A DNA stretch of 64,000 bases, taken from the NCBI GenBank assembly GCA_030586155.1, contig CP130741.1, forward strand, positions 1,544,680 through 1,608,679, in the 5' to 3' direction. This document shows positions 1 through 64,000 of this stretch, piece after piece. The position numbers and the translations under genes were made by a program. Source of the DNA: Eubacteriaceae bacterium ES3 (lineage in GTDB: Bacteria; Bacillota; Clostridia; Eubacteriales; Eubacteriaceae). Each line of letters starts with the position of its first letter. The stretch's first letter is position 1. A model generated the notes under the pieces. It was given only the letters and a program-made list of their open reading frames with translations. It did no database searches and had not been told where the DNA came from.

Positions 1-237
1 AATCTCTTCTTTTGCTTCCCGTAGCTCTTTTTCGAGCTGCTTTAAACGATTGGGATCTGTTGGAGGGATATTCCCTGGATCATCACAAAAACCAACCTTT
101 CCACTTTTAGCTTTGCTGATCCATGTGTATAATGTATCGATTTTTATACCTAATCGCTCTGCTGCCGCTTTGTTGCCAATCTCATTTGCCAGTTTCAACG
201 CTTCATAGCGTTCTTCAGCACTATATATTTTTTTCAT
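1..237 (-). CDS. IS3-family transposase OrfA, 5' part (cut by window edge)
   Basis: The first 79 codons of an IS3-type OrfA, open to the window edge. The translation begins MKKIYSAEERYEALKLANEI and holds a helix-turn-helix of the HTH_8/terminal-repeat-binding kind (AAERLGIKIDTLYTWISKAK, about residues 25-44), then a charged heptad-like segment (LKQLEKELREAKEEI) of the leucine-zipper type that ends such OrfA proteins. In this family OrfA and OrfB are normally joined by a -1 frameshift to make the DDE transposase. That part is outside the window. Confidence 0.85.
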   Translation of the reverse strand, partial: MKKIYSAEERYEALKLANEIGNKAAAERLGIKIDTLYTWISKAKSGKVGFCDDPGNIPPTDPNRLKQLEKELREAKEEI

Positions 238-295
238 TATTAGTCAGTCCTTTTTATTTCTATTTTACCTCATTTCCTTGCAATTTGGGACTGCA
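1..295 (-). mobile_element. IS3-family insertion sequence, one end
   Basis: One end of an insertion sequence, reading out of the window to the left. It consists of a transposase OrfA start (from 237) and about 58 bases of leader ending in a TG-initiated terminus (minus strand TGCAGTCCCAAATTGCAAGG from 295). The exact outer end is an estimate, because the other terminus and the target duplication lie outside the window. It abuts the 3' end of a serine recombinase gene that stops at 299, so the insertion probably truncated that gene. Confidence 0.7.
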
Positions 296-298
296 CTT

Positions 299-1330
299 TT
301 ATGATAACACTCCAAATCGATCACTCTCGTTGTGGTATCGACCATTTGTGATATGATGATCCTGGCAGTATTGTTCCTGCCGTACAAATTCTAGCTGGAC
401 TAGGTCCCAGATTGGCTTTTCAATGATCGCTGGATGGGTATCTTCAACGTAAGGTTTTGGTAATTCGCCTTGATTCTTGGCTCGTTTCTTGGTCAAACAG
501 CAAGTATTGTATGTTTTTTGAAACTGAGTGTCGCCTTTATACTTCTCATTGACCAATACTTTTTTAACATGACTGGGACACCAGCCCTTTCCACCATAAG
601 CCATCGGGACCTTTTCTTCGGTTAGTCTTTTTGCGATTTGATAACAGCCATAGCCATCCAGAAATTCCTGATAAATGCGCCAGACAATGACCGCCTGTTC
701 TTGATTAATGACCAGATTACCGTCTTCATCTTTGTCGTAACCCAGAAACTTTCCACTGGGAATACTTTTAATATTGCCCCGCTCATACTGCTTATGAATC
801 CCCCACTTCACATTGTCCGATTGCGTCTGGCTTTCATTTTGAGCAACCGCTAAAATCAAAGTCAGTAATACCTCACCTTCACTTTGGCTAGTGTGAATAT
901 TTTCTTTTTCAAAATACACATCAATCCCCAACTCACTCAGTTCCCGGATGCTGTTAAGACAGTCCAGAGTATTTCGTCCAAACCGGGAAACCGACTTAGT
1001 AATAATCATTTCGAACTTGTGCTCCCTGGCATCTGCCATCATTTGGTTGAAGGCTTCTCTTTTCTTAAGACTGGTGCCCGAGATGCCTTCATCTGCATAA
1101 ATCCCTGAAAAGATATAATCCTCATTTTCCTGCAGCAGTCGATTATAATAATCAACCTGAGCTGCATAACTGGTGGCCTGTTCATTGCTTCCGCTGGAAA
1201 CCCGACAATAAGCGGCGACGTGAAGCTTCTTTTGTTCTCCATCTGCACAAGATTCAACTTCTTCATTTCTCTTTGTTGATGGGTCTAAGCGAAAAATCTT
1301 TCTTGGTTTTTGGGTGATGGTTTTTTCCAT
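299..1330 (-). CDS. large serine recombinase 1, C-terminally truncated
   Basis: A site-specific recombinase of the large serine family, 343 residues. The resolvase-type catalytic domain is at about residues 36-190 with the nucleophile in YCRVSS and conserved SRFGRN. The 'Recombinase' DNA-binding domain follows (about 200-300, ending ENTHPAI-like VEDTHPAI). Its three neighbours continue into a Cys-rich zinc ribbon at the point where this protein stops, after DRFGVLS. The stop lies four bases from the IS3 end, so loss of the zinc ribbon and coiled coil is best explained by IS insertion. The gene starts inside the end of the upstream recombinase (68-base overlap) behind GAGGAG. Catalysis may survive, but synapsis control that needs the C-terminal region should not. 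Confidence 0.85.
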   Translation of the reverse strand: MEKTITQKPRKIFRLDPSTKRNEEVESCADGEQKKLHVAAYCRVSSGSNEQATSYAAQVDYYNRLLQENEDYIFSGIYADEGISGTSLKKREAFNQMMADAREHKFEMIITKSVSRFGRNTLDCLNSIRELSELGIDVYFEKENIHTSQSEGEVLLTLILAVAQNESQTQSDNVKWGIHKQYERGNIKSIPSGKFLGYDKDEDGNLVINQEQAVIVWRIYQEFLDGYGCYQIAKRLTEEKVPMAYGGKGWCPSHVKKVLVNEKYKGDTQFQKTYNTCCLTKKRAKNQGELPKPYVEDTHPAIIEKPIWDLVQLEFVRQEQYCQDHHITNGRYHNESDRFGVLS

Positions 1331-2459
1331 GAGACTGCTCCTCTACAATTATTTGCATTTCAGTATTTAATAAATTCTGGTCTTCCAAAAGTTCTATTAG
1401 AATCTTCTCCTTTGGCCGAACGCCTTTACATACGGATTTTCCTTGTTGTAAATAGGTTTTACAAATCCAAAAGATTTGTTTATCATAACCCGTGACGCGT
1501 ATCAAAGTCTGGTGACAATAAGGGCATATGAACCTACCTGTAAATGGATAGGTCTTTTTTGATCGAGTTTTTCTTAATTCCTGCGCTTTTAGCCAGTCTG
1601 CCTGGTCGATGATGGGCGGAAAACAATCATGTACATAATATTTATTTTGCTGTCCTTTATTTCGCAGCTGTCTGCCTTTTTCGTCAACAAATGATTTTTG
1701 TAAAAGACAATCCCCCATATACTTTTCATTCGAAATCACTCGAAGGATTCTTTCTGAAGTCCAAACTCGTTTATATTCAATCGGTACTTTTTCTTCATTA
1801 AAATCTGTTGCAATCTGATAACCTGAAATTCCCGACAGATACCTTTTGAAAATCAATCTGACAATATCAGCTTCATTTTCTTGTATAACTGGATTTCTAT
1901 TTTTATCGGTCGTGTAGCCAAAAACACGGTCCGGATTATGTAACGTTTTTCCAGCCTGGTAGTTCTTTTGAATGGACCACTTGATATTCTGGCTTACCGA
2001 TTTACGCTCAGCTTCAGCAAGCGATCCGAGAACAGTCAGCATCAGCTCCCCTTCTGCATGAAGGGTATTAATATGGTTTTCTTCAAAAACAACACCAACG
2101 TTAAGTTGTTTTAATTCACGGATTGTTTCAAGCAAAAACATGGTATTTCTGGCAAACCGGGAAATAGTTTTTGTAATGATCAAATCAATTTCCTGATTTC
2201 TTGCCGCTTGCATCATGGCATTAAATCCTGGTCGATCATTCTTGGCACCGGATACCCCAGCATCCGAATAGATACCACAAAACTGGTAATCCGGAAGTGA
2301 AGTGATTAGACGTTTGAAATACTGCTCCTGGTTCTCCAATGAATTCAGCTGCAGATCATGACCGGTCGATACCCGAATATAGGCACAGACCCGTTTGAGC
2401 TGGTGATGAGCAATCCCCTTTCTTTTGGTAATTGTTTTAACTTCTCGGGTTTCAGCCAT
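1263..2459 (-). CDS. large serine recombinase 2
   Basis: A 398-residue large serine recombinase. The catalytic domain spans about residues 22-170, with the nucleophile in YIRVST and the SRFARN motif. The recombinase domain covers about 180-290, and a short zinc ribbon follows (CPYC near 315, then two more Cys). There is no long coiled coil, and the last 25 residues are basic. It overlaps recombinase 3 by 8 bases upstream and recombinase 1 by 68 bases downstream, so all four are one transcript. It is shorter than usual for phage integrases of this family (450-600 residues), so it may act with a partner. Prophage integration or excision is the likely role, inferred from family and position. Confidence 0.88.
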   Translation of the reverse strand: MAETREVKTITKRKGIAHHQLKRVCAYIRVSTGHDLQLNSLENQEQYFKRLITSLPDYQFCGIYSDAGVSGAKNDRPGFNAMMQAARNQEIDLIITKTISRFARNTMFLLETIRELKQLNVGVVFEENHINTLHAEGELMLTVLGSLAEAERKSVSQNIKWSIQKNYQAGKTLHNPDRVFGYTTDKNRNPVIQENEADIVRLIFKRYLSGISGYQIATDFNEEKVPIEYKRVWTSERILRVISNEKYMGDCLLQKSFVDEKGRQLRNKGQQNKYYVHDCFPPIIDQADWLKAQELRKTRSKKTYPFTGRFICPYCHQTLIRVTGYDKQIFWICKTYLQQGKSVCKGVRPKEKILIELLEDQNLLNTEMQIIVEEQSHGKNHHPKTKKDFSLRPINKEK

Positions 2460-4068
2460 GGCATTTTCCTTTCATCGGCCATTTTATCTCCGTGCCATCT
2501 TTAAACCGGAAGTTCACTTCTTCATTGGAGAGAACGACCATCTCTAAAATCGTCCGTCGCCAGAGGGTTTCATCAAACTCTGTGAGTAGTTCTTCTTGAT
2601 TTTCTAGGATATCCAGAAAAGCATGAATCTGGCTTTTTCGGGCTTTCCGTTTTCTGATTTCCTCGGATAATGCCATATGGCGATTGCGAAGTTTATCATA
2701 ACTTTCAGCATAAGCGTTATAGCGGCGCTGGTACTCATCTTGGTCCATCGCAATCCGGGTGTTTTCGTTGACAAAGGCATCAACCATCATTTCGATGGAG
2801 CTACATTCTTCATCAACTTGCTTCAGTTCTTCTTTTAAGTCCTGAGAATCGGTTAGCTTCTCAATCAAAAGGCGGTAATTCTCAAAAATCTCGGCTTTAT
2901 TCTTGATGAGGTGATTCATAACTTCTACGAACATTTTTTTAATGGTTTCATCGTACAAGTGCGGTGTACTACATTTGACCGTTTGTTTAAATTTGTGATT
3001 GCACTGCCAAACAATACGCTGATATTTACTGCCAGCGTGCCAGACTTTACTGCCATATGCGCTGCCACAATCGCCACAAATAATTCGAGTGGAGAAGCAA
3101 CTCATGCTGCTCGTATAACCGCCTTTTGATTTTCTTCTGTCAAATTCCTCCTGCACCAGGCCAAATGTTTCTGGGGGGATGATCGCAGGGTGGCTGTTTT
3201 CGACATAATATTGGGGAACTTCACCTTCATTTGTTTTCGTTTTTTTAGTCAAGAAGTCTGTCGTGTAGCGTTTTTGCAAAATTGCATCGCCTTTGTACTT
3301 CTCGTTTTTAAGAATGCTAATCACCGTTGAAACTGACCATTTTTCTCTTCTAGTTGGAGTAAGGATTTTTAATGCCATCAACTGTTTGGCAATAGCTGAA
3401 GGGGTGTAGCCTTCCAGAAAGAGCTTATAAATAAGTCGAATGGTCGTTGCTTCTTCTTCAACTATTTGCGGAAGTCCATTCTCCCCTTTAACATATCCTA
3501 GGAAACTCTTGTAAGGTAGGGAAATATTTCCGTCTGAAAAGCTCTTTCGTTTCCCCCATGTCACGTTTTCTGAAATTGAGCGGCTTTCGTCTTGAGCCAA
3601 GCTTGACATGATCGCGATTAATAGCTCCCCTTTGCTGTCGAGGGTATAAATATTTTCTTTCTCGAAGTATATTTCGATGTTTTTTTCTTTCAGTAATCGA
3701 ACATTTGTCAGCGTGTCAACCGTGTTTCTGGCAAACCGTGAAACTGATTTAGTAACAATCAAATCGATCTTTCCTTCCAGCGCATCTTTTATCATGCGGT
3801 TGAAGCCATCTCGTCTTTTGGTACTGGTTGCTGAAATACCCTCATCCGTATAGACTTCTACAAATTCCCACTCTTCCTTACCTTTGATATACTTCGTGTA
3901 ATAATCAAGTTGAGCTTCAAAACTGCTTTGTTGTTCTTCTAGATTAGTTGATACTCTGGCGTATGCAGCCACCTGCTTTTTTCGGGAAGTCACTTCTTCA
4001 ATCTGATTGAATAACTCAGGTGTTGCCGGAATAACCGTTACTGATCTTACATTTCTTGTACCATTCAA
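2452..4068 (-). CDS. large serine recombinase 3, full-length integrase-like
   Basis: The longest of the four recombinases (538 residues), with every module of a phage-type large serine integrase. The catalytic domain has YARVST at about residues 36-41 and SRFARN. The recombinase domain includes ENSHPAIIPPETF. The zinc ribbon has CGDCG near 332 and further Cys in WQC and VKC. A coiled coil of about 380-480 (ELKQVDEECSSIEMMVDAF and beyond) precedes a C-terminal tail. The start overlaps the stop of recombinase 4 by 4 bases (ATGA type), indicating translational coupling. As the only member with a full coiled coil it is the best candidate for the main integrase. No attachment site could be recognised. 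Confidence 0.9.
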   Translation of the reverse strand: MNGTRNVRSVTVIPATPELFNQIEEVTSRKKQVAAYARVSTNLEEQQSSFEAQLDYYTKYIKGKEEWEFVEVYTDEGISATSTKRRDGFNRMIKDALEGKIDLIVTKSVSRFARNTVDTLTNVRLLKEKNIEIYFEKENIYTLDSKGELLIAIMSSLAQDESRSISENVTWGKRKSFSDGNISLPYKSFLGYVKGENGLPQIVEEEATTIRLIYKLFLEGYTPSAIAKQLMALKILTPTRREKWSVSTVISILKNEKYKGDAILQKRYTTDFLTKKTKTNEGEVPQYYVENSHPAIIPPETFGLVQEEFDRRKSKGGYTSSMSCFSTRIICGDCGSAYGSKVWHAGSKYQRIVWQCNHKFKQTVKCSTPHLYDETIKKMFVEVMNHLIKNKAEIFENYRLLIEKLTDSQDLKEELKQVDEECSSIEMMVDAFVNENTRIAMDQDEYQRRYNAYAESYDKLRNRHMALSEEIRKRKARKSQIHAFLDILENQEELLTEFDETLWRRTILEMVVLSNEEVNFRFKDGTEIKWPMKGKCHG

Positions 4069-5369
4069 TTTGCCATCCCCCTTTCCATTATCAGTCTTTG
4101 TCGTTCTCTGGCTTCCTGTTTTTTCTTCTCATCCCAGCTTTCTTTTCTGGATTTATGACTCCAGGTTTTTTCTAAAATCTGGTTATCATGAAAGACAAAG
4201 AGTAGTTTGAAGTCTTCAGGGACTCGTATTTCTTTAATCTTTTCGCTAAAGACGACCTCATCGAAATTTTCCAATCCCAAAACTTCTGCAGAAACCTCCA
4301 TGAGAATCTCTTCTGGAATCTGAATGGTATGGCATACTGATTTTCCAAAGTGCAAATAAGTCCGGCAATTCCAATAGGTGTAGCCATGCGTTACTTTCCG
4401 GTTGTAATGTTTGCCGCATTTATCGCAGATAATCTTTTGAGTAAAGGGATAAACGGGGCGTTTCTTTTTCCCAGAAGACTTTCTTCTGCTTGCAAGGATC
4501 TCTTGGGCTTTATCAAATGTCTCTTGATCAATAATAGCTGGATGAGTATTTTCAGCATAATACTTTGGTAGCTGCCCCCAATTGGTGACGAGTTTTTTAG
4601 ATAAGTGGTCTGAAACATATTTTTTCTGGGCAAGCGAGTTTCCAGAAAATTTCTCGTTTTTTAATATTTCACCAACTCTCTCAGGTGTCCATATTCCACC
4701 TCTAAGTTTTTCAACATCCATTTCTCTGAGTTTCTTAGCAATCAGATTGAAGCCCATACCACTCAGGTAGTCATCATAAATCATGCGTACTATTTCAGCC
4801 TGTTCTTCATTAATCTCAATGCCATTCTTACTAATCCGGTAACCATACATGAATCGAAGATTAACCAATTCGCCTTCTTGAAAGCCCTTTCTGATGCGCC
4901 ATTTGCAGTTCTCGCTAACCTGTAGACTTTCCGCCTGCGCAAAAGAAGCGAGGATAGTGAGCATTAACTCTCCATCCCCGCTTAAACTATAAATATTTTC
5001 TTTTTCAAAATAAACTTCAATGCCAAGGCTTGTGAGCTCCCGGACTACTTCCAAAAGGGTCAGTGTATTTCTGGCGAATCGTGAGATTGACTTGGTAATG
5101 ATCAGGTCAATCTTATGATTCCTGCAATCAGCTAAAAGCTTTTGAAATTCTGCTCGCTTATCCTTGGTTCCAGTTGCGGCTTCATCTGCATAAACACCGA
5201 CGTACTCCCAGCCTGGATGGTTTTGTATGAATTCACTGTAGTGACTGATCTGAGCAGACAATGAATGAAGCATTGCATCTTTTCCGCTACTGACTCTGGC
5301 ATAAGCAGCTACCCGTTTTTTGTCTGGCAGCTTTAACACCGATGGTTCAATTTTAATAATTTTTCGCAT
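4065..5369 (-). CDS. large serine recombinase 4 (first in operon)
   Basis: A 434-residue large serine recombinase and first of the four in transcription order. The catalytic domain contains YARVSSGKD (nucleophile at about residue 27) and SRFARN. A recombinase domain with ENTHPAIIDQETFDKA follows, then a zinc ribbon CDKCG...CRTY...VCH at about 330-365. The C-terminus is basic and rich in Lys, Arg and Glu, not a long coiled coil. It starts 65 bases after the SHOCT gene stop. The four paralogues have diverged enough not to be recent duplicates. In clostridial elements with recombinase clusters all copies can be needed for excision. Whether that holds here is inference. Confidence 0.9.
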   Translation of the reverse strand: MRKIIKIEPSVLKLPDKKRVAAYARVSSGKDAMLHSLSAQISHYSEFIQNHPGWEYVGVYADEAATGTKDKRAEFQKLLADCRNHKIDLIITKSISRFARNTLTLLEVVRELTSLGIEVYFEKENIYSLSGDGELMLTILASFAQAESLQVSENCKWRIRKGFQEGELVNLRFMYGYRISKNGIEINEEQAEIVRMIYDDYLSGMGFNLIAKKLREMDVEKLRGGIWTPERVGEILKNEKFSGNSLAQKKYVSDHLSKKLVTNWGQLPKYYAENTHPAIIDQETFDKAQEILASRRKSSGKKKRPVYPFTQKIICDKCGKHYNRKVTHGYTYWNCRTYLHFGKSVCHTIQIPEEILMEVSAEVLGLENFDEVVFSEKIKEIRVPEDFKLLFVFHDNQILEKTWSHKSRKESWDEKKKQEARERQRLIMERGMAN

Positions 5370-5433
5370 TATTCCACTCCTTCCCAGCTGTGATGTTACC
5401 TCGAATGTTGATACAAATCAAGTTATTAAGCCA

Positions 5434-5589
5434 TTATAAGCTGGAAATGATGGGACAATATTTTTCTAATAACAACTCTTTTATCTGTTTGAATTCATCA
5501 TCGGTAAGCAGTCCTTGGGACAACAATGCTTTTGAAATACTCATTGAAATGTGATAATTCTTTTCTTGTGCCAATTGATCCTTTGTCAT
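5434..5589 (-). CDS. SHOCT-domain small protein
   Basis: A 51-residue ORF in the gap between the zinc-finger protein and the recombinases. The translation starts MTKDQLAQEKNYHISMSISK and carries a C-terminal short helical motif of the SHOCT type (LLSQGLLTDDEFKQIKELLL), normally found at protein ends and thought to mediate oligomerisation. Its ATG overlaps the stop of the upstream gene (TAATG), so it is translationally coupled. Clostridial recombinase clusters often carry a SHOCT protein at this point, which suggests a role with the recombinases, perhaps as a directionality or assembly factor. That role is inferred from position only. Confidence 0.8.
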   Translation of the reverse strand: MTKDQLAQEKNYHISMSISKALLSQGLLTDDEFKQIKELLLEKYCPIISSL

Positions 5590-6011
5590 TAATTACCTGG
5601 CCTTTCTCCAAATCGATGTTTGATATAACAGTCATGACTGCAAAATTTACGTTTAGTGTTTCCATAGCTTTTAAAGGTTTTTCCGCATTCTTGACAAACC
5701 TGAGAATAATAGGATTTGCTCTTGATCTGTGACTCATTGGTTTTCCACCAGAGTCGTCGACAGCTTTCAGAGCAAAACTTTTTATGCCTGCCTTTGGATT
5801 CCTGTTTGAATGGTTTACCACACTGTTTGCAGATGTCTTTTTCTTCCAGAACGCCCGTAGCCTTTTTGAGCATCTCTTTTCCTAAATTATGTCGCCGACA
5901 ATAAGATTTAACAGTATTCTCAGAAAGATTAAGATCATTTGCAATCTTTGAATAACTCATTCCTAGAATACGTAGTTCATGAATTTGGTCCTTTTGTTCA
6001 TTTGTCATCAT
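5589..6011 (-). CDS. zinc-finger / sigma-like helix-turn-helix protein
   Basis: A 140-residue protein. The N-terminal third is a sigma-70 region 4-like helix-turn-helix (LGMSYSKIANDLNLSENTVK, about residues 16-35). Two treble-clef-like Cys motifs follow: CKQCGKPF...KFCSESCRR (about 62-87) and CQECGKTF...KFCSHDCY (about 108-131). It lies after the terminator that ends the late operon and leads into SHOCT and the recombinases (TAATG overlap), so it heads its own transcript. Proteins of this build are often labelled 'RNA polymerase subunit sigma-70' in clostridial genomes. A DNA-binding regulator of the recombinase cassette is more plausible than a true sigma factor. Confidence 0.75.
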   Translation of the reverse strand: MMTNEQKDQIHELRILGMSYSKIANDLNLSENTVKSYCRRHNLGKEMLKKATGVLEEKDICKQCGKPFKQESKGRHKKFCSESCRRLWWKTNESQIKSKSYYSQVCQECGKTFKSYGNTKRKFCSHDCYIKHRFGERPGN

Positions 6012-6021
6012 AAGCCTCCAA

Positions 6022-6060
6022 TAAAAAAAGAAGGCAGTGATTTAGTTATCACAACCTCCT
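6022..6060 (-). terminator. terminator after holin gene
   Basis: On the minus strand, 13-base arms (6029-6041 and 6048-6060) pair with three mismatches and are followed by a run of seven T. It lies 10 bases after the holin stop and separates the late lysis/tail operon from the recombinase cassette. Confidence 0.7.
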
Positions 6061-6069
6061 AAAACGATA

Positions 6070-6558
6070 TTACTTTGTATTATCTTCACCGTCTTCATTT
6101 TCATCAATTGTTTTGGCACCAGTTTCATTCTCCATCTGAGTACGAATATTCTGGGTCAGTTTTTCTAGAAAGGCCGGGAATTTGACATTCATATCTTTCA
6201 TATTTTCTAGAATGCTGATGATTTCATTGCAAATGAGCCAGACAGCCACAAAGGATGCGATGACAAAATTAACGTGTGCATCGACACCAATATACTGACT
6301 GGCATAAAGAAGCGTATAATCTAGAATCGCACCAACAGCAATCAGATAAAATAAACAAACCTTTTTCATGATTCCTCGAAATCCTTTATAACTAGAAACC
6401 TTGTCTCCCCGATACTTTGCTGCCATCAATCCGGTTACATAATCAAATGATGCGAGGACAAACAACAACAAAACCGGGATAGCAAGAATTCCAAGCCAAC
6501 CGGATAAGGCAGTAAAGGCCAGCACGACAACAACTTTCATCTTTTCTAAATATTCCAT
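6070..6558 (-). CDS. phage holin, phi-105/toxin-secretion holin family
   Basis: A 162-residue membrane protein with hydrophobic segments at about residues 7-45 (GWLGILAIPVLLLFVLASFD), 68-92 and 97-117, and a charged, acidic C-terminus (DENEDGEDNTK) expected in the cytoplasm. The segment DYVTGLMAAK is typical of the Bacteriophage_holin_4 family. The protein forms the membrane lesion that releases the endolysin. It is the last gene of the tail-lysis operon, between two terminators. Unusually, no endolysin lies beside it; the amidase is about 18 kb upstream next to the large terminase. Confidence 0.85.
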   Translation of the reverse strand: MEYLEKMKVVVVLAFTALSGWLGILAIPVLLLFVLASFDYVTGLMAAKYRGDKVSSYKGFRGIMKKVCLFYLIAVGAILDYTLLYASQYIGVDAHVNFVIASFVAVWLICNEIISILENMKDMNVKFPAFLEKLTQNIRTQMENETGAKTIDENEDGEDNTK

Positions 6559-6590
6559 TTTCGTTCTCCTTAAAATTATTTTCTATATTT

Positions 6591-6612
6591 AAAAAAGAAC
6601 CCTAAGGTTCTT
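6591..6612 (-). terminator. short terminator between tail appendage gene and holin
   Basis: Perfect 7-base arms AAGAACC (6595-6601) and GGTTCTT (6606-6612), with a 4-base loop and a run of T on the minus-strand 3' side. It overlaps the stop codon region of the preceding gene, so it may partly attenuate holin expression. Confidence 0.65.
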
Positions 6613-7924
6613 ATATTAAATTCCACTGGTCATTATCATAATAGTAGGCTTCTACTTTTTGAGCCAAATTGTTCGAATCACCTTTAAACACATCTGATAC
6701 TGGCATTTTGAGCTCAATCCCATTTTGATTAAATAACTCAATCCTTTGACCAGAGCGTAGACTTGCAATCTGCAGATGGTTCTGCTCAAGTTCGATATCA
6801 CAAGCCATTTTAAGGACCTGATTGGTCAGGTAGTTTCCGCCAAATGAAAAAACATCTGACCCATATGAAAGCATAAAACCTTGTCGATATCGCTGAACAC
6901 TCGCTGTCGTAATGGTTGTCACTTCGCTTGTGACCGAATCAAATTTATAAATGCCATATTCATAAAATACATAAATATCTGTTCCAATACTGACCGCCTG
7001 ACAATAAATAATGCTTGCAGGCATTGTTGCTACAGTCAGATAGGCCCCAGTTAATGTATCATATTTAACAATTTTGGTAGAAGTCGTGCCATAGCCGCCA
7101 CAGATAAAAATATCTGTTCCGATCACAACGCAGGACATTAAGGCGCTGTCTCCATATGGCCAGTCCGTAATATCAGAAAACACTCTGGTTTCCATATCAA
7201 AGCAAAAGGCAGTATCAACTATTGAGGAGGAACTTGTGGTCTGATAGCCTCCAAAGAAATAGATTTTTGTCCCAACAGCAGCATAGCCAAAACCGTGGTA
7301 ACCGTATCCTTTATTAAGCGTTACGGTTAATCCGATATCGCTTAAAGTGTTTGCGATCACATCAAAACAATAAATTTTATTGGTAACACCAGAAGAATTC
7401 CGGCCACCGATCAGATAAATTTCATTATCTATTCGCCCAGTCGCGTGCTGATAAATTCTATCAGTTGGCATATTGACACCGGTTGAAGTCGTCAGACACG
7501 TAATCAAATCATAGATTAGAATTTCTGGACTCTCATCATATCCACCGAAAAGATAGACTTTTTCATCAATTCTTTCTGCACTTAAATTCCGTCCACTGCA
7601 AATCACACTATCTGCTGTGGCTACAGGATTAACCAGTGTTGCTTCATTTAAAACGGTACTGATATCGGTATTAATAATAATATTGGGTGGAAGAGAAGTT
7701 TTAACCCACAGCTTTGTCAGATCTTCCGGCGCAGTATCACCAAAATGCATATTAAATTCAGCGCTGGCATTGGTACCGATCTGTAAGCTGTCAATGATTC
7801 CAGAATAGCTGCTTACAGGTGTTCCAACAGGAATGGACTGGCCTTTTCCAATTAGTGATGTTTTAATATTTGAAAGATCAGTAATTACCTGATTAATATT
7901 TTGACTTAAGGTATTACTCGCCAT
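6611..7924 (-). CDS. Kelch-like beta-propeller tail appendage protein
   Basis: A 437-residue protein. The N-terminus (about residues 1-90) is a phage tail attachment-like region. It is followed by six Kelch-type repeats with the YLFGGY/IYLIGG signature: [44 protein letters not shown] and VFSFGGNYL. These would fold as a beta-propeller. The C-terminal about 60 residues form a short domain ([19 protein letters not shown]). It overlaps the collagen-like baseplate gene by 11 bases and is followed by a terminator. As the distal tail gene before lysis it is likely a receptor-binding or adhesin protein; ligand unknown. Confidence 0.75.
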
Positions 7925-9398
7925 TCAATGCCTCCTCCAGTTGGTCGTTGAGTGTTCCAATTTGACTTGTCATAGTTTCAAGACCCGATTCAACTGTAGA
8001 AAGTCTGGTGCCAAGTGGGTCAAACCATTCAGCCTTGTCCTCCTCAGTGAAATAGTCGACACCTTTGACCGGCGAATAACCTGCTGGTCCGGTATCACCT
8101 TGATCTCCTTTCAGTCCTTGCAAACCTGTTTCACCCTGCGGGCCAGCTTCTCCTGTTAATCCTTGAAGACCCTGTTCGCCTTGCACACCTTGTTCACCGG
8201 CAGGGCCTTGAATCCCAGGATCGCCTTGATCTCCTTTCGGCCCCTGAAGGCCAGCTTCACCTTGCGGACCTGTATCACCAGTCAATCCCTGAAGTCCTTG
8301 CTCGCCTTTTTCACCAGCAGGGCCTTGAATCCCAGGATCGCCTTGATCTCCTTTCGGCCCCTGTAATCCGGTTTCACCTTGTGGTCCAGTCTCACCAGTT
8401 AAGCCTTGAATTCCCTGATCACCTTTTTCACCAGTAGGACCTTGAACACCCGGATCTCCTTGATCTCCTTTTGGACCTTGTAAGCCTGTTTCACCCTGCG
8501 GACCAGTTTCACCGGTTAGTCCTTGAATTCCTTGGTCACCTTTTTCACCAACAGGACCTTGAACACCAGGCTCGCCTTGATCCCCTTTTGGGCCTTGAAT
8601 CCCCGGTACACCTTGCGGACCAGTTTCTCCGGTTAGACCCTGTGGTCCCTGAATCCCCTGTTCACCTTTTTCACCCGCAGTCCCTTGGATACCGGGATCT
8701 CCTTGATCACCGTTGTCACCTTTGTCACCTTTTGGACCTATGGAGCCTTGAATACCGGTCTCTCCCTGATCGCCTTTAGGACCTTGTACACCAGCAGCTC
8801 CTGGTGGCCCGGTAGCGCCTGTTAATCCCTGAATTCCAGGATTCCCTTGAGGACCAGGCTCACCAGGTACCCCCCGTGGACCAGCATCGCCCTTTTCACC
8901 CACAAATTCTCCAGCATCGGCGCGCTCTACAATTTGGAGTGCTTCTTTACTAGCTTGTTCTGCAGTTTCAGAAAGGCTTACCATCTGCTGTTCCCATTGG
9001 GTCAGCAAGGACGGACCGATAAGTTCTTGTGATTCGCCATTAATGGATTGTGTTATTTGAATCAAGCCCTTTGCACTTTGCCAGACTGAAATGTCAGGAT
9101 CTGTTTTACCTTCCAACTGGATTTCAAATGCCAAGCGTCCTGAAAATTGAGTAACCGTAGCAGTTAAAAGCCAATTAAAAATGATCACATTATCTGAGAT
9201 TTCTGGCTGCATCAGAATCCGGTCAGTATGGCTGCCAATCTGAGTCTCGACATGGATATTAAAGTCTTCAACATTGAGTCCATCGTTTACTAAAGGGATC
9301 GAAAACTCGAGACACTGAACCTGATGATCATGCTGACTGATACGAATGGCATCATAAAAAAGTGCTTTATCTTTGACTGAGATTTTATATATTTTCAT
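7914..9398 (-). CDS. BppU-like baseplate protein with collagen-like Gly-X-Y region
   Basis: A three-part tail fibre protein. Residues 1-125 ([20 protein letters not shown] and on) resemble the N-terminal domain of baseplate upper protein BppU, which fixes appendages to the baseplate. About 165-430 is an almost perfect Gly-X-Y collagen-like stretch rich in GPQG, GPKGDQG and GEKG. The C-terminus ends in a short coiled segment ([20 protein letters not shown]). I place the start at the ATG at 9398, nine bases after GGAGG; an in-frame ATG at 9404 is also possible. Collagen-like tails trimerise into rigid shafts that carry receptor binders, here probably the Kelch protein encoded next. Confidence 0.85.
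8098..8895 (-). repeat. tandem Gly-X-Y coding repeats (39-codon period)
   Basis: The collagen-like part contains a higher-order tandem repeat of 13 Gly-X-Y triplets (39 codons, 117 bases), the clearest units beginning [15 protein letters not shown] and continuing PKGDQGDPG. About four consecutive units are nearly identical at the DNA level, with small insertions in the last. Such arrays gain and lose units by slippage or recombination. Confidence 0.85.
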
Positions 9399-9421
9399 TT
9401 TCATCAACCTCCATTATCCAT

Positions 9422-10387
9422 TTAATATTCCGGCCATTCCGGCCATTCAGTAACAGTTTCTACAACTTTCCAGTTTTTAATTGTAGCTATATTCAAATCA
9501 CTCTGTGTAAGTTTTAAAAGATTAGTTGCTCCAAATCCGATTTGCAGTGTTTCCTGTCCGGTTCGATCCATTAATCCATGGAGGACATTTATTAAACTGG
9601 CTTTTGTTAAGTTTGGGCAGGGAGTCAAATCAATTGCTACATTTATATTGACTAAATTGAGTTCTCTTAGTTTACTTGTGGAATCAAACATTCCTATTCC
9701 CAAATAAGCATTTTCTAAATCTAGATAAGGAACAGAAATCAATGAATAACATCCTGAAAAAATAGCTTCTATTCGATAGGCGCTTAGCTTAAAATTAAAT
9801 TCTTTGGGAATAGCTTGGAGTTTTTCACAACCAAGAAAAAATCCTCTCGGATATGCATCTAAGCTCGAATCAAAATACGGTGTTGCACCGTTTAACAAAT
9901 CAAAATAGGCAATATCAGTCCATATCAAGCTTGTCCACTCGAAATCAATCCCATCAAAGCAAAAATAACTTTCACCGGTTTCAAGTTCATGAAGATACAC
10001 ATATGATTCGGCTGGAAAAAACATCGTCCAGACAACTTTTTTCTCGGGATATACTTCACTTTGACGGCTATTTGAATAATCCCAAATATGATCAGCAGGT
10101 ACATTATCCCAATTAAGCTCATATGTAGAACCATCCGAAGTAACGACCGTTCCTACATCGAAAAATATGTCACTAATCAGATCTGTAGAATAGTGCATTC
10201 TGAGATAACCGGTTTGACCGCCTGACAATGCTTCCCACTGGCTTCTGGCCCAGATCATATCCGCATTTGGCTGCCAGTGATATTCTTCTTCTGGCCAGAC
10301 AATCCGCCCATTAATCATGGCTTCAATAATATTATGAACATTGGCATATAGGCTTTCAATTTCACGGTTGTTATAGCGTATTCCCAT
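9422..10387 (-). CDS. phage tail protein with BspA-like leucine-rich region
   Basis: A 321-residue protein. The N-terminus (MGIRYNNREIESLYANVHNI) is a short tail-fibre attachment-like motif ending in a Trp-Pro element. The C-terminal half has degenerate leucine-rich repeats of the BspA type: GCEKLQAIPKEF, GCYSLISVPYLD, KLRELNLVNI, then PNLTKASLINVLHGL. Such repeats are common in surface and phage adhesins. It lies between the Gp37-like tail protein and the collagen-like protein, so host recognition or structural support at the tail tip is likely. Two different appendage folds in adjacent genes suggest more than one binding specificity. Confidence 0.65.
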   Translation of the reverse strand: MGIRYNNREIESLYANVHNIIEAMINGRIVWPEEEYHWQPNADMIWARSQWEALSGGQTGYLRMHYSTDLISDIFFDVGTVVTSDGSTYELNWDNVPADHIWDYSNSRQSEVYPEKKVVWTMFFPAESYVYLHELETGESYFCFDGIDFEWTSLIWTDIAYFDLLNGATPYFDSSLDAYPRGFFLGCEKLQAIPKEFNFKLSAYRIEAIFSGCYSLISVPYLDLENAYLGIGMFDSTSKLRELNLVNINVAIDLTPCPNLTKASLINVLHGLMDRTGQETLQIGFGATNLLKLTQSDLNIATIKNWKVVETVTEWPEWPEY

Positions 10388-10394
10388 CAGGACC

Positions 10395-11531
10395 TCACTC
10401 AGAAACGTATTTTAAATACAGGGTATTGTCTTCCATCACGTCAGGATATTCTTCTACACAGACCCATTGGCCGTAATGTTCCGAAATATAAGTATCAACT
10501 GCTTCAGGCACAGTATCATCCACGACTTCTTTGATTTCTTCATTTTTGAGCTTAGTGATAGTCGATTCAAAATCAGTGGCAATCCGGCCTAACTCCGCTA
10601 CATTCTTTTCGGGGGAATCCGGATAAGTGATTAGCTTTACAATCTGGTGTTCGATTTCTATTTCTCGAATCCGGTCAATCAGCGTTACCTTATCGCCAAT
10701 GGAGATAGATAAATCTCCATATTGATCTGGCAAGAGACTGGCCAAATCTACAACTGATGCGGTATAAACGCGGTTAGGAATTGATAAAGCTTCTATCTTT
10801 TTAGTAGCCGCAACCAAGAGTTCCTCCGCTATTTCATAACGCGTATCGACCCAGACCTGTGTGATTACTTTAGAGGTGTACTGGAAATTGTCGACATAAG
10901 CGCGGCCGGAGTTAATCTCTTCAAAGGTGAGCCCTTCTTTGCCAAAAGCATACAAGCGGGTTACCAGATCACAGCTATCCCCTCTCAGCTCACATTCCTT
11001 GACGTTTAATTCATCGGAGAAATAAACGCCTTTGTTGCTGTATCCCGAAATGGTAGTAACCTGAATGTTTCTCGTTATACAGTTATATCTAAAAATAACT
11101 CCATAGGACTTTTCTACCTGCTCAAGCAGTTCCAGGGTTGTTCCGGATTCAAATGAAAAATTTAAAACAGTCGTAATACTGGATGCCCCGGTAAAACTCC
11201 AACCCAGACTTCCCAAAACTTGGCTTAAGACCATTGATAAAGTCGCATCTTCAATCAGAAACTGATAATAACCATCAACCGAAAGATCGGATAAATCCAG
11301 CTGACAACCGATAATGGTGGTTTGGCCGCGTTCATCAATACTTTTGATTACATAACGGTTATCGTCAGTCAGAATCAGATTTTCTTCAACCAGATATTTA
11401 TAAAACGGGTGTCTGACATAAATTTCAAAAGACAAGGTATCTTGCCCGGTTTCCAGAAGTTCAGTGAGATACAATTCTCTATATTGGCTTAATTCTCCAA
11501 TTAAGAGACCGCTTTGATTATATAGATTCAT
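10395..11531 (-). CDS. tail tip protein, siphovirus ReqiPepy6 Gp37-like family
   Basis: A protein of about 378 residues. I place the start at the ATG at 11531 (MNLYNQSGLLIGELSQYREL) because AAGGAG lies seven bases upstream; an in-frame TTG at 11567 would run through that ribosome site. The protein has the build of Gp37-like/prophage tail endopeptidase-type proteins: an N-terminal beta-rich half (YVRHPFYKYLVEENLIL, IKSIDERGQTTIIGCQ) and a second half on linking Asp-rich surfaces (DKVTLIDRIREIEIEHQIVK). It forms the central tail tip or hub below the tape measure. The upstream small tail gene, if read through its amber codon, ends inside this ribosome site. Confidence 0.75.
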   Translation of the reverse strand: MNLYNQSGLLIGELSQYRELYLTELLETGQDTLSFEIYVRHPFYKYLVEENLILTDDNRYVIKSIDERGQTTIIGCQLDLSDLSVDGYYQFLIEDATLSMVLSQVLGSLGWSFTGASSITTVLNFSFESGTTLELLEQVEKSYGVIFRYNCITRNIQVTTISGYSNKGVYFSDELNVKECELRGDSCDLVTRLYAFGKEGLTFEEINSGRAYVDNFQYTSKVITQVWVDTRYEIAEELLVAATKKIEALSIPNRVYTASVVDLASLLPDQYGDLSISIGDKVTLIDRIREIEIEHQIVKLITYPDSPEKNVAELGRIATDFESTITKLKNEEIKEVVDDTVPEAVDTYISEHYGQWVCVEEYPDVMEDNTLYLKYVSE

Positions 11532-11542
11532 TAATTGCTCCT

Positions 11543-11617
11543 TTAGGTCACTGACAGTATTAGGCAATCAAATGTAAAAATCACACTGTAATGAAATGCG
11601 GAGATGGCTGATATCTA
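11543..11617 (-). other. in-frame extension beyond the TAG of the small tail gene
   Basis: After TAG (11617-11615) the frame encodes ISAISAFHYSVIFTFDCLIL and three more residues before TAA (11545-11543). The alternating hydrophobic pattern looks like a terminal beta strand, not random sequence. The TAA sits at AAGGAG of the downstream gene, the tight spacing seen between other genes here. Confidence 0.55.
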
Positions 11618-11923
11618 CGTTCCAATTAACATACAATCAAACTGCCTGCCATCAAGCAAATGATTATTAATGGTGATCACACATTTCTTAAGGGCCTTTT
11701 TAAGCAATTCGATGTCCGTGAGTTTGGCATTTTTAAAATAACAGACCAATGTCAGCTGACTGAAATCTTCTTTTGAATCAAAGTAGATTGGAAGGTCTGC
11801 ATTTTCTGGCCAGAAGTATGAAGGTTTGTAATCACCCGGTGAATATTGGGAACTGGCGTAGGACGCGTTGAAACTTTCCAATAAAACAGCACCACTACTA
11901 TTTTCAATTTCACAAACAGCCAT
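11615..11923 (-). CDS. small tail protein, apparently shortened by an amber codon
   Basis: A 102-residue protein starting MAVCEIENSSGAVLLESFNA, between the tape measure (stop/start overlap) and the Gp37-like tail tip gene. The position is that of a distal tail/Dit N-terminal-like protein, and the predicted beta strands fit. It stops at a TAG at 11617-11615. The same frame then stays open for 23 codons and reaches TAA at 11543, within the ribosome binding site of the next gene, where a phage gene would be expected to end. The short form may lack its last beta strands. A nonsense mutation, a sequencing error or recoding are all possible. Confidence 0.6.
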   Translation of the reverse strand: MAVCEIENSSGAVLLESFNASYASSQYSPGDYKPSYFWPENADLPIYFDSKEDFSQLTLVCYFKNAKLTDIELLKKALKKCVITINNHLLDGRQFDCMLIGT

Positions 11924-14217
11924 CAGATTTTACCTCCCCGTAAACTAAAAGCCAGATCTTTAGAAACAATTGGGGTCAAAGAATGACCTACGGCTTTTTT
12001 ATCCAGTTCGACTGTTGTGTAAATATAGATGGGTGGAACACTCCCTTCGCCGGTCGCTCCAATTGCCTGACTGCTTGACCTGCTTGATCCAGTTTGCATA
12101 TTGACATCCAATGTCGTCGGAACGGCCTGAAGCATATCAGTTGCAACTTTATCCATAGCATTGACAAAACCGACTCCTACACCCGCTCCCATGTTTTCAC
12201 CAATGTCCTCAAAGACGGTTGACGGAGAATGAATCCCTAAAAGATCTTTGACATTGTCAACCACACCACCAAAGAAACCTTTTACTTTTTCTTTAATCCA
12301 CTGTCCCATTGAAACAATCCCGTTCCATAAACCTTTAACCAGGTTAATTCCTACATCATAAATGGCTTCAGCTGCCTGACCAAACCCTCTCACCAGAGCA
12401 ATGATGATCTGCGGCAGGGCTTCGATCAGTTTAGGAATGGCCGCAATCAGGCCTGTAATTAAGGCGATGATCAGGTTAATTCCGGTTTCAATGACCAGTG
12501 GAAGATTGGAGACAAAATAGTTGATGAAGGATTCTATCAGTTGCGGCAGGGCTTCAATTAAAACCGGCAAGGCATTAATCAGTCCTTGCGCCAAACCAGT
12601 GATGAGTGCTAAGGCGGCATCAAGCAGTAAGCCAGCATTATCAATCAGGGTTTGGGCCATCAGCATCACACACTCAACAATCTCAGGTACCAGCTCCGGA
12701 AGGGCCTGAGCAATCCCTTCAATCAGTGTTGCTACCATCACCATAGCACTTTCTAGAATAGCTGGCAGGTTATCAAGAATTCCCTGAACCAGTGCAAGCA
12801 CCAGTTGAAGAGCCCCATCCGTTAGCTGTGGAAGAGCTGACAATAAACCTTCGAGTAATGTAAAAATAAGTTGATTGGCGGTATCAATAAGCATTGGCAG
12901 GTTCTCAAGCATTGCCCCACCAATTGAACCCACAATCTCCATACCAACCTGAATGACTTGCGGCATATTTTGAAGAACCATGTTTGCCAGCCCGCCGACT
13001 GTTTCACCAATGACTTCAGAAATTTTATCAAAATCGCCGCCTGCCTCCTGGAGGCCTTTGGTAAATTCTCCCAGTAAGGTTACGCCATCATCAGCAAGCA
13101 GTTGTAGCTGTGGAAGTAGAACTGTCCCCAGCGCATTTTTGGCAGCTGAACTACCAGCGTTCAGGCGCTGCAGAGTGTCATCAAATTTACCAAGTTGAGC
13201 AATGGTTTCATCACTCATCACGGCCCCCATCTGTTTGGCTTCATCGGTTAGTTCAGCAATGCCTGCTGAGCCTTGTGCAATCAGGGGATTTAATTCCTGG
13301 GCGGATCGTCCAAAAATCTCCATAGCCAGAGCATCACGCTCAGCGCCTTCTTCCATTCGGCCAAGCGCATCGATGGTTTCCCAATAGACATCCTCACCGT
13401 TTCGAAGCGTCCCATCGGCGTTTGATACAGAAACACCCAAACGTTCGTAAGCGGCAATCATATCGACAGAACCATCACGAGCAGATGCCATGGACCTGAT
13501 TTGTTTGGCCATGGATCCGGTCAAAGTTTCCATGGAAACATCTACCAGTTCGGCCGCATACTGATAAGCCTGAAGGCTCTCAACCGATACCCCGGCAACA
13601 GTAGAAGTAGTGATCATTTCATCGGCATAAGCAGCAGCACCGACAGTCATATCCGTCAGGGATTTGGCAGAAGAAACAGCCGCTGCACCAACGGCGACAA
13701 AGGCGGATCCCATGGCAATGCCAACCCCTTTTAGGATTCCGCTAAGAGAGCTAAATTTATTTGAAGAATTATCGGCCTGATCGCCTGCCCGGTCAATGGC
13801 CTTTTCAAATTGACCAGCTTGGCGTTCGGCATCATTAAACCCATCTTCAAGTCCATCCAGGGCTTTTTCATTTTTGTTGACTTCATTTTCAAGCTTATTG
13901 AGATGGGCCTTGGCATTGTTAAGCTGAATCACCCAGTTTTGTGTCCGGCGATCATTTTCACCAAAGGAGGTGGCGGCATTATCAAGTGCCTTTTCAAGGG
14001 TTTTGATCTTGTCCTTCTGGGCATCAATCGCTTTGTTTAACTGCTCATTTCTGGCAGTTACTGCTTCAAGGCTCTGATCTTGTTTGTCAAATTGGGACTC
14101 CACCAGTTTCATTTCGCTGCCTAAAACTTTGAAGGTTCGATTGATATCCTGTAAAGAATTTTTAAACTCACGTTCCCCTTCAATGCCTATACGCAGGCCA
14201 AATTTTTCATTACCCAT
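11923..14217 (-). CDS. tail tape measure protein
   Basis: A 764-residue protein. The N-terminal part is a coiled coil (about residues 25-160, QLNKAIDAQKDKIKTLEKAL and beyond). A TMP core domain follows with a Gly/Ala-rich hydrophobic stretch (GILKGVGIAMGSAFVAVGAA, about 160-185). From about 390 to 640 there are repeated hydrophobic helices of the form LPQLTDGALQLVLALVQGIL, and the C-terminus contains LLGIHSPSTVFEDIGENMGAGVGVG, with the GIHSPS motif typical of Firmicute siphophage tape measures. It sets tail length and is ejected at infection. It follows the frameshifted chaperone gene, the canonical order. Confidence 0.93.
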   Translation of the reverse strand: MGNEKFGLRIGIEGEREFKNSLQDINRTFKVLGSEMKLVESQFDKQDQSLEAVTARNEQLNKAIDAQKDKIKTLEKALDNAATSFGENDRRTQNWVIQLNNAKAHLNKLENEVNKNEKALDGLEDGFNDAERQAGQFEKAIDRAGDQADNSSNKFSSLSGILKGVGIAMGSAFVAVGAAAVSSAKSLTDMTVGAAAYADEMITTSTVAGVSVESLQAYQYAAELVDVSMETLTGSMAKQIRSMASARDGSVDMIAAYERLGVSVSNADGTLRNGEDVYWETIDALGRMEEGAERDALAMEIFGRSAQELNPLIAQGSAGIAELTDEAKQMGAVMSDETIAQLGKFDDTLQRLNAGSSAAKNALGTVLLPQLQLLADDGVTLLGEFTKGLQEAGGDFDKISEVIGETVGGLANMVLQNMPQVIQVGMEIVGSIGGAMLENLPMLIDTANQLIFTLLEGLLSALPQLTDGALQLVLALVQGILDNLPAILESAMVMVATLIEGIAQALPELVPEIVECVMLMAQTLIDNAGLLLDAALALITGLAQGLINALPVLIEALPQLIESFINYFVSNLPLVIETGINLIIALITGLIAAIPKLIEALPQIIIALVRGFGQAAEAIYDVGINLVKGLWNGIVSMGQWIKEKVKGFFGGVVDNVKDLLGIHSPSTVFEDIGENMGAGVGVGFVNAMDKVATDMLQAVPTTLDVNMQTGSSRSSSQAIGATGEGSVPPIYIYTTVELDKKAVGHSLTPIVSKDLAFSLRGGKI

Positions 14218-14295
14218 AAGAAAAGTTAACCTCCCTTCTCCTGATTTCAGACATAAAAACTGCTACATGAAACCATCTTTTAAACGGTCAGTGCA

Positions 14296-14882
14296 TCAAA
14301 TTTCTGGAATAATCTCATCAATGGTCCATTCTCGTTGTGGCTTTTCAATCCCCAGAAACTGTTTATGACAGGTCCACAAATCCAGAAGCTCCCCCAAAGG
14401 CATGAGCCAGACTTCATATTCAGTCCGATTGAGATGCACCGTCCCATAATATAAAAGTCGAGTAAATAAAACTTCATCATCTACTCGACTTTGGCGTTTT
14501 TTAATTGTCCACCATCCGCTATCGGTGTTTCGCTTTCGATATTTCGTGTGGTGCCTTTAACCATGGCTTGTGTAATTGCATTTTTATAATCAGAAAGTTC
14601 CAGCGGTGTCGTTAGTAGTTCAACCGTTTCTTCGATCAGCAAGGATTTCTTTTCTTCATTTTGAAGATTGTGAATCAGGATACTCTGATTGGCCAGCAAG
14701 GTGATGAGCCAAATCACTTCATCCAATGCCATCTCAAAGTTTTCTGATTTCATCAGGGTCTCACCGAGATTTGCAAGACCACCATAGCGTTTAGCGATTT
14801 CCTTGGTTGCCTTAGTGGTAAACGTCAACGGATAGTCAACACCGCCAATTCTAACTACTGCGCTTCGATCATCATTTATCAT
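14296..14882 (-). CDS. tail assembly chaperone long form (GT type, -1 frameshift product)
   Basis: The predicted 195-residue product made when ribosomes slip at AAAAAAC (14502-14496). It joins the first 129 residues of the short form to 66 residues of the -1 frame, beginning RQSRVDDEVLFTRLLYYGTV and ending DEIIPEI before TGA at 14298-14296. The -1 frame has no stop codon, and its composition (many Trp, Leu, Glu) is protein-like. In lambda-type tails the G protein coats the tape measure and the GT form recruits the major tail protein. The location directly upstream of the tape measure gene fits exactly. Confidence 0.85.
14481..14882 (-). CDS. tail assembly chaperone short form (G type)
   Basis: A 133-residue protein, the zero-frame product of the chaperone gene, starting MINDDRSAVVRIGGVDYPLT and ending QLKNAKVE at a TAG. 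It has the small helical-plus-beta-hairpin N-terminus of Firmicute tail chaperones (FTTKATKEIAKRYGGLANLG). It overlaps the major tail protein stop by 4 bases. The zero frame stops 15 bases after the slippery site, so the bulk of product should be this short form, as in other siphophages. Confidence 0.85.
   Translation of the reverse strand: MINDDRSAVVRIGGVDYPLTFTTKATKEIAKRYGGLANLGETLMKSENFEMALDEVIWLITLLANQSILIHNLQNEEKKSLLIEETVELLTTPLELSDYKNAITQAMVKGTTRNIESETPIADGGQLKNAKVE
14496..14502 (-). other. programmed -1 frameshift slippery heptamer A AAA AAC
   Basis: On the minus strand the heptamer A AAA AAC is in the correct zero-frame register (TTA AAA AAC GCC). After a -1 slip the next codon is CGC. 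Ends of the two products fit the G/GT arrangement. I did not fold the downstream RNA for a stimulatory stem or pseudoknot. Confidence 0.85.
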
Positions 14883-15457
14883 CCTTCAGTTCCTCCAATA
14901 CTCGCCATAGTATCCAGCCAGGTTTTGGCTTCAGCTTCCGTTGGAAAGGTTGCTTCTTCTTTCCAGACATCCAAAACATTGGTTGAGATGGTACCTTCAA
15001 TAGTCGGTGTCTGAAAGTTAATGGATTCTCCACGGGTTTCCATACTTTCTGAAGGCACACCAAACTTCACTTTAGTCAGCCAGATGGCTCGAAAGCCACG
15101 AACATTATTTTTAATACTAGTAGCATAAAAACCAACTCCGACAAAAGATCCATCATCTGATCCTTTTGAGGTCAATTGCTTATTGGTCGTTGAATCAATG
15201 GTTGACAGGGTGTGCCCAAGAATCAAAGCCCTTGTTTCATAGTCCAGATGATCGCCGTTTAGGGTCAGTTTCCCGGACTTGAATTCTTTGATATTTTCAA
15301 TAATGCGATCATCACCACGCAGCACCCCTTCATTAATCTCGATGTTCATTTCAGCTTTAATGGCATAAGCCATTACCCGGCCATCGGAATAGGTAGCAGC
15401 AGATTCGGTTTCTGTTAGCTTAGAACAAATGAGATATTTTAGTCCAATTTGTGCCAT
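14879..15457 (-). CDS. major tail protein, phi13 family
   Basis: A 192-residue tail tube protein starting MAQIGLKYLICSKLTETESA. It has the features of phi13-type major tail proteins: an early TYSDGRVMAYAIKAEMNIEI strand region, FKSGKLTLNGDHLD, then ALILGHTL and GFRAIWLTKVKFGVPSESMETR near the middle. The protein ends in EATFPTEAEAKTWLD, a short C-terminal region. It polymerises into the tail tube. It abuts the upstream tail terminator-like gene (shared base) and overlaps the chaperone gene by 4 bases. Confidence 0.88.
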   Translation of the reverse strand: MAQIGLKYLICSKLTETESAATYSDGRVMAYAIKAEMNIEINEGVLRGDDRIIENIKEFKSGKLTLNGDHLDYETRALILGHTLSTIDSTTNKQLTSKGSDDGSFVGVGFYATSIKNNVRGFRAIWLTKVKFGVPSESMETRGESINFQTPTIEGTISTNVLDVWKEEATFPTEAEAKTWLDTMASIGGTEG

Positions 15458-15801
15458 TAGTTTTCCTCCAATTCATAGTCTTTTGCCACATCAATGGCAT
15501 AATGATAATAGTTGGTGTCATCTTCATGGCCGACATAATGCCGACTGGTGATGACAAAGTCTGCTTCAAGCAAGCTTTTTATGAGCCGATTTTTAAGGGC
15601 ATTGTAATTCTCCTTACTAAAGATAGAAATGCGCACCTCCTCGATGGTTCGAAGCGGCTTATCATCTCCGAAAAGTGCGAAATCATCTGTAAGTGGCGTA
15701 ACGACCAGATATTCATAAGGGGCTTCCTTTGAAAATTTCCCGGTTTCAGCCGAGATGTTAAGGTCACTAAAAATTCGGTTAAGTTCTATCAGAGCATTCA
15801 C
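15457..15801 (-). CDS. tail completion / tail terminator-like protein
   Basis: A 114-residue protein (MNALIELNRIFSDLNISAET) between the HK97 gp10-like gene and the major tail protein, the slot of the tail terminator or completion protein in HK97-type siphophages. The motif VRISIFSKENYNALKNRLIK and the C-terminal HYAIDVAKDYELEE fit the DUF3168/DUF806-like group. It would cap the tail tube and connect it to the head. The family assignment rests on position and general shape. Confidence 0.65.
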   Translation of the reverse strand: MNALIELNRIFSDLNISAETGKFSKEAPYEYLVVTPLTDDFALFGDDKPLRTIEEVRISIFSKENYNALKNRLIKSLLEADFVITSRHYVGHEDDTNYYHYAIDVAKDYELEEN

Positions 15802-16229
15802 GGTTTTGACACCTCGCTTTCAAGTTTAGCCTTCATGGCTTCAATACAGGCTTTACGAGATTTGGATTTGGCTGGTTTTAAAAAGGGTTTAGGCGTCTGC
15901 CCACTTTTTCCGAACTCCAAAATATTAGCGATCTTAGCATTGCTTTCGCCATCGGTTCGAGGTTCTGAAAAACCGATTTTTAAGTTGTAATCCCCTTGAT
16001 GATCTTTCTTGACCGGAGACATCCCCAGTGCTTTTTCCAGTTCCCCCGTTGCTCGACTTTTTTGTTTGACTTCATCGCCTACAACCGCACTGAGGTTTTG
16101 TTTGACTTTTTCAAGCACGACCTCACAACCTGCTTCTAAAACTTTAGGTAGAATTTCATCTGTCCTTTCTGCTAGTTTGGAAACCTTTAATAAAAAATCT
16201 TCCGGCATTTTAAGTTCAATCTTAGCCAC
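15798..16229 (-). CDS. HK97 gp10-like head-tail joining protein
   Basis: A 143-residue protein starting MAKIELKMPEDFLLKVSKLA. It carries the HK97-gp10 signature of an early helix with LPKVLEAGCEVVLEKVKQNL, then the RATGELEKALGM motif and the late FGKSGQTPKPFLKPAKSKSR, where 'PKPFLKPA' is characteristic. It acts at the head-tail interface during neck assembly. It overlaps both neighbours by 4-8 bases inside the connector gene run. Confidence 0.88.
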   Translation of the reverse strand: MAKIELKMPEDFLLKVSKLAERTDEILPKVLEAGCEVVLEKVKQNLSAVVGDEVKQKSRATGELEKALGMSPVKKDHQGDYNLKIGFSEPRTDGESNAKIANILEFGKSGQTPKPFLKPAKSKSRKACIEAMKAKLESEVSKP

Positions 16230-16554
16230 TTACTTCCACCTTTTCACAAAGAACTTCCAGATACATCCCGCGTCCTTTCACATTTTCTACTGAAATAATA
16301 TTGTATCGATTGTTTTCACAGGTAATCATCATACTGGTTGTCACTGTAAGACTCGGAATAGCTCTGAAACGAAAAAGCGCTGAGGCTTTCGAGAATATTG
16401 CCCGATTTTTCCAGCTTTCATTGCCATGTCGATCTTCTTTGTAAGCTCTAACCGAAGCAACGATAGTTTCAGCCGTTGTTGCAAAGCCCTGTTCATCTTT
16501 AATGGGTTCAAGGGTAACCAGATCCATCCGGGTATTCATTTTTCCAAAGCTCAT
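16222..16554 (-). CDS. head-tail adaptor (head closure) protein
   Basis: A 110-residue protein (MSFGKMNTRMDLVTLEPIKD) with the SPP1 gp16/HK97-type head closure layout: MNTRMDLVTL, then EQGFATTAETIVASVRAYKE, and the C-terminal NRYNIISVENVKGRGMYLEV strand. It plugs the connector after DNA packaging. It overlaps the gp10-like gene by 8 bases and follows the connector gene by one base. Confidence 0.82.
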   Translation of the reverse strand: MSFGKMNTRMDLVTLEPIKDEQGFATTAETIVASVRAYKEDRHGNESWKNRAIFSKASALFRFRAIPSLTVTTSMMITCENNRYNIISVENVKGRGMYLEVLCEKVEVSG

Positions 16555-16555
16555 C

Positions 16556-16861
16556 TTATACCTTCCAGTCTTTATTCAGATCCAAAAGCCGATTTACAAC
16601 CATCCATACTTGATTACTGGCCTGCACATTATCCGAAAAAAATCCGGCGGTGCTGCCATCTCGACTCTCATAAAAGTGAGATGACAACATAATCACCGCC
16701 CGCTCAGTGGTGGGATGCATATCGTTTTGTGAATAATAACCATCTTCTTTTTTCTGATAGCTTTCTGCATACGAAACAGCTGTCAGAATCAGTTCTTCCA
16801 GCAGGGCATCATCTTCATCATGTTCAAGTATCAGATTGGCTTTAACTTTTTCTAACAGCAT
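16556..16861 (-). CDS. head-tail connector protein (gp6-like)
   Basis: A 101-residue mostly helical protein starting MLLEKVKANLILEHDEDDAL. The ELILTAVSYAESYQ helix and later ERAVIMLSSHFYESRDG match the gp6/YqbG-like connector family (Phage_gp6-like), whose members begin with a similar acidic segment on residues that define lattice positions. It binds the portal and starts the neck. Order (capsid, fibre, connector, closure, gp10) is conserved. Confidence 0.82.
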   Translation of the reverse strand: MLLEKVKANLILEHDEDDALLEELILTAVSYAESYQKKEDGYYSQNDMHPTTERAVIMLSSHFYESRDGSTAGFFSDNVQASNQVWMVVNRLLDLNKDWKV

Positions 16862-16877
16862 CCATCCACCTCAATTC

Positions 16878-17090
16878 TTATTCCGTTTTCAGTAGTCCGG
16901 CTGATTTTAGTTTTGCAAGTAGGGCATTAAAATCAGTTACCAGCTCAGTGACAGTTGTAGCGCTGCTGTCTGCCTGAAAATCAGCCTGGGGCATTCCCAA
17001 TAAAAGAGCACCCTCTTTTATTTCAAGGGTGCCGCCAATGACGGTCTTTTCGCCGCCCTGTTCAGTATAGTTTTTAGTTGTATAGCTCAT
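16878..17090 (-). CDS. head fiber-like small protein
   Basis: A 70-residue protein, MSYTTKNYTEQGGEKTVIGG followed by TLEIKEGALLLG and a C-terminal helix VTELVTDFNALLAKLKSAGL. This layout (short N-terminal peptide, GG..V.GGTL.I..GA, closing helix) is that of the small Phage_fiber_2/head fibre family often found just downstream of the major capsid gene in Firmicute phages. It would decorate the capsid. It is the smallest gene of the head module and overlaps none of its neighbours. Confidence 0.7.
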   Translation of the reverse strand: MSYTTKNYTEQGGEKTVIGGTLEIKEGALLLGMPQADFQADSSATTVTELVTDFNALLAKLKSAGLLKTE

Positions 17091-17094
17091 TTTC

Positions 17095-18303
17095 TTACGC
17101 CTTCTGTTTCAGGACTTTAATGGCTTCAGGAAGAATCAGTTTCCCGTCCACTCGCTGGGTAGCCATAAAGCCAACCTGTCCAGTAGTTGCGTAAAGTTCA
17201 TTAAGTCGTTTGAATGAACGACCCTGACGATCGGCTACCCAGTAATAGCTAAAGTCCCCGAAAGCGATAGTCTTTGCGCCAGCTGCAATGGTTGGTACAT
17301 AAGACGATGTTTTAACTGGGCTATTAAGAATGGTATCCGGTGTACCCGCGGTGATTGATGGTTGCCAGATATAATTGCCATTCCCGTCTTTCAGTTTTCG
17401 AATGGCTTTGATGGTAGCATCATTTAAAATGAAGTTTGCGTTTTTTCGGTACGGGGATTTAAGCGAATAATAGAGATCCATGATCTCATCAACGGTGATG
17501 GCTGTTGCGCTGGCAGCGGTTACCCCTTCCTCTGCGCCACCTGTCGCATTAAAAATCCCGGTTGGTTTACCAAGGCCGTCGCCAATAAAGAAAGCTTCTT
17601 CTTCCTTTGCCCCAATTCGTCGTGAAAACTCCTTGGCGATGTAGGATTCCAGGTTAAAGATGGAATCATTCAGGAGCTCTTCAGACACTTTAAGCAATGT
17701 TCCCAGTTTATAAGCACTGATGGAAACCTGTCCAAAAGAATCATCACTCTCTGGAGTTGCCCCTTCTTCTTCAATCCACGATGCGGATCCTTTTGAAGCA
17801 ACGACCGGAATTTTACGATCACCACTGGCAGTGGTAATCACCTTGGCTAGGGTTCTAAAGATATTTTCTTCTTCCAAGCCTTCCACCAGAGTGCGCTCAA
17901 ATTCATCAGGGACCAAGTATCCCCCTTCGCTGTCGCTCCCAATTTGCAATGCGTTAGAGATTTCAAAGCTCAGGCTTTTATTACGCATGGCATTCCAAAA
18001 TGACTGTGAATACTCATCACTACCTCGTCCAGTTTTGGCCTCTGGCAGTCCCGCAGGTTTTTCGGTAATTGGGGTATTAATCGGCTTGGCAAACTCAAGA
18101 TCCATGGCCTGTTGACGCTCAAGGCGGTCAATTTCTTTTCCCAGATTCACCACATCCGTTTCCATTTTTTCATAGACCTCAATATCAGCAGCAGCTAATA
18201 AGCCGTCCTGATTTCTTTTATCATCCAGGAATATTTTTGCAGCTTCCCAGATTTTGGCTCGATTCTCACGTAATTCTAAAATTTTATTCATGGTTTCCTC
18301 CAT
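17095..18303 (-). CDS. major capsid protein, HK97 family
   Basis: A 402-residue HK97-fold coat protein. Residues 1-95 are the charged helical delta/scaffolding domain (MNKILELRENRAKIWEAAKI, EKMETDVVNLGKEIDRLERQ). The mature part begins about residue 100-115 (RGSDEYSQSFWNAM) and contains the HK97 signature GSDSEGGYLVPDEFERTLVE, SWIEEEGATPESDDSFGQVS and FILNDATIKAIRKLKD. Prohead protease encoded just upstream would remove the delta domain. The start could be the internal Met at residue 5; an ATG with a GGAGGAAACC ribosome site at 18291 fits well. Confidence 0.93.
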   Translation of the reverse strand: MEETMNKILELRENRAKIWEAAKIFLDDKRNQDGLLAAADIEVYEKMETDVVNLGKEIDRLERQQAMDLEFAKPINTPITEKPAGLPEAKTGRGSDEYSQSFWNAMRNKSLSFEISNALQIGSDSEGGYLVPDEFERTLVEGLEEENIFRTLAKVITTASGDRKIPVVASKGSASWIEEEGATPESDDSFGQVSISAYKLGTLLKVSEELLNDSIFNLESYIAKEFSRRIGAKEEEAFFIGDGLGKPTGIFNATGGAEEGVTAASATAITVDEIMDLYYSLKSPYRKNANFILNDATIKAIRKLKDGNGNYIWQPSITAGTPDTILNSPVKTSSYVPTIAAGAKTIAFGDFSYYWVADRQGRSFKRLNELYATTGQVGFMATQRVDGKLILPEAIKVLKQKA

Positions 18304-18990
18304 TTATTTGATTAAATTTAGTCTTTTTTCAAAGATATCAACCGGTATTCCTACTTCTTTTTGTGGTTTTGGGATCAGCTTTTCGATCAGGGAATTGGTC
18401 ACTGCCTGTCTTGAAAAGCTGTAATTCTCGACATTTTCGTATACCTCACGCTCATCAAAGAGCATTTCATCAGCAAATCCAAGCTCCAGTGCTTTATTGG
18501 CATTGAGCCAGGTTTCACCATCCATCAACTTTGAGAGCTTCGCTCGTGATTGGCCGGTTTTTAATTCATAGGCATTGATGATACTTTCCTTCACTTCATC
18601 AAGCATCTGAATGGCTTTTTTCATTTCTGCGCTATCACCAATCGCAACTGTTAAGGGATTGTGGATCATCATCAGGCTGGTTGGAGATACTTTTACTGTT
18701 GTCCCAGCCATGGCGATCACTGATGCTGCGCTGGCTGCAATCCCATCAATTTTGACCGTGACGTTGCCCTTATAATCCATCAGCATGTTGTAGATCTGAC
18801 TGGCGGCTATGCAATCACCACCCGGACTATTGATCCAGATATCAATATCACTTTGGCCAGCCATCAGATCATTCTTAAACTGCTGCGGGGTCACGTCGTC
18901 ATCAAACCAGCTTTCTTCCGCAATTGCCCCATTTAAATATAAGGTTCTTTGTTCATCTTCATTTTTAATCCAATTCCAGAATTTCTTCAT
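18304..18990 (-). CDS. ClpP-like prohead maturation protease
   Basis: A protein of about 228 residues with the crotonase/ClpP fold: IWINSPGGDCIAASQIYNML, then the catalytic serine in DGIAASAASVIAMAG and the catalytic histidine in MMIHNPLTVAIGDSAEM. I place the start at the ATG at 18990 (MKKFWNWIKNEDEQ), preceded by GAGGAAACAA; the longer frame would overlap the portal gene. It trims the scaffolding domain of the capsid protein. It stands between portal and capsid genes, the usual order for phages with ClpP-type proteases. Confidence 0.92.
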   Translation of the reverse strand: MKKFWNWIKNEDEQRTLYLNGAIAEESWFDDDVTPQQFKNDLMAGQSDIDIWINSPGGDCIAASQIYNMLMDYKGNVTVKIDGIAASAASVIAMAGTTVKVSPTSLMMIHNPLTVAIGDSAEMKKAIQMLDEVKESIINAYELKTGQSRAKLSKLMDGETWLNANKALELGFADEMLFDEREVYENVENYSFSRQAVTNSLIEKLIPKPQKEVGIPVDIFEKRLNLIK

Positions 18991-20209
18991 TTGTTTCCTC
19001 ACTTTCAATATTTGCAAAGGCACCAGCATCTTGAAGTTTTGTCATGGCACCGTTAATCAGGTATAAGTCCCCGCCCAGATCTTCAGGGATACGGTTTAGG
19101 TTTTCCAGTTCTCTAATATCATTTGCCGAGAGCCAGCCGTTTTGTCGGCCTGTCGCATAGCCAGCCATTCGGGATTCATAATCACCACGTAAAAGCCCAT
19201 CTACAGAAAAACGAATAAAGTATTTCTGCTTATCCGTTTCACTGAGTAGCGCTTTCTGCATGGACTGTTCCCAACGGATCACCCAGGGATCTAGTGTGTA
19301 CTTCACGAATTCAAGAGATTGCTGCTCAATATTTGAGAAACTGGACTTCTCCAGATCTCCAATCATATGCGGAGGGATTCTAAAAATCCGGGCGATTTCA
19401 TTAATCTGAAACTTCCGGGTTTCCAGAAACTGGGCTTGCTCCGGTGGGATGCCGATCGAAGTAAAGCGCATGCCTTCTTCTAAAACAGCAATCCGGTGGG
19501 CATTACCGCTGCCTTGATAGACAGTGTTCCAGCTTTCTCTTACACGCTTAGGATCTTTGACCACTCCCGGGTGTTCAAGCACGCCTCCGGGATTGGCCCC
19601 GTTGGCAAAGAAGGATGACCCATACTCTTCAGTGGCAATGGCCATACCGATAGCATTTTTGGCCATAGCAATCGGTGAATAGCCAATGAGACCATCGAAA
19701 CCAAGACCCGGAATATGAAGTACCATTTCTTTTCTAAGCACCACATCTCCCTTGTCACTCTGATATTTGTAGAAAAGCTCTCCATTGACCGCTCGATCGA
19801 CCGTCATTTTACTCGGTAATAAGGGATACAGCCCCACAACCTGTCCACGGCCATCACGAATGATCTGGGCATAGGCATTTCCCCATAATAAAAGATGACT
19901 CATCAGTGTTTCTCGAAACACGAAAGAAGTCATCTCATTGTTTGGTTCTTGATATAATAATCGGTATAAGGGATGTTTCGGGGCTTTTATTTTGCCATCA
20001 TCCGTATACTCAAAAATGTGAAGCGGCAGACTGGCAATGGTTTCAGCCAGGATTCGTACACACGAGTATACTGCGGTCGTCTGCATGGCAGTTCGTTCAT
20101 TGACTGTTTTTCCAGCGGTGGTACCGCCGAAGAAAAAACTAAAGGGGTTATTATCCAGATAATTCTTTGGTTTATCTCTTGAATGGAATAGGTCTCTTAA
20201 TCGGCTCAA
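18965..20209 (-). CDS. portal protein, HK97 family
   Basis: A 414-residue phage portal protein starting MSRLRDLFHSRDKPKNYLDN. Family hallmarks are VYSCVRILAETIASLPLHIF, FRETLMSHLLLWGNAYAQII, SSFFANGANPGGVLEHPGVV, the EEGMRFTSIGIPPEQAQFLE block and IARIFRIPPHMIGDLEKSSF. It forms the twelve-subunit DNA entry channel. It overlaps the start of the protease by 26 bases. The Fic moron and its terminator lie between this gene and the large terminase, which would interrupt co-transcription of packaging and head genes. Confidence 0.94.
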   Translation of the reverse strand: MSRLRDLFHSRDKPKNYLDNNPFSFFFGGTTAGKTVNERTAMQTTAVYSCVRILAETIASLPLHIFEYTDDGKIKAPKHPLYRLLYQEPNNEMTSFVFRETLMSHLLLWGNAYAQIIRDGRGQVVGLYPLLPSKMTVDRAVNGELFYKYQSDKGDVVLRKEMVLHIPGLGFDGLIGYSPIAMAKNAIGMAIATEEYGSSFFANGANPGGVLEHPGVVKDPKRVRESWNTVYQGSGNAHRIAVLEEGMRFTSIGIPPEQAQFLETRKFQINEIARIFRIPPHMIGDLEKSSFSNIEQQSLEFVKYTLDPWVIRWEQSMQKALLSETDKQKYFIRFSVDGLLRGDYESRMAGYATGRQNGWLSANDIRELENLNRIPEDLGGDLYLINGAMTKLQDAGAFANIESEETNEEILELD

Positions 20210-20235
20210 TTAGTTCCTCCTTAAAAATAGGCATT

Positions 20236-20259
20236 AAAAAAGCACCTCATGTGAGATGC
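20236..20259 (-). terminator. terminator after fic gene
   Basis: Arms GCACCTCA (20242-20249) and TGAGATGC (20252-20259) on the plus strand pair with one G-U; six T follow on the minus strand. It lies 31 bases after the fic stop and 27 bases before the portal start. Similar hairpins are at 25132-25156. Confidence 0.65.
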
Positions 20260-20289
20260 ACTTGTTTAATAATTCTGATGTATCGATTT

Positions 20290-21345
20290 TTATTTATTGG
20301 TATTACGGATGTAAGCCGTATTCCTCCCAGCTCCAATTTTAATAATATATCCTTCTTTTAATAAGGATGCCAACGCAGTTTCAACTGTCGATTTGCTAAT
20401 GTCAGGACATTTTTCTAAAATCATTCGCTTTGACAGCTTTTGCAGGGTATTATCAAATAGTTTTCTGATTCGCTCCGGTTTAGTCAGGCTTCGATCTTGA
20501 ATCAATTCAACACGGGTTGAAAACTCTTTATAAGCCCTCAAGATAACTTCAAGATAGTACTTAACAAAAGAAAAATAACGGTTATTTTCTTCCTGCCATC
20601 CAATTGAGCTGTCATAGAGCGCCTCGTAATAGGTTTCTTTTGTATTCTCAATAATCATTTCGATGCTTAAGTATTTCCCGATAATGTATCCTGAGCGATA
20701 TAAATTAAGCAAGGTTAGTAATCGACTTAATCGGCCATTTCCATCATTAAATGGGTGGATGCAAAGAAAATCCAGCACGAACATTGGAATTAGAAGCAAT
20801 GGATCATATTTTTCTGTGTTCATTGCTTCAATAAAAGTCGCGGTTAAACGATCGATTGCATTCGGCGTTTCAAAAGCAGAAAGTGGTTGAAATCGAACTC
20901 TCCGTTCGCCGATTGCATTAGTCTCAGCAATAATATTATCTGAATTTTTGAATTTACCGCCACTTGAAGATGGACTGAAATGATACAAATCTCGGTGTAA
21001 CTGTAAGATGACGTTTGTATTTGGAACAATGTGATCATAATTTTCGTGAATCAAACTTAGCACTTCTCGATAACCAGCGATTTCTCGCTCCGACCGATTT
21101 TGTGGTTCTGCCTTAAATTTAACCAGAGCATCCAAACGTTCATCGGAAGTATAAATACCTTCTATTCGATTTGATGCACCGGTACTTTGAATTTTTGCAA
21201 TTTCCAGCATGGACTCAAGAATATCAGGTTTGGCTTCAATAAACAATTCTTGCTTTCCTTTATATTCATGAATGGCTGAGACTAAATTCATTAACTCATA
21301 ATGCATTAATTCATCTGGAAGTTTTGTGTAATCAAACTTTCTCAT
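20290..21345 (-). CDS. Fic family protein with C-terminal winged helix
   Basis: A 351-residue Fic-domain protein, probably an AMP-transferase that modifies Ser/Thr/Tyr side chains. The active-site loop HPFNDGNGRLSR (about residues 208-219) is a complete HPFx(D/E)GN(G/K)R motif. The N-terminal segment SNRIEG (about residues 57-62) fits the inhibitory (S/T)xxxE(G/N) motif, which would make it class II and self-inhibited. The last 75 residues form a winged helix (CPDISKSTVETALASLLKEG, then GAGRNTAYI). It has its own promoter with an operator-like palindrome and its own terminator, as expected for a prophage moron active during lysogeny. Confidence 0.88.
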   Translation of the reverse strand: MRKFDYTKLPDELMHYELMNLVSAIHEYKGKQELFIEAKPDILESMLEIAKIQSTGASNRIEGIYTSDERLDALVKFKAEPQNRSEREIAGYREVLSLIHENYDHIVPNTNVILQLHRDLYHFSPSSSGGKFKNSDNIIAETNAIGERRVRFQPLSAFETPNAIDRLTATFIEAMNTEKYDPLLLIPMFVLDFLCIHPFNDGNGRLSRLLTLLNLYRSGYIIGKYLSIEMIIENTKETYYEALYDSSIGWQEENNRYFSFVKYYLEVILRAYKEFSTRVELIQDRSLTKPERIRKLFDNTLQKLSKRMILEKCPDISKSTVETALASLLKEGYIIKIGAGRNTAYIRNTNK

Positions 21346-21378
21346 TTTCTAGTCCTTTCTGCCCAATCAATTCTCTTT

Positions 21379-21414
21379 CTGCACAATATTACCAACTAAT
21401 TGTGCAGAAGTCAA
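21379..21414 (-). promoter_or_regulatory. fic promoter overlapped by an inverted repeat
   Basis: Minus strand: -35 TTGACT (21414-21409), a 17-base spacer and -10 TAATAT (21391-21386). A perfect 9-base inverted repeat CTGCACAAT (21407-21399) and ATTGTGCAG (21387-21379) covers the spacer and -10. This is the layout of a repressor-controlled promoter; the winged-helix end of the Fic protein is the obvious candidate repressor. Confidence 0.75.
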
Positions 21415-21473
21415 TGATTATAGGCAGAATATTGATCGTCATTTATGCTTTATCTCAGGACAACATTTTCAAA

Positions 21474-24101
21474 CTACAGAATGAAAATCCCCCTCTCATC
21501 ATAAACACTGCCACCAATATTACCACCACAGCGAATCGCCCGATCCAGTGCCATAATCGTAGCCACGGCCCCATCAATACGCTCGGTCGATTTTTCTTTA
21601 TCTGGTTTGATATTTCCAGCTGGATCAGTTCTTACAAAAATATTGTCCATCATCCACCTGAGAATGGGTTGACCGCCATGGGAGAGGTTCCCCTCCAGTG
21701 TCAGTTTCATTAGCTCTTTGGTTGATGGCGACATATCTTTAAAACCCTGTCCGAAAGGAACAACGGTAAATCCTAGTCCCTCAAGGTTTTGAACCATCTG
21801 AACGGCTCCCCATCGGTCAAAAGCTATTTCTCTAATGTTATACTTGGTTCCCAGCTCTTCAATGAAGTTTTCAATATACCCGTAATGAACCACATTGCCT
21901 TCGGTGGTTTGCATGTAACCCTGCTTTTCCCATACATCATAAGGGACATGATCTCGCCGTACTCGTTGTTCGATGTTTTCTTCTGGGATCCAAAAGAAAG
22001 GCAGTATCACATACTTTTCACCATCATATTTTGGCGGAAAGACTAACACAAATGCAGTGATATCAATGGAGCTGGACAGGTCCAGACCGCCATAGCATTC
22101 TCTGCCCAGTAGCTCATCTGGATCAATTTCTTCATCGCACAAGTCCCATTTCTCCATCGGCATCCATCTAACGGACTGCTTAACCCATTGGTTAAGACGA
22201 AGCTGCCTGAAAAGATTTTCTTCAGCCGGATTAGCTTTAGCATTTTCACAGGCAATTTGGATTTTTTCAATATCAACCGTAATCCCCATTGATGGATTGG
22301 CTTTTTCCCAGACTTTTGGATCCGTCCAGTCCTCGTTTTCACCAGCACCGTAGATAACCGGATAAAAGGTTGGGTCAATCTTTCTTCCAGCCAGAATATC
22401 TTCAGCCTTCTGATGGACCTCCCAACAAATGGAATGGCGATCTGTTCCAGCCGTAGTAATTAAAAAATATAGGGGTTGTTTCCTGGCATCGCCGGATCCG
22501 TGAAGCATAACATCATAAAGGTTTCGATTGGGTTGTGCATGCAACTCATCAAAGACTACCCCGTGAACATTCAAACCATGCTTAGTGTAAGCCTCGGCTG
22601 ACAATACCTGATAGAAGTTTCCAAGCGGTTTATAAATGAGTCGCTTTTGTGAAAGTACTGGCTTGATCCGTGATTTAAGCGCTGGACATTGTTCCACCAT
22701 ATCAACGGCTACATCAAAAACAATTGATGCCTGTTGCCTGTCAGAAGCACAACCATAAATTTCACCACCATGTTCGAAATCACCGCAGGTTAATAAAAGC
22801 GCAACAGCAGCAGCCAGCTCACTATTATGTGTTGGCAAAAAAGAACGCCCCACCAAATATTGATGAGACGGGCTATCTACTTGTATGCACTGCATGCCGG
22901 TATTGGCAATCGGCTCAATTTTGTCAATATATCTAAAGTGACTTCGTGTTCTGGGATTTCTATTGACACGATTGATTTGTTTCCTATCCAATCCGCTGAT
23001 TGTCATATCGCTAAAAGCTGTGAATTTTACATAATAAAGGGTTTCACCGGTAGCAACCCGGCCACATTTTTTGCTTTTTTGGTTCCAGTCTTTTCTTTGG
23101 GTTGAAGGTGCAAGAGTAATCGCATTTTTAATACCCAAACTCCATAACAGCTCGCTAACGCTTTCTGACAAAGCTTTTTCGGTTGAAGTATAAATTGCCT
23201 GGCCTTTGATGATACTGATCGACCCATCGGAATCCATCAGGCCACAAAGCAGTCGGATTCTTTGCTCTCTCGAAGCACGTAAATAATCAATCGGAATAAC
23301 TTTGTCATGATAACTCTTTAATAAGATTGACCGGAGTGCAGGTATCCTAAAAACTCGGCTATCCCCGACATTTTTCCATGAACTGGCAATTTCATAGAAG
23401 GGCCTTATATTTTTCAACACCTTTGTGACGTCATCCGTTTTAATGGTGATTTCAGGTTTAACGGAATTGCCATTACCAAGCCAGTAACCCATTAAATAGG
23501 GTTCGATCGGCAAGTCAGCCGTGTCGTTTTTGATGCAATCAGCAACCGGTATTCTAAAATGAATTCGCTTATGATTGTTGGGCAGGCGAAAAATTTCACC
23601 GGTTGTCATGATACACTGCTTGTATTTACCGCAAGTAGACTCTCCTACCCATTGATGGTTTTCTCCGGCTTCAATCACTTCACCATCTTTAAAGGTAATG
23701 CAATAGGCTTGTTCAGAAAAATCAATCTTACTTTTAGCAACAACATGGCAAGGTGAACCCTTCTCGTCAAAAACTCTATCCCCAACAGAAATTTCACCCA
23801 TTGTGGTATAACCCTTGGGTGTTGGAATAATTGTATCAAGAGCCAGCTGTTTCCCCTGCTTCTTAGCTATCTCAATATAAGCAGTATTAAACTGTCTGGC
23901 CTGGTTGGGTTTAATGATGCCAAAGACATCCCGGATAATCTGTTCCTGCCAATCAATTAGTTCAAAGGGCTGACCATGCCATTGGCCCTTGGTGTGCTTC
24001 AAACAGTTAATGAATGAAACCGCTAAATCTGCACGGCTCTGATCATAGATCGATGTTGATTTTTTGAATGGGCTTTCCTGATAGATATCCAGATGGCGCA
24101 T
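21474..24101 (-). CDS. large terminase subunit interrupted by an intein
   Basis: An 875-residue precursor. The extein parts join to a 533-residue TerL of the YmfN/HK97 type that cuts and packages phage DNA. N-extein residues 1-84 end at ...IEIAKKQGK; C-extein begins SELAAAVALLL at 427, so together they make the Walker A loop AKKQGKS. Walker B is in VVFDELHAQ; the motif SAEAYTKHGLNVHG precedes it. The C-terminal nuclease domain includes CYGGLDLSSSIDITAFVLVF and EKSTERIDGAVATIMALDRA. The intein must be spliced out for ATPase activity. The upstream gene is the endolysin, not the small terminase, which lies 4 kb away. Confidence 0.93.
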   Translation of the reverse strand: MRHLDIYQESPFKKSTSIYDQSRADLAVSFINCLKHTKGQWHGQPFELIDWQEQIIRDVFGIIKPNQARQFNTAYIEIAKKQGKQLALDTIIPTPKGYTTMGEISVGDRVFDEKGSPCHVVAKSKIDFSEQAYCITFKDGEVIEAGENHQWVGESTCGKYKQCIMTTGEIFRLPNNHKRIHFRIPVADCIKNDTADLPIEPYLMGYWLGNGNSVKPEITIKTDDVTKVLKNIRPFYEIASSWKNVGDSRVFRIPALRSILLKSYHDKVIPIDYLRASREQRIRLLCGLMDSDGSISIIKGQAIYTSTEKALSESVSELLWSLGIKNAITLAPSTQRKDWNQKSKKCGRVATGETLYYVKFTAFSDMTISGLDRKQINRVNRNPRTRSHFRYIDKIEPIANTGMQCIQVDSPSHQYLVGRSFLPTHNSELAAAVALLLTCGDFEHGGEIYGCASDRQQASIVFDVAVDMVEQCPALKSRIKPVLSQKRLIYKPLGNFYQVLSAEAYTKHGLNVHGVVFDELHAQPNRNLYDVMLHGSGDARKQPLYFLITTAGTDRHSICWEVHQKAEDILAGRKIDPTFYPVIYGAGENEDWTDPKVWEKANPSMGITVDIEKIQIACENAKANPAEENLFRQLRLNQWVKQSVRWMPMEKWDLCDEEIDPDELLGRECYGGLDLSSSIDITAFVLVFPPKYDGEKYVILPFFWIPEENIEQRVRRDHVPYDVWEKQGYMQTTEGNVVHYGYIENFIEELGTKYNIREIAFDRWGAVQMVQNLEGLGFTVVPFGQGFKDMSPSTKELMKLTLEGNLSHGGQPILRWMMDNIFVRTDPAGNIKPDKEKSTERIDGAVATIMALDRAIRCGGNIGGSVYDERGIFIL
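22824..23849 (-). mobile_element. LAGLIDADG intein in the terminase Walker A loop
   Basis: A 342-residue intein (precursor residues 85-426). Block A is QLALDTIIPTPKGYTTMGEI; block B is GENHQWVG. LAGLIDADG endonuclease motifs are YLMGYWLGNG and LLCGLMDSDGSI. Block F includes KIEPIANTGMQCIQVD, and block G is VGRSFLPTHN followed by Ser+1. The first intein residue is Gln (codon CAG at 23849-23847) instead of Cys, Ser or Ala. The penultimate His and terminal Asn are intact. The endonuclease would home into intein-free terminase genes of related phages. Confidence 0.88.
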
Positions 24102-24128
24102 AATAGTCGGCTCCTTTCTACGAAATGG

Positions 24129-25091
24129 TTAGTTAAAATAAGCTAAAATTCCCTCCAGTATGCCCTGGGCTTCCAGTTCTGAACCGCCATTATTAAAGAA
24201 ATGGCAGTCACTCGGTGAAGTGGCAAACATAGCTTCAGTAATAACGGCTGGCATATCGGAATACGTGACATCGGAATCATCCCTTTGAACAATTCCTCGA
24301 TTAGATAGTCCCATCTGGTTACACATTCCATTCAACACCAGCTGAGAAAGTTTCAAACCTTCAGTGCTACCGGGATAACAAATGACCAGTGTTCCGCTGG
24401 CATTGGAATCAGATGCGCCATTGTGATGAACACTGACAAAAATATCGGCATTGTTTTGATTGGCAATAACCGGTCGATCGCTTAAAGCCAGATGCCGATC
24501 ATCGGTTCGGGTATAAACAACATTGAAACCGTGCTCTTGAAGGAGTTGACCCAAGCGCAAGCTAACTACCAGGTTCATATCCTTTTCCTGCAGATCTCCA
24601 CAGGCTCCCGGATCAGATCCGCCATACCCCGGATTGATACACACAATTTTGCCGTTCCCATTAACGGTTGTATTAGGGTTTGATACAGGAGTGGCAGCAG
24701 GTGTTTGGTTTTGATACGCGATGCCGTTTAGCCCCAATGCTTTAAGGGTTTCATTGCCGACAATACAATCAACCGTCAAACCTTTGGCCTTTTGAAATGC
24801 TGTCATCGCAGCTAATGTTTCATTGCCAACTGCGCCATCAACCGACACTGGATAACCATTTTTATTCAGCGCTTCCTGAATCGATTTGATTTCACTCATC
24901 AGAGCAGCATCAGACTGATCGCCATAGATACCATCCTGTTCCAGACCATGATAGGACTGAAGGGCCAGCACTGCCTTCTGAGTTTGACTCCCAAAGTCGC
25001 CATCAACTTCTCCGGCATCATAGGCACAGAAGTTAAAATCCCTTTGTAATTGGGCAACTTCACTGCCCATACTTCCAATTTCTAAAAACAT
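24129..25091 (-). CDS. N-acetylmuramoyl-L-alanine amidase endolysin with two peptidoglycan-binding repeats
   Basis: A protein of about 320 residues. Two PG_binding_1 repeats come first (GSEVAQLQRDFNFCAYDAGE..., then IQEALNKNGYPVSVDGAVGN...), followed by an Asn-rich linker and an Amidase_3 domain: ICINPGYGGSDPGACG, the zinc ligand Glu in LQEKDMNLVVSLRLGQLL, and FVSVHHNGASDSNASGT with its His. It cleaves the stem peptide amide at lysis. I chose the ATG at 25091 behind GGAAAGGAAAG over an upstream in-frame start. Being beside the terminase instead of the holin is unusual and suggests a rearranged or delayed lysis layout. Confidence 0.87.
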   Translation of the reverse strand: MFLEIGSMGSEVAQLQRDFNFCAYDAGEVDGDFGSQTQKAVLALQSYHGLEQDGIYGDQSDAALMSEIKSIQEALNKNGYPVSVDGAVGNETLAAMTAFQKAKGLTVDCIVGNETLKALGLNGIAYQNQTPAATPVSNPNTTVNGNGKIVCINPGYGGSDPGACGDLQEKDMNLVVSLRLGQLLQEHGFNVVYTRTDDRHLALSDRPVIANQNNADIFVSVHHNGASDSNASGTLVICYPGSTEGLKLSQLVLNGMCNQMGLSNRGIVQRDDSDVTYSDMPAVITEAMFATSPSDCHFFNNGGSELEAQGILEGILAYFN

Positions 25092-25131
25092 CGTTCTTTC
25101 CTTTCCTTGTTGCCCACAAAAAATGCGCAAC

Positions 25132-25156
25132 AAAAAAGCACCTCATCATGAGCTGC
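25132..25156 (-). terminator. terminator-like hairpin upstream of endolysin
   Basis: Plus-strand arms GCACCTCA (25138-25145) and TGAGCTGC (25149-25156) with six T on the minus-strand 3' side. It lies between the DUF6900-like gene and the endolysin start, so endolysin expression needs read-through or its own promoter. Confidence 0.6.
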
Positions 25157-25228
25157 AGTAAAATTTTTATATTCTTTTTATAAATCTGTACGAGAAAAAG
25201 GCTTTTTATCAGCCCTTTTCAAAAACTT

Positions 25229-25423
25229 TTAATGCGTTTTCTTACCGTATTCAAAAGCCTGAATCAAAACTTCTTTAAGGCCCCAAACTGAAATGTCCAG
25301 GAAATCTTCATGATCGCTGTGCCTCGTTTCAAGGTCTCCTCTTTGTTCAATGCTGTAGAATGCTTCCTTGGCAATTTCCAAAAGCGCTTCGTAATCTTTC
25401 TTGCTAATTTTTTGTTCCTGCAT
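25229..25423 (-). CDS. small DUF6900-like protein
   Basis: A 64-residue acidic protein, MQEQKISKKDYEALLEIAKE then SIEQRGDLETRHSDHEDFLD and ISVWGLKEVLIQAFEYGKK. The segment LETR.SD..DF.D.SVWG.KE is a pattern I associate with the small DUF6900 family of Firmicute phages and mobile elements. Function is unknown. A Shine-Dalgarno-like GGGGG lies before the start, and a terminator-like hairpin follows the stop. Confidence 0.65.
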   Translation of the reverse strand: MQEQKISKKDYEALLEIAKEAFYSIEQRGDLETRHSDHEDFLDISVWGLKEVLIQAFEYGKKTH

Positions 25424-25506
25424 GGCGTTGGCCCCCTTTTTTTATTGTGTACATATTAGCTCTATGTCACACTAATAGCAAGTTATATACACAAAATAGC
25501 GTAGAA

Positions 25507-26175
25507 TCAGATGTCGTCTTTTTTAGTACCGTGTTTAAAAGCAGAACTGCCAGATAAGTTTGAAAGTAAAATCTTCCGGGTTGTTTTATACTCATCCCCA
25601 ATAAAGCCAAGCCGCAGCAGGAAACAACGAAAAGTATATTTTTCATTTTCAACTATCTTGACGGTTGCTGAAATGCGCTTTTGATTCTTAGCCATGTCAC
25701 AAATGGCTGCAATAAATTGTGTGTAAGCTTTGATAGCATCTGGTTCAGCATTTGCTGAGAACCATGGGAAGCGCAGTGAATCCCGCGTTTTTTCGAGGTG
25801 TAATGAATCAGCACCAAGGGCTTTTTTAATCAAATGGCATTTGCTAATAATCAGGTTTTCAAGGTTATGAATCGCTTCATCCGTAAATCCTTCTTTTGGA
25901 ATTTCAATGATGAGTTCGTCATCTTCTTCATCCGGAGTTTCTGGAGTTTCAAAAGTAAATCCCTTTGATTGTAAGCTTTCTAGTAAACTCTCACTTGCAG
26001 ACTTTTCAATACTTTCAGAAATAATTAATCCTCCCTGTTTGTCAACTTCAAAATCGCCAATGGTGTACGAAAAGCTTGGTGTCCCCTGATAAATAGGTTT
26101 AGTCTCAAGGATTTCACCAATGGCTGCGATCAGAGCTTTACGATCATTATCGATTAATTGGAATCTTCCGGTCAT
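25507..26175 (-). CDS. conserved phage protein of unknown function
   Basis: A 222-residue protein starting MTGRFQLIDNDRKALIAAIG. The pattern of an N-terminal TKPIYQGTPSFSYTIGDFEV, a middle acidic linker (PETPDEEDDELIIEIPKEGF) and a C-terminal DAIKAYTQFIAAICDMAKNQ with KYTFRCFLLRLGFIGDEYK recurs in Firmicute prophages, sometimes labelled 'virulence-related'. No catalytic motif is visible and there is no signal peptide. It overlaps the upstream 68-residue gene by 4 bases, so the two are expressed together. Confidence 0.6.
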   Translation of the reverse strand: MTGRFQLIDNDRKALIAAIGEILETKPIYQGTPSFSYTIGDFEVDKQGGLIISESIEKSASESLLESLQSKGFTFETPETPDEEDDELIIEIPKEGFTDEAIHNLENLIISKCHLIKKALGADSLHLEKTRDSLRFPWFSANAEPDAIKAYTQFIAAICDMAKNQKRISATVKIVENEKYTFRCFLLRLGFIGDEYKTTRKILLSNLSGSSAFKHGTKKDDI

Positions 26176-26378
26176 GACTCTTCACCGTTTTGAGGGGCTT
26201 TTGAAAGAATTTGAAATCTTTTTTCTTCGATGAGGTCTTGCAGTTCGTCAGGTCCGTAAATTAATACCTGGTCACTGGCTCCACTTGTTTCGGCTAAAAC
26301 TAAATCTTTACCCCAGAATCCAACAATCTGATAAGCTTTCTTTCCATCTCCAGTCATTAATAATGTACCTTTTTTCAT
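26172..26378 (-). CDS. small hypothetical phage protein
   Basis: A 68-residue protein starting MKKGTLLMTGDGKKAYQIVG, mostly beta-like, with a Lys/Glu-rich end. It is preceded by AAGGAG at a good distance and overlaps the next gene by 4 bases. I do not recognise the family. It probably works with the 222-residue neighbour, because they are coupled. Confidence 0.5.
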   Translation of the reverse strand: MKKGTLLMTGDGKKAYQIVGFWGKDLVLAETSGASDQVLIYGPDELQDLIEEKRFQILSKAPQNGEES

Positions 26379-26455
26379 GATCCTTCTCCTTAGTGTAGTT
26401 TTTGTTGTGTCTATATATCACTGAAAAGGCCTATAATAGCAAGTTGTTTTTCACA

Positions 26456-27772
26456 TTAATCCTTTTCTTTCCTGCCTTTCTGAAGGTCATTAACGTTGCC
26501 TTCTTGAAAAGAAAGTTCTACTGAATCAGGATTATAAAGCGCAGAACAATCCAGGGTCGTACCATTTCTGATTACTTTGATATCATCGGTAGTCCCTTTT
26601 AGTGCTACATATCGTTTGACAATTACTGATGCATATTTGGGGTCCATTTCCATCAGATAGCCCGTTCGATTCATTTGCTCGGCAGCTATTAGAGTTGATC
26701 CGCTTCCACCAAATAAGTCCAACACGATTCCGTTTTCCTGGGATGAAAGTCCCATTGGATAACCAATCAGAGGAAGCGGTTTCGTCGTTGGGTGTAGTTT
26801 TGATTTAGTCGGCTTGTCAAATTCCCATACGGTCGTTTGTTTACGGTCACCATAGAATTTGTGTTTTGAGGTATCCTTGAATGCATATATTACCGGTTCA
26901 TGCCGCATCTGAAAATCCATCCGCCCAATCACCAGCGCATTCTTGACCCAGATACAGGTTGTCGAATAATGAAATCCTGCATTCACCGTAGCATTAAAGA
27001 AGTTCACTTTTTCAGCATCCGAGTGAAAAATATAAATCGGAGACCCATCAGCAAGATGTTGATATGCATTTGTAAGCGCGTCTAAAAGAAATTGATAAAA
27101 CTTTTCACTATCGGTCCAACTGTCATTCATAATCTTCATTCCAGTCCCACCCTGGTAACTGCAGTTGTAGGGTGGATCGGTAATACAAAGATTTGCTTTT
27201 TTGCCGTCCATCAGTGTAGTAACATCATCATACTTTGTTGAATCTCCACATAAAAGGCGGTGACGACCCAACAACCAGACATCGCCGGGTTCTACAAAAC
27301 TTTGTCCATCCAGCGCTTCATCGACATCAAAATCATCCTCCTGGATTTCTTCATCATTTTCACTTTTGAACAAATCCGCAATCTCATCTTCCTCAAAACC
27401 GGTAAGGGATACATCGAAATCGGCCCCCTGCAAGGATTCAATTTCAATTCTCAAAAGTTCTCCATCCCAGCCAGCGTCCTGAGCAAACCGATTGTCGGCA
27501 ATAATGTATGCCTTCTTCTGAGCTTCTGTAAGATGATCAACGAGTACGCATGGGACTTCGGTGATGCCTTCTTCCTGGGCTGCCATGACCCTGCCGTGTC
27601 CGGCAATTATCCCGTGATTGCTGTCGATGATAACTGGATTAATAAATCCGAACTCCCGCAGAGAAGATCTCAGCTTATTAATTTGTTCATTTGAATGTGT
27701 CCGGGCATTATTGATATAAGGGACCAGTTTATTGGTTTTGACCATTTGCATTTCTGTTATTGTTTTTTTCAT
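26456..27772 (-). CDS. DNA methyltransferase with N-terminal ParB-like domain
   Basis: A 438-residue phage 'ParB/MTase' protein. Residues 10-110 are a ParB/Srx-like domain (IIAGHGRVMAAQEEGITEVP). After an acidic linker the methyltransferase domain has motif IV ITDPPYN (about residue 197) before motif I LDLFGGSGSTLIAAE (about 355), the order of the beta class of N6-adenine or N4-cytosine enzymes; target YRFDFQ-type motifs are not evident. It likely modifies phage DNA against host restriction. It lies between the small terminase and the small conserved genes, in the usual place for such enzymes in Firmicute phages. Confidence 0.88.
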   Translation of the reverse strand: MKKTITEMQMVKTNKLVPYINNARTHSNEQINKLRSSLREFGFINPVIIDSNHGIIAGHGRVMAAQEEGITEVPCVLVDHLTEAQKKAYIIADNRFAQDAGWDGELLRIEIESLQGADFDVSLTGFEEDEIADLFKSENDEEIQEDDFDVDEALDGQSFVEPGDVWLLGRHRLLCGDSTKYDDVTTLMDGKKANLCITDPPYNCSYQGGTGMKIMNDSWTDSEKFYQFLLDALTNAYQHLADGSPIYIFHSDAEKVNFFNATVNAGFHYSTTCIWVKNALVIGRMDFQMRHEPVIYAFKDTSKHKFYGDRKQTTVWEFDKPTKSKLHPTTKPLPLIGYPMGLSSQENGIVLDLFGGSGSTLIAAEQMNRTGYLMEMDPKYASVIVKRYVALKGTTDDIKVIRNGTTLDCSALYNPDSVELSFQEGNVNDLQKGRKEKD

Positions 27773-27787
27773 TGGATCACCACCTCT

Positions 27788-28321
27788 TTATTTCCGTCCT
27801 GACAGCAGACGCTCCATCATATCATCGTGAGGAGTTCCACCGCTGTAGGCAACGGAGCAATTTTCTTTTACGACCTGGTGTATCTGATACCAGATCTGAT
27901 TGGACTGCTTTAAATATTGTTGCGACATGGAAACGTAAGGGCTGGCAATGGCATTACCGGTTGTAGGATGCTTAGCTAAAAAACCATATTCAGAAATACA
28001 TTCTTCGCACTGGATCCAACGGGAAACGCTCATGGCGTACTGCTCAATCAGATGCCTGCTGACCAGTTGATCACATTCCCGTTCCTTCAGCCATAGATAG
28101 ATTTCATTGAAAATTTCTTCGGCGCATAGATTTTTACCATTTTTCTGAGTCGCTTTCAAGTACTCTTTCACCGGCGGAACATCGGCTCCAATAAAAGAGG
28201 CAGGCTCGGGTAGCACCATTGCACCATCCAGCCTGCCATCACTTATTTTTTCTGTAAGAGCCTTTGATTTCCGCCCGGCCCCAATTCGAGCTCCGCCGCG
28301 GTTTGTCCCGTCCTTTGCCAT
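27788..28321 (-). CDS. small terminase subunit, P27 family
   Basis: A protein of about 177 residues starting MAKDGTNRGGARIGAGRKSK, the Arg/Gly-rich beginning common to P27-type small terminases. The middle is helical (CAEEIFNEIYLWLKERECDQ, LIEQYAMSVSRWIQCEECIS) and the end has ASPYVSMSQQYLKQSNQIWY. It recognises phage DNA and hands it to the large subunit. I use the ATG at 28321, nearer to the GGTGA ribosome site than the in-frame ATG at 28330. It is separated from the large subunit by five genes. Confidence 0.85.
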   Translation of the reverse strand: MAKDGTNRGGARIGAGRKSKALTEKISDGRLDGAMVLPEPASFIGADVPPVKEYLKATQKNGKNLCAEEIFNEIYLWLKERECDQLVSRHLIEQYAMSVSRWIQCEECISEYGFLAKHPTTGNAIASPYVSMSQQYLKQSNQIWYQIHQVVKENCSVAYSGGTPHDDMMERLLSGRK

Positions 28322-28330
28322 GTTTTTCAC

Positions 28331-28456
28331 CTGCCTTTTTCCTGCAGGGGGTTAATACCCCCTTTGATTTCCGTTTTTTTCGCGCGTGCCCCCCTGCCCG
28401 TTGCATTTGCAACACGTTTTAGCGATTATTGCACCCCCACCCCGCAAAATTATGGC
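28331..28456. other. non-coding gap upstream of small terminase, with two palindromes
   Basis: No gene is seen. A GGGGG-loop-CCCCC hairpin lies near 28346-28363 and the palindrome GTTGCATTTGCAAC near 28399-28412. It may hold the late promoter for packaging genes (minus) and is followed by the toxin-antitoxin promoter (plus). No clear -35/-10 pair for the minus strand was found. Confidence 0.4.
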
Positions 28457-28493
28457 TAATCTAAAGAAATAATTGTATAATATCTTTAGATTA
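28457..28493 (+). promoter_or_regulatory. toxin-antitoxin promoter within an 11-base inverted repeat
   Basis: Perfect arms TAATCTAAAGA (28457-28467) and TCTTTAGATTA (28483-28493) surround the -10 TATAAT (28476-28481); AAGGAGG follows at 28497-28503 before the antitoxin ATG at 28512. This is the standard layout for autorepression by a Phd-type antitoxin. Confidence 0.8.
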
Positions 28494-28511
28494 ATCAAGG
28501 AGGACAATTAA

Positions 28512-28784
28512 ATGCCAAACATTAAATCCAGTACGGATCTTAGAAACAATTACAATGAGATATCTAAATTCTGCCATGAAAATGAAGAGCCAGTCTTTAT
28601 CACCAAAAATGGTCAGGGGGACTTGGCGGTAATGAGCATTGAAGCTTACGAATTATTAAATGGTAAGCTTGAACTCTATCGTGCTCTTGATGAAGGACGC
28701 TCCGCTATCAAAGCCGGAGAAAAACGTCCACTGGCCAATGTAATGAATGACCTACGCAAAGAGATAATCGATGGCAACTTATAG
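28512..28784 (+). CDS. antitoxin, Phd/YefM family
   Basis: A 90-residue protein starting MPNIKSSTDLRNNYNEISKF. The N-terminal fold is that of Phd/YefM antitoxins (PVFITKNGQGDLAVMSIEAY, about residues 28-47), which binds DNA as a dimer and represses its own promoter. The C-terminal part (residues 50-90, charged) would wrap the toxin. It is on the plus strand, against all surrounding phage genes, and its stop overlaps the toxin start by 14 bases. It is an addiction moron within the prophage. Confidence 0.88.
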   Translation: MPNIKSSTDLRNNYNEISKFCHENEEPVFITKNGQGDLAVMSIEAYELLNGKLELYRALDEGRSAIKAGEKRPLANVMNDLRKEIIDGNL

Positions 28785-29085
28785 AATTGATATTTCTAAA
28801 CCAGCGGAAAATGATCTCCGCGATATTATTCTGTACATTTCGTCACAATTATCAGCACCAATGACTGCTACAAAAATGATGGACACAATTGAAGAAGCAC
28901 TCCTTAGTTTAGCCGAGATGCCGGAGAAATATCCACTTGTAAGAGATGAAAGCCTATCTTCAATGGGATATCGAAAACTTTTGATTAAGAATTATATTGC
29001 TTTCTATACCATTGATGAACTATTAAAAGTGGTCAATGTAGAAAGAATTCTCTACGCCCGTCGTGATTGGCTTCGCCTTTTATAA
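28771..29085 (+). CDS. toxin, RelE/ParE superfamily
   Basis: A 104-residue protein, MATYRIDISKPAENDLRDII, with the RelE/ParE layout: two N-terminal helices (LYISSQLSAPMTATKMMDTI), then EMPEKYPLVRDESLSSMGYRKL and the beta strands YIAFYTIDELLKVVNVERIL ending YARRDW. ParE-type members inhibit gyrase and RelE-type members cut mRNA at the ribosome. Sequence alone does not decide; the ending resembles ParE-like proteins. It overlaps the antitoxin gene, so the two are translationally coupled. It ends 3 bases before the stop of the convergent HNH gene. Confidence 0.87.
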   Translation: MATYRIDISKPAENDLRDIILYISSQLSAPMTATKMMDTIEEALLSLAEMPEKYPLVRDESLSSMGYRKLLIKNYIAFYTIDELLKVVNVERILYARRDWLRLL

Positions 29086-29088
29086 GCA

Positions 29089-29454
29089 TCAGTGTCTGTC
29101 CCATCGGCCACCTTCTTTGGCGGTTATGGTTGAATGACAGCTGCTACACAAAGCCATAAGATTTTTTTCATCATGGGTACCACCTTTTGACAAGGGTTTG
29201 ATGTGATGAACCTCCTGAGCCGGGGTTAGCCGTCCTTCTTTTAAACACTGTTCACAAAGTGGATTGTTCTTAATGTATTTGTTTCTGATTTTCTTCCAGG
29301 CCCAGCCATAGTGTTTTCGTGTTTCCGGATCGCGCGCGTACTTATTGTATTGTTGGTCATGTAATTTTTGATGCTTCTCACAAAATCGTCCGTCCGTTAA
29401 TTCACCGCAACCAGGATGGCTGCAAGGGCGCTTTGGTTTTCTTGGTATGATCAT
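29089..29454 (-). CDS. HNH endonuclease
   Basis: A protein of about 121 residues starting MIIPRKPKRPCSHPGCGELT. It has an N-terminal Cys motif (CSHPGCG...CEKHQ) and a core HNH domain: CEQCLKEGRLTPAQEVHHIK then PLSKGGTHDEKNLMALCSSC and H. The ATG at 29454 is preceded by GAGGTG; the longer frame upstream reads through the terminator hairpin and is unlikely. HNH proteins next to the small terminase are part of the packaging machinery in many HK97-type phages. It is convergent with the RelE/ParE toxin gene. Confidence 0.87.
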   Translation of the reverse strand: MIIPRKPKRPCSHPGCGELTDGRFCEKHQKLHDQQYNKYARDPETRKHYGWAWKKIRNKYIKNNPLCEQCLKEGRLTPAQEVHHIKPLSKGGTHDEKNLMALCSSCHSTITAKEGGRWDRH

Positions 29455-29471
29455 CACCTCATTTTTTGCAA

Positions 29472-29505
29472 TAAAAAAGTCCTGCTGGATTCTTCCAACA
29501 AGACT
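29472..29505 (-). terminator. terminator after the RinA/DUF1492-type regulator
   Basis: Arms AGTCCTGCTGGA (29478-29489) and TCCAACAAGACT (29494-29505) pair with two G-U and are followed by T on the minus strand. It lies between the regulator gene and the HNH start, at the early/late border. Confidence 0.65.
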
Positions 29506-29584
29506 CATATCTTTTGATATATTTTCTCTAGCATAATAATAACACACTACCCCCGTGGACATCCACTGATATCCACGGCACATT

Positions 29585-30019
29585 TCAAATTTTTGTAAAT
29601 TTTTTTGGGATTTTTATATGATCTATTGCCAAATCATGCCATCGACGGATGGTACGCTCATTAACACTCATGACTTCCCCAATTTTAGCCCAGGTGAAGT
29701 TGTGAACATAACGATAATGCAAAACCATCCGTTCGTCCATATTGCTGACGCTCTCAATCACCTGTGAAACTTCTTTTTTGTATGCCACAAGTAAATCAAT
29801 ATCGGCGTTGATTTCATTTTCCAGATCAATGATCTTAATAACAATATCCTCCATCCGATGTGTTTTTCTCGAAGGACTGCCAGGCATATCGCTGATCGTA
29901 CTGGTCGCTTTGCAGGCAAGTGAGTGGAGTGTATTAACCTGTTCAATTTTACTATTGATACGCTCATCTAAGCGATAAGACTGTCCCAAGTATTCTTTTG
30001 CCGTCATTACCTCATTCAT
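29585..30019 (-). CDS. phage transcriptional regulator with sigma-like HTH (DUF1492/ArpU type)
   Basis: A protein of about 144 residues starting MNEVMTAKEYLGQSYRLDER. The N-terminal two thirds is a long helix (KIEQVNTLHSLACKATSTIS...DLLVAYKKEVSQVIESVSNM), and the C-terminus is a region 4-like helix-turn-helix (YRYVHNFTWAKIGEVMSVNERTIRRWH in parts, about residues 105-130). This is the build of late-gene activators of Firmicute phages (RinA/ArpU/DUF1492). Located at the end of the early region just before packaging genes, it probably turns on late transcription. Confidence 0.78.
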   Translation of the reverse strand: MNEVMTAKEYLGQSYRLDERINSKIEQVNTLHSLACKATSTISDMPGSPSRKTHRMEDIVIKIIDLENEINADIDLLVAYKKEVSQVIESVSNMDERMVLHYRYVHNFTWAKIGEVMSVNERTIRRWHDLAIDHIKIPKKFTKI

Positions 30020-30278
30020 AATCGTTGACCTCCTCATTGAGTTTTTTAATCAGCATCTCAGGTGGAATATCTGTAATAGCTGAATATAAGCTACTCCTAA
30101 AAAATCTCTCCACCTCTCGCTTGGTATACTTTGAGACTTCATCTTCTGGTAATCTTACCAGTTTTTTCAATGCTCTGCGATAATCTCTAACCGCTTGTAG
30201 AATAATGCCATTGCCAAGTTCTAGGTAGTTTTCGCCATGATCGACAAATCGTGCCGCATTCTTCTGAGTATTATTCAT
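30012..30278 (-). CDS. small hypothetical phage protein
   Basis: An 88-residue helical protein (MNNTQKNAARFVDHGENYLE) with LPEDEVSKYTKREVERFFRS near the centre. No family recognised. It overlaps the regulator gene by about 8 bases and starts 25 bases after the VRR-NUC stop, so it is in the same transcript. Confidence 0.5.
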   Translation of the reverse strand: MNNTQKNAARFVDHGENYLELGNGIILQAVRDYRRALKKLVRLPEDEVSKYTKREVERFFRSSLYSAITDIPPEMLIKKLNEEVNDYE

Positions 30279-30302
30279 AGAAATTCTTCCTCCAATATTT
30301 AA

Positions 30303-30593
30303 TTACATTTTTACCTTTTCAACATCAATTGTGGCCTTGACTTCGTCTACTGAACGAACCACCACTGCCATGCCTCCAGCCGCATTAATTTTTCGTATTG
30401 TAGCCAGCTGCAATTTAGTTGGCTGTCCTTTGTCCGTCTTTACTTCAAAACCTAAAAATCTGCCACAATAACAACAGATAATATCCGGTATACCAGCTGT
30501 TCCATACATCCCTCCATGTTCTTTCCAGAAAAAACAACCCTCTACAGTTTTTAAATACTTCAAAATCGCTTTTACAATATCTGCCTCTTTCAT
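30303..30593 (-). CDS. VRR-NUC domain nuclease
   Basis: A 96-residue protein starting MKEADIVKAILKYLKTVEGC. It has the compact VRR-NUC (PD-D/ExK) fold: FFWKEHGGMYGTAGIPDIIC supplies the GxPD motif, FLGFEVKTDKGQPTKLQLAT the ExK, and the closing strand is GGMAVVVRSVDEVKA. In phages such stand-alone nucleases lie in replication modules and act as structure-specific nucleases, possibly on Holliday junctions. It follows the primase-helicase gene after a 195-base AT-rich gap with a large inverted repeat. Confidence 0.87.
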   Translation of the reverse strand: MKEADIVKAILKYLKTVEGCFFWKEHGGMYGTAGIPDIICCYCGRFLGFEVKTDKGQPTKLQLATIRKINAAGGMAVVVRSVDEVKATIDVEKVKM

Positions 30594-30788
30594 CTGTCAA
30601 ATGACCTCCTGTTAAATCCAGCCTTCAGACACATATGACACGTAAATTCCTATTTTTATAAAAATTGTTATTAAAATATAAGTATCTATATATATTTGTA
30701 ATAATAAAAAGTAATAGGATTTTGGTGTAAAGACGTGTCATAGTGTCAATGCATAAACAATGGTTAAATATACGTTATCTGAGCATAA
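30594..30788. promoter_or_regulatory. AT-rich gap with spaced inverted repeats, candidate replication origin
   Basis: No gene is seen. GACACATATGACACGT (30628-30643) is nearly an inverted copy of ACGTGTCATAGTGTC (30733-30747), differing by one inserted base. Each arm holds two GTGTC units. The 90 bases between are very AT-rich (long A/T runs at 30650-30720). The position, directly after the primase-helicase gene, suits an origin with iterons; a regulator site is the alternative. Confidence 0.45.
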
Positions 30789-33266
30789 TTACCCTAATAT
30801 TTCGCCAAGAATAATACCCTTGATAATTCTACGCTTACCAAGCGAATCGACACCACGTTCCGTTCCTGGGATAGTATCTAACAGTTGGCGCACAAATGCT
30901 TTCTGTGAAAATGGTTTAAGTCCGCACTCCTCACAATAACCCTTATAAGCGTTAAAAAGTTCAGTGGAACCAACTTCACGCGAAACTTCTACCAGGCAGC
31001 ATTCCTTCACAAAAGATAAAACACTGTTACTCTCTTCCCGATATTGCTGCAGTTCTTCCTTGTTTACATTTGTTTCAGAGAATCGATAATGGTTGTTGAT
31101 TAGACGTTTCAATCCTTCTAAAGCAAATAAAAAAATACCATCTGCTTCCAATTGCAGCTTATCCAAAAGTTCCGGATCCTTACTGTTTTCCGGTACAGCA
31201 TGATCAAAACGCACAATAATTAATCGACGATAGAAACCTTCAGACTTGTCTCCATAATTTCTGGGAATCGAATTGCAGGAGAATAGCAACCTCGCAGTGG
31301 ATTGAAACGAGAATGGATTTTTATTCTTTTTCTCAACCGTCAGATAATCTTCTCCAACCAGCGCTTTAAAAATTCCGTTATCATCAATATTCTTAGTTGG
31401 CAGGTCAGCAAAGATATTTGCCAGTTTTCCAAATAATTCGGCGGTCTTAAAACGCTCATTCAAGGCCTGCCATGCCACGTTGGATACATTGTGGCTGCCC
31501 AGCAAGATTTCGTTTAAAACTAATAGGAGCTGGGATTTACCCGATCCACCGGTACCCACAATCACAAAACATTTCTGAGCACGAGTGATTGGCACAAGAA
31601 AATAACCAATCATCTCCTGAATTAACGGAATCTGGTTTTTGTCCAATACTTCATGAAGATACTTTACAAATCGAGGGCAGGTTGCCTTCGGATCATAGGA
31701 GACATTTAGCTGCACTGTTGAATAATAATCCGGTGCATGATCGGTTAAAGTATCATCAATAACGTTATACAATCCGTTTTTGACATTGATGATAAAAGGA
31801 TTGGCATTGAGTTCACGAATATCCTTCTGGACCAAAAGCCGCCATTGACGTTCGGCATCGGTAATCTGATTCATTTTGACTTCCCGGGATATCATTTTTT
31901 CCCGGACCATCTTTTGTGCTTCAAGCTCTGGCATCTCACGATAGACGCCATTTTGATAAAGATAATATTGCTCAGCCGCATAAAAGACTTTTTCCGTGAT
32001 TGACATATGCTCAGCCAGTACGCCTGGTAGAAATTTCAAGCCACGTTCCGTTGGTTCGTACCAGCTTGGGAATTCCATTTCGACCCGATTTTTCCTTGCC
32101 TTCAGTCCCCCTGTATATTCTTTATTTAAATTTTTATACAAGATGATCAGCGGTTTAAGATCCGTATTCTTAAGTCCAAAATGGGCCTTTATTTCGTAAT
32201 TGATGATCGTCTCAGCGGTCACTGAATCCTGGTTATAAAGGTAGTCTTCCACAAAGATTCTGGCGGTCTGAATATCATCCACGACAGCATTTTTTACAGG
32301 AAGATTGGCGATACTGGACCTGAGTCCATCCAGGCTCATTGGGAGATAACAGAGGGCTGCTGGGGCTTTACACTGACAATCTCCGTTTAACATCCGGGGA
32401 CATTTAAACCCTTTATCGGCAATTGTCTGACACGTGATTGGTCGGGTACCAGATTCGAGAAAATGATTAATTTTCTTCTGCGTATTCTGCACTGAATAAT
32501 CAGGATGCGGCTTAGACATTTTATGAATCTGACTTGTTCCATCTTTAAAGACGGCAAGGTTTGTCACCATGGCATACCAGTCATGCTCTGATAGGGTTGT
32601 AGCATTTTCACGACAATGCTTGATAAAATTACATTCTTTAAGGACAATGTTAAGCCCCTTTTCCGACCCGTTTTTTGTTTCGATCTTTTCTTCTTTGATG
32701 GCTGGCAAAGCAGCCGATAGTTGTGCTTGAGTGTATCGGCGCTCAGGGTGAAAGGCGACGCACGTAACCATTACCGGATCCCCTTTGCAATGATAAAAAC
32801 CCGGAAGGCGCATGACACGACTTTCATTGATGCACATGGGGTCACCCCTAAACTGCTTTACCAGCTGCTTTTGAATTCCTCGAAATACCGATACATTTGA
32901 ATCCTTGATGAACCAATAGGTATGCAATGATTTTTTTGTCTTGATAATCATTGAAGGTGGAAGCGAAAATTCCTCTATCTGTTTTTGCTGTTCTTCAAAG
33001 GATAACTCATCACATTCGACGAACTGGGCATTGATCCGGGTGATACTGCCATCATCATGACCGCCAGTATTAACGACAAAGAAAATACCGCGATTCATCT
33101 TATTGTGCTGTTTTAGGATAGCTTCAATGGACTGATATTTGCCGCACTCGACAGAAAGCTTTTGTCCAGTAAACGTGCCCTCTTTTCGGTCATCAAAGAT
33201 CCGAAAACAGACGCTATCCTCCGGGTTTAACAAACTCTGTAAGATTTCCTGGGCTGATACATCCAT
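30789..33266 (-). CDS. phage primase-helicase (D5/P4-type)
   Basis: An 825-residue two-part replication protein. The N-terminal about 300 residues form a primase-like region (VECDELSFEEQQKQIEEF, SLHTYWFIKDSNVSVFRGIQ, ESRVMRLPGFYHCKGDPVMV), with a Cys cluster GFKCPRMLNGDCQCKAPAAL near 290. The C-terminal half is a superfamily 3-like helicase: Walker A VGTGGSGKSQLLLVLNEIL (about 560), Walker B-like LANIFADLPTKNI, and SCNSIPRNYGDKSEGFYRRL as motif C/arginine finger region. It unwinds and primes phage DNA. It overlaps the polymerase stop by one base and is followed by the candidate origin. Confidence 0.92.
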   Translation of the reverse strand: MDVSAQEILQSLLNPEDSVCFRIFDDRKEGTFTGQKLSVECGKYQSIEAILKQHNKMNRGIFFVVNTGGHDDGSITRINAQFVECDELSFEEQQKQIEEFSLPPSMIIKTKKSLHTYWFIKDSNVSVFRGIQKQLVKQFRGDPMCINESRVMRLPGFYHCKGDPVMVTCVAFHPERRYTQAQLSAALPAIKEEKIETKNGSEKGLNIVLKECNFIKHCRENATTLSEHDWYAMVTNLAVFKDGTSQIHKMSKPHPDYSVQNTQKKINHFLESGTRPITCQTIADKGFKCPRMLNGDCQCKAPAALCYLPMSLDGLRSSIANLPVKNAVVDDIQTARIFVEDYLYNQDSVTAETIINYEIKAHFGLKNTDLKPLIILYKNLNKEYTGGLKARKNRVEMEFPSWYEPTERGLKFLPGVLAEHMSITEKVFYAAEQYYLYQNGVYREMPELEAQKMVREKMISREVKMNQITDAERQWRLLVQKDIRELNANPFIINVKNGLYNVIDDTLTDHAPDYYSTVQLNVSYDPKATCPRFVKYLHEVLDKNQIPLIQEMIGYFLVPITRAQKCFVIVGTGGSGKSQLLLVLNEILLGSHNVSNVAWQALNERFKTAELFGKLANIFADLPTKNIDDNGIFKALVGEDYLTVEKKNKNPFSFQSTARLLFSCNSIPRNYGDKSEGFYRRLIIVRFDHAVPENSKDPELLDKLQLEADGIFLFALEGLKRLINNHYRFSETNVNKEELQQYREESNSVLSFVKECCLVEVSREVGSTELFNAYKGYCEECGLKPFSQKAFVRQLLDTIPGTERGVDSLGKRRIIKGIILGEILG

Positions 33267-35200
33267 CAGACACCTCCTTCATCCAATTCCTTCATCGTCC
33301 CAAAGGTCTCCCCTACCGATGCTTCTGCGATAAGAGGAAGGTCAAATTCATCGAAGGGTTTTTGCTCCATACAAGCTTTGATGTAGACGACTGCTTCGGC
33401 CAAACGTTCTTGGGGAATAATAAAGGTTAATTCATCGTGAATTTGCAGAATTGGCTGCAGCCAGGGCCTTTCGGGAAGGCCTTTAAGAATTCTACTGATT
33501 GCAATTTTCAGGATATCTGCTGCCGTTCCCTGAATGGGTGTATTCAGACTGCAACGTTCAGCGAATGACTTCTTACCCCAATCACTACTGTTGATATTTG
33601 GCAAGTAGCGTCGTCTCCCGAGTTTTGTCTCTGAGTACATTCTTCTGGAAGCGATATATTTTGTTTCTTCTTGCCAAGTGGTAAGCCCAGGATAGCCGGC
33701 TTTTAGATTGTTGATGATGGCTTCACACTCGGTGACAGATTTAACAACTCCAGCTTTGAACTTCAGGGTTTTCTGTAAACCACGTGGAAATAGCCCATAG
33801 AACGTACCGAAGTTAACATTCTTGGCAATCGTGCGTTGCTCTTTGTAATCGGGCCGATGTTTGTTTTGCGCTTCCTCGTAGGAGCAGGCAAAAATAACAG
33901 ATGTTGTGGCACTATGAATATCTCCGCCCGTCAGGTAAGTTTCCATCATAACCGGATCCTGGCAATAGTGGGCTCCGACCCTAAGCTCGATCTGAGAGTA
34001 ATCACAGCTTAAAATTAGATGGTTTTCAGGGGCCTTGATGAAATTTCGAACACCCACAGGGTCATTGGTTTGACGGGGCATATTTTGGCAATTTGGCCGA
34101 CTACAGTTGAAACGCCCAGTTTCGGTGGAAAGAGAATACATATTCGGATGGATATTTCCGGTTACTGAATTAATGTGTTTTAAATAACCGTCAATATAGG
34201 TGGATTTAATTTTTCCCCACTTCCGGTATTCCTGTACCAAAGTGAACAATATGGAGAGTTCGGGTCTGTTTTCGTCGCACCACTCTTTAAGCAGTGTCAT
34301 GGTCGCATCATCTGCTGCTTCCTTGTTTGACTCTGTTGTTTTTAAGACCGGTAGCCCTTGCGTTTCATATAGGTATATCTTGAAAGCTTTAGTACTGCAG
34401 TTGGCACCAATTTTTACATCACCAATGATAAATCCTATATCGCTACGAATCCGCGCCATTTCCTGTTCGGCTTCTTCCTTGCGCTCAAGCATGAGCTTCA
34501 GGTCGACCGGTACCCCATTGTTTTTCATGATGCCGAGATAAACAGATGTCGGTGATTCCACATTTTCGACGAGCCATCTATGATTCGGGAGAAAACGGTC
34601 AAACCAGTCATTAAAAAGGTTCATCAATCGAAGTGAATAATCAGAATCCGCTGCTCCATAGCGGATGGTTTCTTCATCCTGTGGATCCAGTTCATCAAAA
34701 TGCTTGCCGCCTGTTACTTGGTTAAACGATGGCAGGGATTCATGGCAGAGTTCATCGGCCAGCCGCTTCAGGCCGCTATCTGAAAGACCGCGAAATTCCG
34801 TATTGCTCTTTAAGGACATCTGCGATGCGGCAATAGTGTCATAGACTGGCGTCAGGATAACAATTCCCGCATGATAAGAGACCATCGATTCGAAGCCCAG
34901 GTTATGGGCAATCTTTCGTCTATTTGTATCTGAGAGAAATTCATTCAGAAATGCCATAAATTCTGACTGATTAATATTTGTACCAATTTTGTGAGCAAGA
35001 GGAACATAAATGCCTGTATGCTCTTTTACACTAAAACTACAGCCAACAATATGACTTTTAGCAGGATCAAGGGCCGCCTTTTCTTCTTGACGAAAGACAT
35101 CGTCTGGGGCCGTTTCAAAGTCAAATGCCACATCAATTGCATCGCCAATGTACTCCAGAATCCCTGTTACAGTGGTGACGCACTTATAAATTTTTTCCAT
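33266..35200 (-). CDS. phage DNA polymerase, family A
   Basis: A 644-residue DNA polymerase I-like enzyme. The 3'-5' exonuclease domain comes first, with Exo I VAFDFETAPDD (about residues 23-33) and Exo III YGAADSDYSLRL. The polymerase domain has motif A LSCDYSQIELRVGAHYCQDP, motif B RTIAKNVNFGTFYGLFPRGL and motif C LQIHDELTF. A 5' nuclease domain is absent, as usual in phages. It replicates phage DNA with the primase-helicase. A strong terminator lies before its start, so it needs a promoter of its own or antitermination. Confidence 0.95.
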   Translation of the reverse strand: MEKIYKCVTTVTGILEYIGDAIDVAFDFETAPDDVFRQEEKAALDPAKSHIVGCSFSVKEHTGIYVPLAHKIGTNINQSEFMAFLNEFLSDTNRRKIAHNLGFESMVSYHAGIVILTPVYDTIAASQMSLKSNTEFRGLSDSGLKRLADELCHESLPSFNQVTGGKHFDELDPQDEETIRYGAADSDYSLRLMNLFNDWFDRFLPNHRWLVENVESPTSVYLGIMKNNGVPVDLKLMLERKEEAEQEMARIRSDIGFIIGDVKIGANCSTKAFKIYLYETQGLPVLKTTESNKEAADDATMTLLKEWCDENRPELSILFTLVQEYRKWGKIKSTYIDGYLKHINSVTGNIHPNMYSLSTETGRFNCSRPNCQNMPRQTNDPVGVRNFIKAPENHLILSCDYSQIELRVGAHYCQDPVMMETYLTGGDIHSATTSVIFACSYEEAQNKHRPDYKEQRTIAKNVNFGTFYGLFPRGLQKTLKFKAGVVKSVTECEAIINNLKAGYPGLTTWQEETKYIASRRMYSETKLGRRRYLPNINSSDWGKKSFAERCSLNTPIQGTAADILKIAISRILKGLPERPWLQPILQIHDELTFIIPQERLAEAVVYIKACMEQKPFDEFDLPLIAEASVGETFGTMKELDEGGV

Positions 35201-35216
35201 TAATTATTACCTCGTA

Positions 35217-35243
35217 TAAAAACGGGAGGGCTCTCCCCTCCCG
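35217..35243 (-). terminator. strong hairpin terminator upstream of the DNA polymerase gene
   Basis: Perfect 8-base GC-rich arms CGGGAGGG (35223-35230) and CCCTCCCG (35236-35243) with a 5-base loop; five T follow on the minus strand. It ends the upstream 258-residue gene's transcript and lies 17 bases before the polymerase ATG. Confidence 0.8.
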
Positions 35244-35269
35244 ACTAAATTTTGCCAATTTACAAAGAA

Positions 35270-36046
35270 CTACCGCAATGGCTCAATGATTTCTCCAGTT
35301 TCCGGATCTGCAAACGGAATTTCATCATCTGGCATCAGTGCTGACATGGACAGATTGGCCGCGTATTCTTTGACTTGTGTTACAATCGAACTTATTGCGT
35401 TTTTCTCATCCGGATCCAGCGCACGATCAAAGGTAAATACCGCCTGGGAAAATGCGATTCCTGAACTGCTAGTTGCTTTCTTGAGTGAAACCTTTGTTAC
35501 AATCTGACTGAGTCGTCTACCTTTGGAAAGCTGTCGTTTGACATATTTGGTGAATTCCTTAAGACTCCCAGTTGGCAAAGAAAGTACCATCGGAAACATT
35601 TCACACTCCATGAGAATATAAATCATTCGGCGATTCTTACAGGCTTTTCCCTGGCCCTCACCACTACCGTATTGATTATTTGGACAAGTAGCGCATTGCC
35701 CCCCAGGAGAACCGTTCCCTGTTATGCCATCAAAGGATCCACAGTCAGGAGGATTGCTGCCACCTGCATATTTTTCATTATAAAAAGCGTAGGCGGGATG
35801 ATGGAGAAGAATAACACCTGTCACATCTTTTACCATCTGGGTATCCTCACCATCTCCGACAGGAATTTCAAAGGCGGTTGATCCTCCTGCCGGAATTTTG
35901 ATACGATCAAAGGTAAGTTCCAGACCCGCCAGGTCATCATCGAATTCATTCAGCATTTCCATATTGGAAAGGGCGGCAAATCCGCTTATAGTAGTTAGTT
36001 CTTTCAATTCATTTGTCTTTTTATCTGACATCTTTGTGTCCTCCAA
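35270..36046 (-). CDS. conserved phage replication-module protein with Cys cluster
   Basis: A 258-residue protein (MEDTKMSDKKTNELKELTTI). The middle has a Cys-rich patch: PPDCGSFDGITGNGSPGGQC then ATCPNNQYGSG and GKACKNRRMIY, likely a zinc site. It is followed by a compact beta region (MFPMVLSLPTGSLKEFTKYV), and the C-terminus is acidic (DDEIPFADPETGEIIEPL), as in single-stranded DNA-binding proteins whose acidic tails contact partners. Position beside the polymerase suits an ssDNA-binding or recombination mediator role; this is inference, and I do not name the family. Confidence 0.6.
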   Translation of the reverse strand: MEDTKMSDKKTNELKELTTISGFAALSNMEMLNEFDDDLAGLELTFDRIKIPAGGSTAFEIPVGDGEDTQMVKDVTGVILLHHPAYAFYNEKYAGGSNPPDCGSFDGITGNGSPGGQCATCPNNQYGSGEGQGKACKNRRMIYILMECEMFPMVLSLPTGSLKEFTKYVKRQLSKGRRLSQIVTKVSLKKATSSSGIAFSQAVFTFDRALDPDEKNAISSIVTQVKEYAANLSMSALMPDDEIPFADPETGEIIEPLR

Positions 36047-36079
36047 AATATAAAATTTGTTTAGTGCTCATTGCATCCA

Positions 36080-36490
36080 TTAACCTTTCCGGATCCCGAC
36101 CGATGTTTTTTCAAATGTGTTGACCACATTCACAATCCATTTGGGGATTACGTCGTTGTTCAAAGCCATCTGTTCTTTTAGAAATGATGCCAGAGTATTG
36201 GCGTTGACCGTTTCGGTTACGATATCCGCATAACCATTTTGTTTCAGTGCAGAGATCATCTCATTTTTACACCCGGCTGCAGGTGATGCAAATAGTCGGC
36301 TGTTTAAATAAAATGTGCTGCCATTACGTGAAAAGCGCGCACACTCTTCCTCTGCCATTGCATCGGAAAGAGCCAGGTCTAATTTCTCAATTTCAGAACT
36401 GAGTTCCTTAGATTGTTTATCCAGGTCTTTTTTCTTGTCCTTTGCCGCTTTCAGTTGATCTGCCAGTAAAAATATTTGGGTATTTTTCAT
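36080..36490 (-). CDS. hypothetical phage protein with N-terminal coiled coil
   Basis: A 136-residue protein, MKNTQIFLLADQLKAAKDKK, coiled coil at about residues 8-50 (KDLDKQSKELSSEIEKLDLA) and a mixed C-terminal domain (FYLNSRLFASPAAGCKNEMI, ANTLASFLKEQM, IPKWIVNVVNTFEKTSVGIR). Similar small coiled-coil proteins accompany SNF2 helicase and polymerase genes in Firmicute phages, but I cannot assign a function. AAGGAGG lies nine bases before the start. Confidence 0.55.
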   Translation of the reverse strand: MKNTQIFLLADQLKAAKDKKKDLDKQSKELSSEIEKLDLALSDAMAEEECARFSRNGSTFYLNSRLFASPAAGCKNEMISALKQNGYADIVTETVNANTLASFLKEQMALNNDVIPKWIVNVVNTFEKTSVGIRKG

Positions 36491-36553
36491 TATCTATTAC
36501 CTCCTTATACTACTAAGCCGAAAATAACAACCCTCAGAGATTTGAAATACCTC

Positions 36554-37993
36554 TTAGGTTTTAAACGGGTTTCGGCCCTTCCGGTAATCATCTACGAGTG
36601 TTTTTGCCAAGTCCACTTTATTTCGTAGAGCATTCAGGACTTTAATATCGACAGTGTCTTTGGCTATCAGATAAATATATTGGCAGGCATTTTTTTGAGA
36701 TACGCGATGGATTCGAGCTTTAGCCTGTTCAAAATTTGCCATCGAATAATCCATTGAAAAAAATACCATTGTTGATGCGCTAGTCAAGGTAATACCAAGA
36801 CCTGCAGCCGCTATTTGCCCTACAAACACACGACAATCCGGGTCGTTTTGGAATTTATTAATCTCATCATCCCTGTTTTTTACGCCACCGCGGACCACGG
36901 CATAGTTGATTTTCTTTTTCTCAATTAAAGCTTGAATCGCATTCAGTTCGGGAACAAAACGGGCCATGATCACAATTTTCTTATCTTCTTCCAATACCGA
37001 ATCGATAATGTCAGAAAGCGCATTGATCTTTGCTGTGCTTAGTGCTTTGGTGGAACCCTCATCATCGGTCAAATGACCACCAGAAATCTGGGACATTCTT
37101 AAAAGTTTAGTGAGCACATTTACGGCTGAAACTTCTGAATCTTTTAATTCGGTAAAAGACTCTTTTTCCAACTCGTCATAAATCCTTCTCGCCTTTGGCT
37201 CTAATTCGACGATACGGACCTCTTCAATGATCTCAGGCAGGTCCAGACATTCAGCCTTTGTCACTCGAAAAGCAACAGAGTGCAATCGACTGAGAAAATC
37301 TTCGGTCATGTGCTTTCTGAATCGTGGTGTGTGGTTGCCGTAGCCCACCATATCAAAATAACGGTTTCGAAAAGCATAGAAACTATCACCAAATATCTGA
37401 CGATTCAAAAATCGATATTGACTAAACACATCAAGCTCTTTATTTGTGATAACGGTTCCGGTCAAAAGTAGCTTGTAGGCTGCTCGATCACCCAGATGAT
37501 GCATGGCTTTCGATTGGGCGGTTCTAGCTTCTTTTAATTTGTGAGCTTCATCCGCAATAATCAAATCGGCGTTAAAGGCCATCAACTGTTTTTCAATCCG
37601 CCAGGCGGATTCATAATTAACCACCACAATTTCTAATCCATCGTCGTTGAGATTTTTAAGTTGATCCTTTTTTCTTGCACTACTTCCCTTTAAGATGGTC
37701 AGTGAGAATGGAAACTGTGCGAATTTATGATATTCATCGTCCCATACTCCGAGAATTGACAAAGGAGCGATGACTAGAACACGCTTGATTAGTCCCATCT
37801 CATAGAGAATTCCGGAGATGGCTATAGAAACAATCGTCTTCCCACAGCCCATCTCCATGAGTAAAGCAACTCCCTGACTCTGACTTTCTTGTGATGGAAT
37901 AAGTCCAAACTTCTCACAGGCAAAATCAAATGCCTGTTGTTGATGCCGATATGGTTTGGCACTTAGAGGCATTGGCAAATTCTCACCAGTCAT
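36554..37993 (-). CDS. phage SNF2/DEAD-like helicase
   Basis: A 479-residue superfamily 2 ATPase. Motif I is MEMGCGKTIVSIAI (about residue 46), motif Ia RVLVIAPLSILGVWDDEYHK, motif II LIIADEAHKLK, motif III LLLTGT, motif V QIAAAGLGITLTSASTMVFF and motif VI QAKARIHRVSQ. This is the two-lobe SNF2-type core without an obvious accessory domain. It probably remodels DNA or strips protein during phage replication. It directly adjoins the PemK/MazF-like gene (shared base). Confidence 0.92.
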   Translation of the reverse strand: MTGENLPMPLSAKPYRHQQQAFDFACEKFGLIPSQESQSQGVALLMEMGCGKTIVSIAISGILYEMGLIKRVLVIAPLSILGVWDDEYHKFAQFPFSLTILKGSSARKKDQLKNLNDDGLEIVVVNYESAWRIEKQLMAFNADLIIADEAHKLKEARTAQSKAMHHLGDRAAYKLLLTGTVITNKELDVFSQYRFLNRQIFGDSFYAFRNRYFDMVGYGNHTPRFRKHMTEDFLSRLHSVAFRVTKAECLDLPEIIEEVRIVELEPKARRIYDELEKESFTELKDSEVSAVNVLTKLLRMSQISGGHLTDDEGSTKALSTAKINALSDIIDSVLEEDKKIVIMARFVPELNAIQALIEKKKINYAVVRGGVKNRDDEINKFQNDPDCRVFVGQIAAAGLGITLTSASTMVFFSMDYSMANFEQAKARIHRVSQKNACQYIYLIAKDTVDIKVLNALRNKVDLAKTLVDDYRKGRNPFKT

Positions 37994-38361
37994 TACGAAG
38001 CCTCCAATCCAAGAGATACTTTAATAGCGGTATCCACCCGAATCATATCTTCGGGTCTGAGTTTTGTAACAATGCTCAGAATATCGGTTTTGTTAATTGT
38101 TGCTATTTGTTCTGCTTGAACAACTGTTGTTTTCAAGTTGTCATAATGTTGAAGAAGCACGTGTGTCTTCATTTCAAGCCTCTTAATCTGTGATGAAAGG
38201 TAGCAGACGATGATTAGAGGACTAAACATATTGCCTTTATTATTCTGAATAATAACTGCCGGATGATTGCCCATCATGACATGGCCGTTAGCTTGCCTGT
38301 TTTTCACAAATACAACGGTACCTCTTGTGATTTCATTCTTTAGATCTGTATTATTGTGCAT
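37993..38361 (-). CDS. PemK/MazF-like protein
   Basis: A 122-residue protein starting MHNNTDLKNEITRGTVVFVK. It has the MazF/PemK fold pattern: RGTVVFVKNRQANGHVMMGN, HPAVIIQNNKGNMFSPLIIV and the closing strand VVQAEQIATINKTDIL. Members are mRNA interferases. No canonical MazE precedes it; the gene just upstream, overlapping by 11 bases, encodes a 69-residue protein that could be an unrecognised antitoxin. In a phage replication operon, a host mRNA-cutting or regulatory role is also possible. Confidence 0.8.
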   Translation of the reverse strand: MHNNTDLKNEITRGTVVFVKNRQANGHVMMGNHPAVIIQNNKGNMFSPLIIVCYLSSQIKRLEMKTHVLLQHYDNLKTTVVQAEQIATINKTDILSIVTKLRPEDMIRVDTAIKVSLGLEAS

Positions 38362-38560
38362 CCGATACTCCTCTTTTTAGCTCGTGGATCTCAACGATTT
38401 CTACTGATTGCCCTGGCGCGAGTACTAGAATCTCGTTGAATTCTCCAAATAGAAAAGTGATCAGCCTTTGAGGCAATTTTTTGACTGTGCCATTCAGAAC
38501 GTTTTGCTTGTTACCATTTCGGTCGGATACATTAATTTTTACTTTGTGTTGCAGCTTCAT
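38351..38560 (-). CDS. small hypothetical protein, possible partner of the MazF-like protein
   Basis: A 69-residue basic then acidic protein (MKLQHKVKINVSDRNGNKQN) with VLAPGQSVEIVEIHEL near its end. It looks like a small beta-barrel. It overlaps the MazF-like gene by 11 bases, the arrangement seen in toxin-antitoxin pairs, but no antitoxin family is recognised. A GGAGG lies before the start. Confidence 0.5.
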   Translation of the reverse strand: MKLQHKVKINVSDRNGNKQNVLNGTVKKLPQRLITFLFGEFNEILVLAPGQSVEIVEIHELKRGVSDAQ

Positions 38561-38643
38561 TTAATTTCCTCCAATCATTTTTTGAGGTTGTTATCTTCCT
38601 CTACTTCTAGACGAAAACAACAACCCCCGGGAGCTTAATCTAT

Positions 38644-39261
38644 TTACTTGTCATTTTTTCCCTTTCGTTTTCGCGGAACTTGAACATCAAATTCCTTACA
38701 CAAACGGGTAATTATCTTCTTCCAACGGTTACTCATGGCTTGCTGGGAAATTACTTTGCCTGTAACAGCGATCTCATCCTTGAGGATTTCTTCTAACTGT
38801 TTCATAGATCCTAAGTGGTTATAAATAAGGTCGCGCTGAGCATCAGTCAACTTATTCATCGCTTCAAGCAATTGAGGCATTAATTCGCTTGTTTTATCAT
38901 CTTGCGGGAATATTAGATCAAAGGGATCGGATTTCTTATCCCTGATTGCGTCAATAGGATCAATCTTGCAATCTTCGCTAGACTGATTATGAAGTCGTTG
39001 TTGATTAAGAAAGCTGAAATCAGTATTTTCAGCATCATAGCGTTCTTGTAAATCTATCTGATGATCATCTTCATCCAACATTACAAGTAATTCCTCTGTC
39101 ACTCCTTCTATTCCGATTTCTAAATAATGTGTAACTGTATGTTTTTTTTGATCGTCCCAAGTGACATAAGCATAACGACCATCTCTTGTCATGTAAGAAT
39201 TCCGCTGGGGGTTGTACCTAGATCTTCGTTTCTGAGATTCACTATTCTTTGTTTTTTTCAT
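38644..39261 (-). CDS. sigma-70 region 4-like phage regulator
   Basis: A 205-residue protein. The N-terminal half is a conserved leader (YMTRDGRYAYVTWDDQKKHT, LMLDEDDHQIDLQERYDAEN). The C-terminal third has a sigma region 4-like helix-turn-helix (LTDAQRDLIYNHLGSMKQLE, then AVTGKVISQQAMSNRWKKII), with the basic tail PRKRKGKNDK. Such proteins are often annotated as sigma factor or RNA polymerase subunit in Firmicute elements. It heads the replication transcript and sits behind a leader with terminator and alternative pairing, so its own expression may be conditional. Confidence 0.75.
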   Translation of the reverse strand: MKKTKNSESQKRRSRYNPQRNSYMTRDGRYAYVTWDDQKKHTVTHYLEIGIEGVTEELLVMLDEDDHQIDLQERYDAENTDFSFLNQQRLHNQSSEDCKIDPIDAIRDKKSDPFDLIFPQDDKTSELMPQLLEAMNKLTDAQRDLIYNHLGSMKQLEEILKDEIAVTGKVISQQAMSNRWKKIITRLCKEFDVQVPRKRKGKNDK

Positions 39262-39287
39262 TTTTGGCTCCTTTTAAATTTTTAAAA

Positions 39288-39358
39288 GAGCCCGTTCAAG
39301 TAGCTAGAAAACAAAAAAAAGAGCCTGACATATAGCTTTTAAGCTACTTGTCAGGCTC
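39288..39358 (-). promoter_or_regulatory. leader with terminator and a competing hairpin arm
   Basis: Minus-strand segment 1 (39358-39342) can pair with segment 2 (39337-39321; ten-base GAGCCTGACA/TGTCAGGCTC) to make the terminator, or with segment 3 (39305-39288), where CAAGTAGCT/AGCTACTTG and GAGCC/GGCTC are complementary. The two pairings exclude each other. Segment 3 lies 17 bases upstream of the GGAGCC ribosome site of the sigma-like gene. Confidence 0.5.
39312..39358 (-). terminator. intrinsic terminator upstream of sigma-like regulator gene
   Basis: Ten-base stem, with a nested AGCT pair, formed by 39321-39330 and 39349-39358; eight T follow on the minus strand (39320-39313). It ends the transcript of the small zinc-finger gene at 39402-39593 unless prevented. 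Confidence 0.85.
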
Positions 39359-39401
39359 CTCACTCAGTTTATTGGTGGGTGCTCAGTACAAATTACGAGT
39401 C

Positions 39402-39593
39402 TTAATTATTTATTTTTCGATAACCAACGATTGATTGGCACTTCCAGCATTTTATATAATAATCTGGATTCCAGATATCTTTTCGGTGATTCTGCTTATG
39501 AGGATTAATCACCATAGTTTGCGTTTTCACATTTTTTTCAGAATCAAAAATTCTACGGCCACATTGAGGACACGATACTGGTTTCTTTTGCAT
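39402..39593 (-). CDS. small zinc-ribbon protein (Com-like)
   Basis: A 63-residue protein, MQKKPVSCPQCGRRIFDSEK, with two Cys pairs, CPQC (residues 8-11) and CWKC (about residues 51-54), making a zinc ribbon. It resembles the Com-type translational activators of phages such as Mu in size and Cys spacing, though the match is loose. It starts after AGGAGG and ends before the strong terminator. It may bind nucleic acid and be part of the lysogeny region. Confidence 0.6.
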   Translation of the reverse strand: MQKKPVSCPQCGRRIFDSEKNVKTQTMVINPHKQNHRKDIWNPDYYIKCWKCQSIVGYRKINN

Positions 39594-39620
39594 AGAACCT
39601 CCTGTATTTTAAAATTAGTT

Positions 39621-39646
39621 AAGTGTTAGGCTTATGGCTAACACTT
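39621..39646. promoter_or_regulatory. 9-base inverted repeat upstream of small zinc-ribbon gene
   Basis: Perfect arms AAGTGTTAG (39621-39629) and CTAACACTT (39638-39646) with an 8-base spacer, 28 bases upstream of the zinc-ribbon gene start. No T-run follows on the minus strand, so an operator is more likely than a terminator. Confidence 0.5.
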
Positions 39647-39662
39647 GTTGTAAAAATAATCA

Positions 39663-39677
39663 GCGGGTTTTTCCCGC
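39663..39677 (-). terminator. hairpin after the ImmA-like gene
   Basis: GCGGG/CCCGC stem with a five-base loop, followed on the minus strand by TGATTATTTTT. It lies 14 bases after the ImmA-like stop and probably ends the repressor transcript. Confidence 0.6.
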
Positions 39678-39690
39678 CGAATTATTGCTG

Positions 39691-40470
39691 TTAGAAAAAC
39701 AGATTGTTTATAACACGAGCTTCTCGTATTGTCGAAAATTCAAGCAGCTTTGAAGCCGGTGGATTCCTTTCAATCAACGCCAATCCTTTTAGACGAATTA
39801 ATGCCGACGAATTCGAAACATTAAATGTTTCACTTACCAAATCAACCTTTGAAGCAATTGTTTGGCGATTAGAATTTTCAATAGCTTTTTTTACCATACT
39901 CTTAGGCATCAGAATCGCTGCCGATAAATAATTGGCTTGCCACTCCATCCATTCTTCTTCAGTCCAAAGTTCAAAGGGTTTTTGTTTAAAATTTTTATTG
40001 TCGATGCGGCACTGAACCATTGGTGCTCGACTATTGAAAAAAGAAAGTTGATCAGGCTCATAGCCAAAATAGGCAGTGTGTAAAATATGATGACTGCCTT
40101 CATGACCAACAGTGAATCGATAGCGATGCTCTTTATTTGGTTCCAAAAGATGATTATCGATAATTAATGTTCCGGCTTTTGCGCTGATAAATTCAGCTCG
40201 ATTCATATCAGGGTTATAGATTGGAACTTCATCGGTGTCATTAAAAACGGTCATTCCAAGATAACACCCACAATGAGAGAGGTGTTGAAAATCTTGTTCC
40301 ATACCGAGATAACGTACAAAAAATCGATCAATATCAATTTCTGATGGAACCCGCATTGCTTCTGAGCAAAAATCTGCGACGAATTGTTCCCCAAAACTGT
40401 CAAGTTGGTCCTTATTGACAACCGGGACATTGTTTATAGTAGTTCGAAACGCGGGTTTAAACATAGGCAA
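39691..40470 (-). CDS. ImmA/IrrE family metallo-endopeptidase
   Basis: A 259-residue protein with the zinc protease motif HEGSH (in VGHEGSHHILHTAYF, about residue 125) and the third ligand region WMEWQANYLSAAILMPKSMV typical of ImmA/IrrE. The C-terminal part has a winged helix (FNVSNSSALIRLKGLALI). ImmA-type proteases cut the phage or ICE repressor when DNA damage is signalled, releasing lytic genes. It starts 3 bases after the XRE repressor stop, so the two are a unit, the ImmR/ImmA pair of ICEBs1 and many Firmicute phages. Confidence 0.88.
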   Translation of the reverse strand: MPMFKPAFRTTINNVPVVNKDQLDSFGEQFVADFCSEAMRVPSEIDIDRFFVRYLGMEQDFQHLSHCGCYLGMTVFNDTDEVPIYNPDMNRAEFISAKAGTLIIDNHLLEPNKEHRYRFTVGHEGSHHILHTAYFGYEPDQLSFFNSRAPMVQCRIDNKNFKQKPFELWTEEEWMEWQANYLSAAILMPKSMVKKAIENSNRQTIASKVDLVSETFNVSNSSALIRLKGLALIERNPPASKLLEFSTIREARVINNLFF

Positions 40471-40473
40471 GAA

Positions 40474-40857
40474 TTACTCCTTCCGCTTTTTTAACTCTTC
40501 TACGAACTTTAACCACTCTTCCTCACCGACATCGAGATCACGTGCAGTTCGTAGAGCCACGCTTATATAGTCTCGACCTTTTATGTATTCGGGCAAATCA
40601 GGTGCAACTGAATCTCGCTGCTTCCCAATTAAGTCATACATATCAGCTTTCTCCTTTTCGCTCAAATTTAAAATACCGGCGAGAGTTTCCAACCGTTCCG
40701 CTGTTAGCGGGGCACTTCTGTTTTTTTCGACGTCACTTAGATAAGGTGCTGATACACCTAATTGGCGCGCTAGTTCCCTTAAAGTGAAGTCTTTTTCTTC
40801 GCGTTTCTCTGAGAGAAATTGTCCAAAATTTTCATGATTTTTTTTCATTTTATTCAC
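40474..40857 (-). CDS. XRE-family repressor (ImmR-like)
   Basis: A 127-residue protein. The N-terminal helix-turn-helix is FTLRELARQLGVSAPYLSDV (about residues 24-43), followed by ENL-like MNLSEKEKADMYDLIGKQRD. The C-terminal tail (VALRTARDLDVGEEEWLKFVEELKK) is the ImmA-cut-type region. It is probably the lysogeny repressor: it binds operators near its own promoter (inverted repeats at 40950-40965 and 40983-41018). Uncommonly, repressor and early genes run in the same direction, with no divergent Cro-type gene. Confidence 0.85.
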   Translation of the reverse strand: MNKMKKNHENFGQFLSEKREEKDFTLRELARQLGVSAPYLSDVEKNRSAPLTAERLETLAGILNLSEKEKADMYDLIGKQRDSVAPDLPEYIKGRDYISVALRTARDLDVGEEEWLKFVEELKKRKE

Positions 40858-40949
40858 CTTTTTTCTATACTGCCTGCTCTATCCATTTTCATTTTCACTT
40901 TATTAATCATTGTTTAACAGGTCTTAATCTATTCGGTGAGTCAATTAAT

Positions 40950-41018
40950 GGTTAAGGTGTTAACCTTACGACTTACAATTATTACACACCCCTTCATATA
41001 TTTTTCAAGGGTGTGTAA
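40950..41018. promoter_or_regulatory. candidate repressor operators upstream of the XRE/ImmA unit
   Basis: Two inverted repeats: GGTTAAGGTGTTAACC (40950-40965, 6-base arms) and a longer one with arms ACACACCCCTT and AAGGGTGTGT (40984-41016, one bulged base). On the minus strand TTGAAA-18-TAATAA lies within the second. No T-run follows, so this is more operator-like than terminator-like. Confidence 0.5.
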
Positions 41019-41081
41019 ATAAGTTTAAGTTTAGCCAAAGAATTTTTATTAATTTAATAGCTCTGTATTTAAATTTTGCAT

Positions 41082-41792
41082 TCATTCATGCCTTGCCGTA
41101 TAATCAGCCTTTAAAAACAGCTTATACTCATTAATTTTAATTCCATATTTTCTAAGCATTCGTCCGATCACATTTCTAACCTGGTTTGCACTCATATTTG
41201 TCATTACGTAAATATCTGTACCCTCGACTTTCCTAGGTGCACGAATCCCCTTACTATCCTTACAAAAGTAAGCAACTTTTCTCCCCTGCATCGTTTTATC
41301 CATAATGAATGATTCAAACTTAATTTTGTCTTTCTGGGCTAATTCTTGGCAGGTGCTAACAAATACCTCTTTCCAGTCTTTAGCATCATGGCGCTTTCCA
41401 AAAATTTCAAAAGCAGCCGGTCTTTTGTGCGTGTAATCATCATATAAGGTATAAGGAATATTTTGATCAACTCTTAGTGATTCATAGTCAGGAAGCTCTT
41501 TTGTGTCATCATCGCAATTTTCAGTACTGATGATTTCTTCCTCAATTTCCTCATCCAGCTGGAGTTGATTTGTAAAATCTTCCAACTTAATTTGGATTTC
41601 ATCAACCGATTGAAGCAACTCCTGTAATGTTGACAATTTATTATAATCACGATCATCAACAGCTTGGTTGAAGGCGTTCTTAATGCTGTCAACACTGCCA
41701 CTAATACATTGGCTGAGTAGTTCGATGCATTCCTGTATCTCTAATGCATCTTTCGGAAATTCGCTTTTAAAAAAAAGAATCAGTTTTTCCAT
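41082..41792 (-). CDS. 236-residue protein of unknown function, HEPN partner candidate
   Basis: A protein starting MEKLILFFKSEFPKDALEIQ, chosen because AAGGGGGAAG precedes the ATG at 41792; an upstream ATG at 41831 lacks a ribosome site. The first 120 residues are helical and acidic (LDEEIEEEIISTENCDDDTK). The last 110 form a compact domain: AFEIFGKRHDAKDWKEVFVS, GRKVAYFCKDSKGIRAPRKV, EGTDIYVMTNMSANQVRNVI. I have seen similar C-terminal domains in unnamed clostridial proteins, often near restriction genes. It follows the HEPN gene closely, so it may be its regulator or antidote. No catalytic motif is visible. Confidence 0.55.
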   Translation of the reverse strand: MEKLILFFKSEFPKDALEIQECIELLSQCISGSVDSIKNAFNQAVDDRDYNKLSTLQELLQSVDEIQIKLEDFTNQLQLDEEIEEEIISTENCDDDTKELPDYESLRVDQNIPYTLYDDYTHKRPAAFEIFGKRHDAKDWKEVFVSTCQELAQKDKIKFESFIMDKTMQGRKVAYFCKDSKGIRAPRKVEGTDIYVMTNMSANQVRNVIGRMLRKYGIKINEYKLFLKADYTARHE

Positions 41793-41835
41793 TTCTTCCC
41801 CCTTATTGACTAATTTATTTATTAGTTTCAAACAA

Positions 41836-42450
41836 TTAATGATTTTGTTTTGATTTTTTTAAAATACTCAAGATCACATCAACATCAAAGTTATTAGTCG
41901 CTTTTATCGAAAAAAACTGACCATCATAGTAATTTGAATAATGATTTACACAATCCATACCAAATTGAATTAAATTTCTAACATCATTGATAACTAAACC
42001 TGTTCCTTTAAAGATGTCATCTTCTTTTAGCTTGCCCATATCATTATGAGCAAGCAATTTATCTCTTATCTTTTTGAATTCAATCAACTTGCAATCAAAC
42101 AAATCTAATTGATTTTTATCAGCGTTTAAAGCAATTTTTACTTTTTCACGATCTTCTGTATTAAATAGCATTTTCGTATTTTGCTCAATATAGTTTAAAT
42201 ATTTTCTAAAAGTGATGGTTTTATCATCGTAATCATAAAGTCTGCATAATCTAATTAATGCACCTTCATATAGAGCATTCTCGGTAAGAGAAAAAAACGC
42301 AGGAGATAAGTTTAAAACTTCTAGCCTTTTCGAATGCTGATTTTTCAAATAAATGAATAATTCAAACATAGAGTCGATCGTAATTAACTCTTGTCTTATA
42401 AATTCTCTATATAGCTCGTATTTAATTTGGTTTTCGGCCAAGTTATTCAT
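41836..42450 (-). CDS. AbiU2-like HEPN domain protein
   Basis: A 204-residue helical protein. The signature RDKLLAHND (about residues 129-137) is a HEPN-type R-x(4-6)-H active site, and the general layout (LYEGALIRLCRLYDYDDKTI then ...RDKLLAHND, GTGLVINDVRNLIQFGMDCV) matches AbiU2-like HEPN proteins. Members of this group are thought to be RNases that act in abortive infection. It begins 18 bases after the HsdM stop and is followed 43 bases on by the 236-residue gene. The order places it as a suicide layer behind the type I restriction system. Confidence 0.8.
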   Translation of the reverse strand: MNNLAENQIKYELYREFIRQELITIDSMFELFIYLKNQHSKRLEVLNLSPAFFSLTENALYEGALIRLCRLYDYDDKTITFRKYLNYIEQNTKMLFNTEDREKVKIALNADKNQLDLFDCKLIEFKKIRDKLLAHNDMGKLKEDDIFKGTGLVINDVRNLIQFGMDCVNHYSNYYDGQFFSIKATNNFDVDVILSILKKSKQNH

Positions 42451-42468
42451 CCATTCCTGCTTTTCATC

Positions 42469-44070
42469 CTATATTTGAACCCCTAGAAGTTTAAGCTGCT
42501 CATTGATTTCTTTTTCCATTTGGGCAATTTCTAAATTATCCTGCTGAAGAAGGCGGTTCACCTCATCCAGATCAATCGGCTCTTCTTCTTCAAAAGTATC
42601 GACGTACCGGGGAATATTCAAATTATAATCATTGGTCTGAATTTCTTCTATTGACGCTACATGGGCATATTTTTCAAGATCCTGACGGGCTTTATAGGCT
42701 ACAATGATCTTTTTGATATGGTCATCAGTCAGATTATTCTGATTTTTGCCTTTTTCAAAATCATTGCTGGCGTCAATGAAGAAAATATCCTTAGTTTGGC
42801 GGTTCTTCTTAAAGACCAGAATTGTCGTCGGGATGCTGGTGCCGTAGAAAAGATTAGCCGGCAGACCGATTACTGCATCAAGTACATTTTTTTCAATCAG
42901 AGTCTGGCGGATTTTACCCTCAGCCGCACCCCGGAACAAGACCCCGTGGGGCAGGACAATAGCCATAGTACCGGTATTGTTGAGATGATAGAGGCTGTGG
43001 AGAATAAAGGCGTAGTCGGCTTTGGAGGCTGGTGCTAATTTCCCATATTCACTAAAACGCGGATCCTTTAATTTACTTTCTGGATTATCCCATTTAGCCG
43101 AGTATGGCGGGTTGGCCACCACCGCATCAAAACTGCGCGGCTGATCAATGCCCTTGGCATCCGGTCCGTCGGGCCAGTCGCTTTCTAAGGTATCAGCATT
43201 GTGCAGAGTCATGTTGTTAAAGGAAACTCCGTGCATCATCAGATTCATCCGGGCCAGGTTGTAGGTGGTGGTGTTCAGCTCTTGACCGTAAAATTTAATG
43301 GCCCCTGTTTGATCGCCTCCTGGCAATTCACTTCGAACCGTTAAGAGCAGTGACCCCGACCCCATAGTCGGGTCATACAGAGTGAAGGCCGTATCGGATA
43401 GCGTCACATCAGCCGTCACCAGCTTGGCCAGAACCTGACTGACCTGATGAGGGGTGTAGAATTCGCCCCCTTTTTTTCCGGCTGAGGCAGCAAATTGACC
43501 GATTAAGTATTCGTAGATTTCGCCCAGCACATCTTTACCGTCAGCACCATGATAATCAATCTCATCAACCAGCTTGACGATGTTATTAAGCGATTTAGCC
43601 CGGGCGGTTGTAGATGCCCCCAACCGGGAATCACCCAGGTTGATATCATTAAAGACACCGGAAAAATCCTGAGCGGCTTCTTTATTTAATTCGACATTAT
43701 GATTAAAGTTGTCAAAAATCGTCTGATAATCACTGGGAATTACCTGGCTACTGGCGATTTTTTCAGTCAAGGAGACCCATGTGTCCTTTGGGGCAATGGC
43801 ATAACCCAGGCTTGCCGAGATGTCATCGAGATAATCAGCCAGATCATCCCCACTGGCCTGTTCCTGAAAAGCCTGATTAACCGTTTGTCCGTCAGCGACA
43901 TCAATGACATGATTGGTAATCAGATAGTCTTCCTGATGTTCGGATAAATACCGGTAGAACATAAAGGCCAGAATATAGTTTTTAAATTCACCGGCGTCCA
44001 TATTGCCCCGGAGTTCATTGGCCATGGCCCAGAGTTTACTGGTGATAGATTGTAAGTTATTACTTGACAT
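42469..44070 (-). CDS. hsdM: type I restriction-modification methyltransferase subunit
   Basis: A 533-residue HsdM. It has the N-terminal helical domain (MSSNNLQSITSKLWAMANEL) and a gamma-class N6-adenine methyltransferase: motif I TLYDPTMGSGSLLLTVRSEL (about residue 232) and motif IV VVANPPYSAKW (NPPY). EFYTPHQVSQVLAKLV precedes motif I as usual. It methylates host sites with two copies bound to one HsdS. It is the third of the hsdR/hsdS/hsdM block and is 24 bases after the HsdS stop, then runs into the HEPN gene. Confidence 0.93.
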   Translation of the reverse strand: MSSNNLQSITSKLWAMANELRGNMDAGEFKNYILAFMFYRYLSEHQEDYLITNHVIDVADGQTVNQAFQEQASGDDLADYLDDISASLGYAIAPKDTWVSLTEKIASSQVIPSDYQTIFDNFNHNVELNKEAAQDFSGVFNDINLGDSRLGASTTARAKSLNNIVKLVDEIDYHGADGKDVLGEIYEYLIGQFAASAGKKGGEFYTPHQVSQVLAKLVTADVTLSDTAFTLYDPTMGSGSLLLTVRSELPGGDQTGAIKFYGQELNTTTYNLARMNLMMHGVSFNNMTLHNADTLESDWPDGPDAKGIDQPRSFDAVVANPPYSAKWDNPESKLKDPRFSEYGKLAPASKADYAFILHSLYHLNNTGTMAIVLPHGVLFRGAAEGKIRQTLIEKNVLDAVIGLPANLFYGTSIPTTILVFKKNRQTKDIFFIDASNDFEKGKNQNNLTDDHIKKIIVAYKARQDLEKYAHVASIEEIQTNDYNLNIPRYVDTFEEEEPIDLDEVNRLLQQDNLEIAQMEKEINEQLKLLGVQI

Positions 44071-44093
44071 AAGTTGATCCTTTCGTTTTGAAA

Positions 44094-45332
44094 TTAAACA
44101 AACATTTGTTGTAGGAGGGCTTTTTTGCGGGCTTGCAAGTGTTCAAGCTTACGCTGCTGAAGGGTGATAAGGTTATCTAGTTTAGAAAAATAATCTCCAA
44201 TTTTGTCTTGTTCATTCTTTGACGGAAACATAAAATCTAGGTTTCCTAACATCTTTCCAGATATTTCAGCAAAGGTTGAACCTGATGCCACTTTCGCCGC
44301 TTTCATCTTAATCATATCGCTCATCGAATATACAAAATATGTATTAATAACATCATTCAAAACCATAGATTGAAAGCCTTGATTGGTTGTGCCAGGATGG
44401 CGTAATATTGCGGTTTTTCCTATTCCAGCTCTACTTGTAAATAACACAGTTTTATTTGCTGGTAAAATCTTTGCAGAACTTTTTTCTAGACCTAATTTTG
44501 TTATTTTTCTTTCACTTCCACCCACATATATCTGATCATTTATCTCAGCTGGAGAATACCAATCAATATCTCCATCCCAATATTCAGGACTGTTTGTACT
44601 AGGTGTTCCGCCTCCTATAATTTCAGAGATTTCATTAAGCTTACGCTGTTCCCAAGCGTCCGTAAAGCCGGGAAATCGCAATTCAGGAACCGAGTTACCA
44701 GCTTTAGGAAACATTTTTTGCAGCAACCCTTTTTTGCGGGTTTGCAAATGTCCAAGCTTACGTTGGTGAAGGATAATGAGGTTGTCCAGTTGTTTTAGAA
44801 AAGAGCCAATTTGGGTCTGCTCTTTATAATTTGGCATAATAATATCAATCGAATTCAAAATACCCTGACTAACATTAAATCGAGTACTTCCACCAGCTTT
44901 TCGCTCAATTTGTTTTCTTCCAACACCATTTAAAGATCGTTCAATAAATATTGAATCATACTCACTTTTCTTCTTTCCACGAATAGCGAATCCACTATAT
45001 AGTGCATACTTATTGTCAGTATAAGCCTTAGCCCATCCTACTTCTTCGGGAATTTCAGAAGAACGAGCGAATACAATATCACCATTTTCAACTTTATATC
45101 TTTCTTCTACAGTAGAATCGACTTCAACAGAATTACGAATATTTTCATAACTTAATTCACCAAATGATAATACATCCATGACACTTATCATCTTACGTCC
45201 TTTACCATAATTTTCTTTTGGGGCATTAATCCCATTTGAAAAATCCATCAAGTTTTCTAATTTACGCGACTCCCAAGGGTCAGTAAACCCCGGAAACCGT
45301 AACTGCGGCACCATCTTCTTTTCTTCACTCAT
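44094..45332 (-). CDS. hsdS: type I restriction specificity subunit, two target domains
   Basis: A 412-residue HsdS with two target recognition domains separated by conserved repeats. Each half starts with PQLRFPGFTDPWESRKL (about residue 8) or PELRFPGFTDAWEQRKLNEI (about 213) and ends LEHLQARKKALLQQMF or LGHLQTRKKGLLQKMF. The first domain recognises one half-site and the second (GGGTPSTNSPEYWDGDIDWY) the other. The repeat symmetry makes it a classic full-length subunit. It is upstream of hsdM and behind a 220-base gap that contains the palindrome CCGATCGG. Confidence 0.92.
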   Translation of the reverse strand: MSEEKKMVPQLRFPGFTDPWESRKLENLMDFSNGINAPKENYGKGRKMISVMDVLSFGELSYENIRNSVEVDSTVEERYKVENGDIVFARSSEIPEEVGWAKAYTDNKYALYSGFAIRGKKKSEYDSIFIERSLNGVGRKQIERKAGGSTRFNVSQGILNSIDIIMPNYKEQTQIGSFLKQLDNLIILHQRKLGHLQTRKKGLLQKMFPKAGNSVPELRFPGFTDAWEQRKLNEISEIIGGGTPSTNSPEYWDGDIDWYSPAEINDQIYVGGSERKITKLGLEKSSAKILPANKTVLFTSRAGIGKTAILRHPGTTNQGFQSMVLNDVINTYFVYSMSDMIKMKAAKVASGSTFAEISGKMLGNLDFMFPSKNEQDKIGDYFSKLDNLITLQQRKLEHLQARKKALLQQMFV

Positions 45333-45552
45333 TATGCTACCTGTCCTTTTGGGCTATTATTTATGCTTTCATATACAAATTTGTTAATATTTATGCTGAT
45401 TTTATCTAAAACTGTTGATATTCAAGCCTTCCTGATCATCAGCGCCTATTGGTTTTAAATTTTCGTGGTTTTTTCCAAAATGGAAACTACCACTTTTTCT
45501 GCCGATCGGTTTTATAAAATTGCTTCATGTCTAAGCTTAAAAACAAGGATCA
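45333..45552. other. non-coding gap between AlbA_2 gene and hsdS
   Basis: No gene is seen. It holds the palindrome CCGATCGG (45502-45509) followed by TTTTAT, similar to TCGATCGG at 46946-46953, and the hairpin TTTCCAAAATGGAAA near 45472-45486. It may carry the hsdS promoter. The CCGATCGG copy may be another binding site for the upstream AlbA_2 protein. Confidence 0.4.
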
Positions 45553-46893
45553 TCAATTATGTGTTGTTTCACCGGGTGCAATCTGGTACACCGTTGACCG
45601 GCCACTACCCACCTGAATCAGCAAGCGATTTGCTTTTAACCGCTGGATCAGCGTGTTGGTCTGGGTTTTTTTCAAATCAAGGGCAGTTTCCAGCTGCTGT
45701 CTGGTCATACTTTTATGAGTCTTTAGTATTTCAAGAATCCGTCTTTCATTAGGTGTCAGATCAATCGGATAAGTTGTTTCAAAGGGCTGGCTGGGGCTAT
45801 TCTGAGTAACTTTTGGCAGGACAATCGTAATCGAGTTTTCTTCAATAATAAAGCTCGGTTCAACACGATAATCCTGATAATATTCTTTTATGCGGCGGAT
45901 TCCGGTCGCCAGTTTTTCAATGATATGCAATCTGAAAAAAATATCGGCAATGATCCGGTTGCGGGGCACTGAGATCCGCCCTGACAGATACTCGCTCTCA
46001 TTTATACCCAGTGGCAAACCACCGGGCGATAAAATTTCGATGCGATCATCAAAAATTTCAATCCTTCCATCGACCGGTCGAGAATAATCTCGGTGGACGA
46101 TCAGATTTGCCAGAGCCTCACGGTAGGCGACCAGTGGCACTTCGGCAATGCTTTCCCGATAAGCAGTGGTTATTTTCTCAGATTGATTGATGTGTTTATA
46201 ATAAAATGCCATGCCATCTTCAAAATGCTTCAGTAGCGATTGATGCATCACGGTCAGCCGGTCTTTTATCGCCGCAACTCCGTTACCATCATAAGCAATC
46301 AGCTGGAGATTTGCCTGCTGAAGAGGATTATCATCTGACAGTAAGGCCGCCGCCATATTGTATTGATCTTTGACCTTCAGCTCCAGGGTTATCAGCAGAT
46401 CATCGCTAACATGATGCAAGTTGAGTCGACTTTTCAAGTGACTGTTTAGAACCACAAACGACAGATTCTGTTGAGGTGCCCGCATCATATCAAAGGTCAT
46501 ATTTTTTCCGTAAAGAATCAGTTCATCCAGAGCGCTGCGATCAACCGGCACACTAGCGGTATCCAACCGTTTATAAGCTTTTTTATCATAGAGGTAGGGC
46601 GTGTTATCGCCCTTATAAACGCGTATTAACAGTATTTCCAGGCCTTCATAAGTTTCGATTTCAATTTCATAATAAGGACGAGGTTCAATGGCATCGTTGA
46701 TGGTATTTTCAAGATTAAGTCGCAGCCTGTCGGGATCTTCAATCCCCACGATTTGTTTGTTGTCATCTATACCAATGATAATCACGCCATCATGATAATT
46801 GGCAAAGGCGCTGACTGTCTTCAAAAGGGTTTTTGAATAAACGGCTTTGTATTCAATATACTTGTTCTCACCCAGTAAAATTAGCGCATCCAT
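45553..46893 (-). CDS. AlbA_2 / ATP-binding putative regulator
   Basis: A 446-residue protein. Residues 1-130 are an AlbA_2 (Schlafen-type) DNA-binding domain (LGENKYIEYKAVYSKTLLKT, GVIIIGIDDNKQIVGIED). Residues about 245-375 have an HATPase_c_4-like region (YREALANLIVHRDYSRPVDG, RIEILSPGGLPLGINESEYL, IEKLATGIRRIKEYYQDY), and the C-terminus is a winged helix (MTRQQLETALDLKKTQTNTL). Such proteins often sit in type I restriction loci as accessory regulators. Repeated palindromes TCGACCG...CGGTCGA lie directly before its start, so it is probably autoregulated. Confidence 0.8.
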   Translation of the reverse strand: MDALILLGENKYIEYKAVYSKTLLKTVSAFANYHDGVIIIGIDDNKQIVGIEDPDRLRLNLENTINDAIEPRPYYEIEIETYEGLEILLIRVYKGDNTPYLYDKKAYKRLDTASVPVDRSALDELILYGKNMTFDMMRAPQQNLSFVVLNSHLKSRLNLHHVSDDLLITLELKVKDQYNMAAALLSDDNPLQQANLQLIAYDGNGVAAIKDRLTVMHQSLLKHFEDGMAFYYKHINQSEKITTAYRESIAEVPLVAYREALANLIVHRDYSRPVDGRIEIFDDRIEILSPGGLPLGINESEYLSGRISVPRNRIIADIFFRLHIIEKLATGIRRIKEYYQDYRVEPSFIIEENSITIVLPKVTQNSPSQPFETTYPIDLTPNERRILEILKTHKSMTRQQLETALDLKKTQTNTLIQRLKANRLLIQVGSGRSTVYQIAPGETTHN

Positions 46894-46902
46894 ATTTTCT
46901 CC

Positions 46903-47080
46903 TTTCGACCGCTTTTGACCGGTCGATTAATTTTATACCATTTTTTCGATCGGTTTATTGTATCATTATTTGCAAAATCAGCCAATAATAATGCTTTTCA
47001 GCAGAATATTCCGGTTTTTCGGTGGCAGTTTCGAATAAAACAAGCATTTTGACTTTTTTCGACCGCTTTCGACCGGTCGA
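46903..47080. promoter_or_regulatory. two copies of a CGACCG palindromic site
   Basis: Copy 1 at 46903-46926 and copy 2 at 47057-47080 are 24-base repeats (arms TCGACCG and CGGTCGA, with GACCGGTC inside) that differ at one base. Copy 1 lies directly upstream of the ribosome site of the AlbA_2 gene. A half-site TCGATCGG is at 46946-46953. Between hsdR and this gene nothing else is coded. Confidence 0.7.
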
Positions 47081-47144
47081 ATTTATCCAGGCATCCGATT
47101 TTTCGGTCAGTGCATTTTTCGCACGAACCAAAGATCCCCTTTTC

Positions 47145-50100
47145 TTAGTTCTCTACCAGTTCATCGGCCAATGCATAGAGCGCTTCTCTAAGGCCATTAC
47201 GGTACTTAATCTTGGATAAGCCCTGAACTTTTTCATCATGAGCTAAAGTCTGATAATCGCTACTGGCTTTGGCAATAATATCCCGAATCTGACCATTATC
47301 GTCGAGATCCTGCTGGCCATAACGATGGCGACTGAACAGTTCCCGCATCTGGGCACTGGAAATCACATCAATGATTCCCCATTTTATTCGGAAGTTCTGA
47401 AACTGCCGATCAAGACTGATGGCATTGGCGGCCTGAATCACAGGGTCACTCTCGCTTAATCTGGCCGGATATGTATCATGGGTGTAATGGCCGTTAAAAA
47501 TTGTATTAGCGGCATTTTTAATCTTGCCGGCATAATTTCGGTCATCCAGACCATTGGCAAAGAGATCAATTTTTGCTTTGGTTTCAAGGGCCGCCTGGTG
47601 TTCTTTGTCATGGACCTGATTGAGTAATTTTTCCAATAATTCAGTCAGATAATCATAGTCAATTTTGATATCTTTGACGTGGGTCATTCGCAGTTCGATC
47701 TGATAGAAAGGCACTTTTTTCTCTTTGGCGATTTGTTGCCGCAACTCATTGCTAAGCACTGTCGTCAGTATCTTTTCTTGAGCCGGGGTCATGCCCAGGC
47801 CTTCGATTAAATCATCAGGCGCATCATAATTAAAACCGATCTTTTTCCCGTCCACTGTTTGTGGATCGTATTGTTTTAATTTAGACATTCCCACATTATA
47901 TTGCCGCAACAGCGAAAGCATTTGCTCCTTCTGTTTTTCACTGGGGGGCACTGCCTGAAAGGTATTAGTCAGATCTTTTAATTGTTCCACCACTGCTTTT
48001 ACTTCGGCAAACTCCGTTTCAAAGGGTTTAGCAATGATGCCGTCTTTTTCGATGTTTTTTTTATGTTCATCTGGAGACAAATTGGCGGAATCCTTATTGG
48101 CATAAATGGCCAATGCCTTGTTCATCAGTTGTTCGTTATGAGCCGGCCAGCGGTAATTGACAATTCGACCCCAGGGTTTTTCCTGCATATCAGCGATTCG
48201 GTTGGTGCGTGAATAAGCTTGAATCAGGGCGGCCCCTTTGAGGGTCCGGTCAACATAAAGGGTATTTAATTCCGGGGCATCAAAACCGGTTAGCAGCTGA
48301 TCAACAACAATCACCAGATCGAGAAACTTCTTGTCGGTGGCGGTGCGATTTAAACGGCTGGTAACATCCTGAGTATATCCGGAAACATCATCCATCCCGA
48401 AGCTGGTGTCAAATTCCTGATTATAGACGCTTATAGCTTCACACAATCCTTGATTGGTGGCCAGTTGGGAGTCATTATTGGTCGTGTTTTGACTAAAAGT
48501 CACCGCCACTTTAAGGGTCTGTTTGCCGCTTTCCTTATTTATGCCATTAACCCGCTGGAACTCATGGAAATACTTCATAGCCATTGGCGTGCTGGCTTTT
48601 CCGCCGCCAACGTGGGTGGTAAAGATGGCGTTATATTTACCTTCATTGGAGCGGTTGCGCCAGTTTTTAAAAACATCTTCAACCACTAAACGGATGTGGT
48701 CAGGGTTTTCATCATAAAAGCTGGGTTCGATGGTATCATCTATATCTTGGTCGGTCAGATTATTAATTTTCAACTCAATCTGCGCATCAGTCCATTGGGG
48801 ATAGCGATTTTTATAAAACGCCGGTAAATACTCCGTCTTCATTTGTTCTTCATCGATGGTCGTCTCAAAGTCGACTTTAAAACCCAGCACGTTGCGATCA
48901 GCAATCGCTTCCCTAATCGTATAGGCATGAAGCAGAGGTCCAAAGATATCCTCAGATCTTAGCCCAGTTGTGGTTTCATCAAACATCGGTGTGCCGGTAT
49001 AGCCGACCCAGGCAGATCGATTAAAAGCTTTCTGAATCGTCGCAAAATTATCGCCAGCGGTGCTGCGGTGCGCTTCATCAACAATAAAGACAATGTTTTT
49101 ATCCGGTGCCTTAAAGTTTTTGCGATTAACCAGTGTACCCAGTTTTTGAACAGAGGTGACAATAATATGATTGTCTTTGCGCTTTAATTTGCGGCTGAGA
49201 TCACTAGTGTTTTCTGTTGCCTGTACCGTTCCCGAACGGAGGGCATCACCAACATCCCCATCCGGATCATAGGCCCGATAATTTTCGTCAGTCTGTTTGG
49301 TCAGGGCTATGCGGTCCACGACAAAGACGACCTTATCAACCTTTGGCATCCGGGAAGCCAGCCAGGCCGTCTTGAAACTGGTGATTGTTTTTCCAGACCC
49401 GGTGGTATGCCAAATGTAACCCACCTTTTTATTACCGGCCTCAAAATCAATTTGTTTAATGCCTTCGATAACTTTTTGGGTGGCATAGACCTGATAAGGA
49501 CGCATGACTTTCAGCGTCTGTTTATTCTTGGTGCCATCTAAAATCATAAAGTTGGTGGCCATCTGATGCGCCATTGGGATACTAAGCATGGAATCGGCGA
49601 ATTCTTTCCAGTTGCGGACAATGGTATTATCCTCTCTTCGCTGCCAGTTGAAGGCAAAATCCTTGTTAAACTTCTCAGCTGTTGTATTGGCCATATACTT
49701 GACGTTGTTGGGTGTAATCGCCACCAGGATCTGCAATGTGGAAAAGATATCGCGATACTGGTTTTCGTCCGCATATTGATGCATCTGGTTTAAGGCTTCA
49801 TTGACATCATGGGTATCACATTTTTCTTCAATTTGAATAATTGGCAGCCCATTAATCAGCAGGGTTGTATCAAACCGCCGCTTTTGCTTCCCGGTGATCA
49901 CAGCAGGACGTTCGATCTGATTGACCACCTGATAGACCGTATCGCCAGCACCGATCTGTTTTTGGTCAAAAACCGTTAAGAAAACATGACGGCCATCATC
50001 CAGATCAATTTCAATTTGTGAGACCCCATTTAATCCGTATAAAAATTGACCGGCTTCGTAGGGAGTTCGGAGATCTGAGATAATTTTTTTGACCTGACCA

Positions 50101-50351
50101 AATTCCACCGCACTAAGGGGCAGGTTTAGCGTTTTCTGATTATGCTGTTCAAGAATTGTTTTGAAGTTATCCCACAATGTGTCGGTCGTTTTGATATCCG
50201 GTTCGTATTTCCACAGTTTCGTTTTCACGACATAGTGAGCCGGATTTTCGATAACATGATTAGTCGTGTTACTGTCGTTTCTTCCAGAATTGGTAATCGT
50301 TCCGCTAGTGATATACTCGATTAATTCTGTTTCGAATTGATTCTCAGTCAT
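47145..50351 (-). CDS. hsdR: type I restriction enzyme R subunit
   Basis: A 1068-residue HsdR. The N-terminal nuclease domain includes GLPIIQIEEKCDTHDVNEAL (the E-x-K-like region). The translocase has Walker A IWHTTGSGKTITSFKTAWLA (about residue 300), DEAH in IVDEAHRSTAGDNF and motif VI-like AYSRTNRIADM. The C-terminal helical region contacts HsdM. It cleaves unmethylated DNA away from the site after translocation. Its start overlaps the half-HsdS stop by 8 bases, so these two are coupled, separately from hsdS/hsdM. Confidence 0.93.
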   Translation of the reverse strand: MTENQFETELIEYITSGTITNSGRNDSNTTNHVIENPAHYVVKTKLWKYEPDIKTTDTLWDNFKTILEQHNQKTLNLPLSAVEFGQVKKIISDLRTPYEAGQFLYGLNGVSQIEIDLDDGRHVFLTVFDQKQIGAGDTVYQVVNQIERPAVITGKQKRRFDTTLLINGLPIIQIEEKCDTHDVNEALNQMHQYADENQYRDIFSTLQILVAITPNNVKYMANTTAEKFNKDFAFNWQRREDNTIVRNWKEFADSMLSIPMAHQMATNFMILDGTKNKQTLKVMRPYQVYATQKVIEGIKQIDFEAGNKKVGYIWHTTGSGKTITSFKTAWLASRMPKVDKVVFVVDRIALTKQTDENYRAYDPDGDVGDALRSGTVQATENTSDLSRKLKRKDNHIIVTSVQKLGTLVNRKNFKAPDKNIVFIVDEAHRSTAGDNFATIQKAFNRSAWVGYTGTPMFDETTTGLRSEDIFGPLLHAYTIREAIADRNVLGFKVDFETTIDEEQMKTEYLPAFYKNRYPQWTDAQIELKINNLTDQDIDDTIEPSFYDENPDHIRLVVEDVFKNWRNRSNEGKYNAIFTTHVGGGKASTPMAMKYFHEFQRVNGINKESGKQTLKVAVTFSQNTTNNDSQLATNQGLCEAISVYNQEFDTSFGMDDVSGYTQDVTSRLNRTATDKKFLDLVIVVDQLLTGFDAPELNTLYVDRTLKGAALIQAYSRTNRIADMQEKPWGRIVNYRWPAHNEQLMNKALAIYANKDSANLSPDEHKKNIEKDGIIAKPFETEFAEVKAVVEQLKDLTNTFQAVPPSEKQKEQMLSLLRQYNVGMSKLKQYDPQTVDGKKIGFNYDAPDDLIEGLGMTPAQEKILTTVLSNELRQQIAKEKKVPFYQIELRMTHVKDIKIDYDYLTELLEKLLNQVHDKEHQAALETKAKIDLFANGLDDRNYAGKIKNAANTIFNGHYTHDTYPARLSESDPVIQAANAISLDRQFQNFRIKWGIIDVISSAQMRELFSRHRYGQQDLDDNGQIRDIIAKASSDYQTLAHDEKVQGLSKIKYRNGLREALYALADELVEN

Positions 50352-50922
50352 GTTTCATAACCTCCTCCAGTTGGTGTAAGCGTATCATCGTTTCTTGCCT
50401 GGCGGCCCGTGTTTTTAAAGCTTGTAACCGCAATTGTTTAAAATATATTTCCCCGATTACCTTTTGCTTTTCAGTTGAGGGCAATATTGGGACTTCAAGA
50501 TCCTTTATTTGCTTAAGCGTGTATTTTAAAACCGTTGAGCCTTGCAGACCAATCATCAATTGTTTTTTGATGGCGCGATTTTCATTAAATAAATAAACCA
50601 GAAATTGTCGGTCGATTTTTTCTTTTGGGACAAATTTAACATAGTTTTGTGTAAATAGATAGCCTTGATGTTCTTCCCTGACGACTGTGGCACTTCCCGA
50701 AATCAGACTGAAAATAACATCACCTGTAGAAAGTGTATTAACCTTATCTTTTGTTTGAATACTCTTTTTCTCATTATCTTCGGCCGGAACGCCAACCAAA
50801 TCCTCCCATAAATCGGTTTGACTATAAAAGGTATAGATTGGCGACTGGTTGTTGAAGCTCTCAGTAATTCTAAATTGAGGGGTGCCACTGACAAATTCAA
50901 CAAGCTTGTTTAGTTTTTTCAT
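50344..50922 (-). CDS. half-size HsdS-like specificity protein
   Basis: A 192-residue protein with one target recognition domain of the HsdS type: NQSPIYTFYSQTDLWEDLVG, LSTGDVIFSLISGSATVVRE and ILPSTEKQKVIGEIYFKQLR followed by a short helix. There is only one TRD and one spacer helix, half of a normal HsdS. Half subunits can dimerise and make a palindromic specificity, or exchange domains with the full HsdS. It precedes hsdR by overlap, so it is not stranded. Either an alternative specificity subunit or a regulator of HsdR is possible. Confidence 0.75.
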   Translation of the reverse strand: MKKLNKLVEFVSGTPQFRITESFNNQSPIYTFYSQTDLWEDLVGVPAEDNEKKSIQTKDKVNTLSTGDVIFSLISGSATVVREEHQGYLFTQNYVKFVPKEKIDRQFLVYLFNENRAIKKQLMIGLQGSTVLKYTLKQIKDLEVPILPSTEKQKVIGEIYFKQLRLQALKTRAARQETMIRLHQLEEVMKHD

Positions 50923-51027
50923 ATTCGTGCCTTTCGCAAATTACTTTTCTATGATTCCGATTGTATCAGAAATAAAATAAAATTACAACATAAATATGTA
51001 ATTTATTATAATTACGTTTTTATAAAT

Positions 51028-51055
51028 CAAAAAAAAACACCTCGTCATAAGGTGT
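51028..51055 (-). terminator. terminator upstream of the restriction operon
   Basis: Arms ACACCT (51037-51042) and AGGTGT (51050-51055) with nine T on the minus strand. It ends transcripts arriving from the XRE regulator at 51389-51754. Confidence 0.65.
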
Positions 51056-51210
51056 CCATTATAAAAATAATTTATTTATAGGTTATTAGTGCTATAGAAT
51101 ATCTACCAGTTTGGGTTTACTAAATGGAACGTTATTTTCATCGAATCTTGATATTTTGGGCTTTGATTTTGAAATTTTAGAATATGCTGTTCCTCAGTCT
51201 CAGCCTTTTG

Positions 51211-51246
51211 ATTGGTGCCAATGGTGACAATAGTGCCAATGGTGCC
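51211..51246. repeat. four 9-base tandem repeats
   Basis: Units on the plus strand are ATTGGTGCC, AATGGTGAC, AATAGTGCC and AATGGTGCC. On the minus strand they would encode Gly-Thr-Ile units. A GTGCCA...TGGCAC inverted repeat adjoins. Origin and role unknown. Confidence 0.6.
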
Positions 51247-51388
51247 AGACTTTGTGGCACCATTCTGTTGTCCATGGTATTTTTCCACTTCATTTTTACA
51301 TTGAAAAAAATTACTGTTTTAGTAACTGTACGATAAATCTATAAAGAAATACTTCCTAATCGGCTAGATGAGAACCAGCGGAATTTCA

Positions 51389-51754
51389 TTAAGCACTTTG
51401 AATCTGCTCATTTTCGAATTTTCTCCTTAAATTCACTTGTTGTCTAAGTGCTATCATCATTTTGAAGAGGATATCTATGCCGTCTTTTTCAGTATCGTTT
51501 ACTGCCTCATTTCTAAGTGCAATAAAAGAATTTGTCTCATCCTTTTCGATAAACATCTGGGCGATGTCAAAATCTAAAACTTTTCCCAGCGTTTCTAATT
51601 GAATAATTGACGGAATAAATTCTTCACGTTCTATTCTTCCAATCATTATTCTATTTATACCTGTCAATGATCCCAACTCTTCTTTAGTTAGTCCTTTTTC
51701 TTCTCTAAGCCTGGTTACAGTATCAGCTAAATTTTTGGCAGAAAATGTTTTCAC
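51389..51754 (-). CDS. XRE-family helix-turn-helix regulator
   Basis: A 121-residue protein starting with GTG (MKTFSAKNLADTVTRLREEK) behind GAGGAG. The helix-turn-helix is LTKEELGSLTGINRIMIGRI (about residues 21-40), with FIPSIIQLETLGKVLDFDIA after it. The C-terminal 50 residues are helical and charged. The strong promoter 30-60 bases upstream contains the perfect palindrome TATCGCGATA, a likely autorepression site. It may control the restriction block or be a phage regulator. It is not paired with an ImmA-like protease. Confidence 0.82.
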   Translation of the reverse strand: MKTFSAKNLADTVTRLREEKGLTKEELGSLTGINRIMIGRIEREEFIPSIIQLETLGKVLDFDIAQMFIEKDETNSFIALRNEAVNDTEKDGIDILFKMMIALRQQVNLRRKFENEQIQSA

Positions 51755-51783
51755 AATTATAACTCCTCTCTGATCAGCAAGAT

Positions 51784-51813
51784 ATTATACTATCGCGATA
51801 CTCTCAATAACAA
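51784..51813 (-). promoter_or_regulatory. promoter with TATCGCGATA operator before XRE gene
   Basis: Minus strand -35 TTGTTA (51813-51808), 18-base spacer, -10 TATAAT (51789-51784). The 10-base palindrome TATCGCGATA (51800-51791) lies in the spacer next to -10. Autorepression is likely. Confidence 0.7.
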
Positions 51814-52143
51814 TGATTATCAAATATTTTTGTTTATTTCATTCTTTTGAAATTTATGATAACAAACAATAATTAAATCAGCAAAATAATTTTTATTTGT
51901 GCTTTTCAATTTATTTGTAAAAGAGTAGCCTAAACATGATTTTTTTAGAAACATCAATCTTTTTTTAATTCCCAAAATGCACACCCCCTATTAAAAAATG
52001 CACCCTTTTGCACACCCCTACTCTGTAAAAAATATTTTCTACACATTGGTTTCTAATCAAAATCCTGACAACAAACCATTTTATTTTCATCAAAATCATA
52101 TCAGTTTACAAACCGCATTACAAAGCCATTTTTACAACAATAC

Positions 52144-52169
52144 AAAAAGCCACCTCATCACAAGGTGGC
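52144..52169 (-). terminator. ssrA terminator
   Basis: Perfect 7-base stem GCCACCT (52149-52155) and AGGTGGC (52163-52169) followed by five T on the minus strand. It lies 32 bases downstream of the tmRNA 3' end, so any element integrated to the left is beyond it. Confidence 0.85.
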
Positions 52170-52200
52170 CTTCTATTGTATTAATTTTTACGTACGATTT

Positions 52201-52596
52201 TGGTGGAGGTGAGGGGAGTCGAACCCCTGTCCGAAAGTCCATTCACAAAAGCTTCTCCGAGCGCATTCATTGCTTATTTTCTCATTTCACTCCCCCTCCA
52301 ATGACAAAGTGAGAAAGAAACCAGCCTCTTAGTCGTTAAGGGTGCGAGACACTACCCAAAACGGTTCCCTGCTTCAATGAACGTCTGAACCCGAAACCAC
52401 AGGTTGAATCGGGAGACGTGCGGCAGTTTTGTGCCGCTGTTAGCATAGAAAGCTAATAACTGCGATTACGCAGCTAAAGCCATTCCGTAGCTATCGTTTG
52501 TTTTTGCGTTTATATTTAAGTGCCACTTTTATCGATGATTGGCACATCGGCTCGCTACTCAGGCTTCAAAACCCCCGTCGAAACCAGTACACCCCC
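52201..52596 (-). ncRNA. ssrA: transfer-messenger RNA (tmRNA)
   Basis: A 396-base tmRNA. The 5' end GGGGGTG and the 3' end CACCTCC plus ACCA pair as a 7-base tRNA-like acceptor stem, and GGTTCGACTCCCCT is the T-arm. The tag reading frame starts at GCA (52507-52505) and encodes AKTNDSYGMALAA before TAA (52468-52466). With SmpB it rescues stalled ribosomes and tags proteins for proteolysis. It begins only three bases after the smpB stop, so its 5' end is probably made by processing of an smpB-ssrA transcript. The 3' end (CCA encoded) is intact. Confidence 0.95.
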
Positions 52597-52599
52597 AGA

Positions 52600-53058
52600 T
52601 TATATGTCACGACGAATACTTTTTTGCATCCGTCGATTGGCATCTCGTTCAGCGATGGAATGGCGTTTGTCATAATTTTTCTTGCCCTTTGCCAGGGCTA
52701 GTTCCATCTTAACCTTGCCATCCTTGAAATAAAGTTTTAAAGGTATCAGTGCATACCCTTCCCTTTGTGTCAGACCAATCAATTTTCTGATTTCCCGCTT
52801 GTGAAGCAATAATTTTCTGGTCCGAAGTGGATCCTTATTGTAAATATTGCCCTGTTCATAAGGATTGATATGCATCTGTAAAATAAACACTTCGCCATTT
52901 CGGATGTCGGCATAGCTTTCCTTAAGACTGACTTTTCCCTGGCGGATTGATTTGACTTCAGTACCGGACAGCACCAGGCCAACTTCATAGGTGTCTTCAA
53001 TGAAAAAATCATGTCGGGCTTTTTTATTTTGAGCGACAATTTTAATATTCTCTGCCAT
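52600..53058 (-). CDS. smpB: SsrA-binding protein SmpB
   Basis: A 152-residue SmpB. The OB-fold has the conserved [20 protein letters not shown] and [20 protein letters not shown] (about residues 8-45). [20 protein letters not shown] lies in the middle, and the tail [20 protein letters not shown] is the C-terminal extension that enters the decoding centre. It binds tmRNA and positions it in the ribosome. rnr lies upstream with a 51-base gap, which gives the common rnr-smpB-ssrA order. Confidence 0.96.
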
Positions 53059-53109
53059 GGGATTCTCCTTATTTCAGGCTGGATTATCATAATACCACAG
53101 TTTTCTTAA

Positions 53110-55242
53110 TTAATCAAGAATTTCAAAATCGATTTCCTTATTTAAGACATCAGCTTTCATTACCCGGACACTTACAGGTTCACCAAGCCGATAAATTTTT
53201 CGGTTTCGCTCTCCTACATACTGATGGAGATCCTGGTCCAGCACATAATAATCATCACTCAGATCCTGCAAGCGAACCAATCCTTCTATGGTGTTGGGTA
53301 ACTCAACAAAGAGGCCGAATGAAGTTACACCGCTGATGCGTCCTTCAAAAATATCACCTATATGTCTGGTCATGAATTCGGTCATTTTTAGTTTTGTAAT
53401 TTCGCGTTCAATAGTTTCCGCCCGTCTCTCTGCTTCCGAAGTATGTTTGGCAATATCTTCAAGGTGGTTCATCAGGTAGTCTTTTGTTTTACTGCTGATT
53501 CCTCCATCTTTTAAGAAAAGAGCTAAATAACGATGGACTACAAGATCTGGATATCGTCTGATTGGTGAGGTGAAATGGGTATAGAATGGTGCAGCCAGCG
53601 CATAGTGACCTAGGTTATGCCCCTGATAAACAGCCTGCTGCATGGTTCTAAGCATTAACAGAGTAATGACCCGCTCTTCATCGGTTCCTTCAATTTGTTT
53701 TAACAGATTTTGAAAGTCCTTCCCACTGGGGATTTCATCGCGGCCATCACCCAGTTTATAGCCAAAACGTCCAATAAAAACTCGAAAAGCCTGAAGTTTT
53801 TCAACATGGGGATTGGGATGGTTTCTAAAGATAAAAGGTACATCAAGTTTCTCTATGTGTTCGGCTACTGTTTCATTACAGACAAGCATAAACTCTTCAA
53901 TAATCCGGTGGGAAACCAAACGTTCTTCCACCTTGATATCGGCGGGAAAACCGGTCTCATCAAGGATTACTTTTGCTTCAGGGAAGTCAAAATTTATAGC
54001 ACCACGGGCATAGCGTCTTTTATCTTTGAGTATGTAAAAAAGCTCTTCCATGACCTTGAGTGTTGGTTCAAATGATTTTATTGCAGCTGTTTCTTCGTTT
54101 TCTTCACCGGCCAGTAAAGTGCCGACCTGATCATAATTCATCCGGGCTTTGGATCGGATCACAGATTTAAAAATATCGTACTGAACGACTTGTCCTAGGG
54201 TATCAATTTCCATTTCGCAGGAAAAAGTCAGACGGTCTTCATCAGGGACCAGACTGCAGATTCCATTTGATAGTTTAAAGGGAAGCATTGGAACCACCCT
54301 ATCCACAACGTAAACACTGTTGCCTCGTTCCTGTGCAGATTCATCTAACTGTGTATGTGGTTTAACATAATGACTGACATCAGCAATATGTACTCCTAGC
54401 AAGAAGTGTCCATTATCTAATTGTTTAATTGAAACGGCATCATCAAAATCTTTGGCATCTCGTCCGTCAATGGTAAAAATCTCTTCCTTACGTAGATCAT
54501 GTCGTTTATCAAGCTCGGTGTCATTTATTTTGTTAGAAATACATTTTGTTTCATCTGTAACGCCAAGACTAAATTCCATTGGAATACCATATCCTCTGAT
54601 AATAGAGAGAATATCAATTCCTTTTTCTTTTTCATTGCCCAAGATTTCAATAATTCGACCTTCAGGGCTTTTGTGGTGGTCAGGCCATTGGGTAATTTCT
54701 ACAACTACTTTATCACCGGATTGCGCCTTGCATTTTTTCTGGGCTGGAATATAGATGTCCTTGCAGATTCGATCATTGTCAGGCGTAACAAAACCAAAGT
54801 CGCGGCTTTTTTCAAAACGCCCGATGATCTGCTGATGACCGCGTTCGAGGATTTCTACCACTTCCCCTTCATTTTTTTTGCTGGTATTTCGAATCAGACG
54901 AATCCGTACCCGATCCTTATCCAAAGCACCATTAAGATGGGATGCAGAAATGAAAACATCATCGGAAAATAAAGCATCCTCAGGAATTAAAAAGGCAAAA
55001 CCCTTCTGATGTCCCTGTAAAGTACCAATGATTTGGTGTTGTTCATGTTTTTGATAACTCCCTTTGTCATTTCTTTTAACCTTTTGCTTAAATTCCATTT
55101 CTTTTAATATATTGGTTAGCATTTGACGATCTTTTTTCTTGCGCAGGCCAATAAATGATGACAATTCTTCGAAATTCATTTCTCGAAATTTAGCATCATT
55201 CATCAGTCGTCTGACGATACGTTTAAGCTCTTTGGTTTTCAT
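53110..55242 (-). CDS. rnr: ribonuclease R
   Basis: A 710-residue RNB-family 3'-5' exoribonuclease. The N-terminal cold-shock domains (HQIIGTLQGHQKGFAFLIPE) precede the RNB domain with FTIDGRDAKDFDDAVSIKQL (catalytic Asp cluster, about residues 255-275) and the PFxTHFTSPIRRYPDLVVHR motif. The S1 domain follows (GDIFEGRISGVTSFGLFVEL). It degrades structured RNA, including mRNA on stalled ribosomes, so its place next to smpB-ssrA fits trans-translation. The length is normal for Firmicute RNase R. Confidence 0.95.
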   Translation of the reverse strand: MKTKELKRIVRRLMNDAKFREMNFEELSSFIGLRKKKDRQMLTNILKEMEFKQKVKRNDKGSYQKHEQHQIIGTLQGHQKGFAFLIPEDALFSDDVFISASHLNGALDKDRVRIRLIRNTSKKNEGEVVEILERGHQQIIGRFEKSRDFGFVTPDNDRICKDIYIPAQKKCKAQSGDKVVVEITQWPDHHKSPEGRIIEILGNEKEKGIDILSIIRGYGIPMEFSLGVTDETKCISNKINDTELDKRHDLRKEEIFTIDGRDAKDFDDAVSIKQLDNGHFLLGVHIADVSHYVKPHTQLDESAQERGNSVYVVDRVVPMLPFKLSNGICSLVPDEDRLTFSCEMEIDTLGQVVQYDIFKSVIRSKARMNYDQVGTLLAGEENEETAAIKSFEPTLKVMEELFYILKDKRRYARGAINFDFPEAKVILDETGFPADIKVEERLVSHRIIEEFMLVCNETVAEHIEKLDVPFIFRNHPNPHVEKLQAFRVFIGRFGYKLGDGRDEIPSGKDFQNLLKQIEGTDEERVITLLMLRTMQQAVYQGHNLGHYALAAPFYTHFTSPIRRYPDLVVHRYLALFLKDGGISSKTKDYLMNHLEDIAKHTSEAERRAETIEREITKLKMTEFMTRHIGDIFEGRISGVTSFGLFVELPNTIEGLVRLQDLSDDYYVLDQDLHQYVGERNRKIYRLGEPVSVRVMKADVLNKEIDFEILD

Positions 55243-55286
55243 TTATTTATCTCCTGTCTACTGTATATGCCTAGAAGCAAGCAATT

Positions 55287-57944
55287 TTAGATTTCATCGG
55301 CATTGCCTATTTTAGTTCGTAGATCGTATATTACATTCATGACTTCTCTGGGGCTCATTTCATCAAGTTTTAAGTCTCTTAGGGTTCCCAGTGCTTTTTC
55401 TTCTGCAGGTGAAAGTGGTTTAGGTAATTCAAAAAAGCTTAGTTGACTGGCCGATCTTTCTTCAAAATGTGGTGGCTCCTGAATTAGTAGTTCTTTTCTG
55501 ACCGTTTCTTCGCCGGATTCCAGATGGGATAAAATACTCTGTGCTTTGTTCAGAACAGATTCGGGGAATCCTGCCAGTCGGGCGACTTCTATTCCGTAGC
55601 TCTGGTCAGCTGCTCCGGGCATAATCTTGCGAAGGAAGATAACTCCTTCCGGGGTGTCTTTTAATTTAATCGAGAAGTTTTTTATGCCTGATTTGAGGTT
55701 TTCCAGTTCTGTGAGTTCGTGGTAATGGGTTGCGAACAAAGTTTTTGCACCAATTACACTATTATCGTAAAGATGCTCAACTACTGCCCACGCGATGCTG
55801 ATTCCATCAAAGGTTGAAGTTCCTCTGCCAATTTCATCAAGGATAATAAGACTGCGAGCAGTGGCATTTTTTAAGATATTGGCAACTTCTGTCATTTCGA
55901 CCATAAACGTACTTTGTCCGCTTGCCAAATCGTCACTTGCGCCGACTCGAGTAAAAATTCTGTCAACAATCCCGATTTGTGCTTTATCTGCAGGGACAAA
56001 GGATCCAATCTGTGCCATTAATGTGATGATTGCGACCTGTCTGATAAAGGTTGACTTTCCGGCCATATTGGGTCCGGTGATGATCATCATTTTCTGCTCA
56101 TTGTGATCAAGAAAGCAGTCGTTACTAATAAAATGTGCGGTGCCAATCATCTCTTCAACAACTGGATGACGTCCGTTTGTAATAGATATTTCTTGATCAT
56201 CGGTGATTTCAGGGCAGACATAGTTATTTTCCAAAGCGGCTATTGCCAATGCATACAGAGCATCAAGGTCTGCTACTTGTGAGGCTTTTGTCTGAATTCG
56301 CCCGATTTCTTGTAAGACGGCTTCTCTGATCTCCTGAAAGACTTCAGTTTCACACCGCAGGAGTCCCTCTTGTGCGCCAAGGATTTTATTCTCCATCTCT
56401 TTTAGCTCAGGAGTGAAAAAACGCTCGGAATTAGCCAATGTCTGTTTTCTGATATAGGTGTCAGGTATTGAGTCAAGATTGCTTTTTGTTACTTCCAGAA
56501 AATACCCGAAAATGCGGTTGTACTTTACTTTTAGATTTTTAATCCCAGTTTTTTCACGTTCAGTGGTTTCTAGGTCAAGAATCCAATCCTGGCCTTTTTC
56601 GGTGGCTTCTCGAAAGCTGTCAATTTCGGCATTGTACCCACTTTTTATGACGTGTCCCTCTTTTAGCAATAGAGGCGCATCTTCGGAAATAGATTTTTCT
56701 AATAGCGAAAAAACATCGACCAGCAGATCGGAACTTTCAAAAACGGAAAATAATTCAGGACAATTCAGATCATTAAGAAAGGCATTAATTTCTGGCAGAC
56801 TCTTAAGTGATGATTTAAGGGATAATAAATCCTTTGGTGTTGCAGAACCGAAGGATATTTTACTGCAGAGTCTTTCGAAATCATAAACTTGAGACAGCGT
56901 ATTTTTAAAATGCTTTAATTTTTCAGGATGCTTATAAAATGCATAAACAGATTGCTGACGGCTTAAAATTGCGTCCTTTTTTAAAAGTGGGGTCTCTACC
57001 CAACGTCTTAAAGTCCTTCCCCCCATGGCAGTTACAGTATGGTCGAGAACACCTAAAAGGCTGCCTTTTTTTTCCAGGGTTCTTAAAGTTTGTGTCAATT
57101 CCAGATTACGTCTGGTTGAAAGGTCAAGTAGCATAAAATCATCACTGGCGTAATATTTAAGAGTTTTTATATGGGTTAATACCCGTTTTTGGGTATTGTC
57201 AATGTAATGCAGCAGAGCTCCTGATGCCTGAATTGCCTGCTCATGGTTTTCAATTCCCAAGGCGGCAAGGGAAAAAACCCGAAATTGACTGGTAATTCTT
57301 TTAGGAGAATTTCGAAATGCCTGCTCGGGTAAAAGATTTGACATAATTCCAAAACGTTTTTCAATGATGGACATTGCATGAGGATTTTTAAATAAAGGTC
57401 CGTTTAATAAAATTTCAGACGGTTTTAAACGTCCTATTTCGTCAGCAAGCTTTTCAAAAAGAATTTCCGGAGTTTTTTCGACCATTTCAGTAACAAAGAA
57501 ATCACCTGTAGAAATATCCAGACTGGCGATTCCCAGTTTGAGATCCTTTAGGGTAAGTGCCATCAGGTAGTTATTTTTCCCGGCATCTAAAAGTGCTCCT
57601 TCAGAGACGGTACCCGGAGATAGTACCCTGACAATCTCTCGCCTGACAATCCCCTTAGCCTCTTTGGGGTCTTCTACCTGTTCACAAATTGCAACTTTGT
57701 AGCCTTTTTCAACTAGTCTCGTGATATAGTTATTGGCAGCATGATAAGGAACTCCGCACATAGGTGCCCGTTCTTCTAATCCGCAGTCTCTGCCAGTCAA
57801 AGCGATTTCCAGTTCTCGAGAAGCTTTGATAGCATCATCAAAGAACATTTCATAAAAATCACCCAATCGAAAGAAAAGAAGCGCATCGGGCACTTCTTCA
57901 TGGATTTCCAGATATTGTAGCATCATTGGAGTCAATTGGGCCAT
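55287..57944 (-). CDS. mutS: DNA mismatch repair protein MutS
   Basis: An 885-residue MutS. The mismatch-binding N-terminus contains the FxE-type motif as FFRLGDFYEMFFDDA (about residues 23-37). The connector, lever and clamp domains follow, then the ATPase: Walker A TGPNMAGKSTFIRQVAII (about residue 613), the signature ASDDLASGQSTFMVEM and Walker B IILDEIGRGTSTFDG, with FATHYHEL after. It starts one base after the miaB stop, suggesting translational coupling. The start MAQLTPMMLQYLEIHEEVPD is typical. Confidence 0.96.
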   Translation of the reverse strand: MAQLTPMMLQYLEIHEEVPDALLFFRLGDFYEMFFDDAIKASRELEIALTGRDCGLEERAPMCGVPYHAANNYITRLVEKGYKVAICEQVEDPKEAKGIVRREIVRVLSPGTVSEGALLDAGKNNYLMALTLKDLKLGIASLDISTGDFFVTEMVEKTPEILFEKLADEIGRLKPSEILLNGPLFKNPHAMSIIEKRFGIMSNLLPEQAFRNSPKRITSQFRVFSLAALGIENHEQAIQASGALLHYIDNTQKRVLTHIKTLKYYASDDFMLLDLSTRRNLELTQTLRTLEKKGSLLGVLDHTVTAMGGRTLRRWVETPLLKKDAILSRQQSVYAFYKHPEKLKHFKNTLSQVYDFERLCSKISFGSATPKDLLSLKSSLKSLPEINAFLNDLNCPELFSVFESSDLLVDVFSLLEKSISEDAPLLLKEGHVIKSGYNAEIDSFREATEKGQDWILDLETTEREKTGIKNLKVKYNRIFGYFLEVTKSNLDSIPDTYIRKQTLANSERFFTPELKEMENKILGAQEGLLRCETEVFQEIREAVLQEIGRIQTKASQVADLDALYALAIAALENNYVCPEITDDQEISITNGRHPVVEEMIGTAHFISNDCFLDHNEQKMMIITGPNMAGKSTFIRQVAIITLMAQIGSFVPADKAQIGIVDRIFTRVGASDDLASGQSTFMVEMTEVANILKNATARSLIILDEIGRGTSTFDGISIAWAVVEHLYDNSVIGAKTLFATHYHELTELENLKSGIKNFSIKLKDTPEGVIFLRKIMPGAADQSYGIEVARLAGFPESVLNKAQSILSHLESGEETVRKELLIQEPPHFEERSASQLSFFELPKPLSPAEEKALGTLRDLKLDEMSPREVMNVIYDLRTKIGNADEI

Positions 57945-57945
57945 T

Positions 57946-59289
57946 TTATTCTCCTTCTATCATTTCACCATCGAGACTAAAGGATTTGGCGGTGGTAATT
58001 TTAACTTTGACAATTTGTCCAAGTTTTTCTGTTGGGCCAGCAAAGTTGACTAGCTTACCTGTCTCCGTTCGACCACTTAGGCGGTCAGGATTGTTTTTAC
58101 TGGGCTCTTCAGCCAAGACTTCTACAATCTGATCCTGATATGGTGCATTACACTCATTACTTATATTTCTCAAGATTTCCAGGCAGTCGTTTAGGCGCTG
58201 GTGCTTGATATCATCAGGAATCTGTTCATCCATGGTCGCAGCCGGGGTTCCAGTTCTGATTGAATACATGAAGGTGAATGCTGAATCAAAGCGACAGGTC
58301 GTAATAATATCCAGAGTATCCTGATGATCTTCATCAGTTTCACCAGGAAATCCAACTATAATATCGGTAGTAATAGCTACATTGGGGATCAGTTCTCTTA
58401 CCTTATTGACCCGATCAATGATATCTTCTCTGGTATATTTTCGGTTCATTTTTTTAAGAATTCGGCTACTTCCCGATTGAATAGGCAAATGAATATAGTT
58501 ACAAATATTATCGTATTTGGCAATTGTCTCAATGACTTCATCCGTTAAATCTTTAGGATGAGATGTCATAAATCGGATTCGTTTAAGCCCATCAATTTCG
58601 CTGATTGCTTTAAGCAGACCGGCAAAAGTAATTACTTCGTCTAAATCGTTACCGTATGAATTAACATTTTGCCCCAGCAATGTTACCTCTATACATCCTG
58701 AATCAGCTAATGCCTGAACTTCTTCAATGATTTTTTCAGGACGTCGACTAACTTCGCGCCCGCGTGTATAAGGCACGATGCAGTAAGTGCAAAAATTATT
58801 ACAGCCGTTCATAATTGTAACAAAAGCTTTGAATGGGTATTTATGCTGAACGGGCAAGTCTTCAACAATTGTATCGGAATCTTCCCAGATTTCAATCATG
58901 CGATTTCCGTTTAGAGTAAAATTATTCAAGATTTCAGGAAGTTTGTGTATGTTGTGGGTCCCGAAAATCAGATCGACTTGGGGATATTTCGATGTGATTG
59001 AATCTACAATCTCAGGTTGTTGCATCATACAGCCGCAAACGGCAAGTATCAGGTTGGGATTATTTTTCTTAACAGTTTTATATGAGCCAATAATTCCAAG
59101 AACGCGCTGATCGGCATTTTCCCGTACAGAGCAGGTATTTAAAATGACAAGTCCAGCTTTATTTTCGTCAGTTTCTTCCTGATAACCTAGGCTTCTAAGG
59201 ATTCCAGCCATTTTTTCAGAATCATTTTCATTCATCTGACATCCGTAAGTTTTAATACAGTATGTCAAATTTCCAGTGTTTTTCCGCAT
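57946..59289 (-). CDS. miaB: tRNA-2-methylthio-N6-dimethylallyladenosine synthase
   Basis: A 447-residue radical SAM methylthiotransferase starting MRKNTGNLTYCIKTYGCQMN. The UPF0004 domain has Cys residues at TYGCQMN, NTCSVRE and VCGCMM (first cluster). The radical SAM CxxxCxxC is FCTYCIVPYTRGREVSRRP, and a TRAM domain ends the protein (QIVEVLAEEPSKNNPDRLSG). The start at 59289 has ACGGAG 11-12 bases upstream. The upstream in-frame start at 59337 would run through the -10 TATAAT region. It methylthiolates A37 of tRNAs reading UNN codons. Confidence 0.94.
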   Translation of the reverse strand: MRKNTGNLTYCIKTYGCQMNENDSEKMAGILRSLGYQEETDENKAGLVILNTCSVRENADQRVLGIIGSYKTVKKNNPNLILAVCGCMMQQPEIVDSITSKYPQVDLIFGTHNIHKLPEILNNFTLNGNRMIEIWEDSDTIVEDLPVQHKYPFKAFVTIMNGCNNFCTYCIVPYTRGREVSRRPEKIIEEVQALADSGCIEVTLLGQNVNSYGNDLDEVITFAGLLKAISEIDGLKRIRFMTSHPKDLTDEVIETIAKYDNICNYIHLPIQSGSSRILKKMNRKYTREDIIDRVNKVRELIPNVAITTDIIVGFPGETDEDHQDTLDIITTCRFDSAFTFMYSIRTGTPAATMDEQIPDDIKHQRLNDCLEILRNISNECNAPYQDQIVEVLAEEPSKNNPDRLSGRTETGKLVNFAGPTEKLGQIVKVKITTAKSFSLDGEMIEGE

Positions 59290-59714
59290 ATATATTAATT
59301 CTCCGTATGTAGTAGTCTTGTTTAATTCATTATACACTAAACAGTTTAAATAAAAAACCGTAATCTTTATTTAGTAACCGGTTATTAAGAAATAAACTCA
59401 TCCATAACATTAGTTAAAAGAAGGATGGAAATGTTATTTTAAAATAAAAAGCGTGAGGCAGATTCTTGGGATAAGAAAACCAATATGAGGTTCGCAATTT
59501 GAATTAGTGTAAAATGTTCTTTATAGAAAAAAGTATTTCAAAAAAAGAAAGGGCAGCGGATAGTGAGGATCCGCTGCTACATTTAAAGTGAGGAAGGTGT
59601 CCAATCTCCCTCGTGGTCTAAATAATACTTAATCCGGCTTAAAATTGCCTTTATTCTTAGAAAAGATTAAGAGAGTTTCAATTTTTCTAAAGATTCACGT
59701 AAAAATATATATTA
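59290..59714. other. intergenic region miaB-nnr with promoter and terminator
   Basis: The miaB side has TATAAT (59334-59329, minus strand) as a likely -10 with a weak -35. The nnr side ends with a 9-base hairpin at 59553-59577. Between these it is AT-rich with no recognised gene or RNA. Confidence 0.5.
59541..59577 (-). terminator. terminator after nnr
   Basis: Perfect 9-base arms GCAGCGGAT (59553-59561) and ATCCGCTGC (59569-59577) with CCCTTTCTTTTTTT on the minus strand. It lies about 140 bases beyond the nnr stop. Confidence 0.75.
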
Positions 59715-61208
59715 TCATTTTAGAACATATTTTAGGGACTCAATAATGGATGTTGCTGTCAAAGTACTTTGACCATATTTATTTGCATAATAATCCCCCG
59801 CTGCGCCATGGAAAAATACCCCTGCCTTGCTAGCTTCAAAAAGATCTACGTTTTGTCCGGCAATGCCCGCAATCATTCCGGCAAGTACATCACCACTGCC
59901 ACCAGTAGCCATTCCAGGATTACCAGTAGAGTTAAACCAAATTTCACCGTTTGTGCCAAAGATCATCGTTCGATAACCTTTTAAGACTACGATGACCTGG
60001 TATTCTAAGGCAAATTTTTGAGCATGACCAATAGGATCACATATAATATCTTCCTTTGGGACGTCAATTAATCTCGAGAATTCACCAAAATGAGGAGTGA
60101 TAACAACCGGCGTTGTTGATTTTTTTAGGGTGTCTAATACCATTTTTAAATGATGAATACCGTCAGCATCAATAACTACAGGAAGACTTCCTTCAAGTAT
60201 GTTTTCCATAACGACGCTATAATTTTTAGCTCGCCCTATACCAGGACCAATTAGTACAACTTTTTTCTGGTCCTGTTTTATATCATCGGCAGTGATATTA
60301 CAATCGTAGGTTTTTATTAGAGCTTCAATTGGGGCACGTGTTACAACCGGTAAATATATTTCCTGAGGTACATAGCAGGTAACAAGACCACTACCGCTTT
60401 TTAAAGCACCTTCCATAGCCATGATACCAGCCCCGCTCATATTTTTCGAACCAGCGATTACAACAACAGAACCATAATCAAATTTGTGAGTGTTTTTCTT
60501 TCGTTGATAAGGGAATTTAAGATCAGATAGTTCTATATAATATTTATTGTTCGGAATTGATCCTTCGTCAATGCCGATATCAATCAGATGCATCTCTCCA
60601 ACATAATCTGGGCCATCATTGAGTAGACATCCAGTTTTATAATTCTGAATGACGATGGTTTGATCAGCAAAAATTGCATTTCCGATTGTTAATCCAACAT
60701 CTCCGCGTAATCCCGAAGGGATATCAATGGATATTTTAATACCCGAAAAATCATTTACCTGTTTAAAAATACGGTCATATTTTTCTTCGATTGCGCGCTT
60801 ATCCAGTCCAGTACCAAAAATAGCGTCGATCAGGTGGGTGCCTCGATTGAGAATGATATTGAAATCTTCAAATTGAATGTCATTATCAATTAACTTAATA
60901 TCAATTTTTTTATCTTTGAGTCGAAGTAAATTGATTTTACTATTTTCAGAAATTTTCTCTTCTTTTTCAGTCATAAAAATATGGACTTTATAGCCGGCAT
61001 CGCTAAGCAATCGACCAATCACCAATCCATCACCGCCATTGTTGCCTGGCCCGCATAAAATAATGACCGTTGAATCCAGATCCAGTGAGTTTTTGATAAT
61101 TCTGGTACAGGCGGCACCGGCTCTCTCCATCAGGTCTATGCTTGATATGCCATTTTGGATGGTATGGCGATCCATTATGACCATTTCTTTAGGTGTGACC
61201 ACTTTCAT
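59715..61208 (-). CDS. nnr: bifunctional NAD(P)HX epimerase / ADP-dependent NAD(P)HX dehydratase
   Basis: A 497-residue fusion. Residues 1-215 are the YjeF N-terminal epimerase (MKVVTPKEMVIMDRHTIQNG, VIILCGPGNNGGDGLVIGRL, SIDIPSGLRGDVG). Residues 230-497 are the dehydratase, a ribokinase-like fold with VVIAGSKNMSGAGIMAMEGA, LIGPGIGRAKNYSVV, VITPHFGEFSRLIDVP and STGNPGMATGGSGDVLAGMI. It repairs hydrated NAD(P)H. It is a single gene, as in E. coli. A good promoter with a palindrome lies just upstream. Confidence 0.94.
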   Translation of the reverse strand: MKVVTPKEMVIMDRHTIQNGISSIDLMERAGAACTRIIKNSLDLDSTVIILCGPGNNGGDGLVIGRLLSDAGYKVHIFMTEKEEKISENSKINLLRLKDKKIDIKLIDNDIQFEDFNIILNRGTHLIDAIFGTGLDKRAIEEKYDRIFKQVNDFSGIKISIDIPSGLRGDVGLTIGNAIFADQTIVIQNYKTGCLLNDGPDYVGEMHLIDIGIDEGSIPNNKYYIELSDLKFPYQRKKNTHKFDYGSVVVIAGSKNMSGAGIMAMEGALKSGSGLVTCYVPQEIYLPVVTRAPIEALIKTYDCNITADDIKQDQKKVVLIGPGIGRAKNYSVVMENILEGSLPVVIDADGIHHLKMVLDTLKKSTTPVVITPHFGEFSRLIDVPKEDIICDPIGHAQKFALEYQVIVVLKGYRTMIFGTNGEIWFNSTGNPGMATGGSGDVLAGMIAGIAGQNVDLFEASKAGVFFHGAAGDYYANKYGQSTLTATSIIESLKYVLK

Positions 61209-61224
61209 ATTTCTCTCTCCATTC

Positions 61225-61277
61225 CTGTCAAGTTTGACAAGTTACCTGAATTATAACAGATATCAAGTTTTTGTAAA
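61225..61277 (-). promoter_or_regulatory. nnr promoter with downstream palindrome
   Basis: Minus strand -35 TTTACA (61277-61272), 16-base spacer, extended -10 TGTTATAAT (TATAAT at 61255-61250). The inverted repeat CTTGTCAAACTTGACAG (61241-61225) lies at about +1 and may be an operator. Confidence 0.65.
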
Positions 61278-61305
61278 CCGGCAAATTGAAGATAACCATT
61301 ACATA

Positions 61306-61332
61306 ATAAAAAAAAGCACTGTTACCAGTGCT
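61306..61332 (-). terminator. terminator after peptidoglycan-binding protein gene
   Basis: Perfect 7-base stem AGCACTG (61315-61321) and CAGTGCT (61326-61332), loop of four, with eight T on the minus strand. It ends the YebC-peptidoglycan-binding unit and separates it from nnr. Confidence 0.85.
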
Positions 61333-61339
61333 TTACGAT

Positions 61340-62020
61340 CTAGCGGAGGGCATCGAGTGCTTCCATAGTCTTTGAATCGATTTTTCCGGTTTCTTCCAGA
61401 CCATTATCTTTTTGGAATGTCATCACAGCAGTTTCTGTTGATTCGCCAAAGATCCCATTAGCGTCTGCTTCATCAAGATAGTTTTGTTCAACTAAAATTT
61501 CCTGGTAGGTTTGTAGAACCTGACTGGAATCACCACGTTCAAATTTAATTTCTTCTGCCAATAACGAAATGATGGTTGAACGATCAAATTCTCCTGACTG
61601 ATCAAGGCCTTTCATAGCCTGATAGGTTTTAACAGCGGTTTGGACTTCTTCAGTAAAGGTACTGCTGGGTTCCACAGTCATAAACCCAAGATTATAAAGA
61701 ATCTGTTGATATTCAAGGATTTCTGAGCTGGTATCGCCAAGCACATACTCATTAATGACAATTGTATCTCCACTATCCGTTTCAACCTCTGCAGTTTGAT
61801 CATCACTTTCTTCATCTTCTGCCGCGATGTTTAGTCCGGCATCGGGAATTCCAATGCTGATTGCGTATACTTCAGAAATGCCGGCGACGTCCATGGTTAA
61901 ATGATCTGCTGCTGAATAAACATCCTCAATGATAAAAGAGGAGGTTAAAAAGATAAAAGCAACCGCAAAAACGGTGTACAATAACACGTTTTTTAGTTTT
62001 TGAAATGGGGATTTATTCAT
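61340..62020 (-). CDS. membrane-anchored peptidoglycan-binding protein
   Basis: A protein of about 226 residues starting [20 protein letters not shown]. It has an N-terminal signal-anchor at about residues 11-30, then an acidic linker ([18 protein letters not shown]) and two PG_binding_1 repeats ([20 protein letters not shown], then [20 protein letters not shown]). No catalytic domain is present, so it probably binds the wall as a sensor or scaffold. It starts inside the YebC gene stop (ATGAATAA overlap) behind GGAGAAGAAG, hence co-expressed. An upstream in-frame start would overlap far more. Confidence 0.8.
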
Positions 62021-62750
62021 CTTCTTCTCCTGTCCAGTTATGCCATACAGCCTGGACATCTTCATTGTCATCAAACATATCAATCATTCGATTCATTTTC
62101 TTGATTTCATCTGCAGTTTCAAGGCTTACATCAGTAGTAGCGATCATAGCAATCTCTGCCGAAATCAATTCATAACCTGATGCTTTTAAAGCATCGCAAA
62201 CCTGACCGAAATCCGCAGGATCAGTTGAGATTTCATAACCTTCATCAGAAGTTTCAAAATCTTCCGCCCCAGCATCCAAAGATTCCATCATTAATGCCTC
62301 TTCGTCAACTGTATCGGCTTTTTCGATTAAAATCTGACCTTTTTTTGTAAACAGAAATGAAACACAACCACTGGTTCCAAGATTTCCGCCATTTTTATCA
62401 AAGGCATGACGCACGTCACCAGCTGTTCTATTTTTATTATCAGTTAAAGCTTCCACAATGACAGCAACTCCGCCTGGACCATAACCTTCGTAAATAATTT
62501 CTTCATAAGTGTCACCCTGCAGTTCACCGGCACCTTTTTTTATTGCCCGCTCAATATTATCATTTGGCATATTGGCGGCCTTTGCTTTTGCTACCGCCTC
62601 TTTAAGTTTTGCATTCATATCGGGATCACCGCCACCTTCACGGGCAGCTACCGCAATATATTTAGCAAGCTTAGTAAATATCTGACCACGTTTTGCGTCA
62701 GCTTTTCCTTTTTTATGTTTTATAGTCGACCATTTTGAATGTCCTGACAT
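62013..62750 (-). CDS. YebC/PmpR-family transcriptional or translational regulator
   Basis: A 245-residue YebC-family protein starting [20 protein letters not shown], which is the family hallmark, behind AGGAGG. Features are [40 protein letters not shown], and the [20 protein letters not shown] domain. Members were called transcription factors; recent work links some to ribosome rescue at proline runs. The C-terminus (HNWTGEEDE) overlaps the peptidoglycan-binding gene. Core gene, normal length. Confidence 0.93.
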
Positions 62751-62822
62751 CGACAACCTCCTATTTGATTAAAATATTTGTCTACGATGCACCATTATAC
62801 CACAATGGTCCTTAATAACAAG

Positions 62823-63632
62823 TTATTTTTCAACTTCTGATTCGAGGATACTGACCTGTGATTCGAGTTCTTTTCGTAAAAGGATAAGTTGAATGATATC
62901 TTCGTGTTTGAAAAGTTCTTCAAAGATTGCTTCATATCGAGCTGCTTTTTCTCCCTGGTTAAGTTTGTAGAGATAACCGATATTCTCCAGAATACTAGAA
63001 ACAGAACTCGATTTCAGGCCAAATAGACGTTGGGCATTTTGAATTTCCCCACGGATCGATGACATTTCCCGGTCTACCTCATTGACAGCTTTAGCAGCGT
63101 TTTGAAGTCTTTTTTGAACTTCATCGGGAATATTTTGTTTATATTTGTAGTTTAAGGAATGCTCAATAATAGACCAGAAATTCATAGCCAGAGTTCTAAT
63201 CTGTATTTCAACCAATACATCCTTGTAACCTGAAACTGAGTAGACAGGATAGCGAATGATTAGGTGAAAACTTTTATAACCACTTGGTTTACTTTCTGTC
63301 AGGTAATCCTTGAACTTGACAATTTCCATATCGCAAGTTTTTCGACTTTTAATATGGTCGACAACTTCATGGATATCTTCCTGAAACTGACACATAATAC
63401 GAATGCCAGCAATATCCTGAATATTTTCTTCAAGGTCATCAAATTCAATACCATAATGATGAATTTTTTCAAGGATACTCGAAACGCTTTTAACCCGCCC
63501 ATAAACGGATTCGATAGGTGAATACTCCCCTATTTTTGCGTATTGTGCTTTTAAACTTGTGAATTTTAGAACAATCTCGTCGACTGCCTGCTGATAAGGA
63601 ATTAAAAATTCCTGCCAATACTTTGTTCCCAA
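62823..63632 (-). CDS. small alarmone (p)ppGpp synthetase
   Basis: A 269-residue RelA/SpoT synthetase-only protein. Motifs are YSPIESVYGRVKSVSSILEK, NIQDIAGIRIMCQFQED, SGYKSFHLIIRYPVY (substrate-binding GYKSFH) and LVEIQIRTLAMNFWSIIEH. The C-terminal helices (KAARYEAIFEELFKHEDIIQ) are the extra region of the RelQ-type small synthetases. It makes (p)ppGpp without a hydrolase or TGS domain. It is 18 bases from the radical SAM gene stop and 190 bases from YebC. Confidence 0.9.
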   Translation of the reverse strand: MGTKYWQEFLIPYQQAVDEIVLKFTSLKAQYAKIGEYSPIESVYGRVKSVSSILEKIHHYGIEFDDLEENIQDIAGIRIMCQFQEDIHEVVDHIKSRKTCDMEIVKFKDYLTESKPSGYKSFHLIIRYPVYSVSGYKDVLVEIQIRTLAMNFWSIIEHSLNYKYKQNIPDEVQKRLQNAAKAVNEVDREMSSIRGEIQNAQRLFGLKSSSVSSILENIGYLYKLNQGEKAARYEAIFEELFKHEDIIQLILLRKELESQVSILESEVEK

Positions 63633-63650
63633 AAGACCACCCTCTTTATG

Positions 63651-64000
63651 CTAATCAGTTTTTTTATACAAGCGTCCCTGATATCGGTTTTCACTGATCA
63701 TTTCTTTTTCCAGTTCTTCTTTGATTTTCCACCAGCTGGTGTTCCAGTTTGTTATCACTGAATCAGCTGCTGGTGCTCGCCCGATTAAACGTTGAATGAC
63801 AATTTCCTGGTCTAAGTATTCCAGAAAAAGGATTGCCCTGTGAATATACTCATCTTGTGACAATAACTTGACTTTGCCAGCTTGATACCAATTATTTAGT
63901 ACCGTATTACGTTCTATATACAAACTATGACATTTAACAAAATCAGTTTTAAGCTCTGATAGTATGCCTGCCGCTTTAATCACATCGGATTCAGAATCCC
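63651..64000 (-). CDS. radical SAM protein of TIGR01212/YhcC type, 3' part (cut by window edge)
   Basis: The C-terminal 115 or so residues of a gene that continues beyond the window. The frame is open to the edge and reads DSESDVIKAAGILSELKTDF. The end, HRAILFLEYLDQEIVIQRLI, GRAPAADSVITNWNTSWWKI and ENRYQGRLY, matches the end of YhcC/TIGR01212 radical SAM proteins. The radical SAM CxxxCxxC itself is outside the window. No internal start is needed. Confidence 0.8.
   Translation of the reverse strand, partial: DSESDVIKAAGILSELKTDFVKCHSLYIERNTVLNNWYQAGKVKLLSQDEYIHRAILFLEYLDQEIVIQRLIGRAPAADSVITNWNTSWWKIKEELEKEMISENRYQGRLYKKTD

Follow-up and report, generated by a model that had tools for sequence, protein, structure and literature searches.

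Two genes lie behind the methyltransferase gene of a type I restriction operon in Eubacteriaceae bacterium ES3, one encoding a HEPN protein and the other a protein of 236 residues. The question raised by this locus is whether they constitute a single two-gene suicide system, as the original prediction proposed, or are separate additions to the operon. The window analysed here, a stretch of 64,000 nucleotides, favours the second answer: with somewhat better than even confidence, this is a type I operon with two functionally separate accessory genes, which encode a PrrC-like HEPN suicide RNase and a SeqA-like reader of DNA methylation.

Organization of the operon

The operon is on the minus strand in the order hsdR, Schlafen/AlbA_2, hsdS, hsdM, HEPN gene, 236-codon gene, and its encoding of HsdR, HsdM and HsdS together identifies it as a type I restriction-modification system. 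The features are:

50344..50922, minus strand: HsdS-like protein of 192 residues, overlapping the start of hsdR (Methylase_S, E = 1.4e-10)
47145..50351, minus strand: hsdR, type I restriction subunit (Pfam)
45553..46893, minus strand: Schlafen/AlbA_2 plus HATPase_c_4 protein, between hsdR and hsdS (Pfam)
44094..45332, minus strand: hsdS, type I specificity subunit (Pfam)
42469..44070, minus strand: hsdM, type I N6-adenine methyltransferase (Pfam)
41836..42450, minus strand: HEPN_AbiU2 protein, predicted RNase with R129...H135 (Pfam)
41082..41792, minus strand: 236-residue protein with a helical hairpin (residues ~1-80), a low-confidence acidic linker (~84-108) and a domain like the SeqA C-terminal domain (~125-230)
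41100..41420, minus strand: SeqA-like domain, residues ~125-230 of 236, approximate limits

Both accessory genes are downstream of hsdM on the same strand, as originally described, with the HEPN gene immediately behind hsdM (18 nt from stop to start, from the coordinates) and the 236-codon gene after the HEPN gene (43 nt from stop to ATG, likewise). The 236-codon gene extends from an ATG at 41792 to a stop at 41082, with an alternative TTG start that would give 249 residues, and inspection of the sequence finds AAGGGGG 5 nt upstream of the ATG. Scans of positions 40400-51000 returned 34 promoters versus 27.8 in shuffled sequence and 12 terminators versus 10.2; both results are close to background and were not used.

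The Schlafen/AlbA_2 plus HATPase_c_4 gene (45553-46893) has a counterpart at locus L012 (9827-11149; E = 2.2e-141), located downstream of the relative of the 236-codon gene at that locus. A prophage-like stretch at 299-40857 contains large serine recombinases, tape measure, portal, terminase, primase and repressor genes, and the restriction operon is situated between this repressor and a tmRNA gene (52201-52596). A search for an attachment-site repeat near the end of the tmRNA gene gave matches of 14-16 bases only, none of them convincing. At 299-5369 there are four serine-recombinase-like genes in a row, and all three that were run match the integrase family phrog_95.

The HEPN protein

The 204-residue HEPN protein, which carries the sequence RDKLLAHND, had been called AbiU2-like, and this is borne out by a score of 80.5 bits (E = 1.5e-22) against Pfam HEPN_AbiU2 (PF18734), the curated cut-off of which is 26.8. 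HEPN_AbiU2 is the sole family above cut-off in this protein, which has no fused ATPase part. The R-x(4-6)-H motif is present (R129...H135), and both residues are also found in a relative on a cyanobacterial plasmid (L046). In single-sequence searches the protein was found in one of 398 genomes of the phylum, which is the source itself, and in two of 40 genomes of the family, the second being a weak partial match (L025) that was dropped; PF18734 exceeded its cut-off in 1 of 199 and 2 of 226 genomes, with the source counted in both samples. Two loci with PF18734 below cut-off (L040, L041) were also dropped, their neighbouring genes looking ordinary by eye. No relatives were found in phages (the best PHROGs match, E = 0.047, was set aside) or in viral contigs searched with the single sequence and with a two-sequence alignment; plasmids yielded one relative, and a second when L046 was the query.

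Neighbours could be assigned for three other AbiU2-like genes: one on an Allocoleopsis plasmid is directly before an SNF2-type helicase gene, one on a Nitrosococcus plasmid is directly before an HNH_2 endonuclease gene, and one at L102 comes immediately after genes for a DpnII endonuclease and an N6/N4 DNA methylase. AbiU2 is listed with "Yes" in the column for the presumed motif and with restriction-modification operons as its context, and restraint of such HEPN proteins by restriction-modification systems in the manner of PrrC has already been proposed (Anantharaman et al. 2013, PMC3710099). The window protein resembles the AbiU2 family in its profile score, its R...H motif and its operon context; the difference is the SeqA-like gene that follows it, SeqA being absent from the accessible text of that survey (PMC3710099). 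The parallel with PrrC is that a HEPN-type RNase, here a predicted one, is encoded alongside a type I system and that release upon disabled restriction has been proposed (PMC3710099); PrrC, however, has an NTP-using regulatory part, whereas the window protein is a stand-alone HEPN protein. The HEPN part of this locus is a further member of a kind already published, the association of AbiU2 with restriction-modification operons is not new, and a suicide role upon failure of restriction is plausible.

The SeqA-like C-terminal domain

The 236-residue protein had been described as having a conserved but unnamed C-terminal domain; the analysis confirms this domain and allows it to be named SeqA-like. 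The C-terminal domain of SeqA binds hemimethylated GATC. Residues 144-219 of the window protein match Pfam SeqA (PF03925) with E = 1.2e-4 and 22.6 bits, below the cut-off of 25.5, and the NCBIfam SeqA model scores 17.5 bits, below its cut-off of 185; among the 22 domain-bearing proteins run, three (the window protein, L011 and L013) match Pfam SeqA, all below cut-off. Alignment of eight members of the domain family with six SeqA proteins by hhalign gave a score of 47.7 (E = 1.3e-6), and a repeat run gave 47.9 versus no more than 20.4 for 100 column-shuffled SeqA alignments and 11.6 for the reversed SeqA alignment; the profile alignment spans only SeqA residues 94-171.

In an AlphaFold model of the window protein with four relatives (model 1), the block means of pLDDT are 76-94 for residues 121-230, and the overall mean is 72. 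With this model Foldseek places SeqA at ranks 1-4 of the PDB, the best E being a weak 0.019, and VIA-align superposes residues 129-226 on residues 71-180 of SeqA in its complex with hemimethylated DNA (1LRR) with Z = 11.1 and an rmsd of 2.0 over 96 residues. Four of the 50 VIA entries match residues 129-226 and all four are SeqA; the others match the N-terminal hairpin, with Z up to 9.7. A second model, led by the L036 protein (30% identical to the window protein), gives VIA Z values to SeqA of 10.7, 10.5, 10.4 and 9.2, while Foldseek ranks SeqA sixth (E = 1.3) and unrelated helical chains match the hairpin with Z up to 10.2. Across the two models, matches to SeqA-DNA complexes have Z of 10.3-11.1. 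The VIA Z score alone is not decisive, because unrelated helical chains reach these values of 9.7 and 10.2 on the hairpin. A PDB sequence search with the family profile returned SeqA as the third of three matches (E = 0.63). Homology between the C-terminal domain of the 236-residue protein and that of SeqA is taken as established by computation, and the domain is probably without a name because the homology falls below database thresholds. PADLOC matches of the protein to pVip (E = 0.0078) and Cas2_IIIb (E = 0.047) were judged to be due to chance, and a best PHROGs match of E = 0.076 was set aside.

Compared with SeqA of E. coli (PF03925; PDB 1LRR, 1IU3, 3FMT), the window protein shares the fold and sequence profile of the C-terminal domain, the plan of an N-terminal part, flexible linker and C-terminal DNA domain, and the equivalents of R116 and N150. 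It differs in that it misses the Pfam cut-off, the equivalents of R118 and N152 are changed, and the N-terminal part has no match to the SeqA oligomerisation domain, a helical hairpin being predicted by the model instead. The genes of its family are found by type I hsd genes and not beside pgm, and its named relatives are from Clostridium, Acetoanaerobium and Paradesulfitobacterium whereas the SeqA sequences used are gammaproteobacterial. We know of no described SeqA in these bacteria.

Residues at the DNA contacts

SeqA contacts GATC through R116, T117, R118, N150 and N152 (PMC6225831). In the profile alignment, SeqA G115-R116-T117-R118 corresponds to G170-R171-K172-V173 of the window protein and SeqA T149-N150-x-N152 to T198-N199-x-S201, leaving two of the five contacts identical (R171, N199), with K for T117, V for R118 and S for N152. 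Among 17 members outside the GmrSD-type proteins described below (a table that omits L076 for its in-frame stops and includes the partial L018 and L019), G170 is present in all 17, R or K at position 171 in 16, N199 in 15 and S201 in 15, but R at the position of SeqA R118 in only two; L036 and L037 have H in place of N199. The contact loops are thus preserved in outline. Retention of GATC specificity is unlikely because the equivalents of T117, R118 and N152 are changed, and, to judge from the aligned residues, the specificity probably differs from the GATC reading of SeqA.

Fusion to GmrSD-type proteins

Seven proteins in which GmrSD_N and GmrSD_C both score above cut-off (L042, L043, L080, L081, L086, L087, L091) also end in the SeqA-like domain, which in the L091 protein is followed by DUF4268. 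These tails score 47.0 against SeqA versus no more than 18.3 in 50 shuffles; they were picked with the profile of the 236-residue family, which makes their match to that family circular and their match to SeqA only indirectly so. N is present at position 199 in six of the seven tails and S at 201 in all seven, but G at 170 in one. The likeness to GmrSD type IV enzymes is this shared C-terminal domain; the difference is that the window protein stands alone in a type I operon. Those members of the GmrSD family that have been studied act on modified DNA (PMC12707154). In its accessible text, a 2015 survey of GmrSD proteins has regions without domain assignment and makes no mention of SeqA (PMC4619093), and in that of a review from 2025 SeqA appears only as a means of visualising hemimethylated DNA (PMC12707154). 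Text searches of the open-licence literature found no description of a SeqA-like domain in restriction systems; in the accessible parts of the sources, the nearest mentions are a "SeqA-like protein" named in passing where archaeal nuclease genes are listed (PMC10354927) and the description of YabA as SeqA-like (PMC11019786).

The residues and the fusions bear on the possibility that the protein, although SeqA-like in fold, recognises unmodified DNA or a protein and helps in a general way to assemble type I and Z1 complexes, with no reading of methylation. The changes at SeqA R118 and N152 are consistent with such a role, as are the Z1-domain genes that adjoin 3 of 15 full-length relatives, but the preservation of G-R/K and N at the contact loops of most members outside the GmrSD-type proteins, together with the fusions themselves, makes it unlikely.

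Distribution and neighbours of the SeqA-like family

A single-sequence search found the 236-residue protein in 6 of 398 genomes of the phylum (a different draw from the 398 searched for the HEPN protein), and the family profile at E <= 1e-4 found members, fused and partial ones counted, in 10 of 398 genomes of the phylum and 23 of 291 genomes of the class; the source is included in each count. No relatives were found in plasmids (E up to 1e-3) or phages (E up to 0.01), and viral contigs yielded three loci. SeqA was not found in phages.

Genomic neighbours were tallied at 15 loci with full-length relatives, leaving out matches with coverage of the 236 positions below about 80% (L018-L023, L042-L045 and L078-L093 are among these); the nearest miss, L084 (44-230), follows a gene for an Eco57I-type methylase. 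L072 and L014 are one contig and entered the count once, and L001-L010, L026-L035 and L049-L071 are short copies of other loci. A type I hsd gene is within 10 kb of 12 of the 15 relatives, and upstream on the same strand in 10; in six, fewer than 200 bp separate hsdR from the start of the SeqA-like gene downstream of it. The 15 relatives include three pairs with 97-99% identity (L036/L037, L015/L073, L074/L075), and merging them leaves a type I gene at 9 of 12. Some of the hsd and Z1 queries were themselves taken from L011, L012, L013, L015 and L037, so that matches at those loci are by construction; the type I gene identity at L011, L013 and L037 rests on Pfam, and the L011 HsdR is a C-terminal piece of 262 residues at the start of its contig. 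L038 and L077 lack type I and Z1 genes nearby, the contig of the latter being short. At L015 and L073 the SeqA-like gene is separated from hsdR by an HNH_2 endonuclease gene, and the neighbours of the relatives at L077-L079, L082 and L083 look like ordinary chromosomal genes by eye. The profile had no match in the chosen open reading frames of 4 of 22 loci (L085, L088, L089, L093).

Other genes were observed at some of these loci. Downstream of the SeqA-like gene at L036 (8951-12349) is a frame of 1132 residues that matches a Pfam RNA-dependent RNA polymerase family (E = 7.7e-16). Proteins of 477 to 963 residues at L022 (7683-10574), L092 (1-2667) and L020 (8917-10350) have an internal SeqA-like domain and no Pfam family above cut-off, the last being encoded behind an hsdR-like gene. 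A small basic protein near type I genes at L012 (9366-9653) and L016 (7374-7577) has the common stretch KFGMR-PSLKKRISARTS-KRQIVHRAGLKM.

SeqA-kind DNA-binding proteins can regulate as well as sequester, and a gene that is usually behind hsd genes could encode a methylation-dependent transcriptional autoregulator that acts at the operon promoter and times expression to replication, with no direct role in restriction. The 97%-identical proteins of L036 and L037 are encoded behind different type I systems, as if the restriction cassette had been swapped, which implies that the gene can accompany more than one specificity. This argues against autoregulation, as does the fusion of the domain to GmrSD-type nucleases, which points to a role at the DNA substrate. 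Because of these fusions a reader is likelier than a pure regulator of transcription, and the autoregulator is rather improbable.

One pair or two separate genes

Co-occurrence of the two genes had been set beforehand as the check on the claim that they belong together. The HEPN gene is within 10 kb of none of the 15 full-length relatives of the SeqA-like protein, a count that covers relatives of this AbiU2-type HEPN protein, and a six-frame search of the stretches around three other AbiU2-like genes with the family profile found nothing at E <= 1. HEPN toxins usually have a silencing neighbour, and these genes are adjacent on the same strand with a gap of 43 nt, but with co-occurrence absent in both directions (0 of 15 relatives, 0 of 3 AbiU2-like loci) and with the second protein being SeqA-like and a predicted DNA reader, a true toxin-antitoxin-like pair triggered by restriction failure is very improbable and was rejected. 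The claim that the second protein differs from an MNT antitoxin held, as no MNT family in Pfam or NCBIfam matches it, and that identity was likewise rejected. The HEPN gene and the 236-codon gene are probably not a toxin-antitoxin pair; of the proposed suicide system, the suicide role of the HEPN protein in a type I operon survives as plausible but the joining of both genes into one undescribed pair does not, and the HEPN gene and the putative reader gene would be side by side incidentally.

Proposed functions of the two accessory genes

The recurrent link of the SeqA-like domain is to type I genes and GmrSD-type proteins; within the sample, pairing with the HEPN gene does not recur. In the preferred reading of two separate accessory genes, the AbiU2 HEPN protein with its intact motif would be a back-up suicide RNase that the restriction complex restrains while it is intact and sets free once a phage has disabled it, by analogy with PrrC and its type I system. 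Predicted targets of the SeqA-like domain are adenine-methylated or hemimethylated DNA of the sort that HsdM produces, while the N-terminal helical hairpin may oligomerise or contact the restriction complex. The likeliest use of such a reader would be to steer a DNA translocase or nuclease according to the state of methylation, either by sparing newly replicated, hemimethylated self DNA or by directing attack on foreign methylated DNA. A bolder version, which is doubtful, is that SeqA-related readers of hemimethylated adenine are an undescribed family of dedicated restriction-control factors for type I systems that distinguish freshly replicated, hemimethylated self from foreign DNA, and that in this operon the reader would also license the HEPN suicide RNase upon loss of methylation at host sites.

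It has long been asked how type I enzymes spare their own chromosome and by what means modification-dependent enzymes find their marks. The SeqA-like domain, encoded repeatedly beside type I genes and also ending GmrSD-type proteins, is a directly testable candidate for a reader of adenine methylation.
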